A stretch of DNA of 64,000 bases, taken from Atrina japonica. Lineage: Eukaryota > Mollusca > Bivalvia > Pterioida > Pinnidae. Location of the stretch: NCBI GenBank assembly GCA_030159075.1, contig BROG01000440.1, positions 496,001-560,000 on the forward strand, in the 5' to 3' direction. Below the pieces are notes generated by a model. The model was not told the DNA's origin and did no database searches. It saw only the letters and a list, made by a program, of their open reading frames with translations. Position 1 is the stretch's first letter. Each line of letters begins with the position of its first letter. The position numbers were made by a program, and so were the translations under genes. Shown one piece after another: positions 1-64,000 of the stretch.

Positions 1-215
1 GGACCAGGTGTCCGGAAGGAGTCAGCGTCCCCTGCTGGCATGCCACACCCATCGCAAATGTTCTATGGAAACCTTTCTAGTTTGGTGAAAAGGTCAAGTT
101 CAGCGAAAAGCTCAAGTTCGATGAAAATATCAAGTTTGGTGATATACAACGGTCTCAACATTAACAACTATTGCGAATCCCAAATGGGATAGGACCAGAG
201 GTCCGGAAATCTATT
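1..215 (+). repeat. 3'-tail fragment of a second PLE-related family
   Basis: Matches 63150-63345 closely: both have a 'gggatagga...gtccggaaggagtca' stretch, a 'ctgctggcatgc' stretch and several ~15-bp microrepeats of the type 'gtgaaaaggtcaagtt'. The wording (gtcc-gga, cccctg, cacaccc) resembles the opposite strand of the main PLE tail found elsewhere in the window, so I read it as a diverged PLE tail. No coding capacity is visible. Confidence 0.45.
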
Positions 216-324
216 TTTCACTTTTCATGTACTTTATGAGGATACACTTTGTCTGGGTATGTTAAATATGTATATGTCCTCTGTCTAGGTATACTAGAAC
301 ATTATTTTGTATATTCACTTTATT

Positions 325-425
325 GAAGTTTACAAGTTATAAATGCTGTTACTAAATACATTATATAATCACTTAAACTGAGTAATATAACTTGTATATT
401 CAATGTATATGAGCATATGAGTATT
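325..425 (+). repeat. Left member of a ~100-bp direct repeat flanking a PLE copy
   Basis: Aligns by eye with 1967-2065: shared 'gctgttactaaatac', then 'ttgtatattcaatgtatatgagcat' against 'tggtatattcagcttatatgagcat'. The two copies bracket the minus-strand PLE remnant at 541-1953. They could be old terminal repeats of the element or a duplicated flank. Confidence 0.4.
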
Positions 426-540
426 AATGAGTGTGTATTTGTATGATATTTGTAAACAATCTATTTTATATCTGTGAGCGATATATCTATATGTAATGAT
501 ATTTGGTACATGGTTTCATATACTCACATTATAAAAAATC

Positions 541-1953
541 TCAGATACCAAAGTATAAATCTTTAGGATATCCAGGATATAGATACAAATCTGGTAAAAA
601 TGGACAAACACGGACCTCTGGAAATCAAGAGGTAGGATCAGGTGTCATGGAGGAGTAAGTATCCCCTGTCGACCGGCCACAACTGCCGTGAGTCCACAGT
701 CAAACCCAAATGAAATAGGTGAGGTGTCACAATTGATAAGGACGTGTCAACAACCGCCATCGAACAGGCAACTCAACATTTCACTTAGTGAAACTGAGTA
801 ATCGCAAACAAGACTATTATACCTACCGTAAAATTGACATCAAACGCGGTTTTCGATATCCTTGTGTCAAAATTTGTCAGTGAGTAGTTTACCTCTGTAT
901 ATGAAATGTTCATATGTTGATCATACCCTCGTATATCGGATCATTTGTGAAATGTAAACACATGTGCGTGTGAATATGTGATATTACTACTTAAATATTG
1001 AAAATTTACGATGGGAAAGCCGAAATCGTCGCGTTTGTCGTAAAGTGTTGTTGTTAATTTCCCGTCTGTGTCTACAGTAAGTAAAATGTCCAAGTATGAA
1101 GCGTGTGAACTAGATTCTTTTGTATCTTTAATTTCTAGTTCGCTGGGATATATCGCATTCACATATGTATGGAAATTCTCATGATTAATTGACAAAACGG
1201 CGTTGCTTTATCTCATTGTCAAATCAAAGGGCACCGCTAGCTTTTTTCTTTTGATTCAGCAGTTTTTGAATGAAATCTGAATAAAGGAATAAAGGAAAAG
1301 GTCAGCCAATAAAGGTGCACAATTGGTTCCCATATGAATGCCGACAGTTTATTGAAAGACCAAGTCTTCGAACGTTACAAATATATTGTCTATTAGAAAT
1401 TCCAGCATTATTTTATATCAACGTCAGTGTATTTATATGTAGAATAAGAGTGGTGATGGAGAAAATAAGTATCATGATAACCAATCACTAGATATTTAAA
1501 TTTTCGGGTACCAACTTTAGTGAAAAAAAAGGTTGTCTATGATGCTAAAAAGTATCTCTTTTAATTTTTATGGGGAATGTTGTATGTTTTGATACAGTGA
1601 ATTTGAGAAAAAATATGTGCCTTCAAATTTTCTAAAAGTTGTTTAAAATTTTTAAGTATCCACATCTGACTTACACCGCTTCTGGAATAAGAAACTGTAC
1701 AGTGTTGTTGAAGAGTCTCCTTAACGGCTGTCAGTGTGTTGGTAAGGACTAAAGATAAAGGTTAAGTAGAACATTTGCTGGATCCTGCTATGTACCTCTG
1801 CTTATACGGGGTTTTGTGAAGTTTAGATATCCAGTATAAATATAGTATCTCAAAGACAATATGGGTTGTAGGTACATCAAAAGAGCGTAATACGGACACG
1901 TGATTTTGAAGGATCTCATTCTTAGAAAGTGGGTAAGCCGAAAGCTTAAACAT
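541..1953 (-). pseudogene. PLE reverse transcriptase remnant (copy A)
   Basis: Read on the minus strand this is a decayed Penelope-like element running from 'YPLSKNEILQ' and 'LHKTPYKQRYIAG' (1953-1762), through a degraded palm region, to the C-terminal 'YLDILLTVDTDGK' and 'DFGFPIVNF' blocks (1195-941), followed by the family's ~230-bp 3' tail (about 780-541). The order is the same as in the intact copy at 48725-49830. It is dead: several frameshifts are present and the catalytic YIDD region (about 1215-1195) reads as a stop codon plus unrelated residues. The 5' part of the element, and any GIY-YIG endonuclease, is missing. The fingers-like N-terminal segment kept here is absent from the 311-codon copy, so the two together cover more of the element. 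Confidence 0.85.
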
Positions 1954-1966
1954 ACTTTATCTAAGT

Positions 1967-2065
1967 ATACATGTCAAGTTATTAACGCTGTTACTAAATA
2001 CAATTTATTTATAGATTAAATGATAAAATGACTGGTATATTCAGCTTATATGAGCATGCAAGGTT
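1967..2065 (+). repeat. Right member of the ~100-bp direct repeat
   Basis: Partner of 325-425; begins immediately outside the 5' end of PLE copy A. Confidence 0.4.
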
Positions 2066-2093
2066 CATATACTTACTAAAATGTTAAACATTG

Positions 2094-2120
2094 CCCCCCC
2101 CCCCCCACACACACACACAC
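2094..2120. repeat. Poly-C followed by (AC)n
   Basis: Thirteen C residues then seven AC units, directly abutting the left inverted arm at 2117. Confidence 0.95.
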
Positions 2121-2518
2121 GTCACAAGTACCTGATACCAAATAACGGACGTCATTAGAGAGTAGTGTTTGCCTGAAGTCACGAAGCAATACTAAATTTT
2201 GGGAGAACTGAAATATTTCTGACATATTTCTGTCATAGAATTTAATATGGCATTGAATTATTCTCGCGTATCCTAATAGTAATATTATTCCAAATTACAT
2301 GAAATATCATGTATCCAACCAAGTTCAAATACACCAGATTATTGAATAACAAACATTTAGACATTATTATCTGCAAAAAATAATATTTAGCCATAATCAT
2401 TTGCAATGATTTCTATAGTCAGCGCCACGAACATGACAGACATGGCTTACATTAAGACATTTTGATTTACAAACGTTAACATCACAGTTGGCTATAACTT
2501 CAAATAGATATCATAATA

Positions 2519-2698
2519 CAATAAAACCTGCTATAGCGGTCACCTCTATATAAGGATCACCTGTCTATAAAAGCCAGTTTTGAAAAGTACCATGACTGCA
2601 CACTTAAACTAAATTAAACCTGTGTATAAGGGTCACCTGCACATCAATGTCAATATTTAAAAATCCCTTGGATGGCCCCTTTATACAGGTTTTACTGT
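2519..2698. mobile_element. Mariner-like MITE
   Basis: About 180 bp whose ends are near-perfect inverted repeats (CAATAAAACCTGCTATA at the left; the reverse complement of the right end is CAGTAAAACCTGTATAA), flanked by TA on both sides, the target duplication of the Tc1/mariner class. The interior has repeated 'tata(t)aaggnncacctg' motifs. Non-coding. Confidence 0.55.
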
Positions 2699-2702
2699 AT
2701 AT

Positions 2703-2945
2703 CGATGGCGGTTGTTGAGACGTCTGTACCAATTATGACGAGGATTTGTTACTCACGTATTTCATTTTAATTTGACTGTTGACTCACGGTGGGTGTGACC
2801 GGTCGACCGGGGATGGTTAATCCTCCATGGCACCTGATCTCATCTCTTGATTCCAAGAGGTCCGTGTTTGTCCATTTTTACAAGATTTATACCTATATCC
2901 TGGACATCCTAGTGATTTATACCTTGGTATCTGAGACGTTTTATA
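2703..2945 (+). mobile_element. Solo PLE 3' tail
   Basis: Contains the whole 3' tail in order: 'ggcggttgttgagacgtctg', 'gtgaccggtcgac', 'cctccatggcacctgatc', 'gtccgtgtttgtccattttta', 'tcctggacatcct' and the terminal 'ttggtatctgag'. No reverse-transcriptase coding sequence precedes it; its left edge is the same point where the ORF of the coding copy ends. Confidence 0.8.
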
Positions 2946-3218
2946 TACAATAGTTACTGGCATAGACAAAACTACGCGCATGTTTCTATCCGTATCAGAA
3001 GACTGCACGAGATTGTTGAAGCGGAAAAATTCAACGAGAACGTCGAATGTACTTGTAATTTCGATTATTCATTGGAACTTCTTCATTTTTTACTTCGATA
3101 CAACGATTAAGTGTAGTCTGCTGATATGGATAGAAACATTGTTTGGTTTTGTGTTTATTACATACCCCTTATTTATTAATTGTGTACACAAAATTCAAAT
3201 TTATTACTATTTTGTTTT

Positions 3219-3261
3219 TATGTATGTATGTATGTATGTATGTATGTATGTATGTATGTAT
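3219..3261. repeat. (TATG)n microsatellite
   Basis: About ten TATG units. The 107-codon ORF that crosses it reads the repeat as a Met-Tyr-Val-Cys pattern and is not considered a gene. Confidence 0.95.
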
Positions 3262-3320
3262 GATTTATTACTTAATCTATTATTATATGATAACAATGCC
3301 TAACTGCAATTATTTTACAC

Positions 3321-3853
3321 CATAATGTCACATATCATAATGTCATATATTATATTATTATACCTTCTGTTAAAATCTCGTAATCTGATTGGTTGAGAGG
3401 TGAAAATTTCAATGTCACCCGCTCATTTAACAAAGAAACTAACATGCACCAACGTTATGCGTGTACGGTTCGTACAGTGAGTCAGAGTGACATTCCAAAA
3501 AATGTCACATGCGCCAACGTTATGCGGCACGTCCACTGAGAGCTGTTTGTCGTAACCAAAACGTTTGTACTTTTTAGCTTGCTGGATAATAGTTGAGATG
3601 TAGAATATCTATGATAACATGTTAAAGCAAACAAATATGACACTCGGTATAATAAAATAAATATTACATTGATGAGAGGGTGACATTGGAAATATTTTCA
3701 CCCCTCGGATAGCATTATTGACTCGACTTCGCCTCGGTAAACAATGCTTCCTCGGGGTGAAAATATGCAATACCACCCCTCATAAATGTAATATTTGTGT
3801 AATGTTATATGTCATAATGTCACATATTATAATGCCATATATTATAATACCCT
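3321..3853. mobile_element. Foldback element between 44-bp direct repeats
   Basis: Direct repeats 'cataatgtcacatat.ataatg.catatatta...' lie at 3321-3364 and 3813-3853. Inside, 'gtgaaaatttcaatgtcacc' (3402-3421) is inverted as 'ggtgacattggaaatattttcacc' (3671-3694), and 'aacgttatgcg' occurs twice between. The 'aatctgattggtt' start and the 'gactcgacttcgcctcgg' stretch are of a type I associate with abundant marine-invertebrate MITEs. Non-coding. Confidence 0.5.
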
Positions 3854-4320
3854 GCTATCTAACTCTAACGTTTGTAATTTGAGCATTGGGTGAATATATG
3901 ATATGTGATGTAACTGTGAATACCGTTACTTTATAATACGCGAGATTAATTGCAATGCAATATCAAATTCTACTATTCGCACATATGTGACAAGTATTTC
4001 AGTTCTCCCACAAAATATTTCATTTAGAATTGCGTCGTGACTCCAGGCAGACTCTGGATTGACGTCAGCTATTTGGTAACAGGTACTTGTGACGTTGTAT
4101 TTGTGACTGAACTGTTTATTTTAGAAGAGGCAGAAGGGATAGTCTTAATCCAAACTAGTTACAATGTGATTACGCAATGGTTTACAAAAATAAACTTAAT
4201 TCAAACAGGATATAATACATCTTAATTTACATTGTGAGATTTCAAGATTTTACAAGTTATGGTACAAAACAATAGTCTTAATAAAAACTGGATACCAGAA
4301 ATTATAAGCGATGGTTCTTA

Positions 4321-4403
4321 TTAACCCTGAAAATCCTGCATGCCATAATAGACTCGTCTTAAACGATAGAAAAAGTGCATACCACTCAGGAGTAAAGGGT
4401 AAA
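4321..4403 (-). mobile_element. Short TTAA/CCCT MITE, copy 1
   Basis: TTAA then CCCTGAAAATCCTGC at the left; AGGAGTAAAGGG then TAAA at the right. The interior is the reverse complement of the copy at 54543-54632 (shared 'agactcgtct...aacgatagaaa' and 'gcataccactcag'). Confidence 0.55.
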
Positions 4404-4434
4404 AGTAATCATAGACTACTCTGTGTTACGGTCA

Positions 4435-4524
4435 TTAACCCTGTCAACCCTATGAATCTATATGGTATGTTATTTACCATTGTTTAGACCAGTTTATGAT
4501 GAATTTTAGGGTTGAGAGGGTTAA
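4435..4524 (+). mobile_element. Short TTAA/CCCT MITE, copy 2
   Basis: TTAA-CCCTGTCAACCCT at the left and AGGGTTGAGAGGG-TTAA at the right, 90 bp overall, with the interior 'ggtatg...ttgtttagaccagt' in common with copies 3 and 4. TTAA target sites with CCCT-starting inverted ends are the piggyBac-superfamily signature. Confidence 0.6.
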
Positions 4525-5460
4525 CAGAACTAACAAAGCAAAGGACAGGAGGACAAATTGACATAAAGCATATTTAGAATGTCGAGTGATTATTGGCAGA
4601 TCAATTTAAACAAATAAAGGTAATCACTACAGACCAATATAAGGACAATGTCTTTTTGCAGTAGTTTGTATCGGGAAATGGCTTTACTTCACGAGAAGTG
4701 GACCTGATTTTGCACAATAACGACTAAAGTAAAATATGTTTTAGAAGTGTTTTATCCTTTTGTATTGATGTGTTATTGATATTGTATTTTACAGGCCCCA
4801 CTGCTCATGCATAGGCGTAGGTACTTGGGACAGTGGGCCCCCACTTTATCAAATACAAGCAATATTCTTATATCATAACACGTAAGCAAAATGTAATTGT
4901 ATATAAACATATTGCCCCTTTGATTTGCTTCCTACGCGACTGTAATGCACACATCGACGCATTGCAACGAACAAAATCAGTTCAAATATGTACATATATT
5001 AACCGTTTTGTTCGAAAATATATCCCCCTTTGGAATACTTTTTACTAGATAAAAATGTTTAGTCGGAGAAATTGCCATATTGATGAACCGTAGTAGAACA
5101 GCAGACAATAGCACGGTGTGAAAACGTACAACGAACTTCGGTATTAGAGATATAGATACCATACGATAACATGTCTGAAGCCTTCAATGAAATTCAAGAT
5201 AAGAAATGTCGAAATATGTATCATTTTATAACTTAAAGTCTATACACGATCTAAAAAGTTAAACTGCTCATAGCGAAAGAACGTGCTTGTTACTAGTAAA
5301 ACGATGGAACTATTGTAACAATCACCTGGTCATTTAATCATGTCAAGGTATTTAGAAACATTTAGAAAATATAAAGGTAGTTATCTTTCGTTATTTATAT
5401 TTTGATAGAAGATATAATTTCGGACACTTTAGTTTCGAAAAAAATATGTACTGTCTACCC
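4525..5460. other. Unrecognised stretch
   Basis: AT-rich, no ORF above ~70 codons and no repeat I recognise. Confidence 0.5.
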
Positions 5461-5462
5461 GT

Positions 5463-5695
5463 AAAACTTTCGCTCCCGTTTAATTTTCGCTATTCTCGTC
5501 GATAGATGAGAGTGTGAATTTCAAATCAAAGCGAAATTTTCAAGTTTAAAAAAATGAAGCACGGACACACATGCCGCCATCCATGAATCTTTGGGGATTT
5601 AGGGCGAATTTAAGATGGGGTGAATATGTTTTCTGTCGTAAAAAGTGAAAAAAAACAACAAAAAACCAGGGGGCAAAAATGTCCAGGTATACAGT
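5463..5695 (+). repeat. Dispersed repeat, copy 1
   Basis: Shares order and wording with 60695-60902: 'cgctc.cgtttaattttc', 'gaagca..gacacac', 'ggtgatttaaggcgaa' type text, 'gtcgtaaa', 'ccagggggcaaaa.t.ccaggtatacagta'. Both copies are in the same orientation. Non-coding. Confidence 0.6.
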
Positions 5696-6500
5696 AGTTC
5701 ATTTGAGAATCTTTGCTTTTCCTAACGCATATACTCAAAATAATGAGAACATTCCCTATTGTTTAAAGCGGATGAATTTGTTTAAATGCAACCAGATCAA
5801 TTGGTATGTTTTTATTAATTTTCCATCACGAGCTTTACAAGAATTTCCTGTGGGATATCAGCTCTAGCGTGTCCATTGGGGAAGTACATTTTTCTAAAAT
5901 ATGGTCAACAAAATATATAACACATGGTATCTTTACCCAGCAAAAGTAAAACAACAAAAGACAGGGAGCAATCACATTCTGTCACTTTAAATTATCTGCA
6001 TGTGTATCTGCACGTACAATACAGCAGTTAAAACTCCAAAGTGCACGTGACTCTAGTGAAGACTACATAAGTAACCTATATAATACATTACAAATGTATT
6101 GTTGATTCTGTTTTGAGAAACAATATTCTGATGGCTATGGGTATACTTTGATTCATATTATCTTTCGACATGCAAATTATAAAGGTTTTAATATGAGTAA
6201 ATACTGGAAATAAAGCTTTCTTTGAAAAATAATGAAAACTCTTCAAGGACGAATGGATTAAGGTAGAAAACTATGATAAAGTAAGAGGATATGCACATGT
6301 AGCAATAGAAATCTAAATGTTATACGCCCACACAAATATCTGTGCGATGGACCATGATGTTCCGATCTTCATAACACATCTTGAATATATATTATTTTTG
6401 TGTATAATCAATGTATATATCACTTAGGAACGAATGGTCATATAATAATTATTGAGCTAAAGTAATATTATCAATATAAATGTAAAAACTGTAGTATTGT
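5696..6500. other. Unrecognised stretch
   Basis: AT-rich sequence with only a 62-codon ORF (5679-5867) and no recognisable domain or repeat. Confidence 0.5.
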
Positions 6501-6719
6501 AAAGAACCGCGTGTGTGAATAATTCACCCAGAGGTTTTGAATCTTTGTGCCACATAGTAGCAACATGAGGCCAAAAAGGCCTTAACGGTCGCCTGGACCA
6601 AAATGGACCACTGAATAGGCAAAACAACCCCCAAACAATGAGAATAAATGTATACGTCCTTGTGTTTTTCTTTACAATGAAAAGACACGGAGAAAAATAA
6701 TATAACTAAATGACTATAT

Positions 6720-7520
6720 TGGCCCCACACCAAACTTTGAAACCTGCTCCCGGGGTAATAAATTTCATAAACACAGTAGAGTTGTTTGTGCTTTTTCTAA
6801 TATGTATTTAGTATTTTTAGAATGCAATTTTCTAAATATATCATCCAGACTTTGATCCCCTGCTCCAGTGGTAAAACATAGAATTTAATATTGTTTTCTT
6901 TTATATACTTTTTCTTAAAATGATTCAGTTTTTTTTCATTTCATAGATGGACAATGGAAGAATTTCGAAAACTAAGTATGTTTTCACTGTTTTGACATAC
7001 TTGCCCAGCCCATGAACCCTGAGCATGTGCTCCCGGCATATTGTTTTACAATTCAATTGAAACCTGAATGATCTTTCAACAGTTGTATTCAGTTTCTCTT
7101 TGGAAGTAATAGATATATAGAATACGTTTTCCTAAAACTAAGTCTCAAATTACAATATCTTCCATGACTCCGAACCTCTGCTCTCAGGATAATAAATTTA
7201 AGAATTTTGAAAGAAATCTTGTTTACGTTAGTTTTTCTTTAAGAGTTATAAATGTAAAAAAAAACCACATTTTTTCTAAGACCAAGTGTAAAATCATTAT
7301 TTGGCTAATTTTGTCTAGCCCTAAGCTCTAGATCCTTCAATTTCAATTTTTAGTCTTTTATGGTCTTTTTAAATGTATTAATTTTTCTTCACAATGCATA
7401 AAAGTGTTAAAAGATATTTTTAACACAAAGTGCATTATCGCTTTATGTTCCTATTGCCCTCCTTGGAACTGAATCTTTGCCCCTGGGGTATTGGAAAATC
7501 ACAGTTTTTTGTAGCAGCTT
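6720..7520. repeat. Decayed tandem repeat, ~150-bp period
   Basis: The motif 'gaaccnctgctcccgggg-taataaattt' recurs in degraded form near 6750, 6859, 7027, 7177 and 7481, spacings of about 109, 168, 150 and 304 bp, each followed by an A/T-rich spacer with 'ttttctaa' and 'aagt'. An old non-coding repeat block. Confidence 0.45.
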
Positions 7521-7829
7521 TATATTGTTCCTTACCTTGTATTTAGTTATTGACCTTGGTGTACATAAGTGAAGAAAATTAGCATAGCTTAATTGGACCA
7601 TTTTCAGTGCTTTGCTCCAAAACTGAAACTTAAGTCTTCCAATAAAAACTGGAATTATAGCATATTGTCTAAAATTGATTGACACATTAGAGTGGTGTTA
7701 GTAATGCATGTCAACACTTTCACTTTGATCCGATGCGGTTCCGCAATTTGATTGCTGGTTGCTGAAGATATCCTGCAATCGTCTTTGATGTGTGTATGCT
7801 TGCATAGCAATTCATTTTCTATTATAAAA

Positions 7830-7877
7830 ACCAAAATTACTTCTGCAGTTATACCAAAATTACTTCTGCAGTTATAC
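7830..7877. repeat. 24-bp tandem duplication
   Basis: 'ccaaaattacttctgcagtt' plus 'ata' occurs twice in a row. Confidence 0.85.
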
Positions 7878-7923
7878 CAAAAACACAGAAGCGAAGTATT
7901 CAGGGCAGTATATAAATACAAAA

Positions 7924-8020
7924 TTGCAGAATAGACAAACACGAACTGATGAAAATTTCCGATGTGGGATCAGATGTCATGGAGGACGAAACACCCCACG
8001 TCTAACGGTCAAGTCCAACG
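7924..8020 (-). mobile_element. Degraded PLE tail
   Basis: Minus-strand tail text is recognisable on the plus strand: 'agacaaacacgaactgatgaaaat', 'gtgggatcagatgtcatggagga', 'ccccacgtctaacggtca'. Strongly diverged. The 80-codon ORF here (7924-8166) is a by-product. Confidence 0.5.
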
Positions 8021-8169
8021 CAGCAACAATGACGGCATTGTATACGCTAAGTTTACGAATTAGCTTACAAGGTCAAAGATCTTTACCCGCTGTGAGAAGT
8101 ATGGGTCTTATTTGCTATGAGTATGCAGCAAAGACCAAAACCAGGCGTGAAACTTATGTCATATGACCA

Positions 8170-9005
8170 CAAATAAAATAACAGGTACTGGCGATACAAG
8201 TAGTTCTAGATCTTTTTAAAGCATGTAAGTATTGTTTTCTTATTTACTAAAAATGAACAAAAAATATCCATGTATTTGTATTTGTAACACAAACTTCTCA
8301 AATTAAAAATCTATATGAAATGATCGTAGTTCGTGCAGTTTCAAACATATCGGTAGATTGAAAGACGGCGTGCGTGATAGAATGTACTTTCTAAGTTGTC
8401 AATTTGTTGGTTTCGTTAGGTAAAATATCCCTGATATTTTATTCTTGCATTATCCGCTACCAATTTTGTTTTTATCAACTCATTAGTAATGATGATATTT
8501 TTTTCTTTGGACGTGGTTCTTAAAAGAATAGAGATAATAGTAACACGGTAAATATGATTATAGTACAGAGGGATGAAATCTTTCAAATTTGTGTGATGGA
8601 CTTTTTTCTATAAGAATGATGCAATGTAACAAATATGTATATTACTTCACCACTTTGTTGACGCACAGGTCACTAACTGACCGTATTGTAGGAGTACAGG
8701 TGTATTAACGGGGCCAGAGAATGTGTTTGGAAGGGATCCAGGGTAAAATTAGTCAGCATTTCCAAAGTAATGCAATGAAAATATCAGCGCTGGCTATGTA
8801 AACGTAGTAGCACAATTATACATTAACGATAAAATGAATCCAAAGTAAATAGTTACGACAATCGAATCTGTCGATAAGATTTCGAAAGAATAGTTCCATA
8901 ATACAAGACCAAATCAAAGCAAATAATGATAATAATAATGATGATGATAATAATAATGAAATGTTTTAACCCTTCTAGAGCAATCACAGTAAAAGATGAT
9001 TATCT
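8170..9005. other. Unrecognised stretch with a short (AATGAT)n
   Basis: AT-rich; an imperfect AAT/GAT run lies at 8927-8960. No gene or repeat family recognised. Confidence 0.5.
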
Positions 9006-9009
9006 CTTT

Positions 9010-9290
9010 TAAATCGAATTTAAATCGAGTAATTATATACTTACGTAATATTTGGCACTGATAACACATTTTGAATTCTATATTTTTTAAAAGTTAAGGT
9101 AGTCATTCTTACAGTGGTTACTCTTAATTTGGCAATACATTAAGATTAATTATTTGGTTTTATATGATACCATTGTCACTTTAGAAAATCTCTTTTAAAT
9201 TGAAGGTCAACTGATTTAGTCTAATTGACAAAAAACGATCGTTTTGGAATTATGCTAATATTATTTTATCAGAATATAGACAATGATGCT
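9010..9290 (+). mobile_element. Old copy of the hammerhead element
   Basis: Collinear with 18700-18960: 'gtaatatttggcac', 'aaggtagtcattcttacagtggttactctta', 'atatgataccattgtcactttagaaaat', then a ruined hammerhead at 9205-9250. The core reads ctgattt instead of CTGATGA, the stem-II arms gtc/gac remain, the GAAA box is aaaa and the stem-III palindrome acgatcgt is kept. Ends shortly after the ribozyme. Confidence 0.7.
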
Positions 9291-10315
9291 ATTTGAACGA
9301 AAGATTAATTTTGTATATAAAATCCCATACTTTAGTTTATAGTATGATAAATATATTCAACTCGTCAACTAAAGCATACGCGCGAAAAACTCTGACATTT
9401 TGTATAAGAGCACTACCGTACGTCGATGATTCTGGGTCTTTGTGACGGCAATAGTGTCCAAACACATGACGAAATACGAACACTTCATTTCACTCTGATA
9501 TCAAGCGTGATCTATATCCCATTACACTGCATATATAATCATATTTAAGTATCACATTATATCAGCGTCAAGGTTGTTTTGACACGGTGATTTATAATAG
9601 CACACGTAAACATCTATATCTCCATCCAACACTTAGATAACAGAGATAATTTATCTGATGTTGAATGTGGATATACTAGTGTAACAAAGCCGAGTCGAAA
9701 AAAATCTATATTTTATGTTTAAAATATGCGGGTTAACAAAAAGCTAGGACACTAAGCATGTTTATATAATTATACATTTATCTGTAGTTATGGGATTTCA
9801 CGATGAATTTATAAAAGTTCTCTAAGTGTGTCGCTATTAGAAATGATTATGTACGTCAATACACCTAAATAATAATTGTCATTCATGTAAATAAATACTT
9901 CATCCAAACATAACGTACTTCCCACTACTAATTACACCCTCTTATTTTGTATATTTTGAGTGGGGGTTGTTATCAGGGATTCTTTTTCGGAAATCAGTGC
10001 GCAGACGATGGTTTTAGACACTGTTATGTTCAGGGTGACCAATGTTTTCGCTTAAAAGCTACGTACTTGATGCGTTGACCATAATTGCGTCTACTTAAAA
10101 ATATAAATTGCCAATTATCGCATGAACTGACATTGCTCTGAATTATTTCTTGACCAAGCATATACGAAAAGGAGACGTTTTAACATTACAATGAATGATA
10201 CGTTATTTTTTCAGTAAATATATAAAATCAACACGATAATAGATATAATTTTACAAAAGGTTTTGGAAGAAAACTTTTAATAAACATTGGAAAAATCAGG
10301 AGTTAAAGAACATAA
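9291..10315. other. Unrecognised stretch
   Basis: No ORF above 60 codons and no repeat recognised. Confidence 0.5.
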
Positions 10316-10318
10316 TTA

Positions 10319-10430
10319 TGCCCCACGGCAGGCGTGGTACGTAAAAGAACCCGCACTGCATTAGCGTCAGTTAGCACAGGCCAAAATTTGTAGCACTTCA
10401 TTTAAAGCTCCCTGTAACTAAAAAATTCTT
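10319..10430 (+). repeat. Dispersed repeat fragment
   Basis: The text 'gccccacggcaggcgtggtacgtaaaagaaccc' followed by 'gcacaggccaaaatttgtagcacttca' is GC-richer than its surroundings and resembles a repeat I recall from marine invertebrate genomes. Only one copy is in this window, so the call rests on memory. Confidence 0.3.
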
Positions 10431-11089
10431 AGAAGATTTTAAAAGAAGAACCCCCCAAAAACAAAACAAAAATGGACTCGGAGTTTCCAAAATCCAATGG
10501 TCCTTCTTTATTTCTATTAACCCTTATACTCCTACTATCAATATGCTACTTTCAGACATCGTCATTTTTTATGAAACAGATAATAACAACACAAAAAGTC
10601 ATAACAACAAAATTTTAAATATCATATATTTTGTATCGAAATGTATGATATTTATTTTTATGTCTGTTTTGAAGCTTTATAATACATCAAACATTATATA
10701 ACTGAGATCGAATATCATAAAATTATGATGCAGCTATAATGCGAATTATTTATATGACATCAACTATCGTAGGCGATTCTATATATTTCAAATTTACTCA
10801 GAAATAGAATTTGAATACGTGTCAATTTGTCATGGTTTCCCCACCACCGTTTTATCCATTTTAATAGCTTAAATCGACAGGACACTGACCGGTCATGATG
10901 TAGGTACCAATGCGTGGGATCGTAAATCAGTGATTCTACGTGTGAAATACTAATTCAATATGCTTTCATGAATGTTCAGTTGGTACACGAACTTAACAAT
11001 TTTTAGTATATCATATTAAGATATTGGCTGGTCCGATTTTGCTAAAAAAAGTCAACAATTGTGCAAAATAGGAAGTTACAGAAAGATTT

Positions 11090-12330
11090 AAAAAGTTTTT
11101 CAAAAAGTCTCTTTGCTTTTTAGGTATTGCCCTTTTTCACTTTTTTCATGACCCATTTTGTGACATCATTTCCTTCGTAACTCCTAAAGCTAGAGTAAAT
11201 CTGTTTAAATTTTCATAAAAGGTTCAAATCTCAGTGTCCCTTGTAAAAAGGGCTGTTAAAAACGTTTGCATTTTGTCTGCTCAAAATCAGACAAAAGTCG
11301 AAATATCTCAGAAACAAAAATTTTTAGTAAAGACATATGCATTAAAAAGGAAAGAAGTTTGAGGAGTTGTACAAACGGAAAAAGTTTCAAAGTCATCGGG
11401 CCAAAGGTCAAGGCCACAGTTTAATTTGAATATTTCAGGTCAAAGTATCTCAACAACTATAATTTGTTTTATATATTTGTTGCTGTTGAAGATTTGTAGA
11501 AATTGGGCTGAGAAAAAGTTTCAAGGTCAAGGTCACAGCTTAATTTTATAAAATTTACTCAAAATAGCTAAACAAATTATAGAACATTTGTATATCGGTT
11601 ATTGTCGGAGATTTATGTATATATTATGTTAGTTAGAAGATTTGTAGGGAATCGACTGAAGACCAAGTGTGTGAAGTTTCAAGGACATCGAATCAAAGGT
11701 CAAGGTCACAGCTCAATTTGAAACATTCAACTCAAAATAACTAAAAAATACTATAGAACTTTTGTATATAGGTTACTGTTGGAGATTTGCAGGCAGTATT
11801 CTGAAAAAAAATATTTGTGTGCAGTTTCAAGGTCATCGGTCCGGCCGAAAAGTTCAGCATATATTACGCATGAAATGTTTTATTTTCATTTTTTTCAAAA
11901 TTCCCTTTATTTTTCCACTTATCATCTTTTTCACATTTTTCATGATCGCTTTTGTTACATCATTTTGTTCGTAACTATTAATTCAGAGAAATATGTATAG
12001 ATTTCCTGAAAGGCCAAAGACGAGTTGTGCACATTAGTTTCAAATTTGATCAACCTATCCCCTGAAAAAAAGCTTGTTAGGGGCTGAAAAAGGGGTTTCA
12101 ACTGAAGAAAGCTAAAAAAAAAAATATATAGCATTTTTACAAATTGGTTGTGTAAAGAATTGTAGGGAATGTGCTGTAGAATGTGTATGTGAAGTTTTAT
12201 GGTAATCGGATAAAAGGTCAAGGCCACTGCTCAAGTAGAAAATTTCAACTCAAATTGTCTCAAAAACTATAGGAAAAACATTTGTATGAAGGTTACTGTG
12301 GAAGATCTGTAGGAAATGGAATGAAGAATT
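11090..12330. repeat. Decayed tandem repeat ('aaggtcaaggtcaca' family)
   Basis: The phrase 'agtttcaaggtcatcg...aaaggtcaaggccacag' followed by 'tttgaa.atttcaactcaaa.t..ctaaa.aactatagaac.tttgta' and 'ggttactgt.ggagatttgtagg' recurs from about 11385, 11516, 11676 and 12190 (roughly 150-bp period). A larger duplication is also present: 'tttttcatgacccattttgtgacatcattt' (11147) recurs at 11937. The two small ORFs at 11762-12000 lie inside it and are not genes. Confidence 0.7.
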
Positions 12331-12334
12331 TCTA

Positions 12335-12600
12335 TATCAATCTACATTTGCATTAAATTCATCTACCTATATCAATCTACATTTGGACTTTATCAGACTT
12401 AATTTATCTAAAGTCTCGCTATATCGGGCTTTCAATTCATCTACTGTGGGCTTCATTAGTCCATATCAATCTACATTTGGACTTTATTAGATTTAAGATT
12501 TATCTAAAGTCTCGCTATATATCGGGCTTTAAATTCATCTTCTGTGGGCTTCATTAGTCTATATCAATCTACATTTGGACTTATTAGACTTTTTATTTAT
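12335..12600. repeat. ~95-bp tandem repeat, about 2.7 copies
   Basis: 'atcaatctacatttgga' occurs at 12371, 12464 and 12563, and as a shorter variant at 12335; each is followed by 'cttta.tagactta', 'tctaaagtctcgctatat' and 'ctgtgggcttcattagt'. Confidence 0.85.
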
Positions 12601-12694
12601 CTTATCAGGTTTTATTGAGCGTTTGCTTAACTTACAGTCGGGATGAGGTGAACTTTTGTTTTACCCTCACTCGGGCTATTTTTTGCTGTTCCAT

Positions 12695-12925
12695 AGGGGT
12701 TACTGAGTCGTCTGTGCAATTGCGACGGAGACCTTTTTCCTCCCCATTTCATTTTAGGTCGACTGTAGTCTCACGGTGGGTGTGACCGATCAATATATGA
12801 TGCTAACTCTTCCATGACACCTGGTCTTTACTCTGTATTTGCATGGGTCTATATTTGTAAAATTTTCATCGAATTGGTATGTTGTCAAGGACATATTGGG
12901 GATTAATACTTTGGTATCTGTGATT
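12695..12925 (+). mobile_element. PLE 3' tail, diverged
   Basis: Tail text from 'ggttactgagtcgtctgtg' through 'ctcacggtgggtgtgacc', 'atgacacctggtc' and 'ttaatactttggtatctgtg'. It ends about 40 bp before another 5'-truncated PLE begins in the same orientation. Confidence 0.75.
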
Positions 12926-12966
12926 TTATACCTACATAATTCCTTTATTTCGCTATTTCGTTTTTT

Positions 12967-13455
12967 GTTTCCACATTTAAGTAGTAATATCCCTCAGACA
13001 CCCGCATATGGAGTTTATATTTCACAAATGACCCGATATGCCAGGGCGTCTATAACATATGAAGATTTCATATACAGAGGTAAACTACTCACTGACAAAT
13101 TATTGACACAGGGATACCGAAAACCGCGTTTAATGTCAACGTTCAATTTTACGGTCGGTATAATAGTCTTGATTGCGACTACTCTGTTTCACTAAGTGAA
13201 ATGTTGTGTTGCCTTTTCGTTGGCGGTTGTTGAGACGTCTGTACCAATTGTGACGAGGATACACTCCTCATGTATATCATTGGACTTGACTGTGGACTCA
13301 CGGCGGGTGTGACCGGTCGACAGGGAATGCTTACTCCTCCATGGCACCTGATCCCACCTCTTGGTTTCCAGAGGTCAGTGTTTGTCCATTTTTCCGGATT
13401 TGTATCTATGTCCTGGACATTTTATTGATTTATACTTTGGTATCTGAGAATTTTT
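12967..13455 (+). pseudogene. 5'-truncated PLE: RT C-terminus plus tail (copy C)
   Basis: Begins in the coding region at 'FPHLSSNIPQ' and keeps 'PAYGVYISQM', 'YEDFIYRGKLLTDKLLTQGY' and 'KPRLMSTF' in one frame. A small deletion at about 13142 (loss of the RKFYGR codons) shifts the frame before the expected end at 13202. The full tail follows to 13455. None of the catalytic motifs is included, so it is a dead fragment. The preceding solo tail lies head-to-tail with it, as in partial-tandem PLE insertions. Confidence 0.85.
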
Positions 13456-13559
13456 GTATTCGTACTTATGAGCCTGGGTATATTACGCTATTACTTCGCT
13501 TTTATCGACCCAGTGTTTATCTACCGCCGGGCATTTCCAGGTTACATGTTTAACGGCAG

Positions 13560-14100
13560 TTTATATTTATTGGGCTATTGCTCGTTAAAGCCTATTTTCA
13601 AGCAATGTATGCTAGTATGATTTATTCTCTAAGCCAGTGCAAGATAAAATAAATTTAGCTTTAGTAGGCATACACGTTATTATTTATGTATAATACAGCC
13701 GAGTGATATCTATCCCTTTAATGAATACTTTGATCCATTTGAAGAAAGTAGTATATAGACATTTTTCTTTCCTTAACCAATTTCTAAGCCGTTATACTAT
13801 ACTTTATTGACGACAGAAAAGGAACTTTAATAATACACGAGAATTGCGTTTTAGTGATAAACAGATGAATAAGTTTAAATCAAACGATTGAACATATAAA
13901 TGTTGTGTTGTAGTAACAAATAAACGCAAACAAGCTCATCCTCTCGTAGCTAAACATATTAAACTGACTTTGAGCTTAATAACGCGTTTTATGAGAAGAG
14001 AATTACCTGTAAGTTAAATTAACTATATATATTATCAAAGTCGGTCACATTATGTGTAACTAATCTAAGAGTTTTTGTCCATAAATAACACCGAATTAAC
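13560..14100. other. Unrecognised stretch
   Basis: AT-rich, no ORF or repeat recognised. Confidence 0.5.
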
Positions 14101-14275
14101 AGTGAAACAATAATGAAATATTGATCAGTGCTTATATTGAAATAGTAAATCGAAAGGTACAAAGCGAAGATATATGTTCAGAATATTTAAATATCTTCGT
14201 ATCTGTGTTATAAAAAGGTATATATTGTTGATCTGAGGTTTTAAAAACGAAAGGGCTGGTTGGCAGGATAATTAA
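14100..14275 (+). repeat. Direct repeat, copy 1 (partner at 15960-16135)
   Basis: Both copies contain 'aggtacaaagcg.agatatat.tt.agaatatt', 'attgttgat' and 'ggcaggat' in the same order and orientation, about 1.86 kb apart. Confidence 0.5.
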
Positions 14276-14464
14276 TTACATACATACACATAGCTAGCAA
14301 CTTTTTGGTTTGATACAATAAGATATTGTGATCAGTGTGGCGTAATTCAGTCTATATTATTTTCTGGTGTGTCTGAAATGTTTATCAATATTCATGTTAA
14401 GTGCATATTTTAAATCTCCTTGTTAATGATTTGAATTAATCATTGTATTTTATATGAATACTAG

Positions 14465-14632
<168 letters not shown>

Positions 14633-15069
14633 TCATTTATTTATCTGCATGTCAGATATTTAATTCGTAAACAGCGTTGCTGCTTACATAACTCTCCGTC
14701 AACGGTTGCAATGTTTTGTTGACATTTCCTATGGTTATCTATTAACCTTATATACTATTTGTTTTGGACTGTTGTTGGGTAGCGTTACCTGACTATTGAT
14801 ACGTACTCAGTTGCCTTATATGAACTTGACTAATTTATTTATATGTACAACAGTTATTAAGCGTTTTGATCGCTGATGAATGTACATTTTATAAGGTTGC
14901 TATTTGTGCTCACTTGCTTTAACAACAAGAAAAATAGGAACTTCACCAAATATTTGAAATATAATATGCAATATCGTAACAACAAAGCTTTGTCGTAATC
15001 ATCAATGTTAATTGTTCCATTAATTCCAAGTTTGTGATCACTGACTGGCAAAAATTTGATAATATTGGG

Positions 15070-15114
15070 CATCTCTCTCTCTCTCTTCTCTTCTCTCTCT
15101 CTCTCTCTCTCTCA

Positions 15115-15199
<85 letters not shown>
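15070..15199. repeat. (CT)n microsatellite
   Basis: About 130 bp, interrupted in its first 50 bp. The ORF across it encodes only Leu-Ser runs. Confidence 0.97.
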
Positions 15200-15201
<2 letters not shown>

Positions 15202-15639
15202 GAATTCGAAATAACTGAAATTTTATTGTGTATGCACTACATATACTTATCAGGGAGGCAGTTCAACTTGTATATAATGACAGTTAGAAACGTTTGATCA
15301 TATGCGGCTGAATTGTTCTGACGGAATCTCTGTAATTAGGTATGTTAATATCACTGTGGTAAACCAAGTCAGTGTTGAAAAACAGAGTATAGAACTAGAC
15401 AGGACACATATTAAGGTAAACCCAAGAAGATCTCCATGATAAAACTTGCAAATTATATATGACAAATGGTTTCAGTGTTAGTATTGGTCTTTGTGTGTTT
15501 AATTGAGATCATAAAGCTATATTTAACACTTCCTTGTTTGAGCTTTCTCTTATTAACATTAAAATTTACTGGTATCTTTAAAATTGTAATTAACATACAT
15601 CTGTCGAAAAGTTGCTCTTGCAAGATGCAATTTTTGTTG

Positions 15640-15830
15640 CTGTACAATCAAATGTTTACTCGCATATTTCATTTGAATTTTACTATGGACTCACGGCGGG
15701 TGTTACCGGTCAAGAGGGGGTGTTTACTCCTGCATTGCACCTGATCTCACCCCTTGATTTCCAGAGGTCCATGTTTCTCCAATATCACCAGATTTGTATA
15801 TGCATGTTGGGCATTTTTTGGTACAATTTT
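15640..15830 (+). mobile_element. Solo PLE 3' tail
   Basis: 'tactatggactcacggcgggtgttaccggtcaaga', 'gcacctgatctcaccccttg', 'ccagaggtccatgtttctcca', 'accagatttgtat'. No RT sequence attached. The ORF 15612-15872 merely crosses it. Confidence 0.75.
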
Positions 15831-15959
15831 TTATATTCGTATCGGGAAAACGTATTGAAGTCATTACAGTAATACAAAGTGAATAGATCGTAAATCCGTA
15901 ATATTTCATCACAGTCGGTTAAGCTGTGTATCTAATATTAGAGTATGCATCTAAAAATA

Positions 15960-16135
15960 GCACCAACATAAAAAATGAAACATAATGATTTATTGATGAA
16001 AGCTCGATGTTAAGAAAGTAAACCTAAGGTACAAAGCGGAGGTATATATTTAGAATATTCCCATTCACTCCTAAAAAGAGATCTATTGTTGATATCGCTC
16101 ATAAACGATAACACTCATTGGCAGGATCACTTGGG
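15960..16135 (+). repeat. Direct repeat, copy 2 (partner at 14100-14275)
   Basis: See the partner; more diverged towards its 3' end. Confidence 0.5.
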
Positions 16136-16139
16136 TGAA

Positions 16140-17320
16140 AAATGTTTTCATTTTTGGTATTAAAATCTGTGTTTAATTGAGATCGTAGCATTGAATTTAA
16201 CAATTCGAATTCCGTGTGTGAGTCCTCACGTACATCGTGTATATTTTGGGTAAAAAACATAACATTATCAAAAACGAACGCCATAGTAACCATGTAGCCT
16301 TCAACTGATTGAAACGGCAAAATAACACGTATTATTAAGTTCAGATACAGTTCAATGTGGGCAATATATTTAATTAATACGTTTTCGATGAAACTTACTA
16401 AAGTGATAAACATAATTTATATTTTGAAGACGAGAATTGCTTCGGGTAAAACAATGATTATGCGCGGAATTCTGGTATTAAGACTTTCAGTATTTTATAG
16501 TAGTTGTACCTCATCTTCCCCCACATAATTAATCTTATATTCTCGAGAAACAAATGACGCCATTAGCCTGTATAAAGAATTGCAACAAATAATTTCGACG
16601 ACCGGTTTGCAATTTTTATACCAAAAATGTGAACTTATGAACATTTCTTTGCTATTTCTATGTTAATATCTCAAAAACACAGCATAAACTAAAATAAATG
16701 TTACAAACTTTTTTATTTGATCACAAGCTGGTAAGAATGTGTTAACATCTCGATATGAAACCAGTAGAGTTAAATAATCAGTGATTCATATACGGAAATA
16801 TTTAGAACGAAGATGATCCATGTAAATGTTTATTTTTATGAAACGTTTACATATTGTAACCTTATTTTACATATCAAAGTAACCTAACGTAAAAGGCCGG
16901 TTTTTATTGGTCTTCATATAAGCATACAAATTCTGTGGTTTGGCAGATTTAAATTGTAATGCAATGTACATGTAACACATGTAATATATTTCAAATAAAA
17001 ACGCTATTGACGAAATACGGGTCAATGAACCGGTATTTCAACGGAACATTCCATGTAAGTGTATCACTGCTCTTAATATAATTCATATCAATGAGTGTAA
17101 TTATGTTCATGTCAATTGGCACAACGGTAAACAACGGTAATTACCAAAGTTCTACTCATAGCAAAAGAGAAAGGACATTTTCAACATTTCTCCGTACATG
17201 TTATGGTGTTTGTAATTGAATTTTGTATTTAAGGAACAAATTTATAACAAGGGTGCTTACTACTTTCGGACACTTGGCCTATCCTACTTGGGATTATTTT
17301 GACTTCACACACTGACGGGA
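16140..17320. other. Unrecognised stretch
   Basis: Contains a 104-codon minus-strand ORF (16099-16413) with no recognisable domain, no codon bias that stands out and no start context of note; I do not call it a gene. Confidence 0.45.
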
Positions 17321-17324
17321 CATT

Positions 17325-17383
17325 AGATACATAGGCCGAGTGGTAATAGCACTGAATCTTTGTCTAAACCATTAGTTTCGTCT
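17325..17383 (+). repeat. tRNA-like SINE head joined to a PLE tail
   Basis: 'ggccgagtggtaatagcac' fits a pol III box A and 'agtttcgtctc' is a degraded box B about 45 bp downstream. The next bases (from 17388) are PLE tail in the same orientation. Confidence 0.35.
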
Positions 17384-17387
17384 CATA

Positions 17388-17530
17388 TCTATCAACAGGG
17401 ATTGATTACTAATACATGGCACCTGATCCCACTTCGGGATATTTGCATGGCCGTGTTTGTCCCAAGTAAACTATGTATGTATACTGTTTCTTAGACCACA
17501 TTGAGGTTAATAATTTGGTACATGTGTTTT
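17388..17530 (+). mobile_element. Partial PLE 3' tail
   Basis: 'atcaacagggattg', 'catggcacctgatcccact', 'ggccgtgtttgtccc', 'ttaataatttggta' in the correct order; the beginning of the tail is missing. Confidence 0.65.
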
Positions 17531-17642
17531 TCATAACAATATCCTAGTTAAGTTTGCGCAGCAATGAATATGTATTTTCGGACTCGCGCAACGCATTTAC
17601 TTATAGAATATTATTTCAAAGTACGACTACAATGCTCCTATG

Positions 17643-17850
17643 AGTGTCAAAATCATTGGTTTTATATTTTCTGTATACATTTAAATTGCTTATTAACAAA
17701 GATAGTTTATAAAATCCTTTTGAAGTCATATTTCCGATCATAAATAAGTGATAATTTAATATCTGTTCAGTGAAAACATGTAACGATTAATTTATTTTGA
17801 TATGTATGCACTGACTGTACTCCGATGAAGAGTAATATAGAGAAATTTGT
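17643..17850 (+). repeat. ~205-bp direct repeat, left copy
   Basis: Aligns with 19515-19725. Shared blocks are 'atttaaat', 'aaatccttttgaagtcatattt', 'gatc.taaataagt.ataattt.atat' and 'ttaatt..t.tt.atatg.a'. The pair brackets the minisatellite and hammerhead insertion. Confidence 0.55.
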
Positions 17851-17875
17851 CCAAGGCAATCCATATGCTAGCTAT

Positions 17876-18425
17876 TTGTTTATAGACATAAATGATGCTA
17901 TATATAGATGCCTTGGCTTTTAGTACTATTTAAGATGAATGATGCTGCATATAGGTACATTGGCTGCTAGTCTCACTGGAGATAAATTATTTTGTCCATT
18001 GATCCAGAAACTATTAGTCTTACTTAGGATACATGATTCTGTTAATTGATACAAAAGTCATTAGTCTTACTTAGGGTAGATAAGGCGGTATAACGATAAA
18101 CAGTCTGTTAGTCTTAGGATAAATGACGCTGTATAACGATAAACAGGCTGTTAGTCTTACTTGGGATAAATGACCCTGTATAACAATACACAGGCTGTTA
18201 GTCCTAGGATAAATGACGCTGTATAGCGATAAACAGGCTGTTAGTCTTACTTGGGATAAATGGCCCTGTATAACAATACACAGGCTGTTAGTCGTAGAAT
18301 AACTGAGGCTGTATAACGATACACAGGCTGTTAGTCTTAGTTGAATGACGCTGTATAACGATATGCAGGCTGTTAGTCTTAGTATAAATGAGGCTGTATA
18401 ACGATATACAGGCTGTTAGTCTTAC
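17876..18425. repeat. ~47-bp minisatellite, left block
   Basis: Unit of the form 'ggataaatgacgctgtataa' + 'cgatacacaggctgttagtc' + 'ttacttg', with a shorter variant lacking the last few bases. Well conserved from 18090 on, degraded before that. Continues at 18963 after an insertion. Confidence 0.85.
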
Positions 18426-18521
18426 ATAGGACGGATTTTGGCTATACACTTTTAGAGATATTATTTGACCTTGCATGATACCACTTTATCTTTAGAAAAT
18501 ACACATACTTTTCAAATTGGA

Positions 18522-18567
18522 GCTCAACTGATGAAGTCTAATTGACAGAAACGATATCGTCTTGAGC
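18522..18567 (+). ncRNA. Hammerhead ribozyme, copy 1
   Basis: All core parts are present in order: stem I GCTCAA (18522-18527) pairing perfectly with TTGAGC (18562-18567); core CTGATGA (18528-18534); stem II GTC/GAC with loop TAATT, set off from the core by an A-A mismatch; GAA-A (18548-18551); stem III ACGATATCGT (18551-18560), a self-complementary 4-bp stem with a two-base loop; and C18561 at the cleavage position. The very short stem III suggests the motif works best as a dimer. The A-A mismatch next to the core and the 3-bp stem II may weaken it. Confidence 0.8.
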
Positions 18568-18883
18568 ATTATAACGTTGGTATTATGTTTATAATATTTA
18601 TAACCACTAAGTCGTTGCCACTGCTGGTGGACCGTTTGAGTCCCCGAGGGTATACATAAACCTAGTACCTGGTATTTCGGTACCAGCTGTTCATCTTATA
18701 CTAAAGTAATATTTAGCACAGTTAAAACTATTTAAATTCGAAAATTGTCTAAAGCTAAGATAGTCATTTTTTTTTACAGTGGTTACTCTTAGACGGATTT
18801 TGGCTATACACATTTAGAGATATTATTTGGCCTTGCATGATACCACTTTATCTTTAGAAAATACACATACTTTTCAAATTGGA

Positions 18884-18929
18884 GCTCAACTGATGAAGTC
18901 TAATTGACAGAAACGATATCGTCTTGAGC
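18884..18929 (+). ncRNA. Hammerhead ribozyme, copy 2
   Basis: Identical in all 46 positions to copy 1, exactly 362 bp downstream: stem I 18884-18889/18924-18929, core 18890-18896, GAA 18910-18912, stem III 18913-18922, cleavage expected after C18923. Cleavage at both sites of one transcript would release 18562-18923, a 362-nt RNA. Confidence 0.8.
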
Positions 18930-18962
18930 ATTATAACTTTGGTATTATGTTTATAATATAGG

Positions 18963-19280
18963 ATAAATGACGCTGTATAACGATACACAGGCGGCTAGTC
19001 TTACATAGGATAAATAAGGCGGTATAACGATGCACATGCTATTAGTCTTACGTAGGATAAATGATTGATAGATAGGCTTACTTTGGATAAATGATGCCGT
19101 ATATTAATGCATATGCTGTTAGCCTTTTTAGAATAAATGTATAACAATACACAGACTGTTAATCTTACTTAGGATATATGACGCCGTACATTGGTATATG
19201 TGCTATCAATCTTTCTTTGGATAAATGATGCCTTACAACATCTTATAGGCTGTTATCCTAATACTGTATATTGACATATA
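18963..19280. repeat. ~47-bp minisatellite, right block
   Basis: Continuation of 17876-18425: 'ggataaatgacgctgtataa', 'ttacataggataaataagg', 'ttactttggataaatgatgc' and so on, degrading towards 19280. Confidence 0.8.
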
Positions 19281-19514
19281 AACTATTTGTCTTACCCACA
19301 TGCTGGAAATTGGCTGTCAGTTTTACTTAAGGTTACCAATGCTTTATGCCATTGCTTTGACTGTAATCATTCATGCATGTCCGATATAATCTTAAATCAG
19401 TTTAGACACATTAGCAGTGCAGAAATGAAGATGAAATGAGAAAATCTGTGAAGGCTAATGAGTGAAGACGTTGTAGGACATGATGTTGAAGTATTGCTGT
19501 GATATTTATGTGAA

Positions 19515-19725
19515 AATGTCAGTTAATATGTTTATATAATATCAATGCATTTAAATCGACTGTTACACAAAGTGCAGTGTCTGAAATCCTTTTGAAGTCA
19601 TATTTTTGGATCGTAAATAAGTAATAATTTGATATTTTATCATTTAAAATTTGTATATATTAATTCGTGTTTATATGCACGTATGTACCTGTATATCGAC
19701 TCAACGAAGCGTTGGAATAGTAAAA
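19515..19725 (+). repeat. ~205-bp direct repeat, right copy
   Basis: Partner of 17643-17850. Confidence 0.55.
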
Positions 19726-20800
19726 AATATACATGTAAAACTGTAGATTAGTAGATTGGTTATTGACATGATATTAATATGATGACATTTAACAATTTCT
19801 TGGACAAACAATAGAATGATGTAAAACAAAAGAATTATTTAATTTAATTTGATTGAAAACGTCAGCCTTGTACCGACAAGGTCACAAAATGAGACATATG
19901 ATTCACACATAGCAAATGAGATATGCTAATTATGTTTGAAATTTACAGATATAAATGCCGTACAGAAATTGTTCATTGTACGCTTTCATGTCTGTACATC
20001 GTTACAAACTTTAGTAAATAATCAGGATGAATTTCAATACATCATCCTATATGTATTTTGATAAGCTATTCTTAAAATTTTATAATTTATTAACCGCGGA
20101 TGTTGGTTTTCTTAAAGAGTCCTCAGCTGTCAAACAGACTGTTATACATCTAAATCCCATATTCTTACGATTTGGAAAAAAGAAGTTCGCAAATGTTATA
20201 TCGCCTTGGGTTAGGCATCTAAAGTACAATGCAGACGCGTTCGTATGACACTTCAGTTGGAAATATTGTATTTCACGTAACGTGACAAGGTAAATTATCC
20301 TTCGTATATTTGCATCAGTAGAAGGTAAAATCTTGTGGAATTCCAGTCTCCATAAATCAATAATCCACCCCGTTGATTTCCCACAAAAACAAAAAGGTGT
20401 AAAACACAGAAATAAACACAAACAACAAATACAAAAACAAATTTACAGTATGCAACTAAATCATTTCGTTAACTACTAATCGCGTAAATACGAGCATGCT
20501 CAGATTACAAAACTCAATTTTCTTTCTTGCCGTTATACACCTGTTCTATTACTTAACATTTTCCTTCCATACATTCAATACTTGACACCGTTTTTCACAA
20601 AGTAGCATGTTATAACGTCAAAATTTTACTTTTGCGTGAAATTGTGTGTGTTTGTATAGCTTTTGTGTTACGCTACAATCAAACATTTGTCAGTTATATA
20701 TACACCGCCAGGTTTTAATGATTGAAAAGAGAACCTGGGAAGAGACTACCGGCCTTCCACAGGTAAACTGGCAAAGATCAGTTTAAATTCCGAAAGTTGA
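19726..20800. other. Unrecognised stretch with overlapping ORFs
   Basis: A 73-codon plus-strand ORF (20027-20248) and a 113-codon minus-strand ORF (20080-20421) overlap almost completely. Neither has a domain I recognise. The 113-codon frame is the longest unexplained one on the minus strand and ends in a Lys/Arg-rich segment. Could be a repeat or an old coding fragment. Confidence 0.35.
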
Positions 20801-21078
20801 TGTTTTATGGTGGACAGCGCGGTGCTCCTACTACGCGGTCAAGTTGTTAGCAAGTTTGTTAATAACTTGTTCAGTGGGAAAATATATACCATAAACAATG
20901 CTGTCGAAACCAGATATATTAAAACGGAGTGGGGATTAATTTTTCTTTCAAATAAACAGGGTTTTCAAAATAACCGGGTCATAACGGTATTAAATAAATT
21001 GGCCGGGAATCAACATTATTTCAAATAAAGCCGGATTTCAATGTAACCGAGTTCAGTTTAACCGGGTCCGACTGTATA
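20800..21078. repeat. Probable MITE or dispersed repeat
   Basis: Ends in 'accgggtccgactgta', whose complement starts TA-CAGTCGGACCCGG, a typical mariner-type end. Motifs 'ataaccggg', 'ttggccggg' and 'gtaaccgagttcag' recur inside. The left end was not found, so the element is probably truncated. Confidence 0.4.
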
Positions 21079-21079
21079 T

Positions 21080-22180
21080 ATATAATTAAAATGTATATCA
21101 TTTGACATTTCTCTACATGTCTTTTGTACATCATGTAAGGAACTCACGAAGTATCTTCGATACCATACATCTCCACGCTTAAGTCTACTTTGTCTTTTAA
21201 GGTACCAACATTCACCATTTCAGTTTCATTCGTCGTTATATGCAGCTCAATTGCGACTCTAAAGTTGTTGGTACATCGCATTTTCAATAAAACTGGTTCC
21301 CCTGCAGTCAATGCAGTTTCTAGCCCCTTGGAATCTTAGCAGATTCTGTTCATAGTTTACTTGCATATGGCCAATGGTCTGCCGCCACCTTATAACTGAA
21401 GCATCAGTGTGTGGTATAAAATACCAAATATACAAAGAAGCAAAACAGTAGCATTTCTGCTGTTTTCTCATCGTCTGCATGTTTAGTACAATACACCACC
21501 AGTGTAGCTACATTGTTTGTCTACGTACAACAATATCACAGGAATTTAGTTTGTTAGTAGAAAGAACGGACGGAATCTGTTTACACATTAACAGAATTGC
21601 CCAAGGTCTTCTCATTCTGTATTAATTAGCTACACATCCGGAAATTTCCTTCATAATCACGAAAATCCTCGTAATTTCTTCTCAACATTAAAATAAGACA
21701 GAACGGTTCATCTTGGTATGTAATGAGGACACATGTTCAAACACAATGACTGGCAGGTACAGGGAATTGTGTGCATGCCTTTTAGCAGTACATTTTGCAT
21801 CCTGGAACGTTAATGTTTAAATTGTCACATTTGGTACCAAGAAATGCATTCAACACTAAGACTTATGAGACATAACGATGCCGTTGAAAGGAAAGCTATA
21901 TTTTTTGGTTGTTGGAATTCCCACTTGTTACTTGGAATTGCATTCATTTTTTCTTTTCCGCATTTCAATAAATTCTAACAAGCAAATATCTATGATCTAA
22001 AATGACTTGCATCTTTCTCTTTCTCTTTTCGGCTACTTTTTTTTATTACCTTTTATTTAAACAGTCATCCATGGTGTTAATTTCCCGTTTTAATTGTTGT
22101 CCGTCCCACATATACATATCAGAATCATTAGATTTTTACTTACATATTTCGTACAATTTGTCATAAAAGATGGTAACTTT
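21080..22180. other. Unrecognised stretch
   Basis: Contains a 73-codon minus-strand ORF (21259-21480) with no recognisable domain. Otherwise nothing seen. Confidence 0.45.
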
Positions 22181-22184
22181 TTAG

Positions 22185-22215
22185 ATATAACTTTGGTATT
22201 ATGTTTATGATATTA
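22185..22215 (+). repeat. Short fragment of the hammerhead element
   Basis: 'ataactttggtattatgttt' is identical to the segment just 3' of ribozyme copy 2 (18931 on). Too short for certainty. Confidence 0.35.
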
Positions 22216-22727
22216 CATATTGCTTTGCTTAATCGGTATGATGTATATGTGTACACTGTGTTAATAACTTCGGATGACTGTTTGCCAATGAATATAAAAA
22301 GTAAAACTTGTGCAAAATCAAAGAGTTGCCAGTGTTTTTTTAACTTATAATCATTAATTCAAAATAATTTTATATGCATCAAAAGAGTGACGAACTCAAG
22401 CCTGTTAAATCAATTGTTGCACAATTTGTCGTATTCAATCCCGTGTTTTTCATATATTGAGGAACATTTTTCAAGCACATAACCAACACAACAATTAATG
22501 TAGGGATAAAGAAAAGCCATTAAAGGTATCATTCCATACTGTAAGTTATTATTTTCATTATCCAGAGTTATCACCCCTCGTAGCAGGTATCGATTGTGAT
22601 GTGACTTGTTTGTGCGTAAACTAAGAAAAAATATATAATATATATAATGCTTTTGAAACAACCCCGAATTATTACTCCATTGGCAGACATTTTTGTTAAA
22701 TATCATCAATAGAAATTGGCTCGCAAT

Positions 22728-22760
22728 TCCGCTATAAAAGGCGAGGCCGCAGAACGACCA
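22728..22760 (+). promoter_or_regulatory. TATA-box-like core promoter
   Basis: 'gctataaaaggcg' is a textbook TATA box in a locally GC-rich setting, with 'accattatttactc' about 25 bp downstream as a possible start. About 280 bp further, ATG at 23031 opens a 13-codon frame that runs into 'aag|gtaacc', a good splice-donor look-alike (23068-23073). No downstream exon could be identified. Confidence 0.25.
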
Positions 22761-22764
22761 TTAT

Positions 22765-23600
22765 TTACTCTTGTATTACCAAAGTTTAACAAGGGACAGA
22801 CGACATGTAATCAAAACATATAACGAACCCAAATCATAAACATTCCACATTAAGTTTTACATCAAATACTTCAATAAAGATACGTAATAAATGAATTCAA
22901 AATTAGTTTTAACTTTATTATTTTAGAGTCCGTAAAATAATGTTTACTTTGAACGTAAAAAATAAATTCCTGTGATCTGCACCTTTTTTTTACATAGCGT
23001 TACCCTCTATGAACTGGTGAACTCTGTATCATGAGCAGTCGGGTCGCTCAACACTTGACCAAAGACAAGGTAACCCTTCTCATATTTTTACAAAGATGAA
23101 ATCAAATAAACCTGTTAAGATACATAGCTGTGAAACATTGCTATCAAATTATTCGAAATGGATGCAAGTGGTCCTGAAAAACGACCCGAGTGTTCGAATA
23201 TATATTTCCGAGTTGAAATTGTCCTTGATTTGTTGTTTCAGAAGTGAGGACATTCATATCATTGCAGGTGTTTTGAGCACCCGTTTGTTTAAAATAAGAT
23301 TTTGTCCTGGGGAATTTGGTATCATGTTTGATTTTCTCATGTTTAAACTTATTAATTACATGCTTGTGAACTGTATATTAGCCGGCGAAATCTCCAGATA
23401 GAGTAAATGAATTTTGTTGATATCAATATTTATTTTTGACATTTTATATCGGTTGTAGGAGGTTGTTTCTATTCAGAAAACTTAATAAATGTTGCTACCA
23501 ATGGAAGTAAAGTACTCGGGATATTTTAAAAAACTAAGTTATGTTTTTTTTCTTTCAATAAAATTGCTTTAAAAGTTGAAATGACAGCTTTAAGTTACTG
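22765..23600. other. Unrecognised stretch
   Basis: A 101-codon plus-strand ORF (23096-23401) has no recognisable domain. It follows the possible donor at 23070 and may simply be chance. Confidence 0.4.
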
Positions 23601-23607
23601 TGCAGAC

Positions 23608-23671
23608 AAAAGGCGAGTAACTACATGCTTTAAAGCACGATGCTTTAACCACTCAGCCATGGAGGTCCCCT
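23608..23671 (-). repeat. tRNA-derived SINE head fragment
   Basis: On the minus strand it reads 'ggacctccatggctgagtgg' then 'ttaaagcatcgtgcttt', nearly the same as the head of the SINE at 55085 ('tctccgtggctgagtggtaa', 'gagcatcacgcttt'). Box A is clear; the rest is lost. Confidence 0.65.
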
Positions 23672-23696
23672 TTTTGTAAAAATCATGTTTGAAAAT

Positions 23697-23698
<2 letters not shown>

Positions 23699-23756
<58 letters not shown>
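23699..23756. repeat. (TA)n microsatellite
   Basis: About 28 uninterrupted TA units next to the SINE fragment. Confidence 0.97.
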
Positions 23757-23758
<2 letters not shown>

Positions 23759-23759
23759 G

Positions 23760-26147
23760 TAATGTGTAATTTCAGTTTAATTGGATACTACACACATAAA
23801 ATATAGTTTTACGGCAACCATTAAGTGATAACATGAAACATTCAGTGTTTTGTAACTCAAGTCGCATGGCAACTACTTTTGTTCCTATTTCTTTTGCATT
23901 CCTTTAAAAATTTAATAAAAGTAAGATTGATGTCGATAAAAAGACAGCACCCAATTGAGGCTTTCAATGAAAAAAATATTGGGTTATTAAAATAATTTTG
24001 TCGCGCCATAGGTAGGCCCCTACTTATTCTGTAATCAAATTGTTAAGAGTTAATCCACGATTAAGCAGAAAAAGATCTTTTGGATTTATGAATTATGAAT
24101 TATGGAAGTACATGTACTTTTACTTTATCACTTTATCAGATTTTGAGGAATTTTTCATTCCCATTTAAAGATATATGTGGTAGTTTTTTTTATCATTGTG
24201 TTTTACATTTTTTTTTCAATTTTAAATATATTATCTATTGACAAAAAGTTAAATTCTTGAATACAAAGTATCGGCATTGTATAGACATTTAAGATGGACA
24301 AAGCCTTTTCATTTTACTATTTTCTATATTTGTTAAATTTCTGGTATACCTCCCTATTATAGTCACTGAATATAGCGTCCTATATAAATATTGTATATAT
24401 TGATATAAGAAACGTTTAGTACAGGTTTTCATGAATGGAATTCGACTAGTACTTAAATATCAAAACGGTAGGTCAAGTAGCAAATGCAGGTTAGTAGAGG
24501 AAGTCATGTTATTGACCGGTCACGTGATAAGTAGTCCGGATTCCAGATCAGTCTAGGACAAAGTTAAAAATTTCCCGGTTTTATTACTTAGAGTGACATA
24601 AAATAACAATAAAAGGGATAAACACAGACATAAACATTCTTAAATTCCTATATATTTTGTGAAAATTGATTGAGAAGTTTTTCAATTGCAATTGATTAAC
24701 TCAACCTTACTATTTGTATATGAATACCATACCTTATTTTCGCAAACCATATAGGAATATATAAGATATTCCAGTTCTGTTTACAGTTCTTATTTGTTTT
24801 TGTTATCACGTATCAGTAGTAGAAATAGAAAAAAGAGATATTTTTGGTAAGCACAACTTATGCTCCTTTAAGATAATGTAGACAAATAGGTGAAAATGTA
24901 GATATCAAATCTATATTTAGAATACGGTGAACATTGCAATCATATTCTTATGCTTTCTGCCAAAGATATGTAAAATACAATCTCTGTTTATAATCGGCAT
25001 TATTATGAATGAATCACCAGGTGAAAATTAAAGGTGAATAGAAATTCATCTAAATGTCCTGTACTTTTGAATGAATATTACTTTCTAATCTTCTAAGTTT
25101 GAGCCTTAAAATCGTCTGAACTGATTTATTTATTAATTGTCATTTTTGGTATGCGAAAAGCATAGCATATAGTTCGACAATGACGTCATTGAATGAATTT
25201 ATCTAAGAGCAAAACTACCTGATTGGAAGATTAATATGTAAAAGATGTTTTAAAAAGCTATTAGTTCTTTTATTTACTTTTGTGCTTATTCTATGGATCA
25301 TATGACTGTCATAAAAAGGTTAACAAAAGAAAAAAAATCAAAACATAGGCGTTGTCGCCGCTAGTCAGTAACATGTGAAAGTTTGTTGAATATGTTTTAT
25401 GAATGAATGTAAGATGAAAGCTGTCAAATATAGAAAAATGTACTACCATCAGAACGGCTTGTAATTAAAGTTGCAGATAGACGAATGGGACAAAATATTT
25501 ATCCAGTATATCACAATATTAAGTTTCTCTTTTAAGTCTTAAAAGAATATGCTAAATGATTAATTTTTTCAATATACCAGTGGTCTTAAATACCGATATT
25601 TTAGTTGACCTATGCAAAATACTAAATGAACTTATTGTTTAATCCACTTTTAACTTTTAAATATTAATATGTAATCAACATATGTATTTGATTATTTGAT
25701 TTCAACATTTGAAATGTAATAAAATTGGTAATACCTTAATAATCTAACCACTCGATTGACTTTTCTTTCACGCTTTTGTATGAAATGGATCATATATATT
25801 GATTCGGTTTGATACGTGATCTATTTCAGGCAATACATATCGAAGTACTGTCAGACACAAATTATACTAACGCATCGTTTGTGTTAGAGGAATTAGTCAG
25901 ATTGTATATTCATTTTCCTAGTTTTTGCTTGAATATATAAAACTGTATTTCGCTAAATTGGTAAAAGTATTATCTAGATTCTAGTTTCCAAAGTTTTTGT
26001 CAGACATGTACATCGAATTCTAAACTTATTCGCTAAACACAGGTAATTTAATAAACAAATTAACATTGTCTCTAGTGTTACAAGTAAATGCCGAATAAAA
26101 GTTTTGTTTTAACAGCTGAAGATTAAAATTCACATTTCTGAAAGGGT

Positions 26148-26150
<3 letters not shown>
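23760..26150. other. Unrecognised AT-rich stretch
   Basis: 2.4 kb with no ORF above 60 codons, no microsatellite and no repeat family recognised. Confidence 0.55.

Positions 26151-26224
<74 letters not shown>
26151..26224. repeat. (CA)n microsatellite
   Basis: About 36 CA units with one interruption. The minus-strand ORF of Cys-Val repeats is its translation. Confidence 0.97.
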
Positions 26225-26239
26225 TTGTTTGCGTGTGTT

Positions 26240-26400
26240 TTGTACCGATTGTATGTGTGTGACCGACCGAAGTCAAACGCTTATTCCTCTATGCCACCTG
26301 ATCCCACTCCTGGTACCTTCGGGATACCTGTGTGTCCAGTGTTTATAAGATTTGTATACAACCACCTGATGGTGACGCTTATAATCTTGTACACGTTTTA
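26240..26400 (+). mobile_element. Partial PLE 3' tail
   Basis: Directly after the (CA)n: 'gtgtgtgaccgaccgaagtc', 'cttattcctctatgccacctgatcccactc', 'gtgtccagtgttta.aagatttgtat'. Diverged; the 119-codon ORF 26225-26584 crosses it. Confidence 0.55.
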
Positions 26401-26584
26401 TATCAATATAACAATTGTAGACGTAATATTTATATACGCATGCAATATAAACATGCTGAGGCTAAAGAGATGTCATGAACATTCAGTACTTCTACGCTCA
26501 ATAGAATATTGTAGCAGACATACAGCAATTTATTTAATCGAACTGTATTTAATATGGATTATGACATTTTCATCAATAGACTAA

Positions 26585-27488
26585 GTCGCTGGTAGTAACA
26601 CGATTTGATGCATGTACATGTCACATAACATTAACAGTCGAACACATAAAAAATGAAGTTTAGAAAATGGTATTTATGTGTTGAACTTTGGTCGATATAC
26701 ATATATTGACGGTAAGACTTTGTACTAATAAAATAAATAGTTGAGAAAAAACGGAATCAGAAATTAAAATGTTAACTCAAACGCTGTTTGGAAGAGGAGA
26801 TCATCTGGGAGCCTATCACACGAAAGGAAAAAAAAGACAAATTCAAAAAATGAAAAGGTTACAGTTTTATTTCTCCTTCAAGTTTTCATCACCTTCCAGA
26901 TATGATCGTATTTTTTTTTAATTCGCGGAACATAAAGTAGTATTAGGTCCTGCACTGGCTGTCCATAATGTATTATGCATGTATATAATTTGATTAAAAT
27001 CAACACCGAACGGCGAGTATGGCGAATATTAACACTGAAATAATTGATAAAAAAAATCTCACAAAAATCATGTTTTATATACCGTCGAAATAATGTAATA
27101 ACCGGCTACTGGTACTACCTGATTACTGGTTGCCGGCCAGTATAGTATAAAATCACGTGATGCTCAGGAGTAAGAGTCTTCTGTTGACAAATAAGCAAGA
27201 TTAATAATAGATCACACAGAATTACAAAATACAGAGGTTATTAAAAATGCGGTTTTAGAAGCGAGTATCCCTTGCCGACCAACTTCATACAATGAAACAA
27301 ACTTAGAAAAACAGACAATAAAGAGATTAAAACAAATGTTATTGAGTTATGAAAATCCCGTGCCAACCAACCGCATATAAACACAGAAACACATATTTCA
27401 GAGATTAAGTAGGTGCTATTAAAATGAGTAAACCCGACAACCTGTCACACAAAATTAATATTGAACAGACACAGAATCACAAAAAAAT

Positions 27489-27490
<2 letters not shown>
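26585..27490. other. Unrecognised stretch
   Basis: No gene or repeat recognised; three similar phrases near 27180-27420 ('acaga.ttacaa..ata.ag.ttattaaaa') hint at an old tandem duplication. Confidence 0.35.

Positions 27491-27491
<1 letters not shown>

Positions 27492-27560
<69 letters not shown>
27492..27560. repeat. (GA)n microsatellite
   Basis: About 34 GA units; the ORF across it is Arg-Glu repeats. Confidence 0.97.
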
Positions 27561-27565
<5 letters not shown>

Positions 27566-28270
27566 ATCCGTTTACGTCAAATTCATATGACGTGGCGAGG
27601 TGGAGTCTCGTAAAACCTTTCTTGACCTGGACGAGTTTTAGCTCTTACAGGATAACAACATGACAATAATAATTGCAAGAATTATCGTTACAACGAATAA
27701 CCCATAGGGAATATAACGTAACTCCTGTGTAGCGTATATGAGCAAACCCAACAATTAAAAGGTTACTCCGTCCCGCCATCTTATGTGAATCGGTCAATAG
27801 AACTCTAAGGACTTGGTACTAACTGTGGTCAGTTAAGCTCTAGACGGTGCATCATCCCAGTCGACCAAAAACAATACAAATTACATATTATTTATAGAGG
27901 ATGTTTATTCTCTATAAATCCATGAAAAATAATAAAAATACAGGGTTCAAGAAATGGATCCATCAGTCCTGACACTTGTTTGGCATTTCTTTATGATTTT
28001 GAATCACAATTCAAAAATCAAGATGTTTAGGAACAACACACATCCTTAGTCGACTACGTGAATCACAGTACCTAGATACGATGTTTATGGTTCAGCAACA
28101 ATTGATATGAGTAATACAACCTAGGAACACTGCATAAATAACATATATCTTATTCCTAAGATAATACGTGCTTTTCATTCTTTATGCTTTTTGTATTTCT
28201 GAGTAAGTCAGACGATGCAGAAATAATTTCGGGGTAATGCATCTCAAACTTAAAAACCTATTGTAAATCT
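27561..28270. other. Unrecognised stretch
   Basis: Nothing recognisable. Confidence 0.5.
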
Positions 28271-28274
28271 ATTT

Positions 28275-28480
28275 AGATATCGTCTGTATCGATTGTGACG
28301 AAGGTTTTTTCCTCGTTTATTTCATTTGAGTTTGACTTTGGACAATGTGTGTGACCAATTAACAGGGGATGGTTACTACTCCATTGCACCTGATACCAAT
28401 TATTATTTTTCAGAGATCCGTGTTTATCCAATGTTCACCAGATTTCTCCTGGACATCCTCAAGATTAATACTTTGGTATA
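28275..28480 (+). mobile_element. Solo PLE 3' tail
   Basis: 'tcgtctgtatcgattgtgacgaagg', 'tcatttgagtttgactttgga', 'gtgtgaccaattaacaggggatgg', 'cattgcacctgatacca', 'tcctggacatcctcaagattaatactttggtat'. Begins at the same point of the element as the solo tails at 2703 and 12695. Confidence 0.75.
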
Positions 28481-29340
28481 TGTCACTGCAATAAAACTAT
28501 GATCCTAAACTTTTTTTATAACTCAGAAACATAAGATCTAATGAGAAATAAAAGGAAAATATGTTATGAATGATTTTGATAATATGATCCTTCTGTATAA
28601 ACAATTCACCTGAAACTAAAATTAAGTAATCATAGCAAATATTTTTTCATATCTTTTTCATTTTCATAACTGTTGAGATATAATTATTAATATATGTTAT
28701 TATATATATTATTAAATGTTGCTGAGGCTTTGTTATACTGGATGAGAATATGTAAAGACTAAGTGAAAATCCCATACTTGATAATTCCTTGGGATTGACC
28801 GGATCTTCACATGGAGACAATTTTTTAATTTTTGAAATTTCAAATGTCATTATCAGCTTAGTCTTAGCGATTTAATGAGGGTAAAATAAGTGCGAATAAA
28901 ACATACATGGTTATGTGTTGAACGACAACTGACAACTAGACATTCCAAATCGGTCTTCTGTATATATTTCATAATAACTCATCCATTATTATGTAGTAAA
29001 ATTTGAAACACAGTATTAGATGTACACGAAAAATAAGTATCAATTTCAGGTAAATTTTGACCACGTATATATAATAATTATGTCTAAAATTAGACAAAAC
29101 AACTGTTCAAATTTAAAGTTTGTAACAGGTCTATATTATTGAATACTGCGTAATTATGAAAAATATATTAAAATATAAGGCTATCTCGGGGAAAATGTAA
29201 TCGGGGATTTGATGACGGCATTCTAGATGTCGATATATGATTCATAGCATTCTTATGAATCAATCCACTAATGTCTATACGCTTCATGAAAATGGTGTGA
29301 GTAATGTATATGTGCTGGAAGTCTTACCATTAAATATCAA
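28481..29340. other. Unrecognised stretch
   Basis: AT-rich; a 67-codon minus-strand ORF (28647-28850) has no recognisable feature. Confidence 0.5.
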
Positions 29341-29342
29341 TA

Positions 29343-29489
<147 letters not shown>

Positions 29490-29848
29490 TGCAAGTTATC
29501 ATACTCCGAACTATGTAAGCAGTACATTTAAGTATAACGTGTTAGGTAATACTTTTATTTACTGATCATGAACCATACAAACAACCGCACATACCGAATA
29601 TGCATAGATATGCACAAGCCCTTATATCACGCCGTCTGAAAAAGAATTCATATTAATTCATTCATTCATTTAATATATACTTAAAACATTTTTTGTGGCA
29701 TTCAGCTGAATAGAATGTCTTGAAATGAACGACTATACGATAAAATGTAATGAAATCAATTAGATATGTAAATGACTTGATATGGTAACATATAAATATC
29801 ATATTTATCTTAATGAAATCAAATATATCACTAAATTTGACTTAGTGC

Positions 29849-29938
29849 TATGTATGTATGTATGTATGTATGTATGTATGTATGCATGTCTGTCTGTCTG
29901 TCTGTCTGTCTGTATGTATGTATGCATGTATGTATGTG
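29849..29938. repeat. Compound (TATG)n(TCTG)n microsatellite
   Basis: TATG, then TCTG/TGTC, then TATG units. Confidence 0.95.
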
Positions 29939-30329
29939 AACTTTAGCACAAAGGCTCCAAGCAACAAGAAATAATATTTAATATTTATTGTTTATGTATC
30001 TATGTACTTTATATAAACAAATCTTAACATGTAATATTGTCCACACAATTTGAATAATGAATTGCATACCAACTTACATTGTGTTTCTATGTGTATAAAA
30101 GAATACTCGACAAACCCAAAATCAATAAATTACTGAAATACATCAGAAAATCTATGGAATGTTTGTAAAACCTGAGTTAGTACTTATGATATTATTCAAC
30201 AATTATATTTAGATAATTTGTAATGTGTAACAAGCATTTCAAAACTTCACACAGATGATCAACCTTTCCGTGAACTTCCGTAGAACTAATCTTGACAACA
30301 ACTACTGGTAAATATTTCTTGATATTTAA

Positions 30330-30485
30330 CGTTACTGGCACGCGCCGTTATGTGAAAGGGGTTGGGCCTTTATAAGAGATTTAATCCGATACGTCAATCA
30401 CAAACAAAATACTTTCAATACGCCTCATCGGATTTAAAGTGTGAAGTGCTGGAGAGTATATAAAGGCAGTAAAGCGCGTTGTGAA
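30330..30485 (+). promoter_or_regulatory. TATA-containing promoter candidate
   Basis: 'gagtatataaaggcag' at 30453-30468 is a strong TATA box. Upstream are 'cctttataag' (30368-30377), one base from a CArg/serum-response box, and 'atacgtcaat' (CRE/ATF-like half site). Together with the AU-rich 3' region this is the look of an inducible gene. A transcription start around 30485-30495 is inferred. Confidence 0.4.
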
Positions 30486-30652
30486 AGTATAACTCTATTT
30501 ATCACTGAACGAGAAACAACTATACAAGAGAAACTAAAAGCTGAATAACTCTGCTACTGTGAAAAGAGTGTATCTACGAAAAATCAGAACTTTTTATTAA
30601 CAAACAGCGGCGTTTACGAGAAATATTTTTTGCAAAAGATCTAAAGAAGAAC

Positions 30653-30889
30653 ATGGCTATTGTACTACCATTTACTGAGGATTTGAGCGTGATGTTGGAC
30701 GGTGTCTGCCGAGGGGGCGAAGGTAACATGTCATCTATGTTACCATCTATAGTTCCATCATCGTTGGTTGCATCAAATGGAGGTCAGTCCATATCATCAT
30801 TTAGAAATGGGACTTCAGTTCCATTGGAGATATGCAGTTCCTTAAAAACTGGATTTTACAGATACTTTGGACAGACACTGACACATTAA
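30653..30889 (+). CDS. Possible small protein of unknown function
   Basis: A 78-codon ORF whose ATG has a favourable context (A at -3, G at +4) about 185 bases below the TATA box, the first ATG in a long open frame after the predicted start site. The protein is Ser/Gly-rich in the middle with no transmembrane segment or domain I recognise. After the TAA (30887-30889) the same frame stays open for 58 more codons to TAA at 31064-31066, and that extension has a charged Lys/Glu-rich centre. One explanation is a single ORF broken by one nonsense change; another is an exon of a spliced gene (possible acceptor 'ttttacag' near 30860). The region is less AT-rich than its flanks. I cannot assign a function. 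Confidence 0.35.
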   Translation: MAIVLPFTEDLSVMLDGVCRGGEGNMSSMLPSIVPSSLVASNGGQSISSFRNGTSVPLEICSSLKTGFYRYFGQTLTH

Positions 30890-31065
30890 TACATCGTAGC
30901 TGTAATATATGTACCGATGCTTCTCTATCGGGTATCGAATAATTATTTCGAATTCCGAGACTCGAGTGTTAAAAATAAGCACGAGGCGGACGAAGAAAAC
31001 AGCCAGAAAGTGAAGGAGAATTCATGTCACAGTATAGAATTAACTTTGACAGTGACTTTTACATA

Positions 31066-31560
31066 AAACTGCACATGAGAGGATATCTTTAACTTTTTCT
31101 GGGGAATACGCCACGACAGGTCAATAGGAACTCCGACATTGAGCTTTTGAAAGCATTAACGTAGTTTGACAAAACTGTCTATACAGTTACAAGGAACTGT
31201 AGTTTGTAGTTTGACGATGAAACGAATCTCTGAATAGAGTGATATTTGATATAATGTGACTCTTTTGAACACTTAATCATAGTATTGTCTTCAAATTGAC
31301 TTCCGGTTTCATTTGAATTCCACACTGTGGCAATCTATTTAATGTTCAAAGTATGAAGTGTTCATGTAAGATATGATATTATTGTTATATGTTTGAAATT
31401 ATTTATTTATTGACTAATTTATTACATTTGTTGTTGTTATATTCCATGCGACTTTTGCATTGGTATTTGAAAATATGTTTTTATACTGTTTTGTTGACTG
31501 CAATGTTTACACATTAAAATGATCTGAAACATAAAATTTGATTTGTTCTATTTCAATGTT
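31066..31560 (+). promoter_or_regulatory. Possible 3' UTR with AU-rich elements
   Basis: 'attatttatttattgacta' (31399 on) contains overlapping ATTTA motifs typical of short-lived mRNAs; ATTAAA (about 31514) is the only polyadenylation-signal variant nearby. Depends on the ORF at 30653 being real. Confidence 0.25.
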
Positions 31561-32190
31561 AAAATGAGGAGATCAATAGAAGAGGGTAATATCAATGGAA
31601 AAGATTCGTTTGATAAAGCTATTAATATGGTGGTACACCTGTGCTCTACTGAATTCTAATTTATTACAAATTAAAAATATGTAAAGGATGCATCTGCCTT
31701 CACATTGTTGGGACTGGAGAAATCCCAAAATCTTAATTTATATTACCAGCGATAAAAAATCGTACAAGGTCTTCATATATCATATAATATTGATGTCGAG
31801 GCCCTTGAAATATGTCGAACAATGTACGTTGTTAAAACACCTGAGTGAAGACACTTTATATGGTATGTAAACAAACTTGGCAATACATGATGACATATGC
31901 ATACGAGTTAGGTAATCACGGAACATAAACAATCATAACTTCATAGCAACGGCATCAATCCGGATGTGAATTTCCCCGTTTGGATAGATATTTATAAACA
32001 TAAGACCTTTTAAAAAGGTAAAAGAACATGGGAACATTTTTCAGTTAGCGAAAAAAAGGTAAACAGATAAAAAGAAATATTGCGGAAATCTAGCTGATAA
32101 AAGTGTTGTAAATTAGGTAAACTTTGTAGAAACTGAAAACTGCAGCATATTTCTTGAACTTTAGTGTAAGAGTGCATATCTAAAAACATA
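31561..32190. other. Unrecognised stretch
   Basis: Nothing recognisable; a 60-codon ORF at 31688-31870 is probably chance. Confidence 0.5.

Positions 32191-32192
<2 letters not shown>

Positions 32193-32278
<86 letters not shown>
32193..32278. repeat. (TA)n microsatellite
   Basis: About 41 TA units with one G. Confidence 0.97.
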
Positions 32279-32346
32279 GAACTTTAATTTCGTTCAGCGA
32301 CTCACCTTGCCTGGTTTAAAATGACATGATTCGTATCGAACAGAAT

Positions 32347-32347
32347 T

Positions 32348-32386
<39 letters not shown>

Positions 32387-32395
32387 CTCTATCTC

Positions 32396-32428
<33 letters not shown>

Positions 32429-32429
32429 T
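32347..32429. repeat. (CTAT)n microsatellite
   Basis: About 20 CTAT units with two CTCT variants. Confidence 0.97.
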
Positions 32430-33880
32430 CTCTACCAATATATATTCTAGAAAAAGGCAGGTATATATGTATAAAAAATAGGTTTAACTTGTACCCCACA
32501 TTAACTAGAGAAAAACTAGGTGTTACTGAGAAAAAACAGGATTAACACATTAATGTTTGAAGTGCTATAGGTGGATCAAACCTAATTTATACATGCACTC
32601 TAAATGTACCCTAGCGTTAGAATGAGTTGAAATCAAAAAGTGGAAGGATTGAGCATATGCCCATCTCTTACTAAGACTATAAAGAAATTATCTACATACC
32701 AAACTAATCAATAAAACAAACTGTATCAACAAATTAGCATGTGATTCTGCTTAAGTCGATAAAGAGGTAAAAGTTACTATGTAGTTTAATTATCTGCAAA
32801 CTGGTAAATGTTTTATGTTCATATTAAATAATAATTAAGCACATCGAGAAGCATAGCGATGTTATGCTGTATCCCGGAACTGTATACAAAACAAAGTCAT
32901 AAAGTAGAAAATAGCGTAACTACTAAATTTTGAGTAATAATTACATGTATAAGAGCACTCGAAACAAGATTTATGTGATACATTGGAAATTTGCCAGTTG
33001 ATTCATGATTTTGGCTACTTCCGATTTCAATTACATTATGATAAAGATGAGAAATATTCAGAATAAAAAATAAGATATCTGAAGTTAGAATTATTGGCAT
33101 AAAACTACAAAATAGTTGTACCCATAAGCGGCATTAGTAATATTATTTCAATCAAGTATTGTTCAATACCAGGTGGAATTCTTTTGATTACCCCCCTTTG
33201 CAAAGTTTTCGCAGCTACTTTATGTTCAACAACTTCTATCAAACTGCTGGTTTACAATACCCATGTTTGTGGACATGAATTCAGCGTGGACAAAATGGTA
33301 GATACTTCCATCCAAGATCGGCAAAATCACAAAATATAGGTTCAGAAGAATTAATGTTTTATGTAATGTTATACAAGGAACTTTGTTTTGAATTCTCATC
33401 TGACACATTTCTCACCTTTAATTATTATCCTGAACGCTGGACGAAGAAACGGTCAATTTTTGTTTCTAACGACTTCGACTATTCCAAGTTTTTTTTATCT
33501 GTTTAGCGTACGCTGATAGATTGGTTTTAAGATTTTAAAACAGAAAAGAAAAACACACAAACATCTAGGGGAAAATTCGGAACATAGCCCTAAAATAAAT
33601 TGTTAAACCTAAACATATATTTTTATCATTGTGGAAACTATCATTTCTAAGGCTAGTCATCAGAATGTGCTAAAGATATGGCTTTTATCAATTTATTTTG
33701 TTTTTCTTTTTCAACACATTAGGAAAACACTTATATCTGCAAGAATTCGCATTTGTTCCACTAAAATGCCTTGTGTTTTATGTCGTTTTGTGTTTCTTCC
33801 TGACAGAAAGATAGGTTGTTTATTTTAGGGTGAACATTAAATATAAGATAACTTTGAATGACCTTTTGTTTAACATGTAT
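32430..33880. other. Unrecognised stretch
   Basis: Three ORFs of 60-67 codons (32897-33100 minus, 33226-33408 minus, 33631-33828 plus) show no domain. No repeat recognised. Confidence 0.5.
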
Positions 33881-33884
33881 ACGA

Positions 33885-33950
33885 ACCTCAACCTCCAACC
33901 TGAGAGTTGCATGCTCTGTTACTAGACCACCGTCCACGTGTACGATCTAC
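33885..33950 (-). repeat. tRNA-like SINE head fragment
   Basis: On the minus strand 'ggtggtctagtaacagagc' then 'atgcaactctcaggttgg' and 'aggttgaggttcg' resemble box A, anticodon-arm and degraded box B of a tRNA. No tail recognised. Confidence 0.3.
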
Positions 33951-34570
33951 ATTTTAACATGATACTAGTAACCTTTGATAAAATATCGACATCAGAAGTT
34001 AAATGACGTTCTCCTCTACATTTGCTACATGAAAATTCGTCAAACTTTTATCACTTGACCTTCAAGTCATGTTAAACATAGTTTTGCATATTCTATTAGA
34101 AACAAACTCAAATTGTGGTGAAATATATTACATGCGGTGATATAATTTCCATTTACAAATATCAGCAACAAAAAAGAAGAGGTCCTGATATATATATTTG
34201 TCAGTTTTGACAAAGATTATAAGATACAACTTGATTGGAGATAATGTTTTCCCGTTATAGGGTAGAAATTTTGAAAAGGATGTTGCAAACAATTCTGACA
34301 GATTGGTATTAATCAAAGTGTAGGATGCGACGTTAATAGCTTTGTTATTTGAAGGTTAATAGCAGTTACATTGGCATTGATGTTTGTGTAAAAAACTTTC
34401 GTCATATTATTAGCCACTTTCTGTCAGCAAGCGATGCGATATCATAATAAATAAAGATGAATATGTTGTCGTTAATTTGATTTTTAAGGTACGGGGAAAG
34501 GGTTAATTAATTTACTTTAATTACTCTTTCGATCATATCATAATAAGTTTTTAAAACTATGCCAATTTAT
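33951..34570. other. Unrecognised stretch
   Basis: Nothing recognisable. Confidence 0.5.
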
Positions 34571-34571
34571 T

Positions 34572-35136
34572 CTATCATATCACAGACGGGAAATTAGCAG
34601 CTAAGCTATACGATAAACGCGACGATTTCGGCTTTCCCATCGTAAATTTTCCACATTTAAGTAGTAATATCCCTCAGTCACCTGCATATGGAGTGTATAT
34701 TTCACAAGTGATCCGATATGCCAGGGCGTGCACAACATATGAAGATTTCATATACAGAGGTAAACTACTCACTGACAAATTATTGACACAGGGATATCGA
34801 AAACCGCGTTTAATGTCAACGTTCCGCAAATTTTATGGTCGGTGTAATAGTTTTGTTTGTGACTACTCTGTTTCACTAAGTGAAATGTTGATTTGCCTTT
34901 TCGTTGGCAGTTGTTGAGACGTCTGTACTAATTGTGACGAGGATACACTCCTCACGTGTTTCATTGGACTTGAATGTGGACTCACGGCGGGTGTGACCGG
35001 TCGACAGGGGATGCTTACTCCTCCCTGGCACCTGATCCCACCTCTTGGTTTCCAGAGGTCTGTGTTTGTCCATTTTTACTGGATTTGTATCTATGTCCTG
35101 GACATCCTATTGATTTATACTTTGGTATCTGAAATT
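34572..35136 (+). pseudogene. 5'-truncated PLE: RT C-terminus plus tail (copy D)
   Basis: The reading frame is open from about 34580 to the normal stop at 34915-34917, covering 'YDKRDDFGFPIVNF', 'PAYGVYISQV', 'YEDFIYRGKLLTDKLLTQGY', 'RKFYGR' and the C-terminal 'SLSEMLICLFVGSC'. The complete 3' tail follows to 'ggtatctga'. The catalytic motifs are lost by 5' truncation, the usual outcome of incomplete reverse transcription. About 340 bp downstream lies another PLE copy in the opposite orientation (35475-35875), so the two can pair as an inverted repeat. Confidence 0.9.
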
Positions 35137-35387
35137 TTTATATTTTATTTTGATATTAGGGAAAATCTATAATTGTAACACGTTATAGGACGACATAACC
35201 ATGTTAAAGTTATCCATGTCATATTAAAGGGTAACATATTACAAAAGGGATTCCGTTATGCTTTAAATCGTTATCCTTGATTTATCAAAGGTGAAAAAAT
35301 TATCATCAAAAGATATCTCTGCCCCCACTATTATTGCTAAAATATCTTTTACTTTACTGAATACGCCATTTAAACTGGGTTATTAAA

Positions 35388-35465
35388 CTTAGTCCATCTT
35401 TCAGTGGTCACAGAGTTGGACATACAAGCGAAATGTCCCAGGTTTGATTACCAGCACCAGATCAA
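35388..35465 (+). repeat. tRNA-like SINE head fragment
   Basis: 'tcagtggtcacagagttgg' (box A-like) and 'aggtttgattacc' (box B, 9 of 11 consensus positions) about 45 bp apart. It sits against the tail end of the minus-strand PLE copy at 35475. Confidence 0.35.
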
Positions 35466-35474
35466 AAGTATAGA

Positions 35475-35875
35475 AATCAAGGATACCAAAGTATAAATCG
35501 TCAAGATATTTATGGTACATAAACAAACTCGGTGAACACAGGCCAAACATGGACTTCTGAAAATCCAGTTGATCAGAGATCACGGAATCCAAGGTGTCAT
35601 AGAGGAGTAAGCATCCCCTGATAATCGGACACACCCGCCTTGAGTCCACAGTCAAATGCAAATGATATAAGTGAGGAATAAATCCTCGTCACAATCGTTA
35701 CAACGCAACAACTGCTACGGAACAGCCAGGTCAACATTTCATTCAAGGAAACACACTAATAGCAAACAGTGTCAGTTTACCATCCGTACAAATTTTCGAA
35801 AAATTGACATCAAACGCAATTCCCGATATTTCTGTGACAATAATTTATCAGATAGTAATTTACCTTTGTATATGA
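35475..35875 (-). pseudogene. PLE tail and RT C-terminus, parent of the 28-bp array (copy E')
   Basis: Minus-strand copy: tail (35475-35715, with a short insertion near 35580), then the end of the coding sequence with 'aaacgcaattcccgatattt' (the KPRL region) and 'taatttatcagatagtaatt', the codons for LLTDKL. At the FIYRG codons the sequence passes without a break into the minisatellite. The rest of the element is not found on the far side of the array (45513 on). Confidence 0.85.
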
Positions 35876-38800
35876 TCAGTTAGTCGTTTACCTCTGTATA
35901 TGATCAGTTAGTAGTTTGTCTCTGTATATGATGAGTTAGTAGTTTACCTCTGTATATGATGAGTTAGTAGTTTACTTCTGTATATGATGAGTTAGTAGTT
36001 TACCTCTGTATATGATGAGTTAGTAGTTTACCTCTGTATATGATGAGTTAGTAGTTAACCTCTGTATATGATGAGTTAATAATTAACCTCTGTATATGAT
36101 GAGTTAGTAGTTTACCTCTGTATATGATCAGTTAGTAGTTTACCTCTGTATATGATCAGTTAGTAGTTTACCTCTGTATATGATCAGTTAGTAGTTTACC
36201 TCTGTATATGATCAGTTAGTAGTTTACCTCTGTACATGATGAGTTAGTAGTTTACCTCTGTATATGATCAGTTAGTAGTTTACCTCTGTATATGATCAGT
36301 TAGTAGTTTACCTCTGTATATGATCAGTTAGTAGTTTACCTCTGTATATGATCATTTAGTAGTTTACCTCTGTAAATGATGAGTTAGTAGTTTACCTCTG
36401 TATATGATGAGTTACTAGTTTACCTTTACATGTGCTCTGTTAGTAGTTTACTTCTGTATATAATCAGTTAGTAGTTTACCTCTGTATAAGATGAGTTAGT
36501 AGTTTACCTCTTTATATGATGAGTTAGTAGTTTACTTCTGTATATGATGAGTTAGTAGTTTACCTCTGTATATGATGAGTTAGTAGTTTACTTCTGTATA
36601 TGATGAGTTAGTAGTTTACCTCTGTATATGATGAGTTAGTAGTTTACGTCTGTATATGATCAGTTAGTAGTTTACCTTTACATGTGATCAGTTAGTAGTT
36701 TACCTCTGTATATGAGTTAGTAGTTTACCTCTGTATATAATCAGTTACTAGTTTACCTCTGTATATGATCAGTTAGTAGTTTACATCTGTATATGATGAG
36801 TTAGTAGTTTACCTCTGTATATGATGAGTTAGTAGTTTACCTCTGTATATGATGAGTTAGTAGTTTACCTCTTTATATGATGAGTTAGTAGTTTGTGTCT
36901 GTATATGATGAGTTAGTAGTTTACCTCTGTATAAGATGAGTTAGTAGTTTACCTCTGTATATGATGAGTTAGTAGTTTACCTCTGTATATGATGAGTTAG
37001 TAGTTTACCTCTGTATATGATGAGTTAGTAGTTTACTTCTGTATATGATGAGTTAGTAGTTTACCTCTGTATATGATGAGTTAGTAGTTTACTTCTGTAT
37101 ATGATGAGTTAGTAGTTTACCTCTGTATATGATCAGTTAGTAGTTTACCTTTACATGTGATCTGTTAGTAGTTTACCTCTGTATATGAGTTAGGTGTTTA
37201 CCTCTGTATATGATAAGTTAGTAGTTTACCTCTGTATATGATGAGTTACCAGTTTATCTCTGTATATGATCAGTTAGTAGTTTACCTCTGTATATGAGTT
37301 AGTAGTTTACCTCTGTATAAGATGAGTTAGTAGTTTACCTCTGTATATGATGAGTTAGTAGTTTACCTCTGTATATGATGAGTTAGTAGTTTACCTTTGT
37401 ATATGATGAGTTAGTAGTTTACGTCTGTATATGATGAGTTAGTAGTTTAACTCTGTATATGAGTTAGTAGTTTACCTCTGTATATAATCAGTTAATAGAT
37501 TACCTCTGTATATGATGAGTTAGTAGTTTACCTCTGTATAAGATGAGTTAGTAGTTTACCTCTATATATGATGAGTTAGTAGTTTACCTCTGTATATGAG
37601 TTAGTAGTTTACCTATGTATATGAGTTAGTAGTTTACCTCTGTATATGATCAGTTAGTAGTTTACCTCTGTATATGATCAGTTAGTAGTTTACCTCTGTA
37701 TATGATGAGTTTGTAGTTTACCTCTGTATATGATGAGTTAGTAGTTTACCTCTGTATATGATGAGTTAGTAGTTTACTTCTGTATATGATGAGTTAGTAG
37801 TTTACCTCTGTATATGATGAGTTAGTAGTTTACTTCTGTATATGATGAGTTAGTAGTTTACCTCTGTATATGATGAGTTAGTAGTTTACCTCTGTATATG
37901 ATCAGTTAGTAGTTTACCTTTACATGTGATCAGTTAGTAGTTTACCTCTGTATATGAGTTAGTAGTTTACCTCTGTATATAATCAGTTACTAGTTTACCT
38001 CTGTATATGATCAGTTAGTAGTTTACATCTGTATATGATGAGTTAGTAGTTTACCTCTGTATATGATGAGTTAGTAGTTTACCTCTGTATATGATGAGTT
38101 AGTAGTTTACCTCTTTATATGATGAGTTAGTAGTTTGTGTCTGTATATGATGAGTTAGTAGTTTACCTCTGTATAAGATGAGTTAGTAGTTTACCTCTGT
38201 ATATGATGAGTTAGTAGTTTACCTCTGTATATGATGAGTTAGTAGTTTACCTCTGTATATGATCAGTTAGTAGTTTACCTTTACATGTGATCTGTTAGTA
38301 GTTTACCTCTGTATATGAGTTAGGTGTTTACCTCTGTATATGATAAGTTAGTAGTTTATCTCTGTATATGATGAGTTACCAGTTTATCTCTGTATATGAT
38401 CAGTTAGTAGTTTACCTCTGTATATGAGTTAGTAGTTTACCTCTGTATAAGATGAGTTAGTAGTTTACCTCTGTATATGATGAGTTAGTAGTTTACCTCT
38501 GTATATGATGAGTTAGTAGTTTACCTTTGTATATGATGAGTTTAGTAGTTTACGTCTGTATATGAATGAGTTAGTAGTTTAACTCTGTATATGAGTTAGT
38601 AGTTTACCTCTGTATATAATCAGTTAGTAGATTACCTCTGTATATGATGAGTTAGTAGTTTACCTCTGTATAAGATGAGTTAGTAGTTTACCTCTATATA
38701 TGATGAGTTAGTAGTTTACCTCTGTATATGAGTTAGTAGTTTACCTATGTATATGAGTTAGTAGTTTACCTCTGTATATGATCAGTTAGTAGTTTACCTC

Positions 38801-41800
38801 TGTATATGATGAGTTAGTAGTTTACCTCTGTATATGATGAGTTAGTAGTTTACCTCTGTATATGATGAGTTAGTAGTTTACCTCTGTATATGATGAGTTA
38901 GTAGTTTACCTCTGTATATGATGAGTTAGTAGTTTACCTCTGTATATGATGAGTTAGTAGTTTTACCTCTGTATATGATCAGTTAGTAGTTTACCTCTGT
39001 ATATGATCAGTAGTAGTAGTTTACCTCTGTATATGATGAGTTAGTAGTTTACCTCTGTATATGATCAGTTAGTAGTTTACCTCTGTATATGATCAGTTAG
39101 TAGTTTACCTCTGTATATGATCAGTTAGTAGTTTACCTTTGTATATGAGTTAGTAGTTTACCTATGTATATGAGTTAGTAGTTTACCTCTGTATATGGTC
39201 AGTTAGTAGTTTACCTCTGTATATGATCAGTTAGTAGTTTACCTCTGTATATGATCAGTTAGTAGTTTACCTCTGTATATGATCAGTTAGTAGTTTACCT
39301 CTGTATATGATCAGTTAGTAGTTTACCTCTGTATATGATGAGTTAGTAGTTTGTGTCTGTATATGATGAGTTAATAGTTTACCTCTGTATATGATGAGTT
39401 AGTAGTTTATATCTGTATAAGATGAGTTAGTAGTTTACCTCTGTATATGATGAGTTAGTAGTTTACTTCTGTATATGATGAGTTAGTAGTTTACCTCTGT
39501 ATATGAGTTAGTAGTTTACATCTGTATATGATGAGTTAGTAGTTTACATCTGTATAAGATGAGTTAGTAGTTTACCTCTGTATATGATGAGTTAGTAGTT
39601 TACATCTGTATAAGATGAGTTAGTAGTTTACCTCTGTATATGATGAGTTAGTAGTTTACATCTGTATAAGATGAGTTAGTAGTTTACTTCTGTATATGAT
39701 GAGTTAGTAGTTTACCTCTGTATAAGATGAGTTAGTAGTTTACCTCTATATATGATGAGTTTACTTCTGTATATGAGTGTAGTTTACCTCTGTATCAGTT
39801 TACTTCTGTATATGATGAGTTAGTAGTTTACTTCTGTATATGATGAGTTAGTAGTTTACTTCTGTATATGATGAGTTAGTAGTTTACATCTGTATATGAT
39901 GAGTTAGTAGTTTACCTCTGTATATGATGAGTTAGTAGTTTACATCTGTATTTGACAGTTGTAGTATCTGTATGATGAGTTAGTAGTTTACATCTGTATA
40001 TGATGAGTTAGTAGTTTACATATCTGATCAGTTAGTAGTTTACCTAGTTATGACAGTTAGTAGTTTACCTGATGATATGAGTTAGTAGTTTACATCTGTA
40101 TATGTTATAGAGTTAGTAGTAGTTTACATCTGTATATGATGAGTTAGTAGTTTACTCTGTATATGATCAGTTAGTAGTTTACTTCTGTATATGATGAGTT
40201 AGTAGTTTACATCTGTATATGATGAGTTAGTAGTTTACTTCTGTATATGATGAGTTAGTAGTTTACATCTGTATATGATGAGTTAGTAGTTTACCTCTGT
40301 ATATGATGAGTTAGTAGTTTACATCTGTATATGATCAGTTAGTAGTTTACTTCTGTATATGATGAGTTAGTAGTTTACCTGTATATGATCTGTATTTACC
40401 TCTGATCAGAGTTAGTAGTTTACATCTTTTACATGAGTTATCATCTGTTAGTAGTTTACCTCTGTATATGAGTTAGTAGTTTACCTCTGTATATAATCAG
40501 TTACTAGTTTACCTCTGTATATGATGAGTTAGTAGTTAGTATAAGATTTAGTATTTACTTCTGTATATGATGAGTTAGTAGTTTACTTCTGTATATGATG
40601 AGTTAGTAGTTTAGCTCTGTATATGATGAGTTAGTAGTTTACGTCTGTATATGATGAGTTAGTAGTTTGTGTCTATGTATATGATGTATATGAGTAGTAT
40701 TTTACCTCTGTATAAGATTAGTTAGTAGTTTACCTCTGTATATGATGAGTTAGTAGTTTACCTGTATATGATATAGTTTACATCAGTGAAGAGTTAGTAG
40801 TTTACCTTTACATGATGAGTTAGTAGTTTACATCTGTTATGTAGTTTTACATCTGTATATGAGTTAGTAGTTTACCTCTGTATATAATCAGTTAGTAGTT
40901 TACCTCTGTATATGATGAGTTACCAGTTTATCTCTGTATATGATCAGTTAGTAGTTTACCTCTGTATATGAGTTAGTAGTTTACCTCTGTATAAGATGAG
41001 TTAGTAGTTTGTGTCTGTATATGATCAGTTAGTAGTTTACCTTTACATGTGCTCTGTTAGTAGTTTACCTCTGTATATAAGTCAGTATAGTAGTTTTTAC
41101 TCTGTATAAGAATGAGTTACTTAGTTTACCTCTGTATATGATGAGTTAGTAGTTTACCTCTGTATATGATGAGTTAGTAGTTTACCTCTGTATATGAAGA
41201 GTTAGTATTTTACCTCTGTATATGATGAGTTAGTAGATTACATCTGTATATGATGAGTTAGTAGTTTACATCTGTATATGATGAGTTAGTAGTTTACCTC
41301 TGTATATGATGAGTTAGTAGTTTACATCTGTATATGATGAGTTAGTAGTTTACCTCTGTATATGATGAGTTAGTAGTTTACATCTGTATAAAGATGAGTT
41401 AGTAGTTTACCTCTGTATATGATGAGTTAGTTTATCTCTGTTTACCTCTGTATATGAGTTGAGTTTAGTAGTTTACCTCTGTTTGTGTCTGTATATGATC
41501 AGTTAGTAGTTTACCTCTGTATAGGATGAGTTAGTAGTTTACCTCTGTATATGATGAGTTAGTAGTTTACCTCTGTATATGATGAGTTAGTAGTTTACCT
41601 CTGTATATGATGAGTTAGTAGTTTACCTCTGTATATGATGAGTTAGTAGTTTACCTCTGTATATGAGTTAGACATCTGTATATGATTAGTAGTTTACATC
41701 TGTATATGATGAGTTAGTAGTTTACCTCTGTATATGATGAGTTAGTAGTTTACCTCTGTATATGATGAGTTAGTAGTTTACATCTGTATATGAGTTAGAG

Positions 41801-44800
41801 TTAGTATAAGTTTACATCTGTATAAGATGAGTTAGTAGTTTTACCTCTGTATAAGATGATGAGTTTAGTAGATTTTACATCTGTATAAGATGAGTTAGTA
41901 GTTTACCTCTGTATATGATGAGTGAGTTAGTAGATTTACAGTCTCTGTATATAAGATGATATATCTGTTAGTAGAGTTAGTACTTCTCTGTATATGATGA
42001 GTTAGTAGTTTACTTCTGTATATGATGAGTTAGTAGTTTACTTCTGTATATGATGAGTTATGAGTTAGTAGTTTACTTCTGTATATGATGAACCTCTGTA
42101 GTAGTTTACTTCTGTATATGATGAGTTAGAGTTTACCTCTGTTAGTAGTTAGTTACATCTGTATAAGATGATGAGTTATATGTAGTTTTTACCTCTGTAT
42201 ATGATGAGTTAGTGAGTTAGATAGTTTACATCTGTATATGATGAGTTAGTAGTTTACTTCTGTATATGATGAGTTAGTATGATGAGTTTTACATCTGTAT
42301 ATGATGAAGTAGTTTACATCTGTATATGATGAGTTATAGTACATCTGTATATGATGATGAGTTTAGTATGTTTACATCTGTATATGATGAGTTAGTAGTT
42401 TACATCTGTATATGATGAGTTAGTAGTTTACTTCTGTATATGATGAGTTAGTAGTTTACATCTGTATATGATGAGTTAGTAGTTTACTTCTGTATATGAT
42501 GAGTTAGTAGTTTACATCTGTATATGATGAGTTAGTAGTTTACCTCTGTATATGATGAGTTAGTAGTTTACATCTGTATATGATCAGTTAGTAGTTTACT
42601 TCTGTATATGATGAGTTAGTAGTTTACCTCTGTATTTGATCAGTTAGTAGTTTACCTTTACATGTGATCAGTTAGTAGTTTACCTCTGTATATGAGTTAG
42701 TAGTTTACCTCTGTATATAATCAGTTACTAGTTTACCTCTGTATATGATCAGTTAGTAGTTTACATCTGTATATGATGAGTTAGTAGTTTACCTCTGTAT
42801 ATGATGAGTTAGTAGTTTAGCTCTGTATATGATGAGTTAGTAGTTTACGTCTGTATATGATGAGTTAGTAGTTTGTGTCTGTATATGATGAGTTAGTAGT
42901 TTACCTCTGTATAAGATTAGTTAGTAGTTTACCTCTGTATATGATGAGTTAGTAGTTTACCTCTGTATATGATCAGTTAGTAGTTTACCTTTACATGTGA
43001 TCTGTTAGTAGTTTACCTCTGTATATGAGTTAGGTGTTTACCTCTGTATATAATCAGTTAGTAGTTTACCTTTGTATATGATGAGTTAGTAGTTTACATC
43101 TGTATATGATGAGTTAGTAGTTTACCTCTGTATATGTGGTAGTAGTTTACCTCTGTATATGATCAGTTAGTAGTTTACCTCTGTATATGATGAGTTACCA
43201 GTTTATCTCTGTATATGATCAGTTAGTGGTTTACCTCTGTATATGAGTTAGTAGTTTACCTCTGTATAAGATGAGTTAGTAGTTTACCTCTGTATATGAT
43301 GAGTTAGTAGTTTACCTCTGTATATGATGAGTTAGTAGTTTACCTTTGTATATGATGAGTTACTAGTTTACGTCTGTATATAATGAGTTAGTAGTTTAAC
43401 TCTGTATATGAGTTAGTAGTTTACCTCTGTATATAATCAGTTAGTAGTTTACCTCTGTATATGATGAGTTAGTAGTTTACCTCTGTATATGATGAGTTAG
43501 TAGTTTACCTCTGTATATGATGAGTTAGTAGTTTACCTCTGTATATGATCAGTTGGTAGTTTACCTCTGTATATAATCAGTTAGTAGTTTACCTCTGTAT
43601 AAGATGAGTCAGTAGTTTACCTCTGTATATGATGAGTTAGTAGTTTACCTCTGTATATGATCAGTTAGTCGTTTACCTCTGTATATGATCAGTTAGTAGT
43701 TTGTGTCTGTATATGATCAGTTAGTAGTTTACCTCTGTATATGATGAGTTAGTAGTTTACCTCTGTATATAATCAGTTAGTAGTTTACCTCTGTATATGA
43801 TCAGTTGGTAGTTTACCTCTGTATATAATCAGTTAGTAGTTTACCTCTGTATAAGATGAGTCAGTAGTTTACCTCTGTATATGATGAGTTAGTAGTTTAC
43901 CTCTGTATATGATGAGTTAGTAGTTTACCTCTGTATATGATCAGTTGGTAGTTTACCTCTGTATATAATCAGTTAGTAATTTACCTCTGTATAAGATGAG
44001 TCAGTAGTTTACCTCTGTATATGATGAGTTAGTAGTTTACCTTTGTATATGATCAGTTAGTCGTTTACCTCTGTATATGATCAGTTAGTAGTTTGTGTCT
44101 GTATATGATCAGTTAGTAGTTTACCTCTGTATATGATGAGTTAGTAGTTTACCTCTGTATATAATCAGTTAGTAGTTTACCTCTGTATATGATCAGTTGG
44201 TAGTTTACCTCTGTATATAATCAGTTAGTAGTTTACCTCTGTATAAGATGAGTCAGTAGTTTACCTCTGTATATGATGAGTTAGTAGTTTACCTCTGTAT
44301 ATGATCAGTTAGTCGTTTACCTCTGTATATAATCAGTTAGTAGTTTACCTCTGTATATGATGAGTTGTAGTTTACCTCTGTATATGATGAGTTAGTAGTT
44401 TACCTCTGTATATGATGAGTTAGTAGTTTACCTCTGTATATGATCAGTTGGTAGTTTACCTCTGTATATAATCAGTTAGTAGTTTACCTCTGTATAAGAT
44501 GAGTCAGTAGTTTACCTCTGTATATGATGAGTTAGTAGTTTACCTCTGTATATGATCAGTTAGTCGTTTACCTCTGTATATGATCAGTTAGTAGTTTGTG
44601 TCTGTATATGATCAGTTAGTGGTTTACCTCTGTATATGATGAGTTAGTAGTTTACCTCTGTATATAATCAGTTAGTAGTTTATCTCTGTTTATGATGAGT
44701 TAGTAGTTTACCTCTGTATATGATGAGTTAGTAGTTTACCTCTGTATATGATCAGTTAGTCGTTTACCTCTGTATATGATCAGTTAGTAGTTTGTGTCTC

Positions 44801-45512
44801 TATATGATCAGGTAGTAGTTTACCTCTGTATATGATGAGTTAGTAGTTTGTGTCTGTATATGATCAGTTAGTAGTTTACCTCTGTATATGATCAGTTAGT
44901 AGTTTACCTCTGTATATGATGAGTTAGTAGTTTGTGTCTGTATATGATCAGTTAGTAGTTTACATCTGTATATGATCAGTTAGTAGTTTACCTCTGTATA
45001 TAATCAGTTAGTAGTTTACATCTGTATATGATCAGTTAGTAGTTTACCTCTGTATATGATGAGTTAGTAGTTTACCTCTGTATATGATGAGTTAGTAGTT
45101 TACCTCTGTATATGATCAGTTAGTAGTTTACCTCTGTATATGATCAGTTAGTAGTTTACCTCTGTATATGATCAGTTAGTAGTTTACCTCTGTATATGAT
45201 CAGTTAGTAGTTTACCTCTGTATATGATCAGTTAGTAGTTTACCTCTGTATATGATGAGTTAGTAGTTTGTGTCTGTATATGATGAGTTAGTAGTTTACC
45301 TCTGTATATGATCAGTTAGTAGTTTACCTCTGTATATGATGAGTTAGTAGTTTACCTCTGTATATGATGAGTTAGTAGTTTACATCTGTATATGATCTGT
45401 TAGTAGTTTACCTCTGTATATGACGAGTTAGTAGTTTACATCTGTATATGATCTGTTAGAAATTTACCTCTGTATATGATCAGTTAGTAATTTATCTCAG
45501 TATATGTTCAAT
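35848..45512. repeat. 9.7-kb minisatellite, 28-bp unit derived from PLE coding sequence
   Basis: About 345 head-to-tail units built on 'agtttacctctgtatatg' with flanks 'tcagttagt' and 'a'. The 28-bp consensus equals, with one substitution, the reverse complement of codons F256-D265 of the reverse transcriptase at 48672-49607 (FIYRGKLLTD). Units fall into variant classes (gatgag/gatcag, tataag, tataat, acatct, acttct, gtgtct, and 'tttacatgtgatc'). Variants recur in order: the 'agttgg' variant at 43551, 43803, 43943, 44195 and 44446 gives spacings of 252, 140, 252 and 251 bp, i.e. nine or five units. A longer block recurs at 36671/37913 (about 1.24 kb). 28 is not a multiple of three and every frame meets stops, so it encodes nothing. 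Confidence 0.97.
39760..42400. repeat. Irregular core of the 28-bp array
   Basis: Here units are broken, fused or shortened (for example near 39770-39800, 39950-40030, 40380-40440, 40680-40860, 41080-41110, 41440-41480 and 41930-42370), unlike the regular array on each side. Either an old recombining core or poor assembly consensus. Confidence 0.7.
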
Positions 45513-47070
45513 TAGGGTACCCTCACAGGATTGGCGTTAATCTAAAGAACGCGTATTAATTTACGGCACTGACCGAATGCTGGCGATATCTTCAGATTTT
45601 GAAAAATCTTGTTACGCCTGTCAAATACGACAAAAAGAGCAACGATTGTCACTTCGTAAGCCGAGCGCTTGGGGAAGAACAGTCATTGCCATTTATAGTG
45701 TTTTTATTATGACACGGAATGGAGTTCATGACCCGCCACTTTTGAGTGGGACGCTCTGCTTCTATACTACCACGATAGGTGCAAGTAATGGTGTAAAAAT
45801 TATTTTGAAAACTGATTTTTCTTTCATGGTACATTATTTCTGAAGTCTAATCCAGCAATTTCAGAAAGCTTAGTTTTTGTCATGGCAAAATGAAATAAGA
45901 AACGTAAAACGTCAAGCACTCGATAACCATACCATTTAAAAATGCAATGGATGGTGGTCATGATGGTTTTATGATAATGATAAATAATGTATAAACTTTT
46001 ATGAATTATGTTTTGTGTTGTTTCATTATGATGAAAAAAACTAACGAACTTGGCAGTAATTCAAAATTCTATTGGAAATATATATTATGCTCAATTAGTG
46101 AGAATTTTAACTAATTGTTTTTATATTTCATAACAACTTAGTGTTTAATCTTTTGTAATAAAATTTTTATAAAATAATAAAAAAAGACAATATGTACAAT
46201 TATACTAAATGTGATAGTACTGCTAATTCGGAAACGTGGATTACCGCATATCCGTTTCCTCTCACACTTATCAACTCCACCGTTGCATGAACTTGTGTGA
46301 TAATCTGGGTAAAATTTACACATTGTACCTGTGTCTGAATTAGGTGCATTTCGGACAAACAACAAAATTTTCTTGGAATATGCTTTATTTTCTACATTTA
46401 TCTATAAAATGTTAACCTTAACCTGATCGCTTAAACTACTAATGACGCACCCACATTATACTTACGTAAGCCGTAGCAGAAATAGATTAAACATTTCTCA
46501 AAAAACAAATTGTATAATTGATGGAGTGATGACGTGAGACAAGTGCAATTCACATACTGTCATTCTAAGAACTAAATTTTAAACAAATCAAAGCAGTTAA
46601 CATGTAGGATTTAATGGCCTATTACTAAAAGGGCAATAAACAATTAAAAAATTCGTATTTCAATCTACATTTTCATAAAAATTATCACATCCAATGACCA
46701 ACTTTAGGTAAAAGAAAATGAAAAAATGTGTTTTTGTTCAAAATCAGATGAAAAGATTTTTTCCTTGCTATATTTTACGTTTTTCTGAAATGCGTCAAAT
46801 TCAACAATTTTAAAAATCATTAGCTTTTGTCTCAGGGAAATGAAACAGGAAGCGTTCCTGTACTCGATAACCACATAAGACTGCTACAAGGTCAAATGAT
46901 TATAAATGAAACTAGACCCTTATTTTATTATGGATTTTCCACATGTTGATACGGGTATGAAGATTGGATTTCATTAACTTTTCATGTAGCTCTTTGATTC
47001 TGTGGTTTTCCTATTTAATATGACAGAAACCAAATTGTAAACCAGAAGAAGTTCGGGAAATAATAAACAA
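45513..47070. other. Region right of the array with a diverged duplication
   Basis: No PLE sequence follows the array. 45790-45950 and 46735-46885 are old copies of one sequence: 'tcaatttcagaaagcttagtttttgtc' against 'caattttaaaaatcattagcttttgtc', then 'aaatgaaa.a.gaa.cgt' and 'actcgataacca'. An 88-codon plus-strand ORF (45577-45843) enters the first copy, so it is probably not a gene. A 75-codon minus-strand ORF (46138-46365) has no recognisable feature. Confidence 0.5.
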
Positions 47071-47074
47071 ATTT

Positions 47075-47260
47075 GTGAAAAGTGTACAAATATGGACCTC
47101 TTAAATAGCCAGGTGTGGTATCAGGTACCGTGGAGGAATAAGCACCTTTATCGCCCGGTCACACTCCTAACATTCCACAGTAAAAGTAAAATTAAAAGAA
47201 TTCAGAAATCTTGGTCACAATCAATATCGACAATTGAATAACCCCGAACTTCATTAAATA
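47075..47260 (-). mobile_element. Solo PLE 3' tail
   Basis: Plus-strand text 'atatggacctcttaaatagcc', 'ggtatcaggtaccgtggagga', 'cgcccggtcacactcctaac', 'ttggtcacaatcaatatcgac'. No RT attached. Confidence 0.65.
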
Positions 47261-47549
47261 ATTCACCAAAAATTTCAGTTAGCAAAACACAATTATTTCA
47301 AAATAAGGTCATTTTATCAACCACAAAAGTAAAAATGTTAATTTCACTTTCGATTTATCATATCCCAATATTATTCATCACTAAATAGTTTATTCTTTTA
47401 AATGAACTGATCGTACGTTTAAAATGTTTGGCATAGTAAATCATTTGGAAGATATAAAACTATATACAGGTAATAAAGGGACATTATTCCTTCTACAAAT
47501 GTAGAAAGAGTACGATAAGAAATCAGACATCAGGTGTTTTGTTTCAGGA

Positions 47550-47655
47550 GACAGTTTAAGACATGGTAAACATTGGACAAACAAAGACATCCGGAAAATC
47601 GAGAAGTGCAATTAGATGCCGTAGATAGGTTGGCATCCATGGTCACACGTGTATC
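47550..47655 (-). mobile_element. Degraded PLE tail fragment
   Basis: 'aacattggacaaacaaagac', 'tccggaaaatcgagaagtgc', 'atgccgtagatagg', 'atccatggtcacac'. Strongly diverged. Confidence 0.45.
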
Positions 47656-47995
47656 ACATTCTTTGCTTTTTTGTCCGGAGTAGCTTCAACTATTGTTCTC
47701 TAAAAAAATATAAAAATCATAAATGCTAAATGAAATATTCGTCATAAAAATGGAATTTACATCATTATTATTTATTATAGTAACTAAGAATTACAGCTTG
47801 AATATTTAGTAAACAACTAAATTAGAAGATGTAATGAGCCCAAATTTATAACCTGTTAATATTTGGCAGCAAATAGGAAATCAAGATTTAAAGGAAAATT
47901 GCTTGAATTAAGAACAGTCCATCAAATAAAAACAATTTGAGAATCTATATTATGAAACAATGAATATTATTAACAAAATAAAAGTTTTAGAAAGA
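47656..47995. other. Unrecognised stretch
   Basis: Nothing recognisable. Confidence 0.5.
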
Positions 47996-47999
47996 TGGC

Positions 48000-48280
48000 C
48001 AAAAACAAATGCTCAAGACGATCATGTCAGTCAATAAGACTTCATCAGTTGAGTCCAAATTATATATATTCGAAAAAAGTGGTATCATACAGGGTCAAAT
48101 AGTAAATCTATATGTATAATCTAATCCGTCTCAGAAGTACCCTCTGTAAAACTTTGAATACCTTAGTTTTTGAGAAGGTTAGAATTCCAATGGTGTTATC
48201 TGAACGAAATATTACCGTAGTATAAAATAATCGGCTTCTACCGACATACCAGTTATAGGGACACTGACGGTCCAGCAGCA
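48000..48280 (-). mobile_element. Old copy of the hammerhead element
   Basis: Reverse complement of the element at 18431-18960 in order: 'ccagcagcagtgg' (the 'ccactgctgg' block) at 48275, 'acagagggtactt' near 48150, 'ggtatcatacagggtcaaat' near 48085, and a mutated hammerhead at 48011-48054 in which stem I and CTGATGA remain but GAA-A reads GAC-A. Confidence 0.7.
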
Positions 48281-48424
48281 GTGGTTATAAATATTATAAT
48301 ATTTGTGTGACTAATAACATTAAGTTTTCTCTGCAGTATGTCAATAGTTATTGTCATGTCTTGGAATTAAGATTGGAATTCATCCTGCCGATTTTCATTA
48401 AAAACGAACAAAATATCTCTGTAT

Positions 48425-48640
48425 GTACTTTGATACTAGGATACATATACAAAACTGGTGAATATTGGACAAACGTGGACCTCTGGAACTCCAGAGGTGG
48501 GATCATGTGCCAAGGCATCCCCTGTTGACAGGTCACACCCGCCGTGAGTCCACAGTCAAATTAAAATGAAATAAGTGCGGGACAAAACCCCGTCACAGCT
48601 GGTATAGAGGACTCAACAACCGCTATTGAACAGGTATCGG
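48425..48640 (-). mobile_element. PLE 3' tail, inverted next to a coding copy
   Basis: Plus-strand text 'aactggtgaatattggacaaa', 'gtggacctctggaa', 'aggtgggatcatgtgccaagg', 'catcccctgttgacaggtc', 'acacccgccgtgagtccaca'. It lies about 85 bp upstream of the plus-strand coding copy, in opposite orientation. Confidence 0.8.
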
Positions 48641-48671
48641 TGAAAAAGCAATCCTATTTAAAACCACAAAA

Positions 48672-49607
48672 TTGCTTTGGGAATATGCCATTATGATATT
48701 AAGTGCAGTTAAACATTTTTACAATTTTTCTCGAATTCACAGTATCAAAACTTATGACTTCTCTACTCTTTACACTACTATTCCACATAAAAAATTAAAA
48801 GAAAGACTTTTCAGCATCATACACAACTGCTTTTTCACTAAAGGTGGTACCCGAAAATTTAAATATCTAGTGATTGGCTATCAGGATACTTATTTCGTCA
48901 AACACCACTCTGATTCTACACATAAATATACTGAAGTTGATATTAAAAACATGCTGGAATTTCTAATAGACAATATATTTGTAATGTTCGGAGATGTGGT
49001 CTTTCAACAAACTGTCGGCATTCCTATGGGAACCAATTGTGCTCCTTTATTGGCCGACCGGTTCCTTTATTCATACGAAGCAGACTTCATTCAGAAAAAG
49101 TTAGCGGTGTCCTTTAATTTGACATTTAGATATATCGACGATGTTTTGTCAATTAATAATGACAATTTTCATACATATGTCAATGCGATATATCCCAGCG
49201 AACTAAAAATTAAAGATACAACAGAATCAAGCACACACGCTTCATACTTAGACATTTTACTTAATATAAACACAGACGGGCAATTAGCAACTAATCTATA
49301 CGATAAACGCAACGATTTCGGCTTTCCCATCGTAAATTTTCCACATTTAAGTAGTCATATCCCTCAGTCACCCGCATATGGAGTTTATATTTCACAAATG
49401 ATCCGATATGCCAGGGCGTGCACAACATATGAAGATTTCATATACAGAGGTAAACTACTCACTGACAAATTATTGACACAGGGATATCGAAAACCGCGTT
49501 TAATGTCAACGTTCCGCAAATTTTATGGTCGGTATAATAGTCTTGTTTGCGACTACTCTGTTTCACTAAGTGAAATGTTGAGTTGCCTTTTCGTTGGCGG
49601 TTGTTGA
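48672..49607 (+). CDS. Penelope-like element reverse transcriptase, 5'-truncated
   Basis: The best-preserved coding copy: 311 codons without interruption. PLE homology starts at about residue 18, so the first residues and the ATG are chance flank and the true N-terminus is missing. Motif A is 'TYDFSTLYTTIPH' (residues 27-39, catalytic Asp29), motif B 'GIPMGTNCAPLLAD' (116-129), motif C 'FRYIDD' (152-157) with both aspartates. The C-terminal block 'YEDFIYRGKLLTDKLLTQGY' spans 253-272, and the protein ends in 'FVGGC'. Compared with the copy at 62146-62424 about six residues are lost after 'EADFI'. No GIY-YIG nuclease follows the RT, although most PLEs have one at the C-terminus; some invertebrate PLEs carry it N-terminally, which truncation would have removed. 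Truncated, so probably not autonomous. It could still be transcribed. Confidence 0.9.
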   Translation: MLWEYAIMILSAVKHFYNFSRIHSIKTYDFSTLYTTIPHKKLKERLFSIIHNCFFTKGGTRKFKYLVIGYQDTYFVKHHSDSTHKYTEVDIKNMLEFLIDNIFVMFGDVVFQQTVGIPMGTNCAPLLADRFLYSYEADFIQKKLAVSFNLTFRYIDDVLSINNDNFHTYVNAIYPSELKIKDTTESSTHASYLDILLNINTDGQLATNLYDKRNDFGFPIVNFPHLSSHIPQSPAYGVYISQMIRYARACTTYEDFIYRGKLLTDKLLTQGYRKPRLMSTFRKFYGRYNSLVCDYSVSLSEMLSCLFVGGC

Positions 49608-49830
49608 GACGTCTGTACCAATTGTGACGAGGATACACTCCTCACGTGTTTCATTGGACTTGACTGTGGACTCACGGCGGGTGTGACCGGTCGACAGGGG
49701 ATGCTTACTCCTCCATGGCACCTGATCCCACCTCTTGGTTTCCAGAGGTCCGTGTTAGTCCATTTTTACCGGATTTGTATCTATGTCCTGGACATTCTAT
49801 TGATTTATGCTTTGGTATCTGAGGTTTTTA
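49608..49830 (+). mobile_element. PLE 3' tail of the coding copy
   Basis: The reference tail for the window: 'gacgtctgtaccaattgtga', 'ctcacggcgggtgtgaccgg', 'tactcctccatggcacctga', 'ttccagaggtccgtgtt', 'tgtcctggacatt', ending 'tttggtatctgagg'. Its first 10 bp continue directly from the stop codon. Confidence 0.85.
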
Positions 49831-50072
49831 TTTTGTAAAGGCGCTGACTAATTTTAGAACCATCAAAGAAACGCATAAAACCTGTAAACTTAATCTTACA
49901 ATAATTTACCATTGTTTCAACCAGGCACAGACCTGCGCTACAAAGAGTTTACAGGCGTTGTGGTTACAATATGACTCTTACTACTACTGCGATTGGACAG
50001 AAGACTATTGTTAGATGGCATAGCGTTTGCAAGCTTGCACGCCCCGGAATACTGAAAATCCATTGTTGATAG
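49831..50072. other. Unrecognised stretch
   Basis: No feature recognised. Confidence 0.5.
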
Positions 50073-50073
50073 T

Positions 50074-50168
50074 TTAACCCTTTCATATATCCCTGGATAT
50101 CTGTGTGGTATACTCATTTCTTTTGTTTAAGACAAGTCTATTTTGGTGTGTAGGGTTGAAAGGGTTAA
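50074..50168 (+). mobile_element. Short TTAA/CCCT MITE, copy 3
   Basis: TTAA-CCCTTTCATATATCCCTGG at the left and TAGGGTTGAAAGGG-TTAA at the right: perfect TTAA duplications and inverted CCCTTTCA ends, 95 bp overall. Confidence 0.75.
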
Positions 50169-51700
50169 TTAGCATTTATGATTACGTACGTGAATTCTAG
50201 ATAATTTCATCTCAATACTATCTGAAAAACATTCCTCCTTACTGAGGTATCTAATGCAAAAGAACCTCTGAGCGTAACCTCTATCAAACTATACACGACC
50301 TAACAATGATATATCAGCTACTTTCTGACAATATCTTCCCTAATGATTTACAAGTAAACTGAATAAATATGAAGTGTCAAGGTTATGTTTAAAGTGAAGT
50401 GATAAATCCGTTCTTACAAGCCACATTGATTGTACAAAACATATTTATTGCTGTTTCTAAGATCAAATGGTAAGCCGATAAAAATGTATATCAGTCAATA
50501 TAGTAATACTTATCAAGATTACATATACAGATGCATAAGTAAAACTTGATATTTGTCACGTTGATGCTCCGATTTCACAAATCACCCATACCTTTAATAT
50601 CCATAACACGAAAACAATATTAAATGGAAGTTATACAAAATAAGAGAAAAATACTTGCCACATTTAATCTCTATAATAATTATATTAATAAGTATGATAA
50701 TTCGCTTAGCTGTATAGCAATGTGGTTTCCAAGAATTACACAAGCAGATTTATCAGATTCATAACCCCTTAGTTTCATTGCGTATTTACTTGCATGTCAT
50801 ATGTTAATTAGGAATATATACAATCTACAATAAATCTTACATGTCTACCAATTTAGATCGATCAAGGTTTTTTTCTGTTAAGAGTCCGAAGACAGGATCA
50901 TAGTTTAGAGATCATGCGCATTGCATTATTTGAGCTGAACCGATGGACTCCTGTTGACATAAACTAATGTCCTCAACAATTTTTTTCTGTTTTTTTTTCA
51001 AAATTTGGCATGATGTTTATATTTTACTGTGTACAAAACATTCTTAAGTGTAAAGTTCGGTACGTACAACATAACCAGATTATATTTTGTGATTTGATCA
51101 TTGATAACAGATAACGATATATGAACTTCTAATATTGAACTGTTGATTTGCCGGATTTGAATTCAATGCCCGCATATCAAGTTTGCGACATAAGTGACAT
51201 TGCATCATTACATCGTCATGTCAAGGGTTATTTACAAATGTGTTCATGAATTAGTTCTAAAAGTACATTAAAATACGTCATAGAAGTTTTAAACACAACT
51301 TCATTTGTACAATAATAAAACTATGATGGAGTTATATATTCTCCCTCGCACATGTAAATGAAAATAGATTTAGTAAGAAAAATTGAAGGAGTACCAATCG
51401 ATAATACAATCATTCCATACAGTTGGGTATGACAAAGATTTTTATAGGCCTCAATGTCAATGCCTCTCTCATGTTTATTAAATCTGTCTCAAAACAGTAC
51501 CCTGAAAGACAAATATAGGTAATGAAGTGTGCACTCAAAAGTAAAATTCCATTTCTACTTCGAATTTTCATTTGTTAAAATGTATAGCATTCCATAACAA
51601 AAGAAAATAGATATTCTCATTTGACCTTTCCCTGTGAAATTTTCAACTGTCAAACGTTTAAATTGCACAGTACTACAAATATTCGTGTATTTTTGTCATC
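50169..51700. other. Unrecognised stretch
   Basis: 1.5 kb, AT-rich, no ORF above 60 codons, no repeat recognised. Confidence 0.55.
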
Positions 51701-51706
51701 TAAATT

Positions 51707-52412
51707 TCAATCATGGGTATATTACATGACAAATATGTACTAGTCCCAGCAGACAAATCCTCAATTAATATAGTTTTTATTTGTAAGGCGCATTACTATA
51801 ATTGTTTATCAGAAGAACTAGGGTTTAATACGAATTCTGGTAATCCTACATACACACATATCCCAGTTTCAAAAGACGAGATCCTTCAATGTCCGTATTA
51901 TACTCTTTTGGTGTACCTACAACCGATACTGATTTTGAGCTACCATATTTTTATTTACACCTAAACTTCGCAAACCCCCATATAAGCAGAGGCACATAGC
52001 AGGATTCATCAAACCTTTATCTTTACTCCTTACCAAGATACTCACAGCTGTTAAACAGAAATTTTAGCAATACTGTACAGTTGCTTATTCCAGAAGCGGT
52101 TTAAATCAGATGTGGATTCTCATAATTCTAAACAGTTTTTAAAAATTTGAAGGCAAACAATTTTTCTCAAATTCACTGTATCAAAACATACGACTTTTCT
52201 ACACTTTACACGACAATTCCACATGAAAATTTAAAATAGAGACTTTTTAGCATCACAGACAACTTTTTTTTTCACCAGAAGTGGTACCCGAAAATTTAAA
52301 CATTTAGTCATTGGTTATAATGATACTAATTTGTCCATCACCACACTGATACTACACATAAATACGCTAAAGTTGATATAAAAAGATGCTGGAATTTCTA
52401 ATAGACAAGCTA
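51707..52412 (+). pseudogene. PLE reverse transcriptase, N-terminal part (copy F)
   Basis: Carries the most N-terminal RT sequence in the window: 'HDKYVLVPADKSSINIVF', 'CKAHYYNCLSEELGFNTNSG', 'YTHIPVSKDEILQ' (ORF 51713-51964). A deletion of several bases after DEILQ (about 51905) shifts the frame. The collinear sequence continues with stops and shifts through 'KPLSLLLTKILTAVK', the 'TYDFSTLYTTIPH' motif A region (about 52187-52225) and 'TRKFKHLVIGY', and ends abruptly at 'LEFLIDK' (52412), before motif B. It overlaps copy A and the 311-codon copy and so links them into one element order. Confidence 0.85.
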
Positions 52413-52414
52413 AC

Positions 52415-53095
52415 ATAGCTATTTTAACATCTTGTAGGCAAATACGCGTGGTGAAAACAGACGACCTTAAACCAGGCTCATGTGTACTTCCGGTATTATG
52501 TGTGACGGTTATCAACATCCTAGTAGTTAACAAAAATGTTTCCTCACAGAAAAAATCCTGAATGATATGTGGTGTTCAGTGGTATATGTTCAAAACACTA
52601 TATATTGTAATGAACATATTGTTTACACTATATGTAGAAATAGTAATAATTTACAAGCCTTGTGGTTTACATGTAGTATATCGAATTTTCAATTGTCTGG
52701 ACTCCCTCGGGGTCACACAGAAAAGTCCGGTCAACTGGTCGTCTTGTCAACATAAAACAATGGAACTCTGTGGGACATGGCATGAGTGCGTATAAGTAGG
52801 GATAATCCGTACTTGCCCATGAGTGTATTCATTTTAATTATGTACCAGGTACCATCAACACTGTTAAAGAATAATATACCAAAGTATGATTCTGACCTTT
52901 TTCTTCTAACATTTGTAATTAAACTTAAACTGTGTTTACACTGTAAACGACATACGCGAAGTAGTCTTTAACACAGTTTCACAAGATGGTTTCTATTGTT
53001 TTCAATATGTTAATGTAACGAATGATTATATGGGGGATTACTAAAACTGAAAAAAAATATTGCACTGTAATTTCATAAAAACTGCATTCATAAAT
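52415..53095. other. Unrecognised stretch
   Basis: Several ORFs of 61-77 codons on both strands (52315-52533 minus, 52562-52795 plus, 52786-52971 plus) show no domain. Confidence 0.45.
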
Positions 53096-53129
53096 TAGTT
53101 GCACGGGGTGAAAAAGGTAAAATATCTAA

Positions 53130-53153
53130 GATGTTTGTCTGTCTGTCTGTCTA

Positions 53154-53208
<55 letters not shown>

Positions 53209-53294
53209 GTCTGTCTGTCTGTCTGTCTGTTTATCTATCTCTGTATCAATATGTCTACCTACCTACCTACCTACCTATCTACCTACCTACCTAC

Positions 53295-53331
<37 letters not shown>

Positions 53332-53356
53332 CACCCATCGTCCGTCCGTTCGCTCG

Positions 53357-53409
<53 letters not shown>

Positions 53410-53448
53410 TCGTCCGTCCGTCCGTCCCTTCGTCTGTCTGTCTGTCAT
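53130..53448. repeat. Compound tetranucleotide microsatellite
   Basis: Runs of TCTG, TCTA, TACC and TCCG derivatives over about 320 bp. The 141- and 106-codon ORFs are its translation (Tyr-Leu-Ser-Ile repeats) and not genes. Confidence 0.97.
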
Positions 53449-53449
53449 T

Positions 53450-54540
53450 AGATTAATAATACTTTTACTGATAAATTTTCCAGCCACTAAAATTGATGAT
53501 TTCCTCATTTTATTATCTCTTTAAGGAGTTTATTTATAGCATCAAATGGTTTGTCACATTCTCGTTTCCACAGTTCTGCAGTATAATGTGGTTTATGTTT
53601 ATTGTGGTTTTAGAAGAAATATATAAATATAAGTAATACGGAATAAGAATATGTGAAAATCATAAATTAAATTGCGGTGTTATGCCGTAGACTGACGGGA
53701 ATTATTTTCAAGGTCAATTTTTGTTGGTTTGATTAGTCATGCTAATAACTCTCATCTATATCAAAGCGCGTGTTCTCGGAATGACACTGATAGGTAATGC
53801 ATGAAATACACAAAAATGTCATATAATTAGTGCGGATAGAATGATAACAAATCTGTATATTGTGTCGGAATATAGGTTTTAAACATGCTTTGATTATAAA
53901 GATGTCACCATATATTATATATATGTTGTATGTCATCATTACGAAGCTAAGTGTAATAAATATCAAAGTCGTTTGTAACTTAAAATAATTAAATTAAATA
54001 CACGAATGAAATAACGAACGGACGAACAGATAAGAACTGAATTATATTGTGTTTTGGTAATTAAAGACTCTCAATTACCGAATTTCATATGTTTTTTTTT
54101 TATCAAATTTTTAATAAATTTTCATATATACACATACTTTTATCAACCAACCTAGAAAACTGAAATTAAAATTTCCATTTCAGCTTTAATCGAAACAATG
54201 CCCATTTGAGGCAACTGGAGCCAGTTGCATAATAGGTCGTTGAATATAACGTGAAGTTAACCAATGTTAAACCAATTGGCTAAATGTAGGTTAAATTTAA
54301 TTAAATTTAAATGTGTGGTGCAACGAGTTCAGAGGATATTATTACAGGACCATTATTGGTTTTAAAAAGGAAGTTGGCGGATCGTTCTCAGAAACTGCTA
54401 GAATATATAATTAGAACTCAACTTCATATTCCTGCAACAGACTATGACTGACTTTCAGAAAATGGAAAATTGTAATACAGACTGATATTTGATCTGTAAA
54501 CAAAACGAAATAGACATATGAAATATTCGTCTGTTTGATT
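53450..54540. other. Unrecognised stretch
   Basis: A 74-codon minus-strand ORF (53742-53966) has no recognisable feature; nothing else seen. Confidence 0.5.
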
Positions 54541-54542
54541 GG

Positions 54543-54632
54543 TTAACCCTTTCACCCCTGAGTATCTGAATGGTATGCTCTTTCTATTGTTCATGACCAG
54601 TCTATTGTGGCCTGCAGGGTTGAAAGGGTTAA
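54543..54632 (+). mobile_element. Short TTAA/CCCT MITE, copy 4
   Basis: TTAA-CCCTTTCACCCCTGAG at the left, GCAGGGTTGAAAGGG-TTAA at the right, 90 bp. The interior 'tgaatggtatgctctttc' and 'catgaccagtctattgtgg' is shared with copies 1-3. Confidence 0.75.
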
Positions 54633-54634
54633 TA

Positions 54635-55080
54635 TATGTTAAGAAATTGGCGCTTTAATGATTGCCCTCTGATATGTTCTCGGTCAGTAATAATCACCTC
54701 GGAATTCTGTAATGTAGCTCGATATTGCTCAGGCCATTACAGAAAACCCTTGACCATTACCACAAACCTTGGGCATATGTGTCAGGGCCAATATGAAAAC
54801 ACCCATTAATTATCTTATATAATAACCGGTAAAATTCTGCACATTAATTTGTTATCAAATTCTTTTTTCAAGTAACTTTGTTATCGAAACTAGAGCTGCA
54901 TCACTTAAGATCTTTTAACATATCGTAGTCTACGACAAGAAGAAAACTATATCAAGTTCACAAATGTTAAAATGATTGACACTTTGTACATGGGTTTACA
55001 TCATAGACCATACTACATTGTTTTACTAACTGAAATGTTGAGTTAACTGTTCGGGAGTAGTTAATCATTTATGCTGATTG
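54635..55080. other. Unrecognised stretch
   Basis: Nothing recognisable apart from the phrase 'gttttactaactgaaatgttgagttaactgttcgg' at 55019, which mimics the PLE coding end 'gtttcactaagtgaaatgttgagttgcctttt' and is probably another small fragment. Confidence 0.4.
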
Positions 55081-55084
55081 CGCG

Positions 55085-55348
55085 GCGATCTCCGTGGCTG
55101 AGTGGTAAGAGCATCACGCTTTGAACCATTAAGTGGCTCACGTCTGGTCAGCGCAAGTTCAAGCCCCGCTGGAACCTAAGCTGATTTTTGTGAGAAAATT
55201 TGTCGGTTTACTTGCGGAAGGCCGTGGTCTCATCCCAGGTAACCGGTTTCTCTCCTCTAACATTAAACGTTGGTCACCACTATAAAACAGAAAAGCTGCT
55301 GTTGATTGTGGCGTTAAATACCATTAAAAAAAACAACAAAAACAAAAG
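55085..55348 (+). mobile_element. tRNA-derived SINE
   Basis: Box A 'tggctgagtggtaagagc' (55095-55112) and box B 'gttcaagcccc' (55157-55167) are correctly spaced for an internal pol III promoter. A body of about 180 bp follows with 'ggtaaccggtttctctcc', 'ggtcaccactataaaacaga' and 'gtggcgttaaatacc', and it ends in an A-rich tail (55321-55348). This 3' part resembles the tail shared by widespread molluscan SINEs (from memory). Not a functional tRNA: the acceptor arm does not pair. A PLE tail starts immediately after the A-rich end. Confidence 0.8.
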
Positions 55349-55465
55349 ACCGATTGTAACAAAGATTTATTCCTTATCTGTATTTATATGGATTTAACTG
55401 TAGACTCACGGAATGTGTGACCGGTCTACAGGGGATGCTTACTCGTCTATGTCACTTTAACATAG
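55349..55465 (+). mobile_element. Partial PLE 3' tail directly after the SINE
   Basis: 'accgattgtaacaaagat', 'ggatttaactgtagactcac', 'gtgtgaccggtctacagggg', 'atgcttactcgtctatg'. Ends before the 'gtccgtgtt' part. Confidence 0.7.
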
Positions 55466-56365
55466 CTCTGGAGTTTAACATTTTATGCAATAAATACCAC
55501 CTACATCAAATTTTACAATAAAATGATTCACCTGAGTGGTGTTAGTAGATGCAATACCATAAAAAATTATTTCGTTTCTTGAAATGTTTGTACAATTTAC
55601 GCATAGATTGATATATATTTTGACGTATTGCTCTATTACATTTCTTTTATTCTTTGATGTGTGACTTTTACATTTGAAGTGGTTCAGATCAACTATTACA
55701 TTAGCCGATTGACAAGCAAACTGACAACCATTTCAACAAAATACGGTATTTTTACTTTTATGATAGAAAGATATTTATGTTTTGATATATGCCATGTTAT
55801 GATAATAAAGTAATTAGCATTGTCCAAGCTATAGATAGATATGAAGGCCATTAATACGTAATTTAACTGTAAGTGCACATGCTCGTGCGCAGTCAACACG
55901 TTCAATGCCAATACATGCACAGTCATGCGTTAGATGAATCTTAGCACATCGCTGAAAAACTGTGAAACTGTTTCTTTATCTGGATATTATTACAAAGAGT
56001 AGTCTTTTAAAGTGTTCAATGGCGGACAAATGAAATCAATTATGTTAACAGTCTACAGTTTATTCAAATCATTTACAAACGCTTGTACATGCAAAATAAT
56101 TCTCGTTTTCTTTCTGTGCCACATTATTTTAACCGTCACTGAAACATAAGATAGTATGAATTCTGATGTTACGCACTGAATTTATCTTGGTGAATATACC
56201 TTGTTTTTTAATTCAATATTTTATGATATTTATGGCTCTATTTACAATATACAAAAGAAACACGTTTTGATCAATTTTATCATTATATATTTCATAGTAT
56301 CGCCATCAACATCTCAACCACTACGTCCGTCATAACCACTATAGCTATTATAATTACTACTATTA
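55466..56365. other. Unrecognised stretch
   Basis: A 76-codon minus-strand ORF (55696-55926) has no recognisable feature. Confidence 0.5.
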
Positions 56366-56422
56366 CCACTGCTGATATTACTACTACTTCTACTATTACT
56401 ACTACTACTACTACTACTACTT

Positions 56423-56492
<70 letters not shown>

Positions 56493-56506
56493 AACAACAA
56501 CTACTA
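56340..56506. repeat. (ACT)n trinucleotide microsatellite
   Basis: Imperfect at the left, then about 25 perfect ACT/TAC units, ending in (ACA)n. Confidence 0.95.
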
Positions 56507-56610
56507 AATGATAATATTTATTAAGTATAATAAAATTAAATTACATATTCGCTTATGCATCGCACTTATTTTCATCTTTCATTTATATTTCGAATGTATT
56601 CGCTCAAATG

Positions 56611-57165
56611 TAGTAGAATTAATGAATAATAGCTAGACTACATGATGTGGTAGAATGAACGAACAATAGGGAGACTACATGATGTAGTAGAATGAACGAA
56701 CAATATGGAGGCAACAAGATGTGGTAGAATGAACGAAGAATAGGGAGACTACAAGATGTGGTAGAATGAACGAACAATAGGGAGACTACAAGATGTGGTA
56801 GAATGAACGAACAATAGGGAGACTACAAGATGTGGTAGAATGAACGAACTATAGGGAGACTACATGATGTAGTAGAATGAACGAACAATAGGGAGACAAC
56901 AAGATGTGGTAGAATGAATGGCCAATAGGTAGACTACAAGATGTGGTAGAATGAACGAACAATAGGGAGACTACAAGATGTGGTAGAATGAACGAACAAT
57001 AGGGAGACAACAAGATGTGATAGAATGAACGAACAATATGGAGGAAACAAGATGTAGTAGAATGAACGAACAATAGGGAGACTACATGATGTGGTAGAAT
57101 GAACGAACAACAGGGAGACTACAAGATATAGTAGAATGAACGAATAATAGGGAGATTACACGATT
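56611..57165. repeat. 37-bp minisatellite, about 15 copies
   Basis: Unit 'gtagaatgaacgaacaatag' + 'ggagactacaagatgtg'. The 74-codon minus-strand ORF inside (56849-57073) repeats every 37 residues and is a translation of the array. Confidence 0.97.
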
Positions 57166-57169
57166 TATT

Positions 57170-57482
57170 TTCATACAAATCAATTTGTGTCTATTTCCTC
57201 AAGTAAAACTGTTAGAGAAAATGATATAGTATAGAACTGCACTCATAACCTTGGAAAAACCCCACTCTGTTTTGATACGTTTTGTGCTCTAGATATTTTG
57301 AGTGACAACACAATCGACAACTACCATTCATCACTATTGCCTAATTATTAGACGAATAGCAGTATCAGAAAATTTCGATAAATTCCATATTGTCTGCACT
57401 ATTTGGCGATCCAAATTCTCATCGGATGATCTCTGCTTACTTTTTTTCATTATAACTCAAAGTGTTAAATTCTTTGCCCTGC

Positions 57483-57485
<3 letters not shown>
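57170..57485. other. Unrecognised stretch
   Basis: A 99-codon ORF starting at 57302 runs into the (TA)n and is not supported. Confidence 0.5.

Positions 57486-57487
<2 letters not shown>

Positions 57488-57574
<87 letters not shown>
57488..57574. repeat. (TA)n microsatellite
   Basis: About 43 uninterrupted TA units. Confidence 0.98.
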
Positions 57575-57577
<3 letters not shown>

Positions 57578-58395
57578 GTAGTAAGCATATTCCGATGGTA
57601 ATGATGAAAATTTTACCGTATATGTATTTATATATGCAATCATTCTGCAAATAAAATATAACAATATAACAGTTTTATGATAGCTGTCTTATTCCGTGAC
57701 GTTTCAGCTAATATGCAAAATATCAAGACACATGATTGATAAATCACTCGTAGTTGCTCGTATCGCAGTCGCTAGTATCACAGTCGCTCGTATAGCAGCT
57801 TGGGGGTCCTCGCCAAAATCCTAGATTTAACCCCACCTTAGAGTTCTAAAACAAGATATGCACTTGGCATAGAAAGTGAACGTTACGGATTTTCTGGTAA
57901 AATTTAAATCAAAGGTTAAAGTGGCCATTGTGTTACATTTACAATGCAGGTAAAATACGTTGGTATATCACCTGTAAAATGCGAAAACTCAATATAAATG
58001 AAAAATTAACTGACGGACGTAAAATGATGATAAATCAATTCGTAATTTAAATATTGATTAACATTTCACGTTTTCACATTTATGTTTCATGGTATGTGAA
58101 CAAGGCATGGATGAACTGTTTCCATACGAAGTCATCTATATGCGTGTTTCAAAATTGATGAACACGTGATTTAACGGTGTAACTATAAAACTATCAACTT
58201 AATCAAGGATTGAGAAAAAAGAAAATAATCGCTACTTCGAATTCGCTTTACGTAGGTAATTACTAATTGAAACATTTCATCTCTAAATTCTTCGAAAAGT
58301 ACAGAATGTGCATGAAATACATTTGTATCCGACACTACCATATCAGCCTTCACTATTCGTATAACTATCGAACTAATCATTGATACACCAACTAC
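57575..58395. other. Unrecognised stretch
   Basis: A three-fold phrase 'cactcg.agttgctcgtatcgcagtcgct' near 57748-57800 ('tcgctcgtat.gcag') is a short local tandem; nothing else. Confidence 0.45.
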
Positions 58396-58503
58396 TACTA
58401 CAGTAACTACTACTACCACCACCACCACCACCACCACCACCACCACCATCATCATCATTATCATCATCATCATCATCGCAACAAGAAAAAAAAAAAAACA
58501 ACA

Positions 58504-58544
<41 letters not shown>

Positions 58545-58600
58545 CATTATATCTCAATATAAGTGACAAATTCTAACTATACTACTAATACTACTACTAC
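58395..58600. repeat. Trinucleotide microsatellite cluster
   Basis: (ACC)n at about 58412-58449, (CAT)n to 58478, poly-A, then (ACT)n at 58502-58543. The 128-codon minus-strand ORF is poly-Ser, poly-Met and poly-Val from these repeats. Confidence 0.95.
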
Positions 58601-59655
58601 TTCTTATCCTTGGATCAACCCATATGCACTTTGTACATTCAAATCATGTCAACAATAAATAGTTATATCAATATGTGAAATGTTTATCGATATTATCTGT
58701 CACAGGCGGTGAAATTACCATTCAAAAGATAACTAAACTCTAAGGCAAAATATATATCATAATTCCTTACTGTTCGTTTGGCATATTTGAATGACATGCT
58801 CTTTTGATTTATTACCAATACTGCTCAAACGTTTTTACTTAAGTCCATCAAGCAAAAGTCAAAATGTAGGAACTCATATGAATTGTATCTTTTTAAGAAC
58901 GTAAACAAGTTAATAGAGCGATTCCGATTTTGTTCCTAAAATCCGGTTAATCAGATTATGTTAAAATAAGCACGCACGTGATGGTGCGTTGGATAGTAAT
59001 GCTTATAAATATGTATATCATGTGTCTGACGAAAACGGTAGTATGACTATTCTATAAAAAGAAAAGTATAAATATTGGTGCGGTTTCAGATAGACAATGA
59101 ATTTCTTTGAAGGAAGGACATGATGAACATATGATGGAAATACTTCAAGTTATACATCTCTTGTCCATAATCCAGGTTTTGTTTGGAGTAGAAAGTTACT
59201 TATTTGTTTGTCTGACGTCATAATTGACATCAGTTTTACGCTCCGACTCAAGAGGATATCCATTTATTGAAAATTGATAAAATCTGATATGGTCTGCTTT
59301 TTAAAATTTAGATCAAAATTAATCATAACTATATCTTTCTTCATACATTTTTACTTAAATATTTTTGTTTGAATTCAAAGAAAATTGCTTTCCCAGTCGG
59401 AACTTGTTTTGAAACTTTTGACCAGTGTTATATTAACTCGCATTTCTGCTGGCAAGAAGAATGACAGTTTGGTCATGTTCTTCGTTTATTTTCTTACCTT
59501 TAGTAATCGAAGCAGCAGGAACACTGACGGATTTCACATTATACTCAAGGTCAGTAAAATGTACTGTGGAAAGACATGCGCAGATCACTAGACAATATTT
59601 GGCATACTTTTAATTTGTAACTCAACTCACGATAGATATAATAATGCATTAATCG
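58601..59655. other. Unrecognised stretch
   Basis: A 68-codon ORF (59385-59591) has no recognisable feature. 58775-58850 has weak similarity to the interior of the TTAA MITEs ('gaatgacatgctctttt'). Confidence 0.4.
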
Positions 59656-59659
59656 TTAT

Positions 59660-59765
59660 GAATTTCAGGTGACAATATACAAATCTGGTGAACATTAGAC
59701 AAACACAAACCTCATGAAAATCAGAGATAGGGAGCAGGTGCCATGAGTCCATAGTCAAATATTTT
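59660..59765 (-). mobile_element. PLE tail with internal deletion
   Basis: Plus-strand text 'atacaaatctggtgaacatta', 'gacaaacacaaacctcatg', 'gagcaggtgcca' then directly 'tgagtccatagtcaaat': the segment between 'gccatgg' and 'gtgagtcc' is missing. Confidence 0.6.
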
Positions 59766-59769
59766 CTTT

Positions 59770-60360
59770 CATTTTATTTAAGTATCTGCTGAGAGACAAA
59801 CATTAGAAGAAATAATCAACATAGAAAAAACCTATAAATAATTTGATGTTCGGAATGAAAAAGTCGACAAATAATATTTTTTTGTAATTATATACACTTG
59901 CGTGTGGGTTGGGTATAGGATTTTGTGAAAAAGATGATACAAAAAATGAAAGTAATGGTCAAAACACACGGAAATACACAAAATGTCACATTTGCTATAT
60001 TTTGTCTTTCAATGAATTTATATATTTACTGAAATAATATCACCCATTGCTTTAGAATTTAAATTTGATAATCAAAACATATCAAGGTTAAAATTAACTC
60101 TACAATCTACAAGACTATTTCTGTATAGAAACGCATATAAAAATGTTGACTTGTCGCTCATTTACGTATTTTCTTTTAAATCACAGAATCACAAATGTTT
60201 ATATCATATATCACACATGTCAAATTATTACGTCTATGTGATATATGTATATCATACTTTTATGATTTGGAAACCTGTAGATATTTTAGCAACTCATAAA
60301 ATTATCCATTTATAGATGTTTATGTACTCTACAAGCGCAATTCAATGTTTAGATCGGGAG
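59770..60360. other. Unrecognised stretch
   Basis: Nothing recognisable. Confidence 0.5.
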
Positions 60361-60487
<127 letters not shown>

Positions 60488-60694
60488 GTATAGACAAAAC
60501 TGTATTTAACTATTGTCATTTTATGGATATATGTACGGATGAAAACTCACCTGTCAATTGCATCTGTTGGCAGTTCATTTATAATATTCACCATTCTGGT
60601 CCGTAATAAGATATACAGAAATAGAAAAGAATACATATCGATGAACGAATAGATCTTGCGGTAATTAAAACACAAATATATATCTGAAATGTTT

Positions 60695-60902
60695 CGCTCT
60701 CGTTTAATTTTCTCCATTTTCACTCTTAGATATTAGGGCATATTTACAATGAAAAGGATTTTTTTAAGCTTCATAATGGAAGCACAGAGACACAAACGAT
60801 TCATAAATTCATAAATTTATGGTGATTTAAGGCGAAATTAAGACGAACTAAATTTGTCGTAAAGGCAAAACTAGCCAGGGCGGAAATTCCCAGGAATACA
60901 AT
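60695..60902 (+). repeat. Dispersed repeat, copy 2
   Basis: Partner of 5463-5695 in the same orientation. Confidence 0.6.
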
Positions 60903-61515
60903 ATATATCTATAGTATTTGCATTGGAATTTAAATGTTGTTTTACCTCACATGTATCTTTATCAGATGGTGTCGATTATCATTTAAAAATGTCCTAACCA
61001 AATAATTTTAAATTCATATCATATTTCTGTATATTGGCAACCAATCAATTCACAATTCATTATTGAATCATTTGATTATGGTACCAACATATTTTACATT
61101 GATATTACGAGACTATAGAAAGCGAATAGATATGTTTATATGTCTCAACAGTTTCTCTCTTGATGCCTCAATTATCAAATTATAGTTTTTTGTTGCTCAA
61201 GCTTTTATAAACGCTTATTGAAAAATCAAATCAAAAGACTTCAACGCTCAGATCAAAAGACTTCAACGCTCAGATCATTGAACTATTGTTATCATTTATC
61301 TAACGCCCTTTCCTACTCTTTTCTTGGGTTGAAATAATGACAAGGCATTCGCTTTTACATATTAAGGATTACTGACACTTAACACAGCCAATGTCATTGT
61401 CCAGCATTATTTTTTAGGACACAGTGTGTGATAAACAGGTATATTTTCTTTGTTCTGGGCCTAAATTATATCCATTTGTCAGTTTTCTCTAAAAATGAAC
61501 CAGTGGTACTTGCAA
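60903..61515. other. Unrecognised stretch with a 22-bp tandem duplication
   Basis: 'atcaaaagacttcaacgctc' plus 'ag' occurs twice in a row at 61231-61274. Otherwise nothing recognisable. Confidence 0.6.
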
Positions 61516-61519
61516 TCTT

Positions 61520-61586
<67 letters not shown>
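61520..61586. repeat. (CA)n microsatellite
   Basis: About 33 uninterrupted CA units. Confidence 0.97.
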
Positions 61587-61587
<1 letters not shown>

Positions 61588-61666
61588 CAATATTAAAAAA
61601 CTTGTATGATGATTTGCATTATTTTGTGTGAGTCTTCTAAGAGATATATACAATATAAAAAAAACA

Positions 61667-62722
61667 GATACCAAAGTATAAATCAATAGAATGTCCAGGA
61701 CATAGATACAACTCCGGTTAAAATGGACAAACAATGTCACAATTGGTACAGACGTCTCAACAACCGCCCACGAATAGGCAACTCAACATTTCAATTGGTG
61801 AAACAGAGTAATCGCAAACATGACTATTATACCGACCATAAAATTTGCGGAACGTTGACATTAAACGCGGTTTTGGATATCCCTGTGTCAATAATTTGTC
61901 AGTGAGTAGTTTACCTCTGTATATGAAATCTTCATATGTTGTACACGCCCTGGCATATCGGATCATTTGTGAAATATAAACTCGCGGGTGACTGAGGGAT
62001 ATGACTACTTAAATGTGGAAAATTTACGATGGGAAAGCCGAAATCGTCGCGTTTATCGTATAACTTAGTTGCTAATTTCCCGTCTGTGTTTATATTAAGT
62101 AAAATGTCTAAGTATAAAGCGTGTGTGCTTGATTCTGTTGTATCTTTAATTTCTAGTTCGCTGGGATATATTGACATGTGTATGAAAATTGTCATTATTA
62201 ATTGACAAAACGTCGTCGATATATCTAAATGTCAAATTAAAGGACACCGCTAACTTTTTCTTCTTTTGATTCAGCAGTTTCTTAATGAAGTCTGCTTCGT
62301 ATGAATAAAGGAACAGGTCGGCCAATAAAGGAGCACAATTAGTGCCCATAGGAAAGACGACAGTTTGTTGAAAGACCACGTCTCCGAACATTACAAATAT
62401 ATTGTCTATTAGAAATTTTAGCATGTTTTTATATCAACTTCAGTATATCTGTGTGTAGAATCAGAGTGGTGTTGGACGAAATAAGTATCCTGATAGCCAA
62501 TCACTAGATATTTAAACTTTCGGGTACCACCTTTAGTGAAAAAGCAGATGTCTATGATGCTGAAAAGTCTTTCTTTTAATTTTAGTAGTGTAAAGAGTAG
62601 TGTAAAGAGTAGAGAAGTCATAAATTTTGATACTGTGAATTCGAGAAAAATTGTGTGCCTTCAAATTTTCTAAAAGCTATTTAGAAGTTTTAAGTATCCA
62701 CATCTGATTTACACCGTTTCTG
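61667..62722 (-). pseudogene. PLE reverse transcriptase remnant (copy G)
   Basis: On the minus strand it begins at the 'RNGVNQMWIL'-type region (62722), passes 'KLKERLFSIIDICFFTKGGT' and 'KYLVIGYQDTYF' (62621-62418), 'FPMGTNCAPLLADLFLYSYE' and the catalytic 'FRYIDDVLSINND' (62424-62146), 'YLDILLNINTDGKLATKLYD' (62195-61932) and 'YEDFIYRGKLLTDKLLTQGY' (61966-61757), and ends in a tail that has lost its middle ~130 bp (61667-61770). Three frame changes, near 62420, 62170 and 61950, split it into four ORFs. Motif A is overwritten by a small 'tagtgtaaagag' duplication (62587-62610). Both catalytic aspartates of YIDD are still present, but the glycine before PMG is changed. It retains the residues deleted from the copy at 48672. 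Confidence 0.9.
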
Positions 62723-62914
62723 GTATATATATATACCGCACCATATGAAATATTTTAAGAATTGTTTTCATTTTCATTTCATACAAACACATATTGTAAT
62801 AAGAATTAATACATTTACAATAAGTTGCTTTTGGCTACTCTGCAACAGAAGACAGTCACTCCCACATGAAACTTGTGCCTCATTTTGAGCTTTTCCAAAT
62901 GCCTTTGAATTCCC

Positions 62915-63055
62915 ACTTACTATGCCAGGGTGTGTTCAACATATGAACTCTTCGTTCGTAATATTCCGTAATCACCTGCAATTGGTGTTTTGACTTACAA
63001 ATCATCCGATATACCAGGGCATGTTCAACATATGTACATTTCATATACAGAAATA
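62915..63055 (+). repeat. Fragment of a second PLE family's coding end
   Basis: 'taatcacctgcaattggtgt', 'aaatcatccgatataccagg', 'gcatgttcaacatatg', 'atttcatatacag' parallels the main family's coding sequence around 49368-49450 but is clearly more diverged. A partial second match lies just upstream (62921-62950). Confidence 0.55.
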
Positions 63056-63119
63056 AAAATGAAGAAGTACCAATTAATAATCGAACCTCAAGTCCATTAG
63101 AGTACGACGAATTAGATGT

Positions 63120-63345
63120 GCAATGATCTCACATGAAGAACAAATGCGAATCCCAAACGGGATAGGACGAGGTGTTCGAAAGGAGTCAACATCCTCTGCT
63201 GGCATGCAACATTCGTCGCAAATGTTCCATGGAAACCTTTCTAGCACGAAGAACGGGTCAAATTCGGTGAAAAGGTCAAGTTTGGTGAAGAAGTCAAGTT
63301 CGGTGAAAAGCACGATTGGCAAAAGGGAGTCACTCCGGAATACTA
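63120..63345 (+). repeat. Tail fragment of the second PLE family
   Basis: Partner of 1-215 ('gggatagga.gaggtgttcg', 'aaaggagtcaacatc', 'ctctgctggcatgcaacattc', then 15-bp microrepeats 'gtgaaaaggtcaagtttg'). Opposing ORFs of 75 and 82 codons across it are by-products of the microrepeat. Confidence 0.5.
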
Positions 63346-64000
63346 TCTAATATTGTTGAGAGGGGGACTTAATAATGTTTAGCAAGACCCCTGTATCGAC
63401 CATAAAACTTCTTAAACGACGATTTCAAGCGTTCAACAACGTAACCATGTGTATGTAGTTTATTGGCGAGTCGCTTTAAGGTTACGTTGTTGGTATCTGA
63501 GATTTTTTATATTTAAATTCTTATCCTGGACATTTTGAAGATTTATACATTGTGATTTCAGTTTTATTGTTGTTATTGTCTCCGCTTCTTAACATAGATG
63601 TCGGTACAGTGCTGCTGGGGTTTATTGTTTATAATATCTACGAGTATCTCAGTTTATAAGATTTACTCGACCCATTATTCAGTCTTGAGTGCGCATGAGC
63701 GTGGCGTGTGTGTAGGGGAAGAAGACGTTGTGTTCAATTCAAAATATGAAATGTAGGGATAAATAATTTGTAATCCAGACCATTGATAATGTTTAAACCA
63801 TATATACTTTCATTTACAAGAATGACTCTTAGAAAATACTCTTAGAATCCACACGACTGTTATCGGCTAGACGTGACGGTATAGCTGCGTTTGATAACAA
63901 AGTTTACTAAATATCCTTGACAGCTCGGATAGACTGATGGTTTGTCAGAATAAGGTGAAAGTGAAGATTTAACACCTTTGTATATATAACAAATTTCAGA
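63346..64000. other. Unrecognised stretch
   Basis: A short echo of the PLE tail end, 'ttggtatctgagattttttatatttaaattcttatcctggacattttgaag', at 63490-63545; otherwise nothing. Confidence 0.4.

What the first reader, a model, noticed from the sequence alone, without database searches (positions are those of the whole stretch)
18426..18962. Tandem hammerhead ribozymes: a retrozyme-like insertion with its target duplication and intact pre-insertion sequence
Seen: two identical 46-nt hammerhead motifs on the plus strand (18522-18567 and 18884-18929), each with a 6-bp stem I (GCTCAA/TTGAGC), CTGATGA, a stem II, GAA-A, a self-complementary stem III ACGATATCGT and C at the cleavage position. They are exactly 362 bp apart, and the whole 527-bp segment (1.46 monomers, ~98% identical over the overlap) is bracketed by ATAGG/ATAGG inside a minisatellite whose unbroken version is present at 19004. 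Known: metazoan retrozymes are non-coding tandem units delimited by hammerheads, giving circular RNAs, proposed to be mobilised by Penelope-like elements. Inference: this is a recent insertion of a processed RNA of more than one unit length, predicted to yield a 362-nt circRNA (18562-18923).
Basis: partly seen in the sequence, partly recalled or inferred. Interest (0 to 1): 0.93.

Follow-up and report, generated by a model that had tools for sequence, protein, structure and literature searches.

The report
Ribozyme retroelement with a borrowed tail
A short non-coding repeat with hammerhead motifs occurs thousands of times in this animal genome; its copies look like DNA made from small RNA circles, and their fixed end resembles the end of an abundant gene-carrying retroelement that may do the copying.

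Summary
In detail: two identical 46-nt type I hammerhead motifs 362 bp apart in a 527-bp insertion (1.46 units) inside a minisatellite. They belong to a large dispersed family: 2258 exact ribozyme cores, 7029 exact 3' tails, reversed controls 0. Of 85 elements, 78 end at one site about 36 nt past the predicted cleavage point; 5' ends fit a uniform spread (26 elements). Only 1321 of 7029 tails continue exactly 8 nt further, against 3771 of 5813 at a site 11 nt upstream. Within-array differences are mostly private, array-fixed ones mostly shared with other arrays. This fits target-primed reverse transcription of a monomeric RNA circle. The terminal ~30 nt resemble the 3' end of an abundant telomerase-like RT element whose long relatives carry an N-terminal GIY-YIG nuclease (Naiad-type Penelope-like element; name recalled): of 718 windows of the unit, the best match ends exactly at the retrozyme's own 3' end. 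The helper link is moderate: short, and weak when unanchored. Self-cleavage and circular RNA were not testable; the ATAGG duplication is plausible but ambiguous.

The parts
18431..18957 (+). retrozyme insertion, 527 bp, 1.46 units (may run to 18959, the usual 3' end of the family)
18522..18567 (+). hammerhead motif 1, type I, predicted cleavage after C18561; stem III palindrome ACGATATCGT
   Evidence: not recognised by Rfam
18884..18929 (+). hammerhead motif 2, identical, predicted cleavage after C18923
   Evidence: not recognised by Rfam
18562..18923 (+). monomer, predicted 362-nt RNA circle; GC 0.337; consensus of 75 family units is 359 nt
   Evidence: circle itself not shown
18930..18959 (+). 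3' tail ATTATAACTTTGGTATTATGTTTATAATAT; fixed 3' end of the family, resembles the RT element's 3' end
18568..18597 (+). internal copy of the tail (unit 1), continuing past the usual 3' end
18426..18430 (+). left ATAGG of the possible target duplication
18958..18962 (+). right ATAGG of the possible target duplication
18014..19064 (+). 43-47 bp minisatellite into which the element inserted (18014-18431 and 18958-19064)
22186..22214 (+). 29-bp piece matching the tail, read as an extremely 5'-truncated retrozyme copy
   Evidence: compare tail-only copies
9036..9253 (+). old, diverged retrozyme relative (75% identity)
48008..48299 (-). old, diverged retrozyme relative with decayed hammerhead (74% identity)
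48630..49607 (+). open frame of a copy of the candidate helper: telomerase-like RT of an N-terminal GIY-YIG Penelope-like element
49804..49833 (+). 3' tail of that copy, TTTATGCTTTGGTATCTGAGGTTTTTATTT

Best explanation
It is a non-autonomous metazoan retrozyme. Inferred: transcripts of repeated units are cut at each hammerhead and closed to a ~360-nt circle. A Penelope-like RT nicks AT-rich DNA and starts cDNA synthesis at a fixed internal site of the circle, about 36 nt 3' of the cleavage point (~TTTATAATAT). It runs round about 0.1 to more than 9 times and falls off at random, giving one fixed 3' end, random 5' ends and tandem units that are identical at birth. Proposed helper: the genome's abundant telomerase-like RT element of N-terminal-GIY-YIG type, whose 3' end (..TTTATACTTTGGTATCTGAGATTTTTTATAT) the retrozyme resembles (..ATTATAACTTTGGTATTATGTTTATAATAT). 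Shown: fixed 3' end, spread of 5' ends, array homogeneity, family size, tail resemblance. Inferred: cleavage, circle, helper.
For: Fixed 3' end: 78 of 85 elements; 25 of 26 elements anchored on the ribozyme rather than the tail end at unit positions 34-44, with 5' ends not differing from uniform (KS p=0.53). Genome-wide, 1321 of 7029 tails extend exactly 8 nt beyond the end against 3771 of 5813 at a control site 11 nt upstream (test). Match to the inner sequence decays over the bases after position 36 into AT-rich target. Circle: of 66 within-array variants 48 occur in no other array, while 26 of 32 array-fixed non-major alleles do occur in other arrays (p=8e-7; 12 of 15 arrays; all 15: 89 of 120 and 31 of 40, p=1e-8). 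Mean divergence 1.1% within arrays, 2.6% between. Helper: best of 718 retrozyme windows against the RT element's terminal 31-mer ends exactly at position 36, and best of 392 windows of the RT element's 3' region is its own terminus; anchored shuffles 65 of 50000 and 12 of 50000; in 8 diverged RT-element copies the shared motif is 102/112 identical against 209/320 upstream, although those copies were picked by a match reaching near their end. RT-element class: 9 of 9 long relatives tested show GIY-YIG then RT, GIY-YIG above Pfam's cut-off in 5; the top 15 fold matches are telomerases. Precedent for internal initiation downstream of a hammerhead, at AT-rich targets, in a Penelope-like element: PMC11167929 (parts 1-2 of 4 read).
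Against: The shared tail is short: one 10-nt identical run, BLAST E 0.81, unanchored local alignment reached by 408 of 20000 shuffles; two other places in the window (17507, 4751) score as well as the retrozyme tail. I fixed the 31-mer's end by eye from the copies; the later alignment runs one T further. Old relatives at 9036 and 48008 do not show the CTTTGGTAT tail. No stable shared hairpin. Hammerhead has an A.A at 10.1/11.1, a competing fold, no Rfam match. The circle is not more stable than resampled sequence (z=-0.6). That 65 of 66 within-array variants sit in one unit does not discriminate: pseudo-arrays of units from different loci give 3495 of 3735. Unequal crossing-over could homogenise arrays. 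7 of 85 elements, and 2 fetched tail regions left out of the 85 (L093, L098), do not show the standard end. The RT matches to Pfam are below its cut-off in all proteins where they were found, the telomerase fold matches have TM-scores of only 0.26-0.42, and no copy in this genome was seen with its nuclease.
Confidence: 0.55

Rival explanations
1. Retrozyme moved from a circle as above, but by another retroelement: a hammerhead-bearing canonical Penelope-like element or a LINE. The tail resemblance is chance in AT-rich sequence.
For: Unanchored similarity is weak; canonical Penelope-like elements carry hammerheads and one starts internally (PMC11167929). I did not search this genome for canonical hammerhead-bearing elements or LINE 3' ends.
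Against: The match falls exactly on both 3' ends, anchored shuffles 65 and 12 of 50000, and the shared motif is the best-kept part of the RT element's end.
Confidence: 0.25
2. Template is a linear multimeric transcript of a genomic array, not a circle; the hammerhead is incidental.
For: Multi-unit copies follow equally from linear multimers. In the Anolis element, ribozyme mutants still inserted in vitro (PMC11167929). The one-unit pattern is also seen in pseudo-arrays.
Against: Variants between units of an array are mostly private (48 of 66), whereas array-fixed alleles are mostly shared with other arrays (26 of 32); in pseudo-arrays 1645 of 3735 variants are shared against 18 of 66 in real arrays. 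A linear copy of an older array should carry inherited unit-specific variants.
Confidence: 0.16
3. Ordinary satellite DNA spread by DNA-level processes (eccDNA, unequal crossing-over), with hammerhead-like sequence by descent.
For: Arrays of more than 9 units exist.
Against: Thousands of dispersed short copies with one fixed 3' end and scattered 5' ends, down to 32-nt tails, are not made by crossing-over.
Confidence: 0.04

Closest known systems
Metazoan non-LTR retrozymes (Cervera & de la Pena 2020, PMC7229834; parts 1-4 of 6 read)
   Same: Type I hammerhead in each unit, ~170-400 nt units in dimers to multimers, low GC, no LTR; mussel repeats are 350-390 bp with ~5000 ribozyme copies.
   Different: Here a fixed 3' terminus, scattered 5' truncation including fragments of 32 nt, and a tail like that of an RT element. 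[quoted passage not shown] Stem II begins with A.A.
N-terminal GIY-YIG Penelope-like elements (Naiad type; name, lack of canonical hammerheads and microsatellite bias recalled from Craig et al. 2021, not found in the library)
   Same: 3' tail resemblance, AT-rich targets, 5' truncation, very high copy number.
   Different: The retrozyme codes for nothing recognisable and bears a hammerhead; no hammerhead core was seen in the one 4-kb copy scanned.
Poseidon Penelope-like element of Anolis (PMC11167929, parts 1-2 of 4 read)
   Same: Internal start of reverse transcription at a tail site downstream of a hammerhead; AT-rich target.
   Different: Its start lies about 85-92 nt past the ribozyme cut (worked out from the paper's numbers), here ~36; C-terminal nuclease; autonomous.
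SINE/LINE pairs that share 3' tails (recalled)
   Same: Non-autonomous element carrying a helper-like 3' end.
   Different: Template here is inferred to be a circle, so the tail lies inside the RNA.

Membership tests
Metazoan non-LTR retrozyme | Type I hammerhead core in each unit | tested here: met
   Two hits in the window against 0.025 per resampled strand, allowing an A.A at 10.1/11.1; a stricter scan gave none and Rfam gave no match
Metazoan non-LTR retrozyme | Tandem units of 150-450 bp, dimers to multimers, dispersed in the genome | tested here: met
   units ~359 nt, more than 9 in the longest array read, thousands of copies
Metazoan non-LTR retrozyme | Low GC, non-coding, no LTR/PBS/PPT | tested here: inconclusive
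   GC 0.337, longest stop-free run 67 aa on the repeated circle; PBS/PPT not searched
Metazoan non-LTR retrozyme | Self-cleavage and circular RNA | not testable with these tools
   array variant pattern is indirect support for a circle
N-terminal GIY-YIG Penelope-like element (candidate helper) | Telomerase-like RT | tested here: met
   model of the 782-aa open frame of L099 (pLDDT 77); top 15 of 337 fold matches are telomerases, TM-scores 0.26-0.42
N-terminal GIY-YIG Penelope-like element (candidate helper) | GIY-YIG nuclease before the RT | tested here: inconclusive
   9 of 9 long relatives tested show it, 5 above cut-off; the copy read here matches them only from about residue 230 on
Tail-sharing non-autonomous partner | 3' end shared with the autonomous element | tested here: inconclusive
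   anchored tests positive; short and weak when unanchored

The most novel reading that the evidence does not exclude
A self-cleaving circular-RNA retroelement exploits a hammerhead-less Penelope-like element by mimicking its 3' start signal: the helper RT starts inside the circle at the mimicked tail and runs round it, making tandem copies directly at the nicked target. This would name the mobiliser of a metazoan retrozyme and show that the ribozyme serves to make the template, not to recruit the RT.
Probability: 0.5. Interest if true: 0.82.

Novelty: new variant of a known kind. Interest (0 to 1): 0.7.

Why it matters
Which enzyme moves animal retrozymes, and whether their circles are the real templates, has been open. 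A fixed 3' start site, array homogeneity and a helper-like tail make both questions testable in one genome with one purified RT.

Tried and rejected
A shared stem-loop in the two tails: not stable, dropped. A link through the hammerhead itself: no hammerhead core in the helper copy scanned. Highly self-paired circle: not above resampled sequence. Long TSDs: of 85 elements 8 have flank repeats scoring >=28 against 0.5 expected; two lie in minisatellites, three in AT runs, two away from the junctions, and only L080 (56 bp) looks like a true long duplication. Many copies seeming to start near unit position 313: with a two-unit query the same loci start at various positions, so this was mostly an effect of the alignment. 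Sequence search of the PDB with the RT alone or as a profile gave nothing useful. Organism: not named; RT relatives with names include the pearl oyster Pinctada, so a bivalve is likely (inference).

Counts left out: set A took only elements of at least 380 bp (shorter fragments in those 40 loci were dropped). Of 30 ribozyme-anchored loci 4 were second hits in the same element; anchoring on the ribozyme excludes copies shorter than about 70 nt. Of 20 tail regions 3 (L085 the same element as L050; L093 and L098 irregular) and one element cut by the edge of L079 were not entered in the 85. 3 of 15 multi-unit arrays were left out of the first variant count, then included.

Full report
OBSERVATION. 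The partial and complete units agree at 162 of 165 positions. Nothing else in the window fits the structural motif, and a resampled strand gives 0.025 hits. Two cautions: the first pair of stem II is A.A, and neither Rfam nor minimum-energy folding recognises the ribozyme. The palindromic stem III is kept in two forms, ACGATATCGT in most copies read and ACGATCGT in more diverged ones.

FAMILY. The host genome is 832 Mb in 2347 contigs; the window lies in contig 440. A 40-nt ribozyme core occurs exactly 2258 times and a 21-nt tail 7029 times, with no match for reversed patterns. Three sets were read: 41 elements of at least 380 bp from 40 loci that best match the window unit (set A), 26 elements from the first 30 ribozyme hits in contig order (B), and 18 elements from 17 of 20 fetched regions around tail hits in contig 1 that were not themselves beside an exact ribozyme hit (C). 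In all 20 tail regions read the tail belongs to a retrozyme match; in L087 and L091 the match is no more than the 32-nt tail itself.

ENDS. In 78 of the 85 elements the copy ends at the same place, GTTTATAATAT, about 36 nt after the predicted cleavage site. Agreement with the inner sequence falls from 77 and 75 of 78 at the last two tail bases to background by the eighth base after the anchor. Seven elements lack the standard scorable end, as do two tail regions left out of the 85 (L093, L098). In set B, which was not chosen by the tail, 25 of 26 end at unit positions 34-44 and 5' ends do not depart from uniform (KS p=0.53). Genome-wide, 1321 of 7029 tails (19%) continue exactly for 8 nt past the end, whereas 3771 of 5813 (65%) do so at a control site 11 nt upstream. 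A fixed 3' end with scattered 5' truncation is the mark of reverse transcription primed at the target (established for LINE-like elements; recalled).

TEMPLATE. Units of one array differ by 1.1% on average and units of different arrays by 2.6% (75 units, 40 arrays). In 12 of the 15 arrays with two or more complete units, 48 of 66 within-array variants occur in no other array, but 26 of 32 alleles fixed in an array against the family majority do occur in other arrays (p=8e-7). With all 15 arrays the counts are 89 of 120 and 31 of 40 (p=1e-8). 65 of the 66 variants are carried by one unit, but this does not discriminate, since pseudo-arrays of four units drawn from different loci give 3495 of 3735; what differs is the share found elsewhere, 18 of 66 in real arrays against 1645 of 3735 in pseudo-arrays. 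This is what copying one circle several times predicts; later homogenisation cannot be excluded.

TARGET. Flanks are AT-rich. Short direct repeats are only slightly above control (37 elements) and long ones rare. Three elements lie in copies of the RT element (L068, L078, L087). Against L099 the two sides of the target meet with a gap of 0, 0 and +3 bp and a few bp of overlap that may belong to element or target; other copies of the RT element give values from -13 to +3. L068 and L078 share site and near-identical truncation and are probably one event copied. The ATAGG pair of the window copy fits this but cannot be told from a repeat-length duplication inside a minisatellite.

HELPER. The window carries several fragments of an RT element with 60,210 first-look candidates in the genome; the 123 scored are 90% identical or more. 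A 782-aa frame open from stop to stop (L099) has relatives of about 1000 aa. Nine of nine tested carry GIY-YIG before the RT (mostly at about residues 130-225), five above Pfam's cut-off; their RT matches are below Pfam's cut-off. L099 matches them from about residue 230 on, so it lacks the nuclease. The predicted fold (pLDDT 77) has telomerases as its top 15 of 337 matches, with modest TM-scores. This is the make-up of N-terminal-nuclease Penelope-like elements (Naiad type, recalled). In 28 copies its 3' end reads GATTTATACTTTGGTATCTGAGATTTTT(T)ATATT by majority, after which conservation stops; the 31-mer occurs 1694 times exactly. Compared with all 718 windows of the retrozyme circle, this end fits best the window that ends at position 36, the end found from the retrozyme copies; in reverse, the retrozyme tail fits best the RT element's own terminus among 392 windows. 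Anchored dinucleotide shuffles reach the score in 65 and 12 of 50000. Of 127,940 30-mers in the window, 91 reach it; they cluster on copies of the RT element, the retrozyme tail itself, and two other places at 17507 and 4751. Against this stand the unanchored test (408 of 20000), BLAST (E 0.81), and two old retrozyme relatives without the motif. I rate the helper assignment at about one half to 0.55.

LITERATURE. Cervera and de la Pena 2020 (PMC7229834, parts 1-4 of 6 read) describe the family and name Penelope-like elements as a strong candidate on co-occurrence, tandem copies and shared ribozymes. The review PMC7761336 (passages) says no motif points to the mobiliser. Frangieh et al. 2024 (PMC11167929, parts 1-2 of 4 read) show internal initiation at a tail downstream of a hammerhead in a Penelope-like element, with AT-rich targets. 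Passages of PMC3846280 describe tails and pseudo-LTRs of such elements with TSDs of 8-10 bp or none, one junction formed by microhomology. I found no report of a fixed 3' end or a helper-like tail in a retrozyme (open-licence papers only, most seen as listings).

VERDICT. By make-up a member of a known and remarkable class, with a helper-like tail not described for it in what I saw; its genome-wide copies show how it is inserted and point to the enzyme that may move it.

Noticed in passing
window 35847-45515: 9.7-kb satellite, 346 copies of a 28-bp unit that matches 28 nt of the RT element's coding sequence in antisense, beside an antisense fragment of that element at 35592-35875: a satellite apparently grown from a retroelement fragment.
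   Followed up: partly
window 534-1578(-), 2702-2946(+), 12968-13455(+), 15667-15799(+), 34581-35145(+), 52157-52408(+), 61649-62654(-): Further fragments of the same RT element, 83-96% identical to the copy at about 48721-49837.
   Followed up: partly
window 63483-63512: A short tail-only piece of the RT element followed by another fragment of it, the counterpart of the tail-only retrozymes.
   Followed up: no
L068, L078: The same retrozyme insertion site and near-identical truncation in two copies of the RT element on different contigs: one event later copied with its host element, or a hotspot.
   Followed up: no
L080:2365-2523 (turned so that the tail is on +): Retrozyme copy flanked by an imperfect ~56-bp direct repeat abutting both ends.
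   Followed up: no
window 53071-53524: Long simple-repeat open frames (YLSI/SVCL) in low-complexity DNA.
   Followed up: no
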